Assembly: GCA_945871085.1 (NCBI GenBank)
Contig: CAMBVX010000012.1
Span: 1 to 41,952, forward strand
Source: Opitutus sp. GAS368
GTDB taxonomy: Bacteria > Verrucomicrobiota > Verrucomicrobiia > Opitutales > Opitutaceae
Reading direction: 5' to 3'
Length of the DNA: 41,952 bases
Shown: in pieces, positions 1 through 41,952 of the stretch
How positions within the stretch are numbered: the stretch's first letter is position 1
How the letters are laid out: each line of letters begins with the position of its first letter
The notes under the pieces: generated by a model
Seen by the model: only the letters and a program-made list of their open reading frames with translations
Told to the model about the DNA's origin: nothing
The model's database searches: none
Translations under genes and position numbers: made by a program

Positions 1-471
1 TCCATCCTCCAAGGACGTTCGTTACTGTCCCAAATGCGCAATCCGGCCCACCGCACCAATGATTTCGTCTTCATGGAATTCAATCGGTTTGAGATCGACC
101 ACGACGGCTTTGGCGCGTTCGCGCCGATGCGCAGTGTCTTTGACGGACGATACAAACTAGTCATCAACCTGCTCGACACCGATGAATTCTACGACTTGGC
201 GTCTGATCCCCTGGAGCTACAGAACCGGGTAAGCGATGCAGCGCTCACACCTGAACGTGAACGATTGCTCGACGAATTACTCGCTTGGATGAACCGCACG
301 CGGGATCCCTTGCGGGGGCCGCATTGGGCGCGCCGGCATTGGGGAAGCCGTCCAGGCTCAACGTGGGGAGGACCGACGCGTCCGCGACCGTTTGACGAGG
401 CCTACTACCCAAAAACGCTGCTCTACGATACGGGGAAAGTCGTAGATCGCTTCGAGTATACCAAGCACTAA
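1..471 (+). CDS. Sulfatase, C-terminal part (5' end outside window)
   Basis: The reading frame is open from base 1, so the gene begins before the window; only about 156 residues are visible. The piece matches the C-terminal subdomain of the alkaline-phosphatase-fold sulfatases: a segment on how the target is presented (VFDGRYKLVINLLDTDEFYD) followed by LASDPLELQN. In this family that stretch is a beta-hairpin region shortly before the end of the protein. The metal site and the formylglycine motif (CxPxR) would lie upstream and cannot be checked, so activity and substrate are unknown. The closest ATG (base 34) is internal and is not a start. Family call is from motif memory. Confidence 0.8.
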   Translation, partial: SILQGRSLLSQMRNPAHRTNDFVFMEFNRFEIDHDGFGAFAPMRSVFDGRYKLVINLLDTDEFYDLASDPLELQNRVSDAALTPERERLLDELLAWMNRTRDPLRGPHWARRHWGSRPGSTWGGPTRPRPFDEAYYPKTLLYDTGKVVDRFEYTKH

Positions 472-745
472 GCCCAACTCATACAGAGCGGCCGCATCGC
501 ATCGCGCTCTAAATGACTCTCTATGTCGAAAAAAGAACCCACTCTAGAACTCTCTATCTCACCTCAAATCGCGGGGCGCTATGCAGCAGCAGCGAAAAAT
601 CTTAAGGTGAAATCCACCGCTGGCGCCCCCACCGCTGCGAAATTGATTTCGCTCGAACTGGTGGGTCGCACCCCCGCGGGTATTGTGGAGGATTTCGAGC
701 AGGGCAGCTGGAGGCGGCGCAGCTCCAATTGTGGCAGCGTCGTCG

Positions 746-1334
746 TTAAGAAACGCGGCTGACTTCAAGCCGGGGCTGCGCGGGATCCACGACGACTGAT
801 CCACTCGCCTGACCCGACTCAAAGATGCGCCGCATAACGGCGTCCTGCAGGTGTCGCGCGATCGTATTGCGCATCAGTCGCGCGCCGAGTTGCGGGTGAT
901 GGCCCTCGCGAATCAAGAACTCCATCGCATCGCGGGTTACTTGAAGGTCGAAACCGATGGCGCTTAGCCGTCCGACTTCGCGGGCAACCAGTAGCTCCGC
1001 GATTTCACGCTGAACGGAATAGTCTAGGGGGGCGAACACGAGCTTCTCGTCGATCCGGGCGATCAATTCTGGACGAAGGGTTTGGTTTACCCGGGCGAGC
1101 ACCGCCCGTTCTACGCTGGCAAACAGCGAATGCTCCATGCGCATCGCCTCGGCCGCGCCAATGTTCGAGGTCATGACCACAAAATACGGTTCGAGCGACT
1201 GGGTCTCGCCACTCGCCAGCGTGATCCGTCCGGGGTCCAGCATTTGCAGGAGGAGATCCAATACGAGGGGATGGGTGTAGCGCGTCACAATATTTCCGGA
1301 GGATTTTTTCATGATAAATTAGGAGGAGGCGCAC
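746..1334 (-). pseudogene. Broken C-terminal fragment of a Clp-type AAA+ ATPase
   Basis: From 1312 down to 746 the minus strand encodes the second half of a ClpA/ClpB-like AAA+ module: HPLVLDLLLQMLDPGRIT, the sensor-1 segment VVMTSNIG, an arginine-finger-like LRPELIARIDEKLVF and a ClpB D2-small domain with GHHPQLGARLMRNTI. The Walker A motif and the whole N-terminus are absent. Just upstream, in another frame (from about 1334), lies LLLIYHEK, which looks like the Walker B strand; the two frames join at a run of six A's near 1306, so one base appears lost. The transposition module begins about 150 bases further upstream, so the front of the gene was probably removed by that insertion. Family is clear; the exact subfamily is not. 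Confidence 0.7.
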
Positions 1335-1459
1335 GGATTTTGCGTTGTGGCCGAGGCGTGGATCATCGGTCCGTGCGGAACCCGGTTGTTTCTCGGTTTG
1401 GGCGAGCGGCGCGAACTGGTGGCGATCTTCGCGGTGGTTTCTGGTCGGCCGCCGCGGAG

Positions 1460-2038
1460 TCAGAACAGCGAGAGTTGCCGATCATCGCCGGTGACGCGGT
1501 TGGCGCGCCGGGCGTGGAGCAAGCGGTGAGTGGCGGCGAGTAAATCGATATTCCGGGCGTCGCGCTGCACCCGCTCGGCGAAGCGGACGGAAGCGAGTAC
1601 TTGGTCGAGGGCGTTGCGGACATGCTTCAATTCGGCGTCGAGTTCGTCGCCGTGGTGCTGGAACCAATCTTGGAGACATTTGAGCAGATAGGCGGGGAAG
1701 TATCCGCCGTAGCGTGCGGGATCGCCGTGGGCGGCGGCGGCTTCGAGTCGGTCGTCCAGCAGCGAGCGGTACCGCGCCGGCGAGCAGGTGAGCGCGCGGC
1801 GTTCGAGCCAGACGGCGGGCCAGGTGAGAGCATACAGGAGCGTCCGGCGATCGCGGTGGAAAGCGGCCGGCGGTTGCGCGCCATAGAAGCGCCGCCGGAT
1901 CGTTGCGAGGGTCTGGTGCACGGCCTCGTCAATGCTGGTCCGTCCTTTGGCGCGGTCCTCTGGCCCGGCGGCGGAGGGATCGAAGCCTGCCAGGCGGGCC
2001 CGTGCTCCGGCCTGGTTCTCAGGTATCATGATTTTCAT
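1460..2038 (-). CDS. Transposon accessory protein ending in clamp-binding motif QLSLF
   Basis: A 192-residue protein with no recognised domain. It is rich in Ala and Arg and predicted mostly helical, with a stretch (AELKHVRNALDQVLASVRFA) that could form a coiled coil. Its last residues are DDRQLSLF, followed directly by the stop codon. QL(S/D)LF is the consensus pentapeptide by which bacterial proteins bind the DNA polymerase beta sliding clamp, and such motifs are often at the extreme C-terminus. The start ATG at 2038 overlaps the ATPase stop codon in an ATGA arrangement, which argues for translational coupling; an upstream ATG at 2065 is possible. Role is inferred: target choice or fork recruitment in transposition, comparable in idea to TnsE of Tn7. 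Confidence 0.6.
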   Translation of the reverse strand: MKIMIPENQAGARARLAGFDPSAAGPEDRAKGRTSIDEAVHQTLATIRRRFYGAQPPAAFHRDRRTLLYALTWPAVWLERRALTCSPARYRSLLDDRLEAAAAHGDPARYGGYFPAYLLKCLQDWFQHHGDELDAELKHVRNALDQVLASVRFAERVQRDARNIDLLAATHRLLHARRANRVTGDDRQLSLF

Positions 2039-2883
2039 GACAAGGGGCGCGGGCGCGCGAGCCAAGGCAGTGCATCGAGGGCGGCCTGGACGTCGGTGGC
2101 CGTGACGGCGCGCCGGCCGGCCTGGGCGGCTTGTTCCATGGCGCGTTGCAGGAGCGCGTTGGCGGTCCGGGGGATGCCTTGGGCGGACTGGAGGAGGAGC
2201 GTCTCAGCCGCGGACTCGAACGGGCTGACGTGGATGCCGACTTCGGCCAGGCGTTGCTGGAGGTAGTCGCGCAGCGCTTCGGTCGGCCAGCGGTCCAGGT
2301 GCAGGCAAAAACCCAGCCGGGACACGAGCGCCCGGTTGATACCGAGATCGAGGCGGCCGAGCAGTTCCTCGTCGCCGCAGAGCAGGAGCGAGAACGGCGG
2401 CGAGGCGTCCGCGCGGGCGCAGGTCAGTAAACGCAGTTCCTCCAAGGCGGCGGTGTTCAAGTCCTGCGCTTCCTCAAGGATGAGGAGGGGCCAGGCCGGC
2501 GCCCATTCCTGCCAGAGTTCGGCGAGCAGCCGCACGTTGTCGCCACGGCGGTAGAGGGGGATCTTGCCGCCGAGCCGGACGAGTTGGCGCAACAGATCGG
2601 AGCCCATGAGGGAACTGTGGGCCAGGCGCAGGCAGCGATATTGTTTGGGCGAGAGCCGTTCGCTCCAGCGGTGCAACAGGGTGCTCTTGCCCACGCCGTG
2701 GGGGCCGTGGAGGACGCCGCTGGCGTGCACCAGGGCGAGTTGATCGAGCCGGCGATACATTTCCTGCCACGCGGGGTGGGCGAGCACCACCGCGCCGCCC
2801 TCCAGGCCGGGCCAGCGGCTGGCGCCCCAGAGGGTTTTGAGCGCGAGCTCCAGCGCGGCAGGCTCAGAACGTGTCGTGGTCAT
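2035..2883 (-). CDS. AAA+ ATPase of TniB/ExeA type (transposition regulator)
   Basis: A 282-residue AAA+ protein. Walker A is GPHGVGKST at residues 60-68 and Walker B is LLILEEAQDL near residue 135, with Glu-Glu in place of the usual Asp-Glu. A sensor segment (SLLLCGDEELL) and a helical lid follow. The size and motifs fit the TniB/TnsC/ExeA-like ATPases that choose the target and activate the partner DDE transposase. The start at 2883 gives a 20-bp overlap with the transposase gene; an upstream ATG at 2955 would overlap much further and adds only a low-complexity Ser/Ala/Thr tail. ATPase class is confident; TniB versus ExeA naming is not. Confidence 0.8.
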   Translation of the reverse strand: MTTTRSEPAALELALKTLWGASRWPGLEGGAVVLAHPAWQEMYRRLDQLALVHASGVLHGPHGVGKSTLLHRWSERLSPKQYRCLRLAHSSLMGSDLLRQLVRLGGKIPLYRRGDNVRLLAELWQEWAPAWPLLILEEAQDLNTAALEELRLLTCARADASPPFSLLLCGDEELLGRLDLGINRALVSRLGFCLHLDRWPTEALRDYLQQRLAEVGIHVSPFESAAETLLLQSAQGIPRTANALLQRAMEQAAQAGRRAVTATDVQAALDALPWLARPRPLS

Positions 2884-4132
2884 AGTCGTTGCTGGAGAGG
2901 ATTTGGCTGTTGCGTTGTTTGTTACAGCGGATCGCCTGGCCGAGGAGGCGCTCACCGATCCAGATCTCGACGCGGCGGTAGGCGATGGGCTCGAAGTGCA
3001 CGGTGACGATCTGGCCGCGCAGGTGCGGGGAGACCTCCCAAAACTCGCCCCCGAGCGAGAACGTGGCGTCCTTGCGCACGCGCCGCTGGACCCGCATCAG
3101 GAACAGCCGGTCGAGTTCGACGTTGGGCGCCAACAGGCGCAGCGCGGTGCCGAGGCGGGCGAAGCGTTGGGCGGGGGATTCCCCGGCGAGCGCCCCGTGT
3201 TCACGTTGATGATACGCGGTTTCGAGCCAGTGCCAGAAGCGGCGGTTGAGCGCGTCGAGCGAACGCACCGGCTCGAACAACAGCGTCGGCTGGAACTGCG
3301 TCTGCACGGTGAGGAAAAACCGTTCGATCTTGCCCTTGCTCCAGCTGTGGTAGGGTTTGCAGTGCAGGAGCCGCAGGCCGAGGTTGGCGCAGACGATTCC
3401 CAAATGCTGGCTGCGAAACGCGGCCCCGTTGTCGGTGTAGATTTTATCGGGCAGGCCGCGGGTCTGGATCGCCTGGCGCAGGGTGTCCAAAAAACCCTCC
3501 AGGCGTTCGTAGGGGTAAAACTGGCCGTGCACGCACAGGCGCGAGCAGTCATCGATGAGGGCGAACAGAAACGTGCGCTGGGTCGCGTCGCCCTCGGTGC
3601 GCAGCGACGGGCCGTGCATGCAGTCCGCCATCCACAGCAGATTGGGCAGCGGCAACTCGAAGGCTTTCGTCGGGCCGCCGACCAGGCCGGAGCCGGCGCG
3701 CAGGCTCTGGCGATCCAGGCCCGCCTCCGTCAGTCGCCGGTGCAGGGTGCTCGCACTGAAGGTGCCGGGCGTGAGGACGCCCAGCCGCACGAGCTCCCCG
3801 GTCAGCGCCTTGACCGTGAGGAGCGGATATTCGCGCCGCAGTTTGCACAACGCTTCGAGCGCCGCCGGATCCAGCGCCCGGTGCTGGCCCCGGTCCCGGC
3901 GCGGTTGGTTTTGCAGCGCGGCAAACTGGCCGTGCTGGTAACGATAGACCCAGTCCTCGATCGTCGCCGGGGAATAGGAGCGTCCGTCCCAGGGTTGCTG
4001 GGCGGCGTGGTGCAACGCTTGGGTCAACGTGCTGCCGTTCTGGCGCGCTTGGACCACCGCTTGCACGGCGGCGAAGCGTGCCAGGGCACGGGTTTCACGG
4101 GGATTTTCGTCGGAGGAGGTGATTTTGTTCAT
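2864..4132 (-). CDS. DDE transposase/integrase (rve fold, TniA/Mu-like)
   Basis: A 422-residue transposase. The N-terminal third holds a helix-turn-helix region (IEDWVYRYQHGQFAAL followed by a basic RRDRG segment) that would bind transposon ends. The catalytic core has Asp in WMADCMHGP (about residue 170), Asp in YTDNGAAF (about 232) and Glu in KGKIERFF (about 268), a DD(35)E arrangement typical of the rve family used by Mu, IS481, IS21 and Tn5053-type elements. The C-terminus carries the mu-type beta-barrel segment (FSLGGEFWEVSPHLRGQ) that follows the core in this group. The frame looks intact. The partner ATPase gene overlaps its 3' end. Confidence 0.88.
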   Translation of the reverse strand: MNKITSSDENPRETRALARFAAVQAVVQARQNGSTLTQALHHAAQQPWDGRSYSPATIEDWVYRYQHGQFAALQNQPRRDRGQHRALDPAALEALCKLRREYPLLTVKALTGELVRLGVLTPGTFSASTLHRRLTEAGLDRQSLRAGSGLVGGPTKAFELPLPNLLWMADCMHGPSLRTEGDATQRTFLFALIDDCSRLCVHGQFYPYERLEGFLDTLRQAIQTRGLPDKIYTDNGAAFRSQHLGIVCANLGLRLLHCKPYHSWSKGKIERFFLTVQTQFQPTLLFEPVRSLDALNRRFWHWLETAYHQREHGALAGESPAQRFARLGTALRLLAPNVELDRLFLMRVQRRVRKDATFSLGGEFWEVSPHLRGQIVTVHFEPIAYRRVEIWIGERLLGQAIRCNKQRNSQILSSNDYDHDTF

Positions 4133-4244
4133 CGCCCGACGGTCTGCGCCGCTTCCGGGCGGCGGACCATGTTTAGGTTGTGTGGGGAGCTCCCTCCCGC
4201 CACTCTCCCGCTCGTATCACCCGGCCGAACGCGGGGCTTTTTGT

Positions 4245-4793
4245 TCAGACCCGCGCCGGTTGGTGGCACTGATAGCGTTTAAAAAGGGTAATCCGAAAGT
4301 CCGTGACCAATCGGCGTGTGGCAGAACTCATGCTGCCACACGCCTCTTTCAGCCACGGCCACAGGCCCTCCGCCGTCGCGGGCGGCGCCCGGCCAAAGCC
4401 GCAGCCCACCACCCGCACCACCGCCGCGGCATTGACCAGCGTCCGCCGCCGGTAGCTTTGCAGCACCGTTTCCCAGGTCTGCACCTCTCGCCGCGCGTGT
4501 TCGCCGTCGAGAAACGCCGCGAAGGTCCGCGCCTGCACCAGGCGATAACTCAGCGCGAAATCGGGCAGGTAACTGATGGTCCGGCCGCAGCCCACACAGA
4601 GAAAACGCGCGATCAGCATCAGCACGATTTTCCCGATGCTCGTCGTGATCCCGCGTTCGTAGGTGCCGTGGCCGTGCAGCCGCCCGGCGCACCCGCACCC
4701 GAGGGGACAGAGCAACTCCGGGCGAACCTGCCGATGCGCCTCGGTCGCCACGTATTCTTCCGGCGTCAGTGCACAGGGAAAGATCCGCTGCAT
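4245..4793 (-). CDS. Zinc-ribbon protein, DUF6431-like, first gene of transposition module
   Basis: A 182-residue protein with two cysteine pairs, CPLGC near residue 34 and CVGC near residue 72, spaced as in a zinc ribbon, followed by an aromatic/basic region (ISYLPDFALSYR). The pattern resembles the domain called DUF6431, which I recall beside DDE transposase genes; I could not confirm this by search. It lies 112 bases upstream of the transposase gene on the same strand. A DNA-binding role, for example recognition of transposon ends or target, is inferred. The C-terminal part (after about residue 130) is not recognisable. Confidence 0.6.
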   Translation of the reverse strand: MQRIFPCALTPEEYVATEAHRQVRPELLCPLGCGCAGRLHGHGTYERGITTSIGKIVLMLIARFLCVGCGRTISYLPDFALSYRLVQARTFAAFLDGEHARREVQTWETVLQSYRRRTLVNAAAVVRVVGCGFGRAPPATAEGLWPWLKEACGSMSSATRRLVTDFRITLFKRYQCHQPARV

Positions 4794-6059
4794 CCCCGTG
4801 GCCTAACAAATCCAGCCAGCCACGACAACCCTCTGCCACGGCGCGACTCGATCCTCACGCTCTTCCCGGAATCCTGACCACGCTCCGCCCGGCCCAACCA
4901 AGTTCACCTCCGACTTGTCCCTGGAAAAACTCGTATCCGTTTTCTGATTTCAGCGTGAGACACCACAGGAATAGTTGCGCAAGTAACAGAGAAGGGCGGC
5001 GTGCTCATTTCGATAACGATGGGAGATTGTTGGTCGGAAACTCGAAATTCAGGAGGATCGGATCCGTGAGGGGCTCAAGGGGACGGTGACCGGTGGAAAC
5101 GGAATCGGACCCCTGTTGTCCCGGCAACACGTAAGCCGGCAAACCTAGGTTGCGCCATCGCGGCACGTTCCGAAACCCACGCGTTCGGAAATATTGGGAC
5201 AAACCCTATGTCGATCCAGCGCTGATACGGAATCGCGAGGTCGGCATGGAAAAGGTCGTGATTCGCGCCAGATTGGCGCGATTTTGCTGTTTCAATACCA
5301 ACCTTAATATAGACAGGGTAGTTCCGATCACTCCTCCGAGACGGAATCTTCCCCGCTTGAGGGGGCCTTTTGGGAACAGTGAATTCCTGTCCCCGTAGAG
5401 GCCCGTGGAGGCTGCCAATGCCACCCGGTCGGTAGCTGAGCGAACTCGACCACAGCCGAATCATGACCGACTTGAGTCTGGGCAGTCCTGCGCCAGTGAC
5501 CGGCGGGAGGGGCAGAGGTGATAGTAGGCGAGGTATTCTTCGCGCGCGCGGTAGAGATGCCGTTCGCCGAGGATGCCGGAGCCACGTTCGTAGTGCGGCG
5601 ACCGCGGAACTCTCAGTGGGTAGACGCCGTGCATGATGGAGAAGCCGGCGGTTTGATCGGCGCTTGCCCACCGCGAAGAGGGAAAACTGCAGCACTGTTA
5701 GGCCAATCGGCTCCGGGTCGCGAGGTCCCGTTGCCGATGCTCCTCATCGCATAGGAATGGTTCAGGGAAGGCTGGCGCCGTCACAGCTCCCTGTGCGACC
5801 GGCAAACGGACTGCTGGATTCGTCGGTCGCTAGGGCGTCTGGCGCGGTGGATGACGTGCGTGACGGGCGAAACCCATGGCAATGAAACGCACCGTTCTGG
5901 ATACCCACCTCTGGATACCCACCTACTGAACTATCAGGCTTGATCGATGACCGCTCAAGACTGCTTGAAAATGGGGTTTCACTCGTGTGACATCTCCTGA
6001 ATCATGGAAAGAAGACTCCTGAAATCTGCGCAGTTGAAGACGTTCACGTTTTACTACCA
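4794..6059. other. Gene-poor, degenerate stretch
   Basis: No ORF here has a recognisable domain, a plausible start and consistent coding character. One minus-strand frame at about 5470-5660 contains protein-like text (ERHLYRAREEYLAYYHLCPS) that could be the remnant of a decayed gene, but it has no matching start and ends at a stop near 5460. The stretch lies beside the transposition module and is likely a graveyard of insertions. An imperfect GGGAACAG/CTGTCCCC inverted repeat sits at 5372-5394. Confidence 0.5.
5372..5394. repeat. Imperfect inverted repeat GGGAACAG...CTGTCCCC
   Basis: GGGAACAG is followed after seven bases by CTGTCCCC, a near-palindrome centred on an EcoRI-like GAATTC. Similar GGGGACAG-type palindromes are known as REP sequences mobilised by IS200-like (RAYT) transposases in many bacteria. 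A single copy is visible here and there is no RAYT gene in the window, so the assignment is tentative. Confidence 0.3.
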
Positions 6060-6821
6060 ATGAGCGGACCTTCGGAAAAATTTTGGGCGAATCTGCCGCT
6101 GGGGCGCGAGGTGACGCTGCTCACGCATGATGCGAACGGGGTCGCGGCGCTGGCGAAACCCGCCGGCGTGCTGTCGCATCCGAATGAACCCGGCGAAGAG
6201 CCGCGATCACTGTTGACGGTGCCCTATACGCTCGGCGACGAAGCGTTCGCATGGACCGATGTGGACGGAGCGAAGCGCCAGTTGTGGCTGCTGAACCGGT
6301 TGGATTCGGCGACCTCGGGCGTGATCCTCGCGGCGGCGAACGGTGAGCTGGCGGCCGAGATCCGGGCGCAGTTTCGGAAGAAACAGGTGAGGAAAATTTA
6401 CTGCGCGCTGGTGTTTGGTGGTCCCCGCGAGGCGCTGGAAATCTGGCGTGACCTACTCGTGGTCGACAAACGCGGCGGGAAAATACGGGCGGTGGCCAAT
6501 GCCGGCAACGTTCCCTCCGAGAGCCGGATGAGTGTGGTCCGCATCGGGCAGAAGGAGCCACGCGTTTCTTTGTTGAAGTTGGAGCCGCGGACGGGCCGCA
6601 GCCACCAGTTGCGGGTCCAGGCGGCGAAACGGCATCTGCCGATCATTGGCGATCAGACGTATGGAGATTTTGGACGCAACCGGACCTTCGCCAAATTGGC
6701 GGGGACGAAGCGGATGTTTTTGCATTCGCTGGAAACGAATTTTGACTACGAGTGGAAGGAGCGGACGTGGAAATTTGCGGCGCGGGCACCGATCCCACGC
6801 GAGTTCGAGAAGTTCCTTTGA
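6060..6821 (+). CDS. RluA-family RNA pseudouridine synthase
   Basis: A 253-residue enzyme expected to isomerise a uridine in rRNA or tRNA. The catalytic motif is LNRLDSATSG with Asp82, the position of the invariant Asp of the HRLDxxTSG signature; Asn replaces the usual His. The second family motif, GRSHQLRVQAAKRHLPIIGDQTYGD, is at about residues 178-202. There is no S4 RNA-binding domain before the core, so it resembles the short RluA/TruC-like members. The target base cannot be told from sequence. The ATG at 6060 has no visible ribosome-binding site, as is common here. DAHP synthase follows 43 bases downstream on the same strand. Confidence 0.85.
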   Translation: MSGPSEKFWANLPLGREVTLLTHDANGVAALAKPAGVLSHPNEPGEEPRSLLTVPYTLGDEAFAWTDVDGAKRQLWLLNRLDSATSGVILAAANGELAAEIRAQFRKKQVRKIYCALVFGGPREALEIWRDLLVVDKRGGKIRAVANAGNVPSESRMSVVRIGQKEPRVSLLKLEPRTGRSHQLRVQAAKRHLPIIGDQTYGDFGRNRTFAKLAGTKRMFLHSLETNFDYEWKERTWKFAARAPIPREFEKFL

Positions 6822-6864
6822 CAGAGGGCGGAGAATGCGCGGAATTGCGCGCTCCACGCCCGCC

Positions 6865-7917
6865 ATGATCCTGCCCAAAGCCAACCGCCTCACTCCTGAA
6901 CAGCTCGCCGAAGTCACCGGAATCGTGACGGAGTTTGGCTGCAAGATTCAGCCGATTGTCGGGGCGGTGCGGACGATCTACGCGATCGTCGGGGACGAGC
7001 GCGACGAGCTGATGATCAACCGGCTGGAAGGTCTGAACTACGTCGACCGCATCGACCGCATCCAATCGCCGTTCAAGCTCATGGACAAGCGCTCGGATCT
7101 GGCGAGCCACCGCATCACGATCGGCGGAGTGACGTTGGGCGAGGAGCTGTTTGTGATTGCCGGGGCGTGCACGATCGATCCGAAGAATCCGAATTATTTT
7201 TACGAGACGGCGGCCGCGGTGAAAGAAGCGGGCGCGAACGCACTGCGCGGTGGCGTGTGGAAGCCGCGGACGAATCCGTATTCGTTTCAAGGCGACGTGA
7301 AGTCGCTGGATATCCTCATGGAGGCTTCGCGCCGCACGGGGCTGGCGGTGGACACCGAAGTGATGGAGGAGGCCCACATCACACTCGCCCTCGATGCGGG
7401 CGTGCACACGTTGCAAGTCGGTGCGCGCAACGCGCTGAACTACTCGTTGCTACGGGCGATCGGGAAAGCGATCGCCGAGCGGGAGAACGTCGTGCTCCTC
7501 AAGCGCAGTATCCACATGGGGCCGTTGAGCGAATTTATTTCGGCGGCGGAATACATCGCGGCATTTGGTAATCCGAATGTGATTCTCTGCCCGCGGGGCA
7601 CGACGCCAACGCTCGACGGGTATCGGAACCACCCGGACGAGAGCATCACGCCACTCCTGAAGGAAAAAACGTGGGCCCCGGTGGTGGTCGACCCCTCGCA
7701 CTCCGTGGGCAAAGCGACCTACGTGCCAGCGGCCGCACTGGCGGCGGTGGCATATGGTGCGGATGGACTTTGCATCGAGGCACACGTCGAACCGACGAAA
7801 GGGATTGGCGATGATCCGAAACAAGCGCTGACGCCGGAAGTGCTGCGCACGACGATCGCGCAGGCAAGGCAACTGTGGGCGATTCGCCGGGGGCGAACGA
7901 CACTGCCCGTGTGGTAA
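6865..7917 (+). CDS. aroF: 3-deoxy-7-phosphoheptulonate (DAHP) synthase, AroF/AroA-beta type
   Basis: This enzyme condenses phosphoenolpyruvate with erythrose 4-phosphate, the first step of the shikimate pathway to aromatic amino acids. About 350 residues. The N-terminal 75 or so form the ferredoxin-like regulatory domain found in the class I-beta enzymes, followed by the TIM barrel with GACTIDPKNP, LRGGVWKPRTNPYSFQG, KRSIHMG, CPRGTTPT and DPSHSVGKATY, the metal and phosphate-binding loops. The start at 6865 matches the usual domain start; an in-frame ATG at 6835 is preceded by a purine-rich GGCGGAGA and would add ten residues. The type with this N-terminal domain is usually feedback-regulated, but the effector is not visible. 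Confidence 0.93.
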   Translation: MILPKANRLTPEQLAEVTGIVTEFGCKIQPIVGAVRTIYAIVGDERDELMINRLEGLNYVDRIDRIQSPFKLMDKRSDLASHRITIGGVTLGEELFVIAGACTIDPKNPNYFYETAAAVKEAGANALRGGVWKPRTNPYSFQGDVKSLDILMEASRRTGLAVDTEVMEEAHITLALDAGVHTLQVGARNALNYSLLRAIGKAIAERENVVLLKRSIHMGPLSEFISAAEYIAAFGNPNVILCPRGTTPTLDGYRNHPDESITPLLKEKTWAPVVVDPSHSVGKATYVPAAALAAVAYGADGLCIEAHVEPTKGIGDDPKQALTPEVLRTTIAQARQLWAIRRGRTTLPVW

Positions 7918-7938
7918 TACTTGACGGAAAGACACCGT

Positions 7939-7956
7939 GTGGCCACCTGTGGCCAC
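7939..7956 (+). promoter_or_regulatory. Tandem GTGGCCAC palindromes, candidate antitoxin operator
   Basis: The palindrome GTGGCCAC occurs at 7939-7946 and again at 7949-7956, a 10-bp spacing that puts both on one face of the helix. The second copy abuts the antitoxin ATG at 7957. Toxin-antitoxin operons are usually repressed by the antitoxin at short palindromes near the start, so this is a good operator candidate. Binding is inferred. Confidence 0.45.
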
Positions 7957-8280
7957 ATGAAAAAATCGAAACGAGTTTTGGGAATCCGGGGCCTGCTGCC
8001 TCCCGGAGAGATGCGAGAGCAGGCACCGTCTTTGATGAGGCGGCGAACCGAGGTCTCGGTGCGCGAAGCGAAGGATCAGTTGTCATCGCTTTTGCAACGG
8101 GCCGAGGCTGGTGAGGAAATCGTGATCACCTCGGATGGAGAACCGAAAGCGATGCTCGTGCGGCACCGGCCCATGGTGGGAGGGAAACCATGGCAATCCC
8201 TGGCGGACTTCCGGGCGACACTCCCGATGACACCCGACTCGACGCCGATGATTCGTGAAATGAGAGACAGCGGATACTGA
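7957..8280 (+). CDS. Phd/YefM-family antitoxin
   Basis: The C-terminal 80 residues are a Phd/YefM DNA-binding antitoxin domain: EVSVREAKDQLSSLLQRAEA then GEEIVITSDGEPKAMLV. This fold dimerises on operator DNA and its flexible tail (here ending MIREMRDSGY) blocks the toxin. Translation from 7957 gives 107 residues with an odd 26-residue basic N-terminal extension; the ATG at 8035 would give the usual 81 residues. The operator candidate lies just before 7957. The gene starts 39 bases after the DAHP synthase stop and one base before the VapC start codon, so antitoxin and toxin are co-transcribed. Confidence 0.82.
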   Translation: MKKSKRVLGIRGLLPPGEMREQAPSLMRRRTEVSVREAKDQLSSLLQRAEAGEEIVITSDGEPKAMLVRHRPMVGGKPWQSLADFRATLPMTPDSTPMIREMRDSGY

Positions 8281-8281
8281 A

Positions 8282-8701
8282 ATGTATTTAGATACATCAG
8301 TATTCGTTAAACTTTACACGCGTGAGCCGGATTCGGCGGAATGCGAGCGGATCGTGGCCGGCCACAAGATTGTTTCCTCGGAATTGCTCTACACCGAGCT
8401 GTGGTCGGCCTTACTCGCCAAGGAGCGGGCGGGCACGCTTCTGCCTGAGGCCCGGCAACGGGTGTGGCGGATTTTCGAGTCGCACCTGCTCGACGATGTG
8501 GTGGAGCTGATCGAACTCAACGGGCATGTCTTGCGCGAAGCGGCGGAAATGATTGCTCGGGTGCATCCGCAGGTGCCCTTACGAACGCTCGATGCGATTC
8601 ATCTCGCGACCTTTGCCGGCTTGGACAGCGGACCGCTTTTTACGGGTGACCGCCGGATGATTGATGCGGCGCGATTGCTCTCGTTTCCGCTGGCGCGGTG
8701 A
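8282..8701 (+). CDS. vapC: VapC-type PIN-domain ribonuclease toxin
   Basis: A 139-residue PIN-domain protein. The acidic quartet that binds Mg2+ is present: Asp4 (YLDTS), Glu39 (LYTEL), Asp104 (LDAIHLA) and Asp123 (TGDRRM). Members cut tRNA or rRNA when freed from the antitoxin. It follows the Phd-type antitoxin with a single base between stop and start, which is a common toxin-antitoxin layout. PIN toxins with Phd rather than VapB partners are known. All catalytic residues are intact, so it is predicted active. The gene ends 22 bases before the convergent mutS stop codon. Confidence 0.9.
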   Translation: MYLDTSVFVKLYTREPDSAECERIVAGHKIVSSELLYTELWSALLAKERAGTLLPEARQRVWRIFESHLLDDVVELIELNGHVLREAAEMIARVHPQVPLRTLDAIHLATFAGLDSGPLFTGDRRMIDAARLLSFPLAR

Positions 8702-8723
8702 GGCGGCAGGCGGAACGACGCAG

Positions 8724-11294
8724 TCACAATAAGCTCAGCTGGGGGTCGTCGGCGGGGGCGACGCTAATTTTTTTCTTTGGTCTGGCCTGAGGGGCGGCAG
8801 CGGTCGGGAGGGTCACGTCGGTGTCGTCGCGTTCGAGTTTGGCGAGGATGGTTTTCGCGCGGTCGATAACACTCAGCGGGAGGCCGGCGAGACGCGCGAC
8901 CTGGATGCCGTAGCTGCGGTCGGCGGCACCCGGGACGACGCGGCGGACGAAGACGATATCGTCGTTCCACTCTTTCACAGCGACGGAGAAATTGCGCAGG
9001 CGCGGGAGATGTTTCGCGAGTTGGGTGAGTTCTTGATAGTGCGTCGCGAAGAGCGTGCGGGCCCCGCGCGAATCGGCGTGGTGAAGGTGCTCGACGACGG
9101 CCCAGGCGATCGAGAGGCCGTCGTAGGTCGAGGTGCCGCGGCCGATTTCGTCGAGTATGATGAGGGAGCGGTCGGTCGCGTTGTTGAGGATGTTGGCGGT
9201 CTCGGTCATCTCGACCATGAAGGTCGAGTTGCCGCGTGCGAGATCGTCGCTGGCGCCGACGCGGGAGAAAATGCGGTCAACGAGACCGACGCGGCAGGAT
9301 TTCGCGGGGACCCAGCAGCCCACTTGCGCGAGCAGGGTAATGAGCGCGATCTGGCGGATGTAGGTGGATTTGCCGGCCATGTTGGGACCGGTGAGGAGGA
9401 CAATTTGGGCGTCGTCGCAGGCGAGCAGGGTATCGTTGGGGACGAAGCTGGCGCTCGTGCCACGGGCGACGGTCGTGGCGGGGGAACGGAGCATCTGCTC
9501 CACGACGGGGTGGCGGCCCTCGGTGATTTCGAGAACGTCGCCCTCGTCGATGGTTGGGCGGCAGTAGTTCCATTCGCGGGCGAGCAGCGCCCAGCCGGCG
9601 AGCACGTCGAGTTCAGCGAGAGCATCAGCGTTGTGCGCGAGCGCGAGGGAATCGTCGAGGACGGTGGCGACGAGTTGATTGAAGAGTTCGAGTTCACGCG
9701 CGGCGGCGTTTTCTTCGGCGTGAAAAATTTCCTTTTCCTTGTGCTTGAGGGACTCGGTCACGTAACGCTCGCCACCGACGGTCGTCTGGCGCCGGATGTA
9801 GTCGGTGGGGACGAGGTGGAGGTTGGCTTTGGTGACCTCGATGTAGTAGCCAAAATTATTCGTGAATCGAACCTTCAGGCTGCGGATACCGGTGCGCTCC
9901 TGCTCGGCGCGTTCGAGGTCCGAAAGCCAAGTCTTGTTGTTCGTCGTGAGAGAACGGAGACGGTCGAGTTCGGCGTCGTAGCCGGTGCGCAGATAGTTGC
10001 CGTCGGCAAGATCGTTGGGGAGTTCGTCCGAGAGGGAGGCAGCGAGGAGTTGGCGGAGGGTCGGCAGCTCCTGAAGTTGAGAGCTGAGAGTGGCGAGTTG
10101 AGCGTCCGACCCGAAAGCGAAGAGCTCGGCGCGCAGGATGGGGATTTGCGTCAAGGTATCGCGGATGCCGCCGAGTTCGCGCGGGTTGCGGAGACGATTT
10201 TGGAGACGACCGAGGATGCGCGGAAGATCGCGGACGCTGGGCAGCAATTCGCGGAGCGAGGCGAGACGTGACGGCCGGGCGAGGAGCTCGCCCACGAGAG
10301 ATTGCCGGCGATTGATCTCAGCGAGGTCGAGGGTGGGGGAGGCGAGCCAGCGTTCGAGGAGGCGAGCGCCAGCGGCCGTGCCGGTGCGATTGATGGCGGT
10401 GAGCAATGAGCCGTCGCGCACGCCACGGCTGGAGGAAAATATCTCCAGATTGCGCAGCGTGGCGGGATCGAGGAGGAGGGTGCGGGCGCTGCGATACTCC
10501 TGTAGACCTCGGAGATTTTCCGGTTTCGCGCAGAGATTTTCCGTCGCGTAGAAAACGAGCGCGCCGGCCGGGCCCAGGGCAGGGTGGGTGTGCGCGAGGC
10601 CGAAGCCCTGCAGGTTTAGGACGCCCAGAGTGTCCATCACGGTTTTGGCGCCGGAGGCGGAGTCAAAGTGGTAGCCGGGAAGCTCGGTCACGAGGCGAGT
10701 GGCGGCAAAAGCGTGGAGCGCGTGGATCTCGGTCTGATCGTGCGGGGCGGCCAGCCAGCGCTCGCGTTCGTTTTCGATCACGAGCAGTTCGGCGGGATCA
10801 AGCGCCGTGAGAACCGGGAGGAGATTCGCAATGTGGGTATCGGTTGCGACGCGGAATTCTCCGGTGGAGAGATCGAGCCACGCGGAGTGGAGGCCGTGCT
10901 TATCGAGAGCGAGAGCGCAGAGGTAGTGGTTGCGCGCGGCGTCGAGTTGATTGGCGGCGAGGGTGGTGCCGGGCGAAAGGATGCGCGTGAGCTGGCGGCG
11001 GACGAGCTTGCCGGCCTTGGCGGGTTCGGCCTGGTCGCAGATAGCGACCTTTTTGCCCGCGGCGAGCAGCTTGGTGACGTAGTTGTCGAGGGACTGGGAC
11101 GGAAGGCCGGCCATGGGGTAATCCTGGCGCTTGGTGAGCGTGAGGCCGAGCAGGCGGGAGGCGACGACGGCGTCGTCGAAAAACATTTCGAAGAAATCGC
11201 CGAGACGGAAAAGCAGGAGGGTGTCCTGCGGGAGCCCGCGCTTCACCTCGAAATACTGCTGCATCATCGGGGTGAGTTTGACGGGGTCGGACAT
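8724..11294 (-). CDS. mutS: DNA mismatch repair protein MutS
   Basis: MutS recognises mismatched or looped bases and starts repair. The protein is 856 residues, close to the usual length. The N-terminal mismatch-binding domain carries LGDFFEMFF, the Phe-x-Glu reader of the mismatch. The ATPase has Walker A GPNMAGKST near residue 635, followed by STFMVEMTE and the Walker B segment LIILDEIGRGTSTYDG. The C-terminus ends PQLSLL, a clamp-binding motif like that of E. coli MutS. The start at 11294 (MSDPVKLTPMMQQYFEVK) fits the family; a longer start at 11336 would add 14 unlikely residues. No MutL gene is in the window. An antisense reading frame of 420 codons across it is a shadow. Confidence 0.96.
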   Translation of the reverse strand: MSDPVKLTPMMQQYFEVKRGLPQDTLLLFRLGDFFEMFFDDAVVASRLLGLTLTKRQDYPMAGLPSQSLDNYVTKLLAAGKKVAICDQAEPAKAGKLVRRQLTRILSPGTTLAANQLDAARNHYLCALALDKHGLHSAWLDLSTGEFRVATDTHIANLLPVLTALDPAELLVIENERERWLAAPHDQTEIHALHAFAATRLVTELPGYHFDSASGAKTVMDTLGVLNLQGFGLAHTHPALGPAGALVFYATENLCAKPENLRGLQEYRSARTLLLDPATLRNLEIFSSSRGVRDGSLLTAINRTGTAAGARLLERWLASPTLDLAEINRRQSLVGELLARPSRLASLRELLPSVRDLPRILGRLQNRLRNPRELGGIRDTLTQIPILRAELFAFGSDAQLATLSSQLQELPTLRQLLAASLSDELPNDLADGNYLRTGYDAELDRLRSLTTNNKTWLSDLERAEQERTGIRSLKVRFTNNFGYYIEVTKANLHLVPTDYIRRQTTVGGERYVTESLKHKEKEIFHAEENAAARELELFNQLVATVLDDSLALAHNADALAELDVLAGWALLAREWNYCRPTIDEGDVLEITEGRHPVVEQMLRSPATTVARGTSASFVPNDTLLACDDAQIVLLTGPNMAGKSTYIRQIALITLLAQVGCWVPAKSCRVGLVDRIFSRVGASDDLARGNSTFMVEMTETANILNNATDRSLIILDEIGRGTSTYDGLSIAWAVVEHLHHADSRGARTLFATHYQELTQLAKHLPRLRNFSVAVKEWNDDIVFVRRVVPGAADRSYGIQVARLAGLPLSVIDRAKTILAKLERDDTDVTLPTAAAPQARPKKKISVAPADDPQLSLL

Positions 11295-11391
11295 GGAAGG
11301 GACCGGGAGTGGAACCACGAAACCTGAGGAATACACGAAAATATTTTCGGCGGGCTTGCTCCGGCGGACCGCGTCGTTCGTGTATTTCGCC

Positions 11392-12168
11392 GTGAAGCTT
11401 TTTCATCGAGATTTTGGGGGAGCAGGGCGGCCGCCTTTGGTGGTGCTGCACGGCATGCTGGGTTCGTCGCGCAACTGGCAGTCAGCGGGGCGTGATCTCG
11501 CGGACACGTTTCACGTGCGCGCACCGGACCTGCGGAACCACGGCGCTTCACTGCACGCGGAGACCATGACCTATGCGGAGATGATGGCAGATGTGGTGGC
11601 CTGGATGGACGCGCAGGGAATCGCGAAGGCGGCGTTGCTCGGGCATAGCATGGGCGGGAAAATCGCGATGCGGCTCGCGTGTCGGCACCCCGAGCGGGTG
11701 GAGCGACTGATCGTCGCGGACATCGCGCCAAAGGATTATTTCTGGGTCGCGCATCGGGTGAATTTTGCGGCGATGAACGAACTGGATCTGGCCAGTGTGC
11801 ACTCGCGGGCCGAGGCGGAGCTGAGGCTGGAGGCCCGTGTGACGAGTTGGGCGATGCGGAAATTTATTGTGACTAATCTGGAGCAAGGCGAAGACGGGCG
11901 GTGGCGCTGGACGATCAACTTGCCGGTGATCACGGCGGCACTGAGCGCGTTGGAGAAAAACTCGCTGACGGTTGGCGAATCGGGCGACCGCTTCGAGGGG
12001 CCGGCGCTGTTTATCGCGGGCGGAAAGTCGGACTACGTCGGGCCAGCGGACGACGCGCTGATGCGGCGGCATTTTCCGGCGCTGCGGGTCGAGACCATTG
12101 CCGAGAGCGGCCACAATCCGCACATGGAGACGAGGGAGAAATTGGTGGCGCTGGTGCGCCGCGCATGA
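11392..12168 (+). CDS. Alpha/beta-hydrolase, YbfF/ABHD11-like esterase
   Basis: A 258-residue hydrolase. The oxyanion segment LHGMLGSSRNW and the sequence APDLRNHG are typical of the YbfF/ABHD11 branch. The nucleophile is Ser86 in GHSMGG and the catalytic His is near residue 241 in ESGHNPH; the acid is probably in the KSDYVGPAD region. Substrates are likely small acyl esters or thioesters. The GTG at 11392 gives the normal length; an ATG at 11293 would start inside mutS and add a low-quality tail. The gene is divergent from mutS, about 97 bases away. Function beyond the family is unknown. Confidence 0.82.
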   Translation: MKLFHRDFGGAGRPPLVVLHGMLGSSRNWQSAGRDLADTFHVRAPDLRNHGASLHAETMTYAEMMADVVAWMDAQGIAKAALLGHSMGGKIAMRLACRHPERVERLIVADIAPKDYFWVAHRVNFAAMNELDLASVHSRAEAELRLEARVTSWAMRKFIVTNLEQGEDGRWRWTINLPVITAALSALEKNSLTVGESGDRFEGPALFIAGGKSDYVGPADDALMRRHFPALRVETIAESGHNPHMETREKLVALVRRA

Positions 12169-12211
12169 AGAGTGGTTGCATCTGAGCGAGACTTTCCTCC
12201 ACGTTTTCCCT

Positions 12212-14011
12212 ATGCCCCACATTAGCTCCAGCAAGACGCAGCCAGTTTATGATGTCATCGTCGTCGGTTCCGGGGCCGGAGGTGGGCAGACGGCCTATAC
12301 GCTGACGATGGAGGGCGCAAAAGTTCTGATGCTCGAAGCGGGGCGCAACTACGACCCGGTGAAGGAAACTCCGATGTTTCAGACGAACAATCAGGCCCCG
12401 TTGCGCGGGGCGAGCACACCCGATAAGCCATTTGGTTTCTACGACTCGACCGTGGATGGCGGGTGGCAGGTGCCCGGCGAGCCCTACACGAATGCGTCGG
12501 GCGATCCGGCGCGGCAATTTTGGTGGTGGCGCGCGCGCATGCTCGGCGGTCGCACGAATCACTGGGGGCGGATCTCGCTGCGGAACGGGCCCTATGATTT
12601 TAAGCCCCATGCGCGAGACGGGCTCGGGTTCGACTGGCCGATGACCTACGAAGATCTCGCGCCTTACTACGACAAGACCGAGATGTTGGTCGGGGTCTAC
12701 GGCACAAATGAAGGGTTGGAAAACACGCCGGATTCACCGGCCGGTTGCCTGTTGCCTCCGCCGAAAATGCGCGCCGGTGAATTACTCGCCCAACATCGCG
12801 CCAAAAAACTAGGGATTCCGGTGATGGCCATCCACCGCGCCGTGCTGAGTGCAAAGCAGGATGCGGAAAATCTGCCCGCGAAATTGCATCCAAAAAATGC
12901 CAAGGCCCAGCGCCTGATCGCGAAGGCGATGCGCGAGCGAGCGGCGTGTTTTTGGGCAACCGCGTGCGGCCGGGGATGCTCGATCAAGGCGAACTATCAG
13001 TCGACCACGGTTCATCTGCCGCCCGCCCTCGACACGGGCAATCTCGACATCGTTACCGACGCGATGGTGCGCGCGGTGACCGTCGACGAGAACGGGAAGG
13101 CCACCGGCGTCAGCTACATCGACCGGAAGACCCGCGAGGAGCGCACGGTGAAGGCGCGCGTGGTGGTCTTGGCCGCGAGTTCGGCGGAGTCCGTGCGGAT
13201 TCTGCTCAATTCAAAATCGCCGCGTTTCCCGCATGGCCTCGCGAATTCGAGCGGTCTCGTCGGCAAGTATATTATGGATACGGTGGGCGCGCGCCTCGGC
13301 GGCCAGATTCCGGCGCTCGAAAATCTACCGGTGCACAACGAGGACGGCGCGGGCGGCGCGCACGTCTACGTTCCTTGGTGGCTCTACAAGGAACAGCACG
13401 CTGGAAAGCTGGGATTTGCCCGCGGCTACCACATCGAATTCGAGTCAGGTCGGCGGATGCCGGGGATGGGCTCGACCAGCGGGGTTGAGAGCATGAACGG
13501 GGGCAACTACGGCCAGCAGTTCAAGGCGGACGCGCGCCGTTACTATGGTTCATTCATGGGCTTTGCCGGCCGGGGCGAGATGATCCCGAACGAGGACTCG
13601 TTCTGCGAGCTTGATCCTACGGTGAAGGACAAATGGGGTATCCCGGTGCTGCGTTTTCATTGGAAATGGTCCGAGCACGAGACACGGCAGGCGGCGCACA
13701 TGCAGAAAACGTTCGCCGAAATCATTGAGTCGATGGGTGGCAAGGCCGGGAAACCGGAGGCCACAGGCGCGGCCGCGATCGAACCGGGCGGCAAGATCAT
13801 CCACGAAGTCGGCGGGACGATCATGGGCACGGACGCAAAGAAATCCGTGACGAACCAGTGGTGCCAGACGTGGGATGTGAAGAACCTCTTTGTCACCGAT
13901 GGTGGTGCGTTTTGCTCCAACGCTGACAAGAATCCCACGCTCACGATTATGGCGCTCGCGTGGCGCTCCAGCGATTACCTCCTCGAAGAAATGCGGAAAG
14001 GAAATCTTTGA
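12212..14011 (+). CDS. GMC-family FAD oxidoreductase (gluconate dehydrogenase large-subunit-like)
   Basis: A 599-residue flavoprotein. The FAD-binding dinucleotide fold is at the N-terminus (GSGAGGG at residues 19-25, then LEAGR). A long middle region follows, and the GMC C-terminal domain has GGTIMG, LFVTDGGAFCSNADKNPTL and MALAWRSSDY. Such enzymes oxidise sugars or sugar acids and pass electrons to a quinone or cytochrome. The next gene encodes a subunit 3-like partner one base after the stop, so the pair forms a complex. This gene has no signal peptide of its own, so it may be exported with its partner through the Tat system. The sugar substrate cannot be read from the sequence. It starts 43 bases after the esterase. 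Confidence 0.85.
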   Translation: MPHISSSKTQPVYDVIVVGSGAGGGQTAYTLTMEGAKVLMLEAGRNYDPVKETPMFQTNNQAPLRGASTPDKPFGFYDSTVDGGWQVPGEPYTNASGDPARQFWWWRARMLGGRTNHWGRISLRNGPYDFKPHARDGLGFDWPMTYEDLAPYYDKTEMLVGVYGTNEGLENTPDSPAGCLLPPPKMRAGELLAQHRAKKLGIPVMAIHRAVLSAKQDAENLPAKLHPKNAKAQRLIAKAMRERAACFWATACGRGCSIKANYQSTTVHLPPALDTGNLDIVTDAMVRAVTVDENGKATGVSYIDRKTREERTVKARVVVLAASSAESVRILLNSKSPRFPHGLANSSGLVGKYIMDTVGARLGGQIPALENLPVHNEDGAGGAHVYVPWWLYKEQHAGKLGFARGYHIEFESGRRMPGMGSTSGVESMNGGNYGQQFKADARRYYGSFMGFAGRGEMIPNEDSFCELDPTVKDKWGIPVLRFHWKWSEHETRQAAHMQKTFAEIIESMGGKAGKPEATGAAAIEPGGKIIHEVGGTIMGTDAKKSVTNQWCQTWDVKNLFVTDGGAFCSNADKNPTLTIMALAWRSSDYLLEEMRKGNL

Positions 14012-14012
14012 T

Positions 14013-14666
14013 ATGAATACCCCAGGACCTTCGGAATCACCACGTTTGGATCGGCGCTCGGCGATCAAGTGGATGCTCACCGCCGCCGCTTCCGTTGCAC
14101 TCATGGAACGTGCGGGCGTGGCCGCAGAGGGAGCCGCGACGACCGGCGTGGGCTACGGCACCGATCCCGACTTGGTTAAGATCTACAAACCGGGTGACGT
14201 CTGGGCGTTGACGTTTACCGGTGCTCAACGTCGGACGGCGACAGCGCTCTGCGACACGATTATCCCGGCCGACGCCAAGTCACCGGCAGCCTCGAAAGTC
14301 GGCGTGCCGGACTTCATCGACGAGTGGATCAGTGCGCCGTATCCCGGCCACGCCGACGACAAGCGCACGGTCGTGGCAGGGCTGAACTGGATTGACGCGG
14401 AAGCGCAGAAACGTTTCGGCAACGATTTCGCCGATCTCGTGCTCAGGCAAAAAAATGCGATCTGCGACGACATCTGCGCGTTCGGGAGGGCGAAACCGGA
14501 ATTTAAGCAGGCTGCCGGTTTTTTTCGTAAATTCCGCGACCTCACTGCGGGTGGATTTTATTCCACCCCAGAGGGGATGAAGGACATCGGCTATGTCGGG
14601 AATGTGCCCAGCGTGAACTTCGACGGGCCGACGCCGGAAGCGCTGAAGCATTTAGGGTTGGCGTAA
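14013..14666 (+). CDS. Gluconate 2-dehydrogenase subunit 3-family protein, Tat signal
   Basis: A 217-residue partner of the preceding GMC oxidoreductase. The N-terminus has a twin-arginine motif (DRRSAIKW, Arg14-Arg15) followed by a hydrophobic stretch (MLTAAASVALM), so it should be exported folded through the Tat system. The rest fits the Gluconate_2-dh3 domain, with IIPADAKSPAASKVGVPDFIDEWI as the clearest part. In this family subunit 3 is the small subunit required for export and stability of the flavoprotein. An AAAGGAAA stretch before the ATG is one of the few plausible ribosome-binding sites in the window. The gene ends 41 bases before the convergent holB. Confidence 0.82.
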   Translation: MNTPGPSESPRLDRRSAIKWMLTAAASVALMERAGVAAEGAATTGVGYGTDPDLVKIYKPGDVWALTFTGAQRRTATALCDTIIPADAKSPAASKVGVPDFIDEWISAPYPGHADDKRTVVAGLNWIDAEAQKRFGNDFADLVLRQKNAICDDICAFGRAKPEFKQAAGFFRKFRDLTAGGFYSTPEGMKDIGYVGNVPSVNFDGPTPEALKHLGLA

Positions 14667-14707
14667 CTGGACGACGGGCGCGACTCGTGCGGCGCGAGCA
14701 CTCGGTG

Positions 14708-15664
14708 TCACCGCTTCGTCCACAACCGCAGTGAGGTGAGGAGAAATTCTTCGAGGGCAGCGGACTCGTTGAGGTTGAGGCGGAGTAAGCCGACGTTGTG
14801 CTCGATTTTTTCGACCGCACCGATCAGCGCGCGACGGGCGAGGTCGTCGCCGACGATGAGACGTGGTAGGGCGTAAGTGCGGGTCGCTTGCTCGATTTCG
14901 GCGAAGAGACGCGCGCGCAGGCCATTGGCGATGCCAGTCTCGATCGCGACTTGCTCATCGTCGGCGAGGTCGGGCGGGAGTTTCTCCTTTTCCTGTTTCC
15001 AAACTTCGTCGGTCGCGAAGTCGAGTACGGCACCGAAGCGGGCGACGAGGCCGTAGACCGTAAAGATGTGGTCGGCGACGGCGCGTTTATCGGACACGCC
15101 AGCAGAAAGGCGACCGAGCCAGGCGCGGTAATCTTCGAGCCATGGCGTCCATCCGTCGGCGGCAAGTGGAAGGCCGGGCGAGGGAAAACGGAATTGGAGG
15201 ACACGACTCCGGATCGTAGGCAGCAACGCGTAGGGGCGCGTGGTGAGCAGGAGCAGCGTGGTGTTCGCGGGCGGCTCCTCGAGGGTTTTGAGAAAGACGT
15301 TGGCCGCCGCAGTGTTCATGCGATCGACCTCGTGGAGGATGGCGACTTTGCGCGGGGCGACGGCGGCGGAGACCTGGACTTTGGCGATGAGCTCACGGGT
15401 CGCGTCGGCGGAGATCTGGCGCATTTTACCAGCGGGGCGAAGGGTGAAACAATCCGGGTGCTGATCGGGCGGAAAGTGAGCGGTGGCACTCTGGGCGTTT
15501 AACAAGCGGTCGGCGATCGCGAGAGCGATGGCGACGAGGGTGTCCGGGTCGTCGCCGTGGAGGAGCAGGCTGTGCGACAGGCGTTGTCGAGCGATGGCCT
15601 GTTCGATCACGACGACAGCCGGAGTGCCGGCGAGGGCAGTAGGCCAGGGCGTGGCGGCGGTCAT
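14708..15664 (-). CDS. holB: DNA polymerase III delta-prime subunit (HolB-like)
   Basis: A 318-residue clamp-loader subunit. It resembles the delta-prime/gamma-tau AAA+ fold: SHSLLLHGDDPDTL stands where the P-loop would be, but lacks GKT, as in delta-prime proteins that do not bind ATP; VAILHEVDRMNTAAANVFLKTLEEPP is the family's highly conserved segment; and TIRSRVLQFRF carries the SRC-type arginine (Arg-Ser-Arg with Val for Cys). It therefore acts as a stator in clamp loading. The gene follows tmk by 79 bases on the same strand, the classic tmk-holB pairing. Gene identity is firm; the start is the first ATG with the TPAVVVIEQA segment. Confidence 0.9.
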   Translation of the reverse strand: MTAATPWPTALAGTPAVVVIEQAIARQRLSHSLLLHGDDPDTLVAIALAIADRLLNAQSATAHFPPDQHPDCFTLRPAGKMRQISADATRELIAKVQVSAAVAPRKVAILHEVDRMNTAAANVFLKTLEEPPANTTLLLLTTRPYALLPTIRSRVLQFRFPSPGLPLAADGWTPWLEDYRAWLGRLSAGVSDKRAVADHIFTVYGLVARFGAVLDFATDEVWKQEKEKLPPDLADDEQVAIETGIANGLRARLFAEIEQATRTYALPRLIVGDDLARRALIGAVEKIEHNVGLLRLNLNESAALEEFLLTSLRLWTKR

Positions 15665-15743
15665 CTAGGGGGAGAGCCGGGTGGCCCGGCAGCGGAATTG
15701 TCGGCTATGGGGATGTCGCGTAGGAGCGGGTCAGAGACGCGCG

Positions 15744-16391
15744 CTACTTCAGCCGTGCTTGAACTTCGGTCCAAATTTTCTTCGCGATGACATCGGCGCT
15801 CTTGGTGCCGTCGACGACGAGGAAACGTTCGGGCATGCCTTGAGCGAGGACGAGGTAGCCTTCGCGGACTTTGGTGTAGAAATCGACGTTCTCCCGTTCC
15901 ATGCGATCAGGGAGATCGGAGGCGCGTTGCTTCAGGCGGGCGAGACTCACCTCCGTCGGAACATCAATGACGATCGTGAGGTCGGGCATGACATTACCGA
16001 CGGCGAAGCGATTGATTTGCGCCACGGGATCGGCCGCGAGGTTGCGGGCGATGCCCTGGTAAACGGTCGAGGAATCGAGGAAGCGATCACTGAGAACAAT
16101 CGCGCCGCGCATGATGGCCGGGGCGATAACTTCACGGACGAGTTGGGCGCGAGCGGCGGTGAAGAGCAGCAGCTCAGTCTCGGCGCACATCTCGTCGCCC
16201 TTGGAATTGTGGACGATGATATTGCGGATCTGCTCACCGATCTCGGTGCCACCGGGTTCGCGAGTGGTGAGGACTTCGCGCTGCGTTTGCTGAAAGTGCG
16301 CGGCGAGCAGGGCAATTTGCGTCGACTTGCCGGAGCCTTCAGAGCCCTCGAACGAGATGAGTTTACCGGAAGTTTTTTGTTTCAGTGGCAT
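15744..16391 (-). CDS. tmk: Thymidylate kinase
   Basis: Thymidylate kinase phosphorylates dTMP to dTDP. The protein has 215 residues, the usual size. The P-loop is GSEGSGKST at residues 16-24 and SDRFLDSS near residue 101 is the DR(Y/F) motif that binds the substrate. TREPGGT (about residues 43-49) is the conserved DR/PGGT loop of the family. It follows the pfkB-like gene by 18 bases and precedes holB, so the three genes are likely co-transcribed. All the expected catalytic residues are present. Confidence 0.95.
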   Translation of the reverse strand: MPLKQKTSGKLISFEGSEGSGKSTQIALLAAHFQQTQREVLTTREPGGTEIGEQIRNIIVHNSKGDEMCAETELLLFTAARAQLVREVIAPAIMRGAIVLSDRFLDSSTVYQGIARNLAADPVAQINRFAVGNVMPDLTIVIDVPTEVSLARLKQRASDLPDRMERENVDFYTKVREGYLVLAQGMPERFLVVDGTKSADVIAKKIWTEVQARLK

Positions 16392-16409
16392 GAGCGGAAG
16401 GTGGGCGGT

Positions 16410-17516
16410 TCAGCGCCAGTTGGCGAGGAACGTTTCGAGATCGGCCAGCGACGGGCTCTGGGCGGTGCGGACGTAGTGACCGCTGGTGCAGACGCCGATG
16501 GCGAGGCAAGCTTCCGGGGAAAGTCCGAGCAGCTGACCGGTGCTGAAGCCCGCATTGAAGTGATCGCCAGCACCCGTGGTGATGAGCGGCTTCGTCGTGT
16601 AGGGCCCGGGGACGCACCACGTGCCTTCGGCGGTGGCGGAGGCGGCGCACTCGCGCGGATGCACGACGACCGTGGTGATGGCGAGCTTGGCGCGGATATC
16701 GGCAGCCATCCTGCGCAGGCTGGCCTCATCTTCGCCGACGGCGGCAAAACCGAGGGCAGCGTAGACTTGCTGGGCCTCCTTGAGATTGAGGCCGAGGGTG
16801 ACGCGGCCGAATTGGGCGAACTTCGCCATGGCGGTGAGCGCAGCGCGGAGATCTTCGACGGAGCGTTTCTCGGGATCGCAGAGATCAAAAAAGAAAATGC
16901 AGTCGTGCGCGGGCAGCTTCGGGAGGACGCGCTCGACCAGTTCGATGAGGATCGCCGTCATGTTGGGCACCATCGTCCAGTTAATCAGCGAGACGAGGTC
17001 CGCCGCGGCGAGTTCTGCGTGAAAGGTGCTCTCGCCCATCACCGCGCAAATGCGGGCATAGGTGATATCGTCGAGACTCTTCATCTGACCGAGCATGATC
17101 TTGCCGTCGTTGCATTCGACTGCGGTCGTGTGCGCAGCGTCGCAGATCGAAAACGCCCGAGCCTTCGAGGCAAGGTCGGCGAATACGGGGTGCACCTGCG
17201 GCTGGCCGAGGGCGCCAATGTAGGTAACGCGGGCACCCGTCGCCAGCAGGGCGTTAGCCATGATCGGGCCGTTGCCGCCCAACTTATCCATGCGGGGGAA
17301 GAGCTCAATGTTTGTGCTCTTGCCGGCGGCGGCGACGATGCGTTGGCCAAATTCCGTCAGGGTCTCAATCGGTGAAAAATTATCGCCCTGACCGTGGCGA
17401 AGGCCAACGGGGGTGACGATCGTGTCGACGAAGCCGTCAAAGCCAACGACGGCGGACTTGGCGCTGAGGCGGGCGCGGTTGGCTTGGAGTTCTTGGAGGG
17501 CGCGGGGACGAAACAT
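16410..17516 (-). CDS. PfkB-family carbohydrate kinase
   Basis: A 368-residue ribokinase-fold kinase. The N-terminal segment VVGFDGFVDTIV and LGGNGPIMANAL are the substrate-binding part; the C-terminal signature TTGAGDHFNAGF near residue 314 holds the catalytic Asp and anion hole. Sugar, nucleoside or other small-alcohol substrates are all possible in this family; the residues seen do not decide. The start at 17516 (MFRPRALQELQ) gives the usual length; an ATG at 17585 would add 23 unlikely residues. It is 18 bases upstream of tmk. Confidence 0.83.
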   Translation of the reverse strand: MFRPRALQELQANRARLSAKSAVVGFDGFVDTIVTPVGLRHGQGDNFSPIETLTEFGQRIVAAAGKSTNIELFPRMDKLGGNGPIMANALLATGARVTYIGALGQPQVHPVFADLASKARAFSICDAAHTTAVECNDGKIMLGQMKSLDDITYARICAVMGESTFHAELAAADLVSLINWTMVPNMTAILIELVERVLPKLPAHDCIFFFDLCDPEKRSVEDLRAALTAMAKFAQFGRVTLGLNLKEAQQVYAALGFAAVGEDEASLRRMAADIRAKLAITTVVVHPRECAASATAEGTWCVPGPYTTKPLITTGAGDHFNAGFSTGQLLGLSPEACLAIGVCTSGHYVRTAQSPSLADLETFLANWR

Positions 17517-17676
17517 AAATTGAGAGTGTGGGCAGCAGAAGAAAATCGCGCGCGGGCGGCGGCAAACAGATTCGTGCACGGGCAATTTTTCGTGGAGAAC
17601 CGATGGTGAACAACTCGCCGGGAATTTCCGTTGAACGTGCCGTTCAAACCCGCCAACTGTTCACGCACTCACACCT

Positions 17677-18381
17677 ATGCTCGCGTTGTTTATTCATCCG
17701 CCCGTCCTTGCTTCCGCCAACATCATTGAAATTTTTGAGCGCTGCGGGGTGGTCGATAAGATCATCGTGATCGGACTGGCGCTCTTCAGTTTGGTCGCGT
17801 GGACGATCATGTTTGGAAAACATTTCGAGTTGAAGCGACTGCGCATGCTCAACCACAGTTTTGACGCGCATCTGCGGGATCAAAAGACGCTGCTGGATTT
17901 ACCGGAGTCGTTTAAGAATAAGCGTGCGATCCCGTATGCCGATTTGTTGGCCGATGCCGTGGAGAGCTATTGGCGGGCGGCGGCGATCACGAAGGAGCAA
18001 GGGATCGAGAATTCGCGCGCGCGGCTGGAGCACGCGGAGAATGCCATCCAGCGCGCGATCGCACGGCAGACGCTGCGCTACGAATCGAGTATGATCTTCT
18101 TGGCCTCGATCGTGTCGGGCGCGCCGTTCATCGGTTTGCTCGGGACGGTGTGGGGCGTGATGGAAGCGTTCAGCGCGGTGGCGACCCAGCAGACCGCCGG
18201 AATCCAGCAACTCGCGCCCGGCGTCTCCGGAGCAATGCTGGCGACGATCGCCGGACTGGTGGTGGCGATCCCTTCAGTGTTCGGTTACAATTTTCTCCTC
18301 GGGAATACGCGCACGATGACCATCGAGATCGAGAATTATGCGAGTTCGCTCGCCGACCGACTCGAATTGGAATCGAAGTAA
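17677..18381 (+). CDS. exbB: MotA/TolQ/ExbB proton channel family protein
   Basis: A 234-residue inner-membrane protein. Transmembrane segments are at about residues 27-47 (IIVIGLALFSLVAWTIMF), 140-160 and 185-205; the second contains the conserved APFIGLLGTVWGVMEAF motif that lines the ion path, and the third (MLATIAGLVVAIPSVFGYNF) ends the fold. With ExbD it forms the proton-driven motor that energises TonB or Tol. It lies 27 bases before exbD and further on the tonB-like gene. There is no ribosome-binding site before its ATG. ExbB versus TolQ cannot be told from sequence alone, but the TonB-like partner favours ExbB. Confidence 0.9.
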   Translation: MLALFIHPPVLASANIIEIFERCGVVDKIIVIGLALFSLVAWTIMFGKHFELKRLRMLNHSFDAHLRDQKTLLDLPESFKNKRAIPYADLLADAVESYWRAAAITKEQGIENSRARLEHAENAIQRAIARQTLRYESSMIFLASIVSGAPFIGLLGTVWGVMEAFSAVATQQTAGIQQLAPGVSGAMLATIAGLVVAIPSVFGYNFLLGNTRTMTIEIENYASSLADRLELESK

Positions 18382-18408
18382 ATCGGCCTTCCATTCGCAC
18401 ACGACATC

Positions 18409-18837
18409 ATGGCTAGAAATTTTCGCCGTCCACGCTCCGCCCAGCCGATCGCGGACCTGAATGTCACGAACCTGATCGATCTCGGTTTTATGCTGCTGAT
18501 CATTTTTATGGTCGTGGCGACCGTCTCGAAGCAGGAGCAAACGCTCCCGGTAAGTTTGCCGTTGGAATCAAAGAGCCTTCAAACCAAGGCAGACCCGACG
18601 GATAAATTTGAGACGATCACGATCAAGTCCGACGGCAGCCTGAGTCTGGGCAACAAGTCAGTGACGGTGGCGCAACTCTCGCGTGAGTTGGCGACGTTCG
18701 CGAAGCAGCCCAAACCGCCGGTTTTCCGCATCCGGGGCGATGCCAAGGCGGTCTTACAGTATCTCGTCGTGGTGCTGGATGAGCTGAAGAAAAATGGCCT
18801 GTCCCGCATCATGATCGACACGCAAGTGTCCGGCTAA
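18409..18837 (+). CDS. exbD: ExbD/TolR-type biopolymer transport protein
   Basis: A 142-residue protein with one transmembrane segment (about residues 21-41, VTNLIDLGFMLLIIFMVVAT), including the conserved Asp in NLIDLGF that carries protons, and a periplasmic domain ending DTQVSG. It works with ExbB. The 27-bp gap to exbB and the 63-bp gap to the tonB-like gene indicate one operon. Confidence 0.9.
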   Translation: MARNFRRPRSAQPIADLNVTNLIDLGFMLLIIFMVVATVSKQEQTLPVSLPLESKSLQTKADPTDKFETITIKSDGSLSLGNKSVTVAQLSRELATFAKQPKPPVFRIRGDAKAVLQYLVVVLDELKKNGLSRIMIDTQVSG

Positions 18838-18900
18838 GAAATCGTCGCCCCGGTCGTCTTCGTCGCACCATCGCCCTCGTTGCACTACCGCCCTCGCACC

Positions 18901-19812
18901 ATGAGCGACCGAATGCCCGCTGCTTTTGTGACCTCGGTCGCCCTCCACGGCCTAGTGGTAGCGGTGCTATTTTGGGCGGCGTATTCGTCGAGTTTCGAAT
19001 CGAAGCCAGCGACGAAAATCTTCGAATTGGTCGCGGGTGAAGGCGATAATTTCGCGGCCATGGAAGCGCCGGCGCTCGGCGTGCCGGGTGGAATAAAGCT
19101 CACAGTTCCTTTGCCGCCCGCACCGCAGCCCGAGTCAGGGAAGCCGGAGCCGGCGAAACCTGAGCCATTGCCAGAAAAACCGGAGCCCGCGCCGATTGTG
19201 CCGAAACCGCCGATTCCGGTGGCACCTCCCGTGCCAAAACAGGAGCCGGTAAAATCGCCGACCGAGCCGAAGCCGACGACCTCCAAAACCAAGACCATGG
19301 CCGACCAGATGCGCTGGGAGGCAATCCGGAGCGAATCGAAAATCAAGACGCAGGTTGCCCGCGAGAAAGCCGCCGAAAAAAAGCGGCTCGAACTGGAGGC
19401 CAAGCTCGCCAAGGCGGCGGCGGCGAACGCGCCGCGCGTCGATGTTGAAGGTATCGTGAAGGGGGTGCAGGGCGGATCGACCGCGAATAAAGTAGGCGGG
19501 CAGGGCGGCAAAGCGCTCGTGCGCAGCGACGGCCCGGTGATGGACGCGTATTTCGCGGTGTTGCGGGATCGCCTGTTGAAGGCGTTGGACAAGCCGCCAG
19601 GCCTAAGCGACACGCTCGTGGCCGAAGCGGAATTTCGGATCGGGGCCGACGGCTCCATCGGCGGAGCAAAAATCATCAGTCCCTCGGGCAGCCCAGAATT
19701 TGATCGGGCGGTGCTGGAAGCATTCGCACGGGTGCGCATGAAAGAGCGCCCCGACGGCAAGAGTTCGGTGCAGACCGTGAGTTTTCGAACCAAGGATTTG
19801 GATGGCGGCTGA
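18901..19812 (+). CDS. tonB: TonB/TolA-like energy-transducing protein
   Basis: A 303-residue protein. One transmembrane anchor (about residues 12-27) is followed by a long Pro/Glu/Lys-rich spacer (residues about 80-130), a charged helical stretch and a C-terminal domain with VAEAEFRIGADGSIGGAKIIS and SPEFDRAVLEAFARVRM, as in TonB/TolA-type C-termini. It transduces the proton motive force from ExbB/ExbD to outer-membrane receptors. The ATG at 18901 was chosen because the upstream frame begins with TTG only. Outer-membrane receptor genes are absent, so its cargo is unknown. A tRNA gene follows 60 bases downstream. Confidence 0.85.
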   Translation: MSDRMPAAFVTSVALHGLVVAVLFWAAYSSSFESKPATKIFELVAGEGDNFAAMEAPALGVPGGIKLTVPLPPAPQPESGKPEPAKPEPLPEKPEPAPIVPKPPIPVAPPVPKQEPVKSPTEPKPTTSKTKTMADQMRWEAIRSESKIKTQVAREKAAEKKRLELEAKLAKAAAANAPRVDVEGIVKGVQGGSTANKVGGQGGKALVRSDGPVMDAYFAVLRDRLLKALDKPPGLSDTLVAEAEFRIGADGSIGGAKIISPSGSPEFDRAVLEAFARVRMKERPDGKSSVQTVSFRTKDLDGG

Positions 19813-19872
19813 AAAAGTCCTTGCATTCATGCGCGGAACTTTGATTTTCCTGACCTCCCGTTTAGCGGGAAT

Positions 19873-19948
19873 GGGCTCTTAGCTCAGTTGGTAGAGCGCC
19901 TCAATGGCATTGAGGAGGTCAACGGTTCGATCCCGTTAGGGTCCACCA
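19873..19948 (+). tRNA. tRNA-Ala (GGC anticodon)
   Basis: A full cloverleaf fits 76 bases. The acceptor stem pairs GGGCTCT with AGGGTCC and includes the G3-U70 wobble that identifies alanine tRNAs. The anticodon stem CCTCA/TGAGG encloses ATGGCAT, giving anticodon GGC. The T-arm GGTTCGATCC is normal and CCA is encoded. The last 17 bases double as an attachment site: the element inserted here restored the tRNA 3' end. Confidence 0.95.
19932..19948. repeat. attL, 17-bp copy of tRNA-Ala 3' end
   Basis: CCCGTTAGGGTCCACCA occurs here and at 26720-26736. It covers the T-arm and acceptor end of the tRNA gene, the typical crossover region of tyrosine integrases. The integrase gene starts 124 bases downstream. 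Confidence 0.9.
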
Positions 19949-19951
19949 CTT

Positions 19952-19977
19952 AACCCCGTCGCAAGACGGGGTTTCTT
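19952..19977 (+). terminator. tRNA terminator brought in by the element
   Basis: AACCCCGTC (19952-19960) and GACGGGGTT (19965-19973) form a nine-pair stem closed by a GCAA tetraloop and followed by a T-rich tract. It lies inside the element three bases after the att site. It replaces the original terminator now displaced beyond attR. Confidence 0.75.
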
Positions 19978-20027
19978 GTTTTCATAGGTAAAACTGGGTT
20001 TCGGATGTTAGTGAACGTGCAGTCAAT

Positions 20028-20067
20028 GTTTGTTGTTTTGACATTGAAACGCCAAACAACAACAAAC
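20028..20067 (+). promoter_or_regulatory. 10-bp inverted repeat before integrase gene
   Basis: GTTTGTTGTT (20028-20037) and AACAACAAAC (20058-20067) are perfect inverted repeats separated by 20 bases, ending four bases before the integrase ATG. TTGACA lies between them. The arrangement fits an integrase autoregulation or arm-binding site; the role is inferred. Confidence 0.4.
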
Positions 20068-20071
20068 GGGA

Positions 20072-21217
20072 ATGAACAAACCTCGGCAAACGGAATGGGA
20101 TCCACCCCGCGGCATCACCTTCGTTCCTTTTCTCAAAAGGCCAGACCGGCCGCACGGCGTGCAGTGGCGCGTCGACGGCAAACGGAAGACCAAAACGTTC
20201 GCCACCAAGGAGGCCCAGATCAATTTTGCCAAGTCGCTGGCGGGTGACGCCAAGCGCGACGGGCTCGCCGCACTCCGGCTCGACCCTTCCGAGGCGAGGG
20301 AGTGGCGCCACTTCCGTTCCGAGATCGGCGAGGCCAATCTCGAAGACGTTCTTCGGATCTGGCGGAAATACGGGAGCGTGACGAGCCGGGTGACGCTAGC
20401 GGACGCCGTCGCCGCCTTCCTGAAGGCCAAAGCCGGCGAGGGTGTGGCAAAGGCCACCATCGGGCACCTAAAGCCGGTGCTTGAGTGTTTCCGCGATGCC
20501 CTGGGCGCGATGCCCGCGGCGTCCGTCGCGCGCGAACAGCTCGAAACGTATCTGGGTGAGCTCGACACGGAATCGGCGGAGACGCGGCGGTCACACTACA
20601 AGCGCGTGCGAACGCTGTTCAATTGGTTGAAGGCCACCCGACAAATCGTCGACAACCCTTGCGATGGCTGGAAGTCACCGCGCGCCCCGCTCGCGACGGT
20701 CTCCGTGATGTCTGTGGCTGACGGTGTGAAGCTGTTCGCCGACAACGCGAAGGCGCCGAGTGCGCGCGAGTTGCTCGGACGTCTCGCGCTCGAAGCTTTC
20801 TGCGGGATGCGGCACGAGACGGCGGCACGCTTGCCGGGAAGTGCGATCAACTTCAAGGACCGCCTCATCACGATACCGGCGAGCATCGATAAAAACAGGA
20901 AGGATCAATTCATCGAGCACGCTCCGGACAATTTGTGGGCGTGGCTCGCGTGGTCGCAGCCGGACAAATGGAGCTTGGCGCCGGTGCCCTACCGCAACGC
21001 GAAGTCTGCCGCGTTCGTGCGCGCCAACGTCGAACACCCGCACAACGTCCTGCGCCACTCGGCCGCCAGTTACCACATCGCCATGAACGGCGACGCGGGC
21101 AAGACGGCCGCGATGCTCACGCACGCAAATCTCCGGATGCTCTGGTCGAACTATCGAGGGAAGGGCGGCGGAAAGACTAACGGGGAGGCTTGGTTTTCAA
21201 TCCTGCCCCCCGTTTGA
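20072..21217 (+). CDS. int: Tyrosine site-specific integrase
   Basis: A 381-residue tyrosine recombinase. The N-terminal part has a SAM-like domain (about residues 100-190, core-binding) and the C-terminal part the catalytic domain. Catalytic residues are visible: Arg in CGMRHETAARL, His-x-x-Arg in HNVLRHSAASY, His in LTHANLRML and Tyr in NYRGKGG. Integrases of this type cut and rejoin DNA at a tRNA att site, here the tRNA-Ala 3' end beside it. No frameshift is seen. The 3' end overlaps the convergent helix-turn-helix gene by 21 bases. Confidence 0.9.
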   Translation: MNKPRQTEWDPPRGITFVPFLKRPDRPHGVQWRVDGKRKTKTFATKEAQINFAKSLAGDAKRDGLAALRLDPSEAREWRHFRSEIGEANLEDVLRIWRKYGSVTSRVTLADAVAAFLKAKAGEGVAKATIGHLKPVLECFRDALGAMPAASVAREQLETYLGELDTESAETRRSHYKRVRTLFNWLKATRQIVDNPCDGWKSPRAPLATVSVMSVADGVKLFADNAKAPSARELLGRLALEAFCGMRHETAARLPGSAINFKDRLITIPASIDKNRKDQFIEHAPDNLWAWLAWSQPDKWSLAPVPYRNAKSAAFVRANVEHPHNVLRHSAASYHIAMNGDAGKTAAMLTHANLRMLWSNYRGKGGGKTNGEAWFSILPPV

Positions 21218-21796
21218 CTGCGCTAGTTTTCGGGAAATTTTTTCGAGGAAATCTTGGATCGGCTTCGAGTCTCTGAGGATCATCTTGAGTTCACGCTCCT
21301 CCATCTGATCGATGCGGCGGAGCGCTGTGCAGGCCCACTTCGCGCAGGGGTGGAGCAGTGGCCAAATATCCCTCTTTACGACGATCAGTTGCTGGGGGGT
21401 AAAGCCGATTTTATCCAAGTAGCGGTATTCTATCTCCTTTCTGGGATTACGCTGATCCCGAATTACATCCTTAACCTCCCGGCGCTCGGCACGATTCATT
21501 TCTCTGAACGCACGTCGATAAGCGATGCGTTTGGCGGTTATTTCAGCGGTCAACGTTGAAAGCAAACGTCTGTTCTGCGTTCGCTCGGTGCTCGCCGCCT
21601 TCGCGGCGGAAAGGCGTTTGAGTTCACGGTGCAGGGCAGGGCAATCGATAAAACGGAGCTGCCCCCCCTTGGTCTTGCGTTGCCCAGGAAGACGCTGCGC
21701 ATCTGCGAGGCGGTGCACGTGGCGGGGCGTTACCCTGAGTAATTTCGCGATATCGCTGGGCCGAAGCAGAGGCATCAACGAGTGAAAACAGGACAT
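21197..21796 (-). CDS. Helix-turn-helix protein, divergent regulator candidate
   Basis: A 199-residue protein. The N-terminus has a helix-turn-helix of the excisionase/MerR-like type (LLRPSDIAKLLRVTPRHVHRLADAQRLPG followed by a wing KGGQLRF). The rest is charged, helical and not recognised, with a C-terminal region (about residues 130-190) rich in Lys/Arg/Glu. It is transcribed away from the excisionase-like operon with a palindrome between them, a layout typical of a repressor that controls a satellite's lytic genes. It might instead help recombination direction. An internal ATG at 21775 is possible. Confidence 0.6.
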   Translation of the reverse strand: MSCFHSLMPLLRPSDIAKLLRVTPRHVHRLADAQRLPGQRKTKGGQLRFIDCPALHRELKRLSAAKAASTERTQNRRLLSTLTAEITAKRIAYRRAFREMNRAERREVKDVIRDQRNPRKEIEYRYLDKIGFTPQQLIVVKRDIWPLLHPCAKWACTALRRIDQMEERELKMILRDSKPIQDFLEKISRKLAQSNGGQD

Positions 21797-21822
21797 TTTG
21801 GCTAAGTCAAGTTGTCAGCCGC

Positions 21823-21838
21823 TGCTTACTTGTAAGCA
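21823..21838. promoter_or_regulatory. 16-bp palindrome between divergent genes, candidate operator
   Basis: TGCTTACTTGTAAGCA consists of TGCTTAC and GTAAGCA separated by TT. It lies 27 bases from the minus-strand start (21796) and 29 bases before the plus-strand start (21867), and would control both. The regulator that binds is unknown; the divergent gene is the natural candidate. Confidence 0.55.
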
Positions 21839-21866
21839 CGCGATAACCGCGGGCTTCGTAAAATCA

Positions 21867-22079
21867 ATGCACGCCACCCTAACAAACACGCAATCAGCGG
21901 ACAGTGCCGCGTCCGGCAAGAGACAGATTTTGCCTGATGCTGTTTACACGACCGACGAGGCAGCCGTCATTTGCTGCGTCATGCCGAGCACAATACGTGC
22001 GGCGGTTCGAACCGGAATCCTCAAGGGCAAGGGCCGACCTTACCGCTTCCGCGGGATCGAGCTCTTCAAAATGCTATGA
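21867..22079 (+). CDS. Excisionase-like helix-turn-helix protein (AlpA/HTH_17 type)
   Basis: A 70-residue protein with the signature VYTTDEAAVICCVMPSTIRA and then a wing with GKGRPYRFRGIEL. This is the HTH_17/excisionase fold seen in AlpA and phage Xis. It begins the coupled operon, and its stop overlaps the next start in ATGA. In satellites an AlpA-like protein triggers excision or replication; that is inferred here. Frame 21798 has a TTG start option but 21867 is the ATG that fits the domain. Confidence 0.65.
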   Translation: MHATLTNTQSADSAASGKRQILPDAVYTTDEAAVICCVMPSTIRAAVRTGILKGKGRPYRFRGIELFKML

Positions 22080-22513
22080 GCACACCCCAGCAAAAAGAAA
22101 GGGTGCCGGCCCACGAGACCGGACACCCCGATGAATCCACCAACACAATAGGCTGCCGCGTCAACCTGGAGCAGGCGGCGCACGACGCGGCGGTCGACGA
22201 AGCACTCGGTTTCTCCGAACCCGGCGAACTCGCGCCCTATTTTTCCACGGCCGACGTGATTTCGTGGCAGGTGAAGCGCGCGGCACTCATGGCGCTCCTG
22301 CACTTGGAGACGCGCTCGTTTCAGGAGGTCGCGAGCAGTCTCGGCGTGACCAAGGCTGCGATCTCGAAGGAATATATCTCGACGGTGAACCGGCTCGGCT
22401 GGGGGTCGTTGTTCCGTAAATTGGAGACACGGAAGCACAACGCGGAAGCGGCGGCTCGTCGCCACGCCAAGCAGGCTGCGGTCGCGCCAATCTCAGCGGG
22501 AGGTTGCCCATGA
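22076..22513 (+). CDS. Small protein with sigma-factor-like helix-turn-helix
   Basis: A 145-residue protein. Its central part (ALLHLETRSFQEVASSLGVTKAAISKEY) is a helix-turn-helix that looks like the region 4 of sigma factors or a phage activator. The N-terminal half is disordered and the C-terminus basic. Both ends overlap neighbours by four bases (ATGA), so it is in the middle of a translationally coupled chain. Role uncertain: transcription control of the element is the natural guess. Confidence 0.5.
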   Translation: MSTPQQKERVPAHETGHPDESTNTIGCRVNLEQAAHDAAVDEALGFSEPGELAPYFSTADVISWQVKRAALMALLHLETRSFQEVASSLGVTKAAISKEYISTVNRLGWGSLFRKLETRKHNAEAAARRHAKQAAVAPISAGGCP

Positions 22514-23127
22514 CCACTATCATCACCTGCCCGTCACACGTCGACGCCGCGCTCGTCCAACTTGCCCGCGCTCAGCGCGCGATTGCCCAATGTAAGACCG
22601 CGATGGAAGCCAAGCAGATTTCCGACATCGCCGAGGCCGCTCGCGTCTACCTTGAGCGCACCAACGCCAGCGACGAGACCGTGAACCGGGCTGCGGAGAT
22701 CCGCACTCTCGCCGAGCGGCAGATGGGGGCCTTCCTGAAACAGGCGCCGAAGGCGGTGGGCGGAAATCCAAACCTAACCGGTCCACGTGATGGACCGGTT
22801 GAGAGGCCTGCCACCCTCTCCGAAATCGGCATCACCAAGAATCAAAGCAGCACCGCGCAGCAGCTCGCCTCGATCCCCGAGCAGGAGTTTCGCGAGCGGC
22901 TCGCCCTCACCAAGGCCAGCGGTGAACGCATCACTGCAAAGAAAATAATCAGAGGAGAATTTTCGCCAGCGGCCATCGCGGCCGGCGAAGAAGCCGAGGC
23001 CGACTCGGAAAATCTATGGATACTTAAGAGCCGCTGGAACAGGACGAGCAAACGCGACCAAGCCGCATTTCTCACTTGGGCACAGACGCGGAGTGTAGCG
23101 ACGGTAACGACGGGAGGCTCTTCATGA
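22510..23127 (+). CDS. Hypothetical phage/mobile-element protein
   Basis: A 205-residue mainly helical protein. The middle carries ISDIAEAARVYLERT and NRAAEIRTLAERQMGAFL, a pattern found in small phage or plasmid proteins often located before replication genes; function is unknown. It overlaps both neighbours by four bases, so it belongs to the helicase operon. No catalytic residues are visible. Confidence 0.5.
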   Translation: MTTIITCPSHVDAALVQLARAQRAIAQCKTAMEAKQISDIAEAARVYLERTNASDETVNRAAEIRTLAERQMGAFLKQAPKAVGGNPNLTGPRDGPVERPATLSEIGITKNQSSTAQQLASIPEQEFRERLALTKASGERITAKKIIRGEFSPAAIAAGEEAEADSENLWILKSRWNRTSKRDQAAFLTWAQTRSVATVTTGGSS

Positions 23128-24668
23128 CCCCGTCACCTCGTCATCTTCCCCACAGCCTCGAAGCCGAGGTGCAACTGCTCGCGTGCGTGTTCGTCGATAG
23201 TCGGGTGGTGCTCGCTCAGTGTATCGCTGCCGGCATCACGCCGGCGTCCTTCTATGATTCGAAACACGGCAGTGTGTTCGCACTCATGCTCGATCTTCAC
23301 CGCCGAGATAAGCCCGTTGAGGTTTTCACCATCGCCGAGGAATTGAAATCAACCCAGCAGCTCGACTCAATCGGTGGATACCCGTTCGTCCTCCAAATCA
23401 GCGGGAAATCCGCGACGACGGCGCAGGTCGCCTACTGCATCGAGACGGTGCGAGCCTTGCACTTGCGCCGCGGGCTGATCCGAGCGGCGAGCGAAACGAT
23501 CGAGCGCGTCACTGCGCATACGGGCAGTGCTGACGAACTTCTCGGCGAGCAGCGCGCGAGGCATGAGGCGTTTATCGCGAACTACGCCCGCCACGCGCGG
23601 AAGCCAGTAGGCTTCACCGTGTGGGGTGTCGCCGATTTTGAAAAGCACTTGCCCGCACTCGATAACGTGATCCTGGGCGAGGCCAACGGATCGAGGTATT
23701 GGCACGACAAGCAGGTGGCCTTGCTGCTGGGGCCGGGTGGTGTCGGCAAATCACGGTTGAACCTTCAGCTCGCAATCTCCCAGATTTTGGGCTGGGAGTT
23801 TATCGGGTTCCAGACGTTCGGACCGCCCCGCCGTTGGCTCGTCATGGGCAACGAGAACAGCGTCGAGCGGTGCAAGAAGGAGCTGGCCAAAATGCTCTCT
23901 GGAGCGTCAACGGAAGAGAGGGTCCTGGTGGCGGAGAACCTGCACTTGCAGGCGCTGGTCGATGATTCGGCGGACAGTCTCTCACTCGACGATCCGCGAG
24001 CGGTGGCGCTCTGGAAAGAAACCGCGGCAATTCACAAACCCGACATCCTGACGGTTGACCCTTGGGAGGCGGTTATCAGTGGCGGGGATTGCAATGATGC
24101 GGCGGCCACCCGCGAATCGGTGCGGGTGCTTCGGTCCATCTTCTCGCCGCATAGCCAACGGTTTTCCATGATCATCGTCCATCATGCCCGGGAAGGAGCC
24201 GAGGCTGCACGAAAGGCCGAGGGCTTCGACGCTGGCGCATTCGCCAAGGGATCAAAGACCCTGCGGAGTATTGCGCGGTTCGGGATCAATGTGGCACCGG
24301 AGGATCCGGACGACGGGGGTAGGGTGGTGTTGGCGTGCGGGAAGATCAATGACGGCCGGAAGTTTTCGACACGGGGGGCTGTGTTGGACGAGGGGACCTT
24401 CACTTACGCGCTCAACTCGGGCTTCGACGTGGTGGCATGGCGGGCTGACGTTGAGGGTAAGCAGGACGGGAGGTCATGCTGCGTGAGGGATGTAGTCACC
24501 TGCGTCGAGGCGGGCTTGCGCAAGACGGGGGAGATCGTGAACCAAGTGAAGGACGATACTGGAGCCGGCGCGCGAACCGTGAAGAACAGGTTGAAGGAAG
24601 CGCTCGACTTGGGTTATCTCAAACAGGAAACCCATGGAGTTTATTCGCTGGGAAAAAGAGAGTTGTGA
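23124..24668 (+). CDS. Replicative helicase: DnaB-N domain plus RepA-like AAA ATPase
   Basis: A 514-residue protein. Residues about 8-110 match the N-terminal helical domain of DnaB helicases (LPHSLEAEVQLLACVFVDS and GITPASFYD). Residues about 185-430 are a RecA-fold ATPase of the RepA/AAA_25 type with Walker A GPGGVGKS near 203, a Walker B candidate ILTVDPWEAV and the segment IIVHHAREG. The C-terminal 80 residues look like a winged helix (RTVKNRLKEALDLGYLKQETH). Such proteins unwind plasmid, phage or satellite origins. It is the last gene of the coupled operon, and an iteron array follows it. Fused architectures like this are known, but the exact family was not checked. Confidence 0.78.
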   Translation: MTPSPRHLPHSLEAEVQLLACVFVDSRVVLAQCIAAGITPASFYDSKHGSVFALMLDLHRRDKPVEVFTIAEELKSTQQLDSIGGYPFVLQISGKSATTAQVAYCIETVRALHLRRGLIRAASETIERVTAHTGSADELLGEQRARHEAFIANYARHARKPVGFTVWGVADFEKHLPALDNVILGEANGSRYWHDKQVALLLGPGGVGKSRLNLQLAISQILGWEFIGFQTFGPPRRWLVMGNENSVERCKKELAKMLSGASTEERVLVAENLHLQALVDDSADSLSLDDPRAVALWKETAAIHKPDILTVDPWEAVISGGDCNDAAATRESVRVLRSIFSPHSQRFSMIIVHHAREGAEAARKAEGFDAGAFAKGSKTLRSIARFGINVAPEDPDDGGRVVLACGKINDGRKFSTRGAVLDEGTFTYALNSGFDVVAWRADVEGKQDGRSCCVRDVVTCVEAGLRKTGEIVNQVKDDTGAGARTVKNRLKEALDLGYLKQETHGVYSLGKREL

Positions 24669-24671
24669 AAT

Positions 24672-24774
24672 CAAAGTGCAAGATTGTGCAGCTTGCACTT
24701 TGATTTGCACGAACCTGCACTTTGCCCAAAGTGCAAAGTGCAACACCCCTTGTGGGGTTGCACGTTGCACTTTG
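24672..24774. repeat. Iteron-like array of TGCACTTTG, candidate replication origin
   Basis: The nine-base word TGCACTTTG, or its complement CAAAGTGCA, occurs exactly six times: 24672-24680, 24694-24702, 24716-24724, 24727-24735, 24734-24742 and 24766-24774. Partial copies (TGCAC) lie at 24706 and 24759. The array begins four bases after the helicase stop codon. Clustered short repeats beside a replication gene are the typical layout of iteron-controlled origins. Copies are in both orientations. Replication is not shown. Confidence 0.65.
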
Positions 24775-24894
24775 GGTGAGGTTCACCGGATTCACTATCA
24801 CCGAACGACTCGCGACAATTGGGTTCGGCGGAATCTTGGCGTGATCGGCGAGCCAGGCATAAGGAATCTTTTGACGGTTCGTCTCCACAGAGGT

Positions 24895-24914
24895 AACGCG
24901 ACTCGAGTCGCGTT
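24895..24914. repeat. 20-bp perfect palindrome
   Basis: AACGCGACTCGAGTCGCGTT is a perfect palindrome with no spacer. After one T/T mismatch it extends with GAGG/CCTC. It lies in the non-coding region between the iteron array (24672-24774) and the gene at 25010. It could be a protein-binding site or a cruciform in an origin. No second copy is seen in the window. Confidence 0.6.
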
Positions 24915-25009
24915 TCCTCGCGCCGACGAAAAAACTGACGATTCGCATCGTTCGCGGGCGCGGTCTGGGTGCCGTGTTGGGTGCCGAGGTTGACACCCGC
25001 TCCTTTGGT

Positions 25010-25258
25010 ATGCCTCTCCCAAAATCACACGCGCTCGTCCGCACCGACCGAGTTTTCCTGTCTCACCACTCGTTCGCCAAGCTCGTCGGCGCCCACCGGC
25101 ACACGATCTTGCGCGCGATGGCAAAGGGCGAGGTCGAGCCTGCCGGTTGGATCGATAGCAACGGCAACCTCACCCCGATTTGGACCCCTGCGCAGGCCAT
25201 CACTCTCTCTCAGCTCCTCCACCGCACTCCCATCAACGTCCCACCTGCAATCTCATGA
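25010..25258 (+). CDS. Small helix-turn-helix-like protein
   Basis: An 82-residue protein. The segment HHSFAKLVGAHRHTILRAMAKGEVEP reads like a winged or excisionase-type helix-turn-helix. It overlaps the next gene by four bases (ATGA). Function unknown; a transcription or packaging regulator is possible. Confidence 0.5.
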   Translation: MPLPKSHALVRTDRVFLSHHSFAKLVGAHRHTILRAMAKGEVEPAGWIDSNGNLTPIWTPAQAITLSQLLHRTPINVPPAIS

Positions 25259-25527
25259 AATCCCTCAGCTCCATCATTGGTCAGATCGATCTGGCTCCGA
25301 AGACTCTCACCGATGCCCGCCAGCAGCTCCGCGCCATCAAAGAAGCCCTGACCGCCCTCGCCGCGGCCACGCCGTCTGCCCCGCCGACCGCAAGGCCACC
25401 GGCCACGCCAGTCAACGCCCTGACGACCTATCGCGGCCTCGTGGGCCAAGCACGGACGGACTTTTTTCGGGCGAATGAAGATGCTATCTGGGCCCTCTTC
25501 CGCGCCACCGCCAACACCACAAAGTAA
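25255..25527 (+). CDS. Hypothetical small protein
   Basis: A 90-residue protein. Helical N-terminal half, a Pro/Ala/Thr linker (residues about 37-55) and a helical C-terminus. No family recognised. It starts inside the stop codon of the previous gene, so the two are coupled. Confidence 0.5.
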   Translation: MKSLSSIIGQIDLAPKTLTDARQQLRAIKEALTALAAATPSAPPTARPPATPVNALTTYRGLVGQARTDFFRANEDAIWALFRATANTTK

Positions 25528-25542
25528 CCGCACCCACACCAA

Positions 25543-26214
25543 ATGAATCACCACCAAACGGGGTCCAACCCCGCCGACTTCAAACGCTACCTCACCGCGA
25601 ATCGCATCGCGTTCCTACCTGCCGACCTCATCGAGGCGCTCGCCACCGCCCAGGCTTACTGCGACGGTATACACCTCGAAGGAGCGAAGTTCTCGATTGA
25701 CGCCGCCAACAGCGAGCTTGGTCGCATCGCAGCCGAGGCCCGCGCTACGCCCAGCGCGGAAAATCTGCTGAAGCTGAGCGAGACAACGCACGACGCTCTT
25801 CACGCGCGATACGAGGCTGTCCGTATTTTGATCGGTGATACATACGAGGGCTTCAAAATTGAAAAGGTGCGGCCCTTGCTTCGTCAGGTGCACGCGTTGG
25901 CGGCCCCGATCATCGCCGAGCAGATCGAACTCGCGGCCCGCTCCGGTGCCGCTCGCGCCGAGGCATTCGGCGTGCGCTATGACCGCTCGGAAGACACCGT
26001 TGTCGCCGCGCTCCTGGCCTTCCAAACGCGGGCTGGGCAGTATCTCCTTCAGGACGGCCCCCGAGAAAGCGAACCCGGTGCGGTTGGGTACCTGTTTGGC
26101 GACCTGCGTCCGCTGGCCCCTTCCGCCGCCGTGGAGGAGGTGCCCGACGCACCGAAGCCAACGACCGCGCCCGCCCTCAAAACGGCCGTCGAGCTGATCG
26201 CAGCTCGATCCTAG
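25543..26214 (+). CDS. Hypothetical protein of satellite cargo region
   Basis: A 223-residue, mostly helical protein (residues about 40-150 look like a helical bundle), ending in a Pro/Ala-rich tail. No recognised domain, signal peptide or membrane segment. It is last in the plus-strand gene row and is followed within eight bases by a long hairpin terminator. Genes in this position in satellites often carry phage-interference or other cargo functions, but nothing in the sequence shows that here. Confidence 0.55.
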   Translation: MNHHQTGSNPADFKRYLTANRIAFLPADLIEALATAQAYCDGIHLEGAKFSIDAANSELGRIAAEARATPSAENLLKLSETTHDALHARYEAVRILIGDTYEGFKIEKVRPLLRQVHALAAPIIAEQIELAARSGAARAEAFGVRYDRSEDTVVAALLAFQTRAGQYLLQDGPRESEPGAVGYLFGDLRPLAPSAAVEEVPDAPKPTTAPALKTAVELIAARS

Positions 26215-26221
26215 TTCCTTT

Positions 26222-26307
26222 CCCAACCGCAAAGCCGACGTGCTAGACCGCTGGGGGCTCGGAACTAATTTCGCCGAGTCAGCGGTCGCCTGCGGTTGGG
26301 TTTTTTT
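26222..26307 (+). ncRNA. Nested three-stem hairpin with terminator tract
   Basis: Three perfect stems are nested in one 79-base arm: CCCAACCGCA (26222-26231) with TGCGGTTGGG (26291-26300); ACCGCTG (26247-26253) with CAGCGGT (26280-26286); CTCGG (26258-26262) with CCGAG (26274-26278). Seven T's follow the outer stem. It can be read as the terminator of the upstream genes, but the inner loops and the 15-base internal loop are larger than a plain terminator needs, so a structured RNA product is possible. Confidence 0.5.
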
Positions 26308-26327
26308 GGTCAGCGATAACCAAATAA

Positions 26328-26410
26328 CTCACTGTCGATATTCACGTCGGCGAGAGCCATTTTTGCCGACGCTCGAGTGCCGGAGGGCCTCGGGCGACAG
26401 TGAGGCTAAT
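26328..26410 (+). ncRNA. Candidate three-way-junction RNA structure
   Basis: An outer stem of CTCACTGTCG (26328-26337) and CGACAGTGAG (26395-26404) encloses two hairpins: CGTCGGC (26345-26351) with GCCGACG (26365-26371), and CTCGAG (26372-26377) with CTCGGG (26389-26394, one wobble pair). A TTTTT tract follows at 26410. All pairs are visible in the sequence. Transcription is not shown. Confidence 0.4.
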
Positions 26411-26719
26411 TTTTCCAGACACCCAACGCATCAGGAATAGTGCGGTCCGCACCGTGCGTTCGTTGATCGAGGGCTTCCTCGCTCGGTGCCATGTCGGGGC
26501 GTCACCCGGGCGCCATGCCAACGTTGATCACCGTGATCGTGGCGTAGACCGTGAGGTCGCGCACCCGCCGGTGGGCGCGAGTGTGCCGGATGCGCGGGGA
26601 GGAATGAGCCGCCGTCGGCACGATCAAGGTCGACGGTTAGACCTTCGTTGGGTCCACCTCGCGCCTGTAAAATAGACAAACCAAGCGACAAACCGAGTTT
26701 TCACCCAGCAAAAGAAGGC
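26411..26719. other. Non-coding tail of element, hairpin-rich
   Basis: No credible gene. Several further short inverted repeats can be read: AACGCA/TGCGTT around GTGCGGTCCGCAC (26425-26460), CGAGG/CCTCG near 26468, GCGCACCC/GGTGGGCGC near 26565 and AAGGTC/GACCTT near 26626. The word CGTTGGGTCCACC (26646-26658) resembles a degenerate att core. Possibly a structured border, possibly debris. Confidence 0.4.
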
Positions 26720-26736
26720 CCCGTTAGGGTCCACCA
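26720..26736. repeat. attR, 17-bp tRNA-end duplicate
   Basis: CCCGTTAGGGTCCACCA is identical to the last 17 bases of the tRNA-Ala gene at 19932-19948. It marks the right border of the element and is the displaced original tRNA end. Confidence 0.9.
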
Positions 26737-26740
26737 TTTT

Positions 26741-26772
26741 GAAGGCCGCCGTAACAGGCGGCCTTCTTTTTT
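26741..26772 (+). terminator. Original terminator of tRNA-Ala, now beyond attR
   Basis: GAAGGCCGCC (26741-26750) and GGCGGCCTTC (26757-26766) form a perfect ten-pair stem followed by six T's. It sits four bases after attR, the same relative place as the element's substitute terminator after attL. It also lies just past the convergent protease gene stop. Confidence 0.8.
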
Positions 26773-26776
26773 GCCG

Positions 26777-27568
26777 CTAAGATTGAAGGGCCGGCGGCGG
26801 TTCGACGGGGGAGGGCGTGACGGCGTAGATCCGGGCCAGCACGGTTTGCCAGTGAGCGTCGTCGATCTCGCGGCGCTTGACCGCCCGGTATTCCGACTCT
26901 CCGGCGGCAAAGATAAACGCGAAGAGCACGGCGAGCATGTAGAAAGGCTCAGTGGCCAGATTCAACGTCGGCGCGGCGAGGGCGATAACCACGCCGAGAC
27001 CCGCCAGCACCTTACCCACGGTTGCGGCCCAAAACGTGGCGCGTAAATAGGGCAGGCGTGTGGCGAGCAGCGCCCGCAAAATACGGCCACCGTCCATAGG
27101 AAAAGCCGGGAGAAGATTGAAACAGCCCATCACCAGATTCGCGATGAACACCTGCCCAAGCAGGCCCTCCAAAGAATGCTTGGCCACGGTGCCGGTGTCG
27201 TCACCCAGCGGAACAAACCAAAGCACGCCGACGATCACGAAGTTCACCGCCGGCCCGGCAATCGTCATCAGAAACTCGCGCACGGGTTGACGTGGAATGT
27301 CGTCGAATTCAGCCATACCGCCGATGGGCATCAACAAGATCCGCCGCACCCCAATGCCGAAGTGCATCGCGGTGAAGGAGTGCCCGAGTTCGTGCAGGAC
27401 GACGCAGGTGAAAAAAGCGAGGATCGTGGCGACGCTCCACAGCACCCCCGACCAGCCCGCCTCGCTCCAGCCCTCCTGGGCGACAAAGGCGAGGAGCAGG
27501 AAGAAAGAGAAATGCACCTCGAGGCGAATACCTCGGATGCGGAAAAGGTTCATTGACCATCCAAGCAT
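26777..27568 (-). CDS. Site-2 protease (M50) membrane metallopeptidase
   Basis: A 263-residue integral membrane protease. The zinc-binding motif HELGH is at residues 59-63 in the first core helix and [12 protein letters not shown] near residue 165 supplies the third ligand. Hydrophobic segments at the ends complete about six membrane passes. Such proteases cut regulatory membrane proteins inside the bilayer. There is no CBS domain. The start at 27568 ([13 protein letters not shown]) fits the family; 27553 would also be possible. It is divergent from the response regulator gene (81 bases between starts). Regulatory target unknown. Confidence 0.85.
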
Positions 27569-27648
27569 GGGGCCTAACAAAGGCGCGCCTGCGAAAATCG
27601 CCAGCGCCTTCGCTCGTGATTCGTGGCAAGTCCCTCGACTATTCTCCG

Positions 27649-29178
27649 ATGTCCGATCCCGCCACCAAACCACCCACCATACTCGTGATCGATGACGACA
27701 ACGAGATTCGTTATTCACTCTCGCGGGTGCTGACTTCCCGCAAATATCTCGTCACCGAGGCGGCCAGCGGCGAGCAGGGGATTGCGATGGTAAAAAAAGG
27801 GCCCGCGCCCGATCTCGTGTTTCTCGATGTGCGCATGGGTGGCATGGGCGGCATCGAAGCGCTCCAACATATCCGCTCGGTCAATCCGAAGCAGTTGGTT
27901 GTATTGATGACGGCCTTTGGCACCGCGCAGACCGCGATCGAGGCGATGAAATATGGGGCGTTTGATTACGTGATGAAGCCGTTTGATCCCGCCAAAGTGC
28001 TGTCGCTGGCGGAAAACGCTCTCAAGACCCACGCCGATATGAGGGCGGTCGGCGACTACAAACCCACGATCAATGCAGACGACTATCGCGAGGGCGTCGT
28101 GGGGAGTTCACCCGCGATGCAAGACGTATTCAAGGTGATCGGTCAGGTGACCGCGAGCGACGTCACGGTGATGATCACCGGCGAAAGCGGCACCGGCAAG
28201 GAACTGGTTGCGCGCTCCATCTGGAAGCATAGCCATCGTACGACGAAAGCCTTCATTGCGGTGAACTGTGCGGCGATCCCTGACAACCTCATTGAAAGCG
28301 AATTGTTCGGGCACGAAAAAGGGTCGTTTACGGGCGCCACGGTGCAGCGGCTGGGCAAGTTTGAGTTGTGCGACAAGGGCACCATCTTCCTCGACGAAAT
28401 CGGGGACATGGCACTCGCAACCCAAACCAAAATTCTGCGGGTGCTGCAACAAGGTGAGATTCAACGCGTCGGCGGCACCGAGACCATCAGGGTTGACGTC
28501 CGTATCATCGCGGCGACCAACAAGGACCTCGAAGAGATGGTGCGGACGAAGACTTTCCGCGAAGACCTCTATTACCGGCTGAACGTCGTGCGCATCCGCA
28601 TGCCCCCCTTGCGCGACCGGGGTGACGACGTCCCTCAGCTCGTCGATTTTTGTCTGCAAAATCTCGTGAAGCAGAAGAAATCACGCGTGACGAAAGTGTC
28701 CCCCGAGGCGATGGCCGTGCTCACTCGGCACAAGTGGCCGGGCAACGTCCGCGAATTGGAAAATGCCATCTATCGCAGTGCCGTCATCGCCCAAGGTGAC
28801 GCAATCTTGGTGAAGGATTTGCCCTCCGAAATCCGCGGTGCGACACTCTTGGAGCCGATGACAGCATCGCCGGGCGGCGGCGCAAGTGAAGCTCCCTTTG
28901 ACGCCACCCGGACCGCGATGGGGGAAAGTAGGGCGCTCGCGAGCGCGCGAGCCCATGCACGCAGCCTGACAGCTGATGCCAACCTACCGCCCCTGACCCT
29001 CGAGGTCGCGTTTGATTTCCTTTACGCCGAGCTTAGCAAAGAAGGCGAATTAATGCTGAGCAAAATTGAACAAGAACTCGCGCGCCGTGCCCTCGTCGCC
29101 AGCGGCGGAGACGCCTCGTTGGCAGCCAAGCAACTCGGTCTGACCAAGGTGATGTTCCAAAAACGTCTCAAGGATTAA
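27649..29178 (+). CDS. Sigma-54-dependent response regulator (NtrC family)
   Basis: A 509-residue regulator. The receiver domain (residues 10-125) has the acidic pocket IDDDNE and the phosphoacceptor Asp60 in FLDVRMGG. The AAA+ domain has Walker A GESGTGKE near residue 177 and the sigma-54-binding loop GSFTGA (Ser for the usual Ala). A Fis-type helix-turn-helix ([19 protein letters not shown]) ends the protein. It activates sigma-54 promoters on phosphorylation. No partner kinase gene is adjacent, so it is an orphan in this window. The start at 27649 matches the domain; frames from 27553 add an unlikely tail. Confidence 0.92.
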
Positions 29179-29315
29179 CTGTGCGTTTCATGATTCTTAA
29201 GTCGCTGAAAAAGCACATTTTTAGCGCCAACAAGTCACCCCGACGTCGCCCGTCCCCTGGCTCTAAATTCATGCGAATCTTCCTCACTTGAGAAGGCCGA
29301 GTTCGCGAGGGGCCT

Positions 29316-29515
29316 TCAGGATTGATCTGGCGCGGAAGCACGGAGTAATTCGGTTTGGCGGTCGGCGTCCTTGAAGGAGAGATCGACGCAGCGATCGACG
29401 AGTGCCCGGACGCGTTTGAAGGTGGCGAGCAGCGATTTGATCTGGGGTGGTTCTGTCGGGCCGGACGTCGCGGGAGCGGCTGCGCCTGTTGTGGGTTTAG
29501 CTGAGCTGGCAATAG
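29316..29515 (-). pseudogene. Possible gene fragment beside transposase remnant
   Basis: The minus strand from about 29515 down to 29316 encodes protein-like text (QIKSLLATFKRVRALVDRCV, then DLSFKDADRQTELLRAS) and then a stop. It lacks a credible start because the transposase remnant begins directly upstream of it. It may be the tail of a gene cut by that insertion. No family recognised. Confidence 0.3.
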
Positions 29516-29524
29516 GCACCAGTT

Positions 29525-30268
29525 TTCGCGACCGGGTCTTTATACTTTTGGCTGAAGGAACCGGGGCGCATGGGCCGGCCCATCCCGGAGTTCTGCGCGT
29601 CATCGGTCGCTTTGTCGTGCTGGTCGATGGCCTGAAAAAATCCAAGGCGGGCTGCAAGATGCCGGCCGTCAAATCTCTCCATCAAACTTCGGACTCCAAG
29701 GCTAAGTCGGAGTATATTATGGGCCATTCGTGCGAAGCGCTCGCGCTGCTCGTCAAGGTGGGCAAGAGCTTTCAAGCCGTGCCGTTGACCGCGCGGTTTC
29801 ACGAAGAACTCGTGTTCTCCCACCGAGACTGCCGGACACTCCTCGCAAAACGGCTGCTCCTGCGCGCTCGCCGCCTTGCAGCTGCCGGAGTCGGTGCTAT
29901 TGGTGGCCGATTCTTACTAAGCCTGCGGTAAAATCATCGCCGGACTGCTCGACCAAGGCGGCCACCTGATTTCCCGGCCCAAGAAAAACGTCTGCGTCTA
30001 TACCGTGTCGCCCCTCCCCCGGCGCGCGGGCCGCGGCCTGACCAAACTTTACGGAACTAAAATCCGGCTGTGCGATCGTTTCACCGGGCCCTTGGCGACG
30101 AAGCTGCGCCCGGTCTAGGACGAGCAGGGCGTCACCCTGCGCTGGGTTTGCCTCGTCCGCTTTGTCCCCGTCGTGTATCCCCACTGCGGCCAAATGCTCC
30201 TGCTGTGCACCGACCTCAGCCTCGCTCCGGCCGAGATCATCCGACGCAACGACAAACATAAAATGTGA
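29525..30268 (+). pseudogene. Decayed DDE transposase (IS4-like)
   Basis: Plus-strand pieces of one transposase are readable in two frames. The first frame carries RFVVLVDGLKKSKAGCKMPA then EYIMGHSCEALALLVKVGKS; from about 29897 the frame shifts to LLVADSYY (stop) ACGKIIAGLLDQGGHLISRP and then VCVYTVSPLPRRAGRGLTKL. There is a frameshift, a stop near 29918 and another near 30116. The text ends NDKHKM, short of a full C-terminus. So the copy is dead. The IS4-like label is from motif memory; ends were not found. Confidence 0.65.
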
Positions 30269-30730
30269 GAGTCGCAGAGCGTTTCGCTTTCACGCCGGAG
30301 TGTGAAATAACGGTATCGATAGTCGGCCGGATCGATAGTCCGCCAACGGAAACCAAAGGTTTTCGACTAAAAGAATCCCGAAGACCGCAAGAAGCGATAG
30401 TCCGCTAACCGCGATGCCCGATCCGCAGCGCGTATTCACGATTGCAACGTTTGGGTGCGGACGAGGGCGCAAACGGTGCGGCGATTATGGTCTTCTGCAA
30501 CGGGCGAGGTGAGGTCAGTCGTGGTCTGATGCAGGCGAGTGTGCCGCTGGTTGAGCAGGCTGTTGGACCGGCGATTGAACCTACGGCAGATCAAAACGGC
30601 CTTGGACCGGCGTAGGCGGCAGGTATCGCCATGGTGGGACCCGTCGAGCCCGCGCTGTCTGCCCGCGCTGGCAACACGCGCTGGCGACATGGCTCGACCT
30701 CGCGGATGTGTGTGCCTAGCGTTACTTCCG
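30269..30730. other. Gene-free stretch with short direct repeats
   Basis: No credible gene is seen. CGATAGTC occurs at 30317-30324, 30333-30340 and 30395-30402, each followed by a related word (CGGCC or CCGC(C/T)). The stretch lies between the dead transposase and the acetyltransferase gene. Confidence 0.45.
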
Positions 30731-31867
30731 ATGTCCATCGCCCTTACCGTCGTTCCGCTGGATCAAACCCGCGCTCGGGATCGCGGTCGTTTCCTGCATG
30801 TGGCGAAACACTTGTATGCCCGGGACCCGCAGTGGGTGGCACCGCTCGTTTCCGAAGCGCAAAGGGTGATTTCGCCGGCGAATCCGTTTTTCCAGCACGC
30901 CCGCATGCAGCTCTGGGTGGCCGTGCGCGCGGGCCGTGACATCGGGCGTATCGCCGCGATCTTGGACGACACTCACAACGCCGTCCATGGCTGCCGCACG
31001 GTGCATTTCGGCTTCCTCGAAAGCATCGACGACGGCGCGGTCACCCACGCGCTCTTCGCTGTGGTGATCGCCTGGGCGCGGGCGGCTGGTTGCGACCGCG
31101 TCGTTGGTCCGATGAATCCGTCGATCAATGACGAGTGTGGTTTGTTGGTTGCTGGCTTCGACTCCCCGCCGGTGCTGATGATGACCTACAACCAATCCTA
31201 CTTGCCGACGTTGGTGGAGGCTGCGGGGTTCGGCAAAGCGAAGGATCTTTTCGCTTACTACATTGACTTGGCGAGAGCGCCGGCGGACCGACTGGATCGG
31301 ATCGCCACGAATTTCCGCCGCCGCCATCCGCAAGTCACGGTGCGGGCGATTACCAAGGCCACGGCGGAAGTCGATGTGCCGAAGCTCAAGCAAATCTACA
31401 ATGAGGCCTGGGAAAAAAACTGGGGCGCGGTGCCGTTGACGGATGGTGAAATCAGCCTGTTGGCGGAGCGGTTGCTCCCTTTGGTTGTGCAGGGTCTTGT
31501 GTGGCTGGCAGAGGAGGGGAGCGAGGTTGCCGGTTTCCTGTTGGCGGTGCCGGATGCCAATGAGATCATCCAGCCGCTGCGCGGGCGCCTGCTGTCACCG
31601 GGGCTATGGCGGGCGTTGCCCTATCTCGCGGGCTGGCGGCAGCCACGGCTGTTCCGCGTGATCGCGCTCGGCACGCGGCCCCAATTTCGTCGGCGGGGAT
31701 TGGAGGCTATGATGCTGGCCGAGACGTTGCACAAGGCCCGCCAAATCGGCTTCAGCGGTTGCGAGGGTTCCTGGATTCTCGAAGACAACACACCGGTCCG
31801 CCGGTTGCTCGCGGCCTTTTCCGCTGTGCCCTACAAGACCTACCGGATCTACGAACGCTCAGTGTAA
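30731..31867 (+). CDS. GNAT-like N-acetyltransferase (YghO-like)
   Basis: A 378-residue protein. It resembles the large YghO-type acetyltransferases: an N-terminal domain with FLHVAKHLYARDPQWVAPL, the segment RVVGPMNPSINDECGLL and a C-terminal GNAT part with the acetyl-CoA loop ALGTRPQFRRRGLEAMM near residue 318. Substrate unknown. ATG at 30731 was chosen because the longer frame from 30539 reads as junk. Its 3' end overlaps the convergent PAP2-type gene by 19 bases. Confidence 0.72.
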   Translation: MSIALTVVPLDQTRARDRGRFLHVAKHLYARDPQWVAPLVSEAQRVISPANPFFQHARMQLWVAVRAGRDIGRIAAILDDTHNAVHGCRTVHFGFLESIDDGAVTHALFAVVIAWARAAGCDRVVGPMNPSINDECGLLVAGFDSPPVLMMTYNQSYLPTLVEAAGFGKAKDLFAYYIDLARAPADRLDRIATNFRRRHPQVTVRAITKATAEVDVPKLKQIYNEAWEKNWGAVPLTDGEISLLAERLLPLVVQGLVWLAEEGSEVAGFLLAVPDANEIIQPLRGRLLSPGLWRALPYLAGWRQPRLFRVIALGTRPQFRRRGLEAMMLAETLHKARQIGFSGCEGSWILEDNTPVRRLLAAFSAVPYKTYRIYERSV

Positions 31868-32805
31868 CGCCGCCCACCGAATCGAAAGTGCAGAGCCTGC
31901 GCGGCGGGGAACAAAACGGCGGCCGCCGCGAGTCCGCCGATGATGTCGACGGCATAGTGCGCCCGGGTGTAAACCGTCGAAAAAAGAATGGTGACGGCGC
32001 AGCAGACATGCAGCCAACGAACCAGCCGGATGTATCGCCAAGAAAACCACGCGGTCACGAGCGCCACCGCCACATGACTGCTCGGAAACGCGGCGCCGGG
32101 GATCTCCCCGTGTTCTTCCACCAGCGTGAACGCTCCCCGGGCCCACTGGCCGTCGGTGCGGATGGCGAGCGGTCGCGGATCCCGTCCATAGTGGGCAATG
32201 AACTGCGTGCGCTCGGGTGTGGCGGTGAAGAGCACGCGCGGCCCCACGGCCGGCACCACCAAGTAAGTCGCGTAACAGGCGTAGAACACGAGCGAGACGA
32301 CCGTCACGAAATGCCGAAAGGCCGGCCGATTTTGCACGGATAGCCAGAAGCCGACGCCGCCCACCATCACATAGTAGCTCAGGTAGGACAGGTGCATGAA
32401 CTCGCTGAACCAAGGGTGCGCGTATACGACAGGAAAAGCCTCCGCCGGCTGGAACCCGAGCAACGCGTGATCGGCTCGGAGCAGCCACAGGTCGAGCCGG
32501 GGCGTAGTCAGCATCTGGTTCACCAGTGCAGTCTCCCGATACAACCCAGCATAGAGCAAAATCGGGTAAAATTCTCGCAGCCACGCCCACCCAGCCTGCG
32601 CGGCAGATACCGTCCTGGCGACATCGCGAGCGGCGGACGGCGGGTGCGTGCGGATGAGGAGATCCACGACCACTATGGTGCTGATGTGCAAGACGACGAG
32701 CCCGAGCCAATGTTCTCCGCGCAGCGCCAGCGCGACGAGGGCGACGAACAGCAGGTATCCTTGCGTGGCGACGTCAACAAGGCGGTATTGGCTCAGCAGC
32801 GACAC
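31849..32805 (-). CDS. PAP2/Aur1-like membrane phosphatase or phosphotransferase
   Basis: About 318 residues with six hydrophobic segments. The C-terminal half holds AFPSSHVAVAL near residue 243 and STVYTRAHYAVDIIGG near 277, the two conserved phosphatase motifs with catalytic His residues. The first motif KxxxxxxRP is not visible; this pattern fits the Aur1/Ipt1-like (PAP2_3) branch, which transfers phospho-headgroups in lipid metabolism. The start is uncertain: the GTG at 32805 gives a normal protein, while the open frame continues to 33243 inside the LON-domain gene without credible sequence. It ends in a 19-base convergent overlap with the acetyltransferase gene. Confidence 0.75.
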   Translation of the reverse strand: MSLLSQYRLVDVATQGYLLFVALVALALRGEHWLGLVVLHISTIVVVDLLIRTHPPSAARDVARTVSAAQAGWAWLREFYPILLYAGLYRETALVNQMLTTPRLDLWLLRADHALLGFQPAEAFPVVYAHPWFSEFMHLSYLSYYVMVGGVGFWLSVQNRPAFRHFVTVVSLVFYACYATYLVVPAVGPRVLFTATPERTQFIAHYGRDPRPLAIRTDGQWARGAFTLVEEHGEIPGAAFPSSHVAVALVTAWFSWRYIRLVRWLHVCCAVTILFSTVYTRAHYAVDIIGGLAAAAVLFPAAQALHFRFGGRRYTERS

Positions 32806-33083
32806 ACGACCGAGCGAGGATACTCTGGCTGGCCAAGGCAAGCCTGTGGTGAGCAGCGGGGTTCGCGGTCGGCGCAGGTCACTACACTCGTTCCGGCCTT
32901 GCCGGTCGGCTGTGCAGATGGGTTGGGGGCGACGGGGGTGAAAGGTGGGCCCAAAAATGATGCTCAGCGGGAATCGTCCAGTGGTCGCGGGTGGGCCGAC
33001 GTCGGTCGCTTGGTCTGATTGTCGCCCTAAACGGCGGATCGGAGGTTGGCGTGCTTCTATAATCCGGCAGCTCCGAAGGGGTT

Positions 33084-33773
33084 TTAGTTGTCCGCAATAT
33101 GCTCGTCCCGGAGGCGGCCTTGGAGTCTTTTTCGCAGCGTGAGGTTGGTGATCTCGGCCCGGACTTGAGCACTGAAGAGGTGAAAGCGCCTGCGGACATC
33201 CAAGGTTTCGAGTAGTGCTTGTTTCACTTTCGGATCGTCGCACAGACTAAAGGCTGCGATGTCGACGAAGACCTCGGGGTCATCGACGTTTTTCAAGAAT
33301 GCGGCCATTTGCCCCAAGACCGAGGGCCTGGTGGCGGCGAGCTTATGCTTCAGCGCGAGGAGGCGGGCCAGTTCGCGCCGCAGCACAACTAAGTCGTCGT
33401 TGGTGCCGGGCAAGCTGGCGAGCGCGCGCACGCGGATGCGCCGGTAGGGTTCGTCAGTGATGATGCTGGCAATCTCGATGCGACACAGTCCCTGGATTAG
33501 GAGGTTCGACGTTCCGTGGTCGGTTTTTTGACAGGCGCGAACGATGCCGACAGTCGCGACGCGGTGAGGTGGGTCGATCTGGCCGAGCACACCACATTGG
33601 CGTGGGTCGATCCCGGCGACTGCGAAGAGCCGATTGGTCGCGAGCACATCACGCAGCATTTGGCGGTAGCGTGGCTCAAAGATGAAGAGCGGCATCAGGG
33701 CTTGGGGAAAGAACGCCACGTTTGGCAAAGTCATGACCGGGATCTCTTCGGGTAGCGTGATTTCCATATCCAT
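33084..33773 (-). CDS. Stand-alone LON-domain protein
   Basis: A 229-residue protein with only the N-terminal substrate-binding domain of Lon protease: PEEIPVMTLPNVAFFPQALM and PLFIFEPRYRQMLRD, then GIVRACQKTDHGTSNLLIQG. There is no AAA+ or protease part. Such proteins are widespread, of unclear function, and may act as adaptors. It is divergent from dnaK with 219 bases between starts, where a set of TGTGACA repeats lies. An alternative start is the second Met at codon 3. Confidence 0.85.
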   Translation of the reverse strand: MDMEITLPEEIPVMTLPNVAFFPQALMPLFIFEPRYRQMLRDVLATNRLFAVAGIDPRQCGVLGQIDPPHRVATVGIVRACQKTDHGTSNLLIQGLCRIEIASIITDEPYRRIRVRALASLPGTNDDLVVLRRELARLLALKHKLAATRPSVLGQMAAFLKNVDDPEVFVDIAAFSLCDDPKVKQALLETLDVRRRFHLFSAQVRAEITNLTLRKRLQGRLRDEHIADN

Positions 33774-33808
33774 GTGGACAGCGTAGGGGATGGACGCCGA
33801 TTTTCAAC

Positions 33809-33876
33809 TGTCACAAGCTGTGACACGACGCACGGCCAGGCGTCGCTAAGTGCGCCACAACTGTGACACTGTGACC
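33809..33876. promoter_or_regulatory. TGTGACA repeats upstream of dnaK
   Basis: TGTCACA (33809-33815) and TGTGACA (33819-33825) form an inverted repeat with a three-base spacer. TGTGACA recurs at 33862-33868 and TGTGACC at 33870-33876. No CIRCE element (TTAGCACTC-N9-GAGTGCTAA) is present. These repeats are candidates for a heat-shock or other operator shared by dnaK and the divergent LON-domain gene. Confidence 0.45.
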
Positions 33877-33992
33877 TGCATTGGCCCGAGCTGGGCGGGA
33901 ATAAATCGCCTCAATAATATTTTAGCCACTGATATTCAATTGTTAACGGTTTCACGCAAATCGAGGCACATGCACTGCTAACCCGATGGATC

Positions 33993-35951
33993 ATGAGTCG
34001 CATTCTTGGCATCGATTTAGGCACCACCAACTCTTGTATGGCTGTGATGGAGGGCGGAGAGCCCGTCGTCATCCCCAACGCCGAAGGCGCACGGACCACG
34101 CCGTCCGTCGTCGCGTTTACCAAGACCGGCGAGCGTTTGGTCGGCCAGGCCGCCAAGCGGCAGGCTGTGACCAATCCACGCAATACCGTTTTCTCCGCGA
34201 AACGGCTCATCGGCCGTAAATTTACCGAGGTCAGCGCCGAGGCGAAGAACATGCCGTTCAAGGTTGTTGAAGGCAAAAATGGCGACGCCTACATTGAGGT
34301 TCAATCGGGCGACAAGGCCGAGCAGTTTGCGCCGCAACAAATCGCGGCGTTCGTCCTCGGAAAACTCAAGGCCGATGCTGAAGCCTACCTCGGTGAAAAG
34401 GTGACGCAGGCTGTCATTACAGTCCCCGCTTATTTCAACGACTCACAGCGTCAGGCAACCAAGGACGCAGGCAAGATCGCCGGCCTGGAGGTGCTCCGCA
34501 TTATCAACGAACCGACGGCAGCTTCGCTCGCGTATGGCCTCGACAAAAAGAAGGACGAGAAGATCGCGGTTTTCGATTTGGGGGGCGGCACGTTTGACGT
34601 GTCCGTACTCGAAATTGGCGACGGCGTGTTCGAGGTGAAGGCGACGAACGGCGACACTCATTTGGGCGGCGACAATTGGGACGATGCGTTGATTGGCTGG
34701 TTGGTGGACAGCTTCAAAAAAGAAAACGGCATCGACCTGCGGAAGGATCCGATGGCGCTCCAACGTCTCAAGGAAGAGGCCGAGAAGGCGAAAATTGCAC
34801 TTTCGTCCACGCAGTCCGTTGATATCAATCTGCCGTTCATCACGGCTGACGCCTCCGGCCCAAAGCACCTCAACGTGCAGTTGAGTCGTGGGAAGATGGA
34901 GCAAATCTGCGAGTCATTATTCGAGCGCTGCCTGCAGCCGTTCAAGAGCTGCCTCAAGGATGCGGAGCTCACTTCCGACCAGATCGACGAACTCGTGCTC
35001 GTCGGAGGCATGACCCGTATGCCGAAGGTGGTAGATCTGGCGAAGCAACTGGGTGGTAAGCCGCCCCACCAAGGCGTGAATCCCGATGAAGTCGTCGCCA
35101 TTGGCGCAGCGGTGCAAGGTGGCGTCCTCAAAGGCGAGGTCCGCGATGTGCTGCTCCTCGATGTGACGCCGCTCACGTTGGGCATCGAAACAGCTGGTCA
35201 GGTTGCGACTGCGATGATTCCACGGAACACGACAATTCCTTCGAAGAAGACGCAAACTTTCTCTACCTACAGCGACAGTCAGCCTTCGGTCGAGATCGTC
35301 GTCCTGCAAGGCGAGCGACCAATGTCCCGGGACAACAAAGTTCTCGGCACTTTCCGACTGGATGGCATCCCGCCAGCCCCTCGTGGTGCGCCCCAAATCG
35401 AAGTCACGTTCGACATTGATGCGAACGGTATCTTGCACGTTTCGGCGAAAGATCTTGGCACGGGCAAGGACCAAAAGATTACCATCCAGGGTTCATCCGG
35501 TCTTTCGAAAGACGAGGTCGAGAAGATGACCAAGGAAGCCGAACTCCACGCCGAGGAAGATCGTAAGCGCAAGGAAGCCGTCGAGACGAAGAACCAACTT
35601 GATACGACGATCTATCAGCTCGAAAAAACTTTGAAAGATAGCGGGGACAAGATCCCCGCCGAAATGAAGTCCAAGTTCGAGTCGGCGATTGCCGACGCGA
35701 AGAAGGATCTCGAAAGCAGCGATCCCGGACGTATGAAGTCTGCGATGGAGAAACTCACCGCCATCGGTGGCGAACTCTACGCCGAAGCCGCCAAAGCAAC
35801 CCAGGCAGCTGGCGGATCGGCTGATCCCGGCGCTCCGGGGGACGCCACGGCCGGTGAAGCGAAGGCCGAAGGTTCGGCAAAAAAAACCGAGAAAAAGGCC
35901 GACGTCGTCGATGCCGAATTCGAAGTCGTTGACGACCCGAAGAAAAAATAA
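33993..35951 (+). CDS. dnaK: Chaperone DnaK (Hsp70)
   Basis: A 652-residue Hsp70. The nucleotide-binding domain begins [19 protein letters not shown] and includes [20 protein letters not shown] and [18 protein letters not shown]; the interdomain linker and the substrate-binding domain ([18 protein letters not shown]) follow. The C-terminal tail is Gly/Ala/Lys-rich and ends in [13 protein letters not shown], close to the common EEVD-like acidic tail. Length is a little over the usual 638. The gene is followed after 96 bases by groES. grpE and dnaJ are not in the window. No Shine-Dalgarno sequence precedes the ATG. Confidence 0.97.
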
Positions 35952-36047
35952 ATTTCAGCCCGATGCGCCCGCTGCGTTAGTTCGCGGCGGATGTGCCTGG
36001 TCGAAAACCAAAAAACCACCTCTAGTCCAAAAATAACCCAACCACAT

Positions 36048-36344
36048 ATGGCTAACGTCAAAATCAAACCCATCGGTGATCGTGTTCTCGTCGAGCACAT
36101 CGAAGAAAAAGAACAAGTCCGCGGCGGAATCATCATTCCGGACAGCGCCAAAGAAAAGCCCCAGGAGGCCAAGGTCATTGCCCTCGGCACCGGCAAAAAG
36201 GGCGAAGACGGCAAGATCAGCGCCTTCGAAGTCAAAGTCGGCGACCGCGTCCTCATCAGCAAATACGGCGGCACGGAAGTGAAGCTCGAAGAAAAGAAAT
36301 ACACCCTCGTTCGCGAGGATGACATCCTCGGCATCATCGGCTAA
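36048..36344 (+). CDS. groES: Co-chaperonin GroES
   Basis: A 98-residue co-chaperonin lid. It has [18 protein letters not shown] and the mobile loop with [16 protein letters not shown] and the dome strand [16 protein letters not shown]. The start at 36048 (MANVKIKP) matches the family; the longer upstream frame from 35991 is not coding. groEL starts 65 bases further. Confidence 0.96.
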
Positions 36345-36409
36345 CCGTCCGACGTGGCCTCTCGGCTGCGTCACTCAAAACTCAACTCTCAACTAAATAC
36401 TCATTACAC

Positions 36410-38044
36410 ATGGCCGCTAAACAACTCATCTTCGACGAGACCGCTCGTCAGAAAATCCTCCGTGGCGTCGAGCTTCTCTCGCGCGCGGTGAAAGTCACCC
36501 TTGGACCCAAGGGCCGCAACGTCGTCATCGACAAAAAATTCGGATCGCCGACCGTCACCAAGGACGGCGTGACCGTTGCCAAAGAAATCGAGCTCCCAGA
36601 TCCCTACGAGAACATGGGCGCGCAGATGGTGAAGGAAGTTGCTTCCAAGACTTCCGATGCTGCCGGTGACGGCACCACCACGGCGACCGTGCTCGCTGAG
36701 GGCATCTACCGCGAAGGTCTCAAGAATGTGACCGCCGGTTCCAATCCGATCTTCCTCAAGCGCGGGATCGACAAGGCCGTCGAGGCCGCCGTCAAGGAAC
36801 TCGCCCGCGTTTCCAAGAAGGTCAACGACCGCGAGGAAATCCGCCAAGTCGCCACCGTTTCCGCCAACTGGGACGAGACGATCGGCAACATCATTGCTGA
36901 CGCCATGGATAAGGTCGGCAAAGACGGCACCATCACTGTTGAAGAGGCGAAGTCTATTGAGACCACCCTCGACGTCGTCGAAGGCATGCAGTTCGACAAG
37001 GGCTATCTCTCGCCCTACTTCACGACAAACGTAGAGGCCCAAGAGGCCGTCCTCGAGGACGCCTACGTGTTGATCCACGAGAAGAAGATTTCGAACCTCC
37101 AAGAGTTCCTTCCCCTCCTCCAGGTTGTCGCCAAGAGCGGCAAGCCCCTCCTCGTCATCGCCGAGGAAGTCGAAGGCGAAGCCCTCGCGGCCCTCGTCGT
37201 CAACAAGATCCGCGGCACGATCAACGTGTGCGCCGTCAAGGCTCCTGGCTTCGGTGATCGCCGCAAGGCCATGCTCGAAGACATCGCAGTCCTCACCGGC
37301 GGCAAGTGCATCACCGATGACCTCGGCCTCAAGCTCGAGAGCCTCACTATCGCCGACCTCGGCCGCGCCAAGCGCATCGTCGTCGACAAAGAGAACACCA
37401 CCATCATCGAAGGCTCTGGAAAATCTTCCGACATCCAAGGTCGCGTGAAGCAAATCCGCCGCCAAATCGACGAGACCACCTCCGACTACGATCGTGAGAA
37501 GCTTCAGGAGCGTCTCGCCAAGTTGGCCGGCGGCGTCGCCGTCATCAACGTCGGTGCGTCCACCGAAGTTGAGATGAAGGAAAAGAAGGCTCGCGTCGAA
37601 GACGCTCTCCACGCCACCCGCGCTGCAGTGGAAGAGGGCATTGTCGCCGGCGGCGGCGTCGCGCTGCTCCGCACCGCGAAAGTTATCGACGCTCTCGCCC
37701 TCGAGGGTGACGAGAAGATCGGTTCCCAGATCGTGCGTCGCGCGATCGAGCACCCGATCCGGATGCTCTGCCAAAACGCCGGAGTGGAAGGCGCGGTTGT
37801 CGTCGGCGAAGTCCTCGCTGCCAAGGGCAATCACGGGTACAACGTCGCGACTGAAAAGTATGAAGACCTCGTGAAAGCCGGCGTGGTTGACCCGACGAAG
37901 GTCACCCGCACCGCGCTGCAGAACGCTGCGTCGATCGCCGGCTTGCTGCTGACGACCGAGTGCATGATCACCGAGATTCCTGAAAAGAAAGAAGCGCCTG
38001 CTGGCGGTGGCCATGGCCACGGTGGCGGCGGTATGGACTACTAA
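36410..38044 (+). CDS. groEL: Chaperonin GroEL
   Basis: A 544-residue chaperonin. Conserved segments are [20 protein letters not shown] near the start, [15 protein letters not shown] (ATP site, catalytic Asp) and an intact apical domain. The C-terminus ends [12 protein letters not shown], a variant of the Gly-Met-rich tail. It is co-transcribed with groES. A minus-strand open frame of about 600 codons across it is a shadow, caused by GC-rich code. A terminator follows 38 bases after the stop. Confidence 0.97.
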
Positions 38045-38082
38045 AGAAGATTCCCGCGCGGAGACCGATCCGCACGTTTTTG

Positions 38083-38116
38083 AAAAGGCGCACCGCGAGA
38101 GCGGCGCGCCTTTTTT
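38083..38116 (+). terminator. Terminator after groEL
   Basis: AAAAGGCGC (38083-38091) and GCGCCTTTT (38106-38114) form a stem that ends in a T tract. It lies 38 bases after the groEL stop and is followed by the next gene. Confidence 0.8.
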
Positions 38117-38239
38117 ATTTTCAACCGGGAACCGGGGTTTCGCGAAAAGGTTTTTTTGGGCGGGTTTCCTGCACGGGCCAGAGCGGGGGGGGCGGGTCGG
38201 CGGATTGACCACGCTTCGGCTCTCGCCCACGTTTTTTTA

Positions 38240-39019
38240 ATGGAAGTTATTTTTCTCGGTACCGGCACATCCCAGGGCGTCCCGATGATTGCCTGTGATT
38301 GTGCCGTCTGCACCTCAACCGATGCGCGCAATCGCCGAACCCGTGCGTCGGTACACGTCGTGATGGACGGACTACACGTGCAGGTCGACGCGCCGCCGGA
38401 ATTTCGGCTCCAGTGCCTTCGAGAAAATATTTACCGACTCGATGTTTTTATCCTCACCCATGGGCACGCGGATCACATCGCCGGGATGGATGATCTGCGG
38501 CGATTCTGCGATCTCATTGGCGGAAACGCTCTGACGGTGTACACGACGGAAGAGGGGACGAGCCGGGTGCTCGCGATGTATCCCTACGCGATAGCGGAGC
38601 GCCCGATCGCGCGGGGCTACGCGGCATTCAAACTCGTCGACATGCCAGCGCTGCTGGAAATGCCGCAGGGGACGATCCGCTCGACCCTGTTGCCGCATGG
38701 CGGAGTCAATACGCTGGGGTTGGTCTTTACCGAGCGCAGTAGCGGGAAGAAAGTCGTTTACTACACCGACTGTAAACGCGTGCCCCGCGAAGCGGTCGAG
38801 ATTGCGCGCGGAGCGGACGCCGTGATCCTCGACGGGCTCCGGCCCGAGCCCCATCCGTCCCATCTGTCCATCGCCGAGGCTTGTGCGGTCGCCCAAGAAA
38901 TCGGCGCGCCGATGACATGGCTGACGCACCTGACTCATCTCACCGACCACGGCCGGGACGGCGAACTACTGCCGAGCGGAGTGCAGTTCGCTTACGACGG
39001 ATTGCGTCTGCGGCTCTGA
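38240..39019 (+). CDS. Metallo-beta-lactamase-fold phosphodiesterase, PhnP-like
   Basis: A 259-residue hydrolase. The active-site motif THGHADH (His74, His76, Asp78, His79) and the PhnP-type zinc cysteines (CDCAVC at residues 19-24) are both present. PhnP cleaves cyclic ribose phosphate esters; related enzymes cut other phosphodiesters. There is no C-P lyase gene in the window, so PhnP activity is not implied. The start at 38240 matches the family beginning (MEVIFLGTGTSQG). Confidence 0.82.
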   Translation: MEVIFLGTGTSQGVPMIACDCAVCTSTDARNRRTRASVHVVMDGLHVQVDAPPEFRLQCLRENIYRLDVFILTHGHADHIAGMDDLRRFCDLIGGNALTVYTTEEGTSRVLAMYPYAIAERPIARGYAAFKLVDMPALLEMPQGTIRSTLLPHGGVNTLGLVFTERSSGKKVVYYTDCKRVPREAVEIARGADAVILDGLRPEPHPSHLSIAEACAVAQEIGAPMTWLTHLTHLTDHGRDGELLPSGVQFAYDGLRLRL

Positions 39020-39121
39020 CCTAGAGTCCTGAGCGGCGCGTTTTGACTCGCATGGTGGAACTCGGGCTTGTCTCGCGCGTCCTTCGTGCCTGCTATGGAC
39101 CCTTTAGTTTTTTCTCCCGTT

Positions 39122-41952
39122 ATGAAACGCCTTAAACTCCCTCTCATCATTGTCGGCTGCTTGGCCGCGGTCGCGCTCGTCGCGGTCGTCCTCGCGTTCA
39201 CCCCATCGGTCCAAACTTGGACGGTGAGACGGGCACTGACCGGACAACCCGGCCTGACAATCGCGGTGGGCAACGTCGCCGCCGGCATGACCTCGGCCGA
39301 ACTTCGCGACGTGCGTGTCGAACAGGACGGGGTGATCATCGTCGCCAAACAGATCACCGCTACATACTCGGCGATGGATTACCTGACCGGCAGCCGAATC
39401 ACGGTGGGTGACGTCGCGGTGCGCGGGCTCGAGATCGATGCACGAAAACCCATCGCGAAGAAATCGGTCGCACCTGCGCAGACGGCCCTCGTGCCTTTCG
39501 CCGGTATTCTGAATTCCATCAAACTCCCGGGCGAAGTTCGCCTCGGCCGCCTCGACGTCGAAGCGAAGGTGCTGCTCCCCGAGGGGCAAAGTGCGACGCT
39601 CACGTTGTCCGGCGGCGGGCTCGCGCCGGGTCAATTTGGCACGATCACGTGGAAGATCGCTTTCACCGATGCGCGCAAAGGTGCCCCGCTGACGGCGGCC
39701 GCAACGTCGGGCGAAATCAAGATTCGCACGACCGCCGACCTGCGGATCGACGCGGTCGAGATTTCCGGCGATGCCGGTGCGACCGGTTCCAACCTTCCGA
39801 GTGACCGGCTCAAACTCGAGGTGAAGCTGGCCCAGGTGGACGCCAAGTCCGGCGAGACAATTTCGGCCCGCGTCGGCCTCGCTCGCGGCGCCAATGTCGA
39901 GCCGCTCTTCAACACCCAGCTCGCGTATGCCGCCGGCAAGCCCACGCTCAGCGGCACCTGGGGTCTGGCCGTGCGCAGCGAACAACTCGCCGCGCTCTTG
40001 AGCGGACTTGGTTGGCCGGAGGTCGCGTTGGCGGGCGAGGGGCGTTTCACGTTTAACGTTGAGACGGGTGCCGCCACGGCCGCGGGCACGCTGAACGGGC
40101 AGGTGGCCAAGCTCGAAAAACTCGGGTCGGAACTGGCGGCGATCGGGACGTTGCAGATTCGCGCCGCGTTCGACGGCGGCAGCGGCAAAGACTCCGCGCA
40201 ACTCGGCAAACTCGAATTTGAAATTGCCGCCGCCGACGGACGGAAGTTCGTGACGGTCGCCGCCCAGCAGAAGCTCTCGTTCTCATTCAAAGATCAGCGT
40301 CTCACCGCCGAACGGCCCGGGGCCGAACTCCTGCGCGTTGCGCTGATCGGCGTGCCGCTCGCGTGGGCGCAACCTGTGTTGAAACCCCGCACGATCAGCA
40401 GCGGAGAATTGGCCGGCGTGTTTGTGGTTGGAGCGGAACTCGACGGCAGTCGCGTGAAACTGAGCACGGTCGAGCCACTCACGTTACGCGCGTTAACGGT
40501 GCGCGAGGGAGCGAAGATTCTGGTCGACCGAGTGACGGTCGCGGTGAGTCCGCGCGTGGATTACACGGCGGCGCGGATCGTAGCCGAGCTGGAAAAAATC
40601 TCCATTTCGACGGTCGACGGTGATTCGCTCGCAGGCTCGGTGTCAGTCGATTTGATGACCGGCGCGAAGCCAGCCACCACATTCTCCGCCCAACTAGAGG
40701 GACGTGTCGCGGCACTGGTTAAACCGTATCTGCCAGCCGACGTGGGAGCGCTCGCGCTGGCGCTCAAGACGCACGGACGCTTGGAGGGCAACGCGCTCCA
40801 GCTCGCTTCGCTCAAACTCCAGCTGGATCGTGAAGGCCGAGTCGTGCTGGCCGGAGTCGAAACGCTGCAACCGCTCGCGGTCGATCTCTCTACCCAAAAA
40901 CTTTCCGCGCCCAACGCTGCCGCGCCCGCCGCGCGCGTGCGCTGGGGTGAGATCCCGCTCGGGTGGGCCGAGCCTTACGTCGCGCACGCGAAGTTGTCGG
41001 GCCAACTCGTGGCCGGGGCGCTGGAACTCACGCTCCCCGGCGGCGATGCGGTCAGCCTCCGTGCGACCGAGAAGATTGCCGCCCGCAACATGAGTGTGGT
41101 GATGAGCGGGCAAGAATATTTGAGCGGGGCGGATTTTGGGACCGATCTCAATGCGACGTGGAAGGGCGGCACGCTCGCCGCTGAGATTCGCCAACTCGAG
41201 CTGCGTCAAGGCACGGTAGCGCTCTTGTCTGCGGCCGTTGCCGGTGATGTGACACCGGGGAAAACGCTGCGCGCGGCCGGCAAGGGCACGTTAAGCGCCG
41301 ATTTCGGTGCGCTCGCAAAACAGCCGACGCTCGCGGCTCAGTTGCCGCTGCGGCGTGGAAATATGAACGTGAAGTTTGACGGTATCATGGCCGACGGCGT
41401 GACGGGGAAAGTGACGATCTCAGCGCAAAATCTCGTCGCCCGCGAAGGTGCGCTTGCTCTCGGCGCCCTGGATCTCGCGATCGATGCCAAGCTCGACGCA
41501 ACGAATTCCGGCACAGTGCGCAACACGCTCATCGTGACCAAGGACGGACGGAAGTCCGATATTAGGCTCGAGGGAAAAGTCGGCATAAAACCCGGAGCGA
41601 TTTCTTTCGAAGGCCTCATCACCGGCGATCAACTCATCGTCGACGACATGCAGGCATTCGCGGTGCTCGGTGCCCCGCCGCCAGCATCCGCCTCCTCCGT
41701 CGCGAAGTCTCCTGCACTGACACCCGCGTCGGCTCCGCGCCGGAGCGCCGCGGCACCGGCCGCGCCAGCGCTGAAATTGACCGGTCCGGTCAAGGACACC
41801 GCTCCGGTTTGGGCCGGCTTCACCGGGCGGGTGGATCTCAACATCAAGGCGATCAAGCTCGATGCCGCCACGACGCTCGGGGATCTGCGCGGTGCGTTGG
41901 CCATCCGTGAAGACCGCCTCGCGGTGGAAACTGTTTCCGGAAAACTGAACGG
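39122..41952 (+). CDS. Large AsmA-like envelope protein, 3' end outside window
   Basis: The frame is open for 943 codons and runs off the window. It starts with MKRLKLPLIIVGC and a single transmembrane segment (about residues 6-27), so it is anchored in the inner membrane and extends into the periplasm. The rest is long beta-rich repeats of the kind seen in AsmA/TamB/YdbH-type proteins, which form lipid-transfer tubes, with segments such as LAFTPSVQTWTVRRALTGQP and GNVAAGMTSAELRDVRV. A Pro/Ala/Ser linker is present near residues 855-880. An alternative start at 39095 would add nine residues. Only the fold is suggested; function is inferred. Confidence 0.6.
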   Translation, partial: MKRLKLPLIIVGCLAAVALVAVVLAFTPSVQTWTVRRALTGQPGLTIAVGNVAAGMTSAELRDVRVEQDGVIIVAKQITATYSAMDYLTGSRITVGDVAVRGLEIDARKPIAKKSVAPAQTALVPFAGILNSIKLPGEVRLGRLDVEAKVLLPEGQSATLTLSGGGLAPGQFGTITWKIAFTDARKGAPLTAAATSGEIKIRTTADLRIDAVEISGDAGATGSNLPSDRLKLEVKLAQVDAKSGETISARVGLARGANVEPLFNTQLAYAAGKPTLSGTWGLAVRSEQLAALLSGLGWPEVALAGEGRFTFNVETGAATAAGTLNGQVAKLEKLGSELAAIGTLQIRAAFDGGSGKDSAQLGKLEFEIAAADGRKFVTVAAQQKLSFSFKDQRLTAERPGAELLRVALIGVPLAWAQPVLKPRTISSGELAGVFVVGAELDGSRVKLSTVEPLTLRALTVREGAKILVDRVTVAVSPRVDYTAARIVAELEKISISTVDGDSLAGSVSVDLMTGAKPATTFSAQLEGRVAALVKPYLPADVGALALALKTHGRLEGNALQLASLKLQLDREGRVVLAGVETLQPLAVDLSTQKLSAPNAAAPAARVRWGEIPLGWAEPYVAHAKLSGQLVAGALELTLPGGDAVSLRATEKIAARNMSVVMSGQEYLSGADFGTDLNATWKGGTLAAEIRQLELRQGTVALLSAAVAGDVTPGKTLRAAGKGTLSADFGALAKQPTLAAQLPLRRGNMNVKFDGIMADGVTGKVTISAQNLVAREGALALGALDLAIDAKLDATNSGTVRNTLIVTKDGRKSDIRLEGKVGIKPGAISFEGLITGDQLIVDDMQAFAVLGAPPPASASSVAKSPALTPASAPRRSAAAPAAPALKLTGPVKDTAPVWAGFTGRVDLNIKAIKLDAATTLGDLRGALAIREDRLAVETVSGKLN

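Follow-up and report, generated by a model that had tools for sequence, protein, structure and literature searches.

A 6,788-bp island in Opitutus sp. GAS368, set in the 3′ end of a tRNA-Ala(GGC) gene and bounded by exact repeats of 17 bp, is on balance probably a phage-satellite-like integrative island that works in the manner of PICIs (phage-inducible chromosomal islands) or PICMIs. The island lies in the window, by which we mean the whole stretch of 41,952 nucleotides that was analysed. Its features, in window coordinates, are as follows.

19873..19948, plus strand: tRNA-Ala(GGC), the target gene (ARAGORN; Rfam RF00005); its last 17 nt are the attL core
19932..19948, plus strand: attL core, 17-bp exact repeat
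19949..19982, plus strand: element-borne terminator hairpin, read from the sequence, which lies 3′ of the tRNA after insertion
20072..21217, plus strand: tyrosine integrase, 381 aa (phrog_1, 5e-19), with relatives that adjoin tRNA genes
21197..21796, minus strand: HTH regulator, divergent from xis (HTH_17, 1.5e-6)
21867..22079, plus strand: Xis-like HTH protein (HTH_17, 8.9e-5; phrog_2474, 7e-5)
22076..22513, plus strand: orfC, possible HTH protein (weak HTH matches; ATGA overlap with xis)
22510..23127, plus strand: orfD, matched by L154 and L155 at 62% identity over 141 aa
23124..24668, plus strand: helicase with DnaB N-domain (PF00772, 1e-18), AAA_25 core (PF13481, 1.8e-15) and predicted C-terminal winged helix
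24676..24770, no strand: iteron array, proposed origin, with nine GTGCA/TGCAC half-sites and a CCCC-TTGT-GGGG hairpin
24974..25258, plus strand: orfF, which opens the cassette and encodes a small HTH-like protein (58% identity to L139)
25255..25527, plus strand: orfG, with a conserved C-terminal motif (alignment)
25543..26214, plus strand: orfH, all-helical protein (alignment, structure model)
26627..26658, plus strand: degenerate duplicate of the tRNA 3′ end (24/32 nt), perhaps the scar of another insertion
26720..26736, plus strand: attR core, 17-bp exact repeat, followed by the original terminator of the tRNA

Insertion at tRNA-Ala and the empty site

The unit that carries the integrase gene occupies the 3′ end of tRNA-Ala(GGC) as an insertion that leaves the tRNA whole and brings a terminator of its own. 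Exact 17-bp att repeats around a 6.8-kb unit in tRNA-Ala had been proposed in the initial annotation, and they are confirmed by the repeats at 19932–19948 and 26720–26736 and by an empty site in a genome of the same genus, G188. There, a TonB-like gene, tRNA-Ala, an M50 protease gene and an NtrC gene stand together with no insert; the tRNA-Ala is identical to that of the window (76/76), and from the repeat onwards 50 of 56 nt, terminator included, match the right junction of the window. tRNA-Ala adjoins the M50 gene in only four of the nine M50 loci fetched, and a prophage was present in none of these four.

The window unit is tightly packed and shows no visible sign of decay, since xis, orfC, orfD and the helicase gene overlap successively by ATGA, as do orfF and orfG. 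In G571 (L122), the same tRNA is occupied by a solo-integrase remnant and followed by a similar terminator arm with a changed stem. This remnant would suit a reading in which the island is what is left of a tailed prophage after loss of its structural half; the exactness of both repeats and the intact, ATGA-coupled genes count against that reading, which we regard as improbable.

Two observations were absent from the initial annotation: the tRNA-end copy at 26627–26658, whose 24 matching nt of 32 compare with a maximum of 22 in 500 shuffles, and the approximately 500 bp before the right repeat, which hold no convincing gene.

Gene content

The integrase, divergent regulator, excisionase-like gene and helicase of the initial annotation were all borne out by Pfam and PHROGs, with two Pfam matches below cut-off: the integrase reached only 21.6 bits against Phage_integrase (cut-off 27.1) and the Xis-like protein 23.1 bits against HTH_17 (cut-off 27). 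The regulator matched HTH_17 above cut-off (28.8 bits) and showed weak PHROG matches to phrog_66 and, through its HTH part, to the small-terminase family phrog_57 (4e-4), as well as a weak PADLOC match to mad1 (2e-5). The xis ORF is open from a TTG at 21798, and the integrase gene reads in the same direction as the helicase (rep) gene. The integrase had no match in phage records and no relative in the viral contigs searched.

None of the nine element proteins matched a capsid, large terminase, relaxase or lysis family at the thresholds used (Pfam, PHROGs, NCBIfam), and none matched a coupling-protein family. Terminase, portal, capsid and tail genes of a tailed prophage were likewise not recognised among these nine proteins, and the searches recognised no terS in the element and no gene for capsid redirection, capsid morphogenesis or interference. 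The earlier statement that the unit has no capsid, terminase or transfer gene thus stands, with the weak phrog_57 match of the regulator as its one qualification. These searches bear on a further explanation, that the island is an integrative mobilizable element, possibly an oriT-only one, whose oriT would be served by conjugation proteins encoded on a different element. In its favour, L109 has at tRNA-Ala a relative of the integrase (28% identity) together with relaxase-like and VirD4-like genes, read by eye. Against it, the relaxase and coupling families are without a match among the nine proteins, and L109 shares just the integrase with the window island; we give mobilization little credence.

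Helicase and iteron array

The helicase, with DnaB-N and AAA_25 matches both above the Pfam cut-offs, is the proposed initiator of island replication. In a structure model whose core is poor (mean pLDDT 55.9), and of which the ends alone were used, C-terminal residues 454–509 are predicted to form a winged helix (H-H-H-E-E, pLDDT mostly 79–91). The iteron-like array noted earlier lies directly 3′ of the gene (24676–24770) and is beyond chance: it holds nine half-sites, whereas shuffled sequences average 1.64 and 0 of 2000 reach nine or more. Its layout is alike in four loci, and its half-sites are 89% identical to those of each of three relatives, against 36–48% for the spacers. The array falls into two sets, separated by a short stretch (24721–24730) that is not markedly AT-rich; array GC is 0.52, and a search for a melting region rich in AT found none. 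In SaPIs, as described in the available part of PMC7581432, the C-terminal domain of Rep helicases binds iterons directly downstream of their own gene.

Downstream repeats were then scored at 12 further helicase loci, taken from 14 places found at E 1e-50 or better outside those already in use (G592 and G718 (partial) were left out). In 8 of the 12, a downstream repeated 6-mer was reached by at most 1 in 500 shuffles; L192 and L194 were borderline (16 and 11 of 500, respectively), and L191 and L193 failed. The eight positive loci use six different words, seven of the eight differing from the window word, and are not eight independent cases because L195 and L200 come from one genome and L197 and L198 share both word and integrase. 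In a first set of 10 helicase loci, downstream repeats exceeded all 300 shuffles in only 6.

An origin of the helicase from plasmids or phages was considered and rejected: it matches 129 phage and 568 plasmid records, in no case over more than 80% of the query and always below 60% identity, and the matches listed run mostly through the DnaB N-domain. No relative was found in the viral contigs searched, and a search of genome contigs gave no loci with the window helicase as query and three with an alignment as query. Order-wide matches (192 of 223 genomes) are, by matched range, mostly to the N-terminal DnaB domain of the host's own helicase and were left out of use. Relatives at 36–37% identity lie in L036 and L039, loci read by eye as tailed prophages. 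These loci share the helicase family and have downstream repeats, of other words, and differ from the island by their terminase and portal genes; they lend some support to the reading as a prophage remnant.

A related replicon points elsewhere. L152, a 38.3-kb island between exact 46-bp tRNA-Asn repeats, has a helicase 57% identical to that of the window with the same array, and its cargo comprises JetC/JetD-like, Z1, methylase, UvrD and McrBC proteins (restriction-type genes). Because a defence island of 38 kb has the same replicon, a place must be kept for an integrative replicating island with no dedicated helper, which would carry defence genes or other cargo, excise and copy itself, and move rarely by chance transduction or uptake. 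The search for co-resident phages suggested in the initial annotation also suits this explanation, as phrog_2, which we take to be the large terminase, and PF05065 gave no match in the window's genome (a 630-contig draft). Against it, the window cassette contains no recognised defence gene (only a weak HTH match among four proteins scanned with PADLOC), and L144, a relative through the cassette, has a TerS-like gene (phrog_57, 1.7e-5). We consider a helper-free island unlikely and retain the satellite-like reading.

A cassette shared by small islands

Three elements in two other genomes of the same family carry the HTH-orfG-orfH cassette too, and this recurrence indicates at sequence level that a group of related elements exists. 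In L143 and L144, from one genome, the full order is kept, with a counterpart of orfF at the same place; L147 has orfG-orfH. The L143 and L144 cassettes are 75–87% identical, yet the integrases and helicases of these two elements are hardly related. The cassette is rare: of 250 family genomes, only 3 have it, the window's genome among them. Neither sequence nor structure searches recognised a function or fold for orfG or orfH: PDB sequences gave nothing credible for either, and the fold search with orfH returned no match (best E 1.3). orfH also had no match in phage records and no relative in viral contigs; the presence of the cassette in other small islands and its absence from phage records, as judged by orfH, argue against a prophage remnant. 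The proposal of a new satellite group is upheld in part: the recurring cassette speaks for a group, whose members would be putative phage satellites, and the two phage markers had no match in the window's genome.

Looser relatives with virion genes

orfD is common to tailed-phage contigs, with fragments in other islands. IMG/VR contigs share it, one of which carries an Sf6-type TerS; searches of viral contigs found none with the single protein as query and two with an alignment, and in phage records two Synechococcus phages matched at 35%. Virion genes occur in tRNA islands of 7.5–16 kb that are more loosely linked to the window island: tape measure genes in L141, L148 and L149, joined by an HK97 major capsid gene in L148 and by a Terminase_4 TerS and a prohead protease gene in L149. 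The capsid and tape-measure islands are tied to the window island just by orfD fragments and an integrase identity of 21–26% or less. For the census, 119 distinct predicted proteins from islands E0–E10, whose genes were called by length and third-position GC, were compared with PHROGs; large terminase and portal were absent from the 25 commonest families listed, of 56 and of 55. Two candidates were not counted: L044 7879–8622, taken by eye for a TerS, was dropped as Pfam gave no match, and L140 7526–8824, which resembles a tape measure by eye, had no PHROG or strong Pfam match.

The initial annotation held that capsid or conjugation genes in homologues would point to a decayed phage or conjugative element, and such genes were found in part, namely in L148 and, by eye, in L109. 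The sharing of orfD with tailed phages and the capsid gene in one tRNA island likewise favour a prophage remnant. On the other side, of the 11 islands examined, 8 retain both repeats and measure 6.8–16.2 kb, and islands that sit at different tRNA genes with their two repeats preserved hold different small subsets of virion genes, a pattern that, as read from the sequences, speaks against simple decay. That related islands hold one or a few virion genes each suggests a little-known group hitch-hiking on viruses.

Comparison with known satellites

The comparisons below refer to the available portions of the cited papers. PICIs are defined there by the order int, a regulator facing xis, a replication gene, an origin directly 3′ of it, and cargo (PMC6092414), and the match in gene order noted initially was confirmed: the element runs int, divergent regulator and xis, rep, then the putative origin. 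The likeness extends to the tyrosine integrase specific for an att site in a tRNA, the helicase followed by an iteron array, the downstream cargo, and the lack of recognised structural or lytic genes in the window element. There are differences too. PICIs are typically 12–15 kb, against 6.8 kb here; their replication proteins are of the Pri-Rep or DUF927 type (PMC6092414, PMC7581432), whereas the window helicase is DnaB-N plus AAA_25; and their origins have an AT-rich stretch between two iteron sets, where the window array, also in two sets, has a short stretch that is not markedly AT-rich. Some PICIs have a terS or capsid morphogenesis gene, and neither was recognised in the window element. 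Apart from the weak phrog_57 match, it agrees with the description of PICIs as free of structural genes, whereas the looser relatives L148 and L149 do not. PICI att sites are described as never occupied by prophages, and the available text of PMC6092414 and PMC7581432 does not name the phylum of the window among PICI hosts. The island is not filed as a PICI because its size and the matter of terS differ, because the two phage markers had no match, and because its helper, induction and packaging are putative.

PICMIs are small satellites that carry genes for integration and replication only and that adjoin fis in Vibrionaceae (PMC10803314). The window element resembles them in size and in that no packaging gene was recognised in it, orfG and orfH being without a recognised function; it differs in lying in tRNA-Ala. 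cfPICIs, VEIMEs and tycheposons are islands of the tRNA type that, like L148 and L149, hold one or a few virion genes; the full capsid and packaging set described for cfPICIs (PMC10690885) is present only in part in L148 and L149.

Proposed mechanism and implications

From the families of its proteins, the satellite-like island might work as follows. A signal would switch the divergent regulator/xis pair, and Int with Xis would excise a circle. The C-terminal winged helix of the helicase would bind the GTGCA iterons directly 3′ of its gene and open the origin, after which host or helper enzymes would copy the circle. The HTH-orfG-orfH cassette may act on the helper, most likely on assembly or packaging, and a tailed helper phage would package the copies, either with its own terminase, as in PICMIs, or aided by the cassette.

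More tentatively, Opitutaceae may possess a satellite family of their own, with swappable integration and replication modules and a self-loading DnaB-N/AAA_25 initiator that has private iterons behind its gene, the iteron word differing between helicase lineages. Members of this family would each steal a different small part of the virion programme (TerS, prohead protease, major capsid or tape measure), some setting head packaging and others the tail. We found no description of satellite piracy by way of the tape measure.

A few phyla are known to harbour phage satellites. Should these islands prove to be such, the Verrucomicrobiota, which abound in soil and water, would have satellites of their own, and the lone capsid or tape measure genes would be new points at which a satellite takes over its helper. 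The rule of a helicase with private iterons is directly testable, and it would provide a sequence marker for such islands that separates replicating from passive ones.

Insertion at tRNA-Ala

Comparison with another genome of the genus (G188) identified the 6,788-bp unit as an insertion, because the site is empty there and its junction can be matched. In G188, a TonB-like gene, tRNA-Ala, an M50 protease gene and an NtrC gene adjoin; the tRNA-Ala is identical to that of the window (76/76), and from the repeat onwards 50/56 nt match the right junction. Integration at tRNA-Ala is thus shown, and the exact 17-bp att repeats proposed in the initial annotation (19932-19948 and 26720-26736) do bound a 6.8-kb unit.

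19873-19948, tRNA-Ala(GGC), whose last 17 nt are the repeat word
26720-26736, exact second copy of the 17-bp word

After insertion, the terminator behind tRNA-Ala is the element's own. A solo integrase (33% identical) lies behind the same tRNA-Ala in G571 (locus L122, 260-1405), where that tRNA has a similar terminator arm; host genes follow the integrase, which is a remnant. The tRNA adjoins the M50 gene in four of nine fetched M50 loci (L118-L126); the site is closed in L118 and L124, holds ~490 bp of other sequence in L119 and is occupied by the solo integrase in L122. Neither orfH nor orfD was found in the eight other searched genomes of the genus. At 26627-26658, with 61 bp left to the right repeat, the tRNA-Ala 3' end recurs in degraded form (24/32 nt), which may be a trace of a previous insertion.

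Genes and candidate origin

The gene order is integrase, minus-strand HTH_17 regulator, Xis-like HTH, orfC, orfD, helicase, orfF, orfG and orfH, with ATGA overlaps chaining xis-orfC-orfD-helicase and also orfF-orfG. Family matches bore out the integrase, divergent regulator, Xis-like gene and helicase named previously. Virion, relaxase and lysis families were not matched in the element's proteins, save for a weak phrog_57 match of the regulator, and with that exception the reported lack of capsid, terminase and transfer genes also held.

The helicase combines a DnaB N-domain (1e-18) with an AAA_25 core (1.8e-15). A model built from three sequences is poor in the core; at residues 454-509 it predicts a C-terminal winged helix, made up of two strands and three helices, where pLDDT, taken by tens, is mostly 79-91. 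The stretch immediately after the helicase stop, 24676-24770, contains nine half-sites (GTGCA or TGCAC) arranged in two sets, and a CCCC-TTGT-GGGG hairpin. Dinucleotide shuffles gave a mean of 1.64 half-sites and never reached nine in 2000, and the next best 110-bp stretch in the window has three; the iteron-like array of the initial annotation is therefore beyond chance. Its layout recurs 3' of the helicase in three relatives (L143, L035 and L152), where half-sites are 89% identical and spacers 36-48%.

Downstream repeats of other words were observed behind the AAA_25 helicases of L036, L038, L039, L139, L189 and L195-L200, the word being GCGACA in L036 and L038, GTCATA/ATGACA in L039 and CGTGTC in L139; none was found behind the L044 helicase or the plain DnaB of L144. 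By 6-mer count, 6/10 loci of a first set exceeded all 300 shuffles. Of 12 further loci, retrieved as a second set for this test, eight were reached by at most one of 500 shuffles, two were borderline and two failed, while upstream stretches gave a maximum of 2-5 copies. The repeat word may follow the helicase C-terminal domain. SaPI Rep helicases use this domain to recognise iterons that lie immediately 3' of the helicase gene (PMC7581432); by analogy, the element's helicase, of a different kind, would recognise its own array.

Relatives of the cassette and replicon

Among 250 family genomes, orfH was found in three: the window's own, G652 (two copies, in L143 and L144) and G767. L143 matches JACMRG010000334.1 at 100%, which identifies G652 as the MAG Opitutaceae bacterium LF-bin-497. 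L143 runs tRNA-Gly, integrase, Xis-like gene, helicase (53% identical to the element's), array, ERCC4 nuclease, HTH, orfG, orfH and contig end. L144 runs integrase, regulator, Xis-like gene, RepO-like gene, DnaB, HTH, orfG, orfH and a TerS-like gene (phrog_57, 1.7e-5), between 14-bp repeats, the shortest of the island set, one of them in tRNA-Glu. The HTH-orfG-orfH cassette, together with the next ORF, is 75-87% identical between L143 and L144; their integrases and helicases are hardly alike. Both orfG and orfH are small and precede the TerS-like gene in L144, and the model of orfH (mean pLDDT 62.6) is all-helical, one of its helices being long; at a guess, they may act on head assembly or packaging.

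A second replicon, L035 (G000:C539, 1-3897), was observed in the window's own assembly, with a primase-like gene, a helicase 65% identical to the element's, the array and an ERCC4-like nuclease; it may be foreign (assembly contamination 4.26%). In L152 (G775:C21:44420-82784), exact 46-bp tRNA-Asn repeats enclose an island of 38.3 kb that holds a helicase 57% identical and the same array; the replicon is therefore not tied to small islands. The part of the island's genes scanned includes Wadjet-like (JetC/JetD-like), Z1, methylase, UvrD and McrBC proteins. Separately, an island at tRNA-Ala in G039 (L109, 6325-11885) has an integrase relative, with relaxase-like and VirD4-like genes read by eye.

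Links to phages and virion genes

Two IMG/VR contigs encode proteins that share 62% identity with orfD across 141 aa; one contig has an Sf6-type TerS (L154, 2.7e-18) and the other a sub-threshold large-terminase match (L155, 0.0044). Helicase relatives at 36-37% identity lie in L036 and L039, read by eye as tailed prophages. A co-resident phage was not detected: phrog_2, which we take to be the large terminase family, and PF05065 had no match in the window's genome (controls matched 11/14 and 4/14).

Relatives of orfD lead to tRNA islands L139, L140, L141, L148 and L149, where it is mostly a fragment. A conserved orfD core was observed in islands L139, L140, L141, L142, L145 and L146, several copies being broken and near an end. 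Both repeats are kept in 8 of the 11 islands compared (E0-E10; 6.8 to 16.2 kb); contig ends truncate L142, L143 and L147. Tape measure proteins were found in L141 (1e-18), L148 (1e-18) and L149 (7e-11), and two of these islands carry further virion genes.

L148, 13.5-kb tRNA-Arg island: 6021-7670, tape measure; 8111-9190, lone HK97 capsid (PF05065, 1.7e-33)
L149, 16.2-kb tRNA-Asn island: 6424-7989, tape measure; 8599-9387, prohead protease (6.7e-37); 11101-11430, Terminase_4 TerS (25.2 bits, barely above the 24.7 cut-off)

No large terminase or portal was among the families listed in the E0-E10 census, which are the 25 commonest of 56 and the 25 commonest of 55. The capsid and tape measure of L148 count in part against relatives free of structural genes, but L141, L148 and L149 are only loosely tied to the element: they share orfD fragments, integrase identity is 26% (L141) and 21% (L148), and L148 and L149 were compared through the shorter fetches L146 and L145. 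A 7.3-kb tRNA-Asn island (L189) has the same helicase type and 50-bp repeats.

Comparison with known satellites

Against PICIs as set out in PMC6092414, the likeness claimed initially stood for gene order and extended to the place of the origin, but size (6,788 bp here) differs and the AT-rich middle of the origin was not seen. PICIs lack structural genes, and none is recognised in the element. In showing no recognised packaging gene, though orfG and orfH may act on packaging, the element resembles PICMIs (PMC10803314). cfPICIs carry a full capsid set (PMC10690885), and a review lists, beside the known families, VEIMEs, tycheposons and satellites from soil (PMC11389934). Searches for phage satellites in Verrucomicrobia, Verrucomicrobiota or Opitut gave nothing relevant in a literature of mostly open-access coverage, the main survey lying outside it.

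As its agreement with PICIs is partial, the element is not classed among them, although its way of working seems to be theirs. Judging from families and anatomy, Int and the Xis-like protein would excise it, the helicase would drive replication from the array and the divergent regulator would exert control; the gene neighbours of the cassette suggest that a helper phage may package it.
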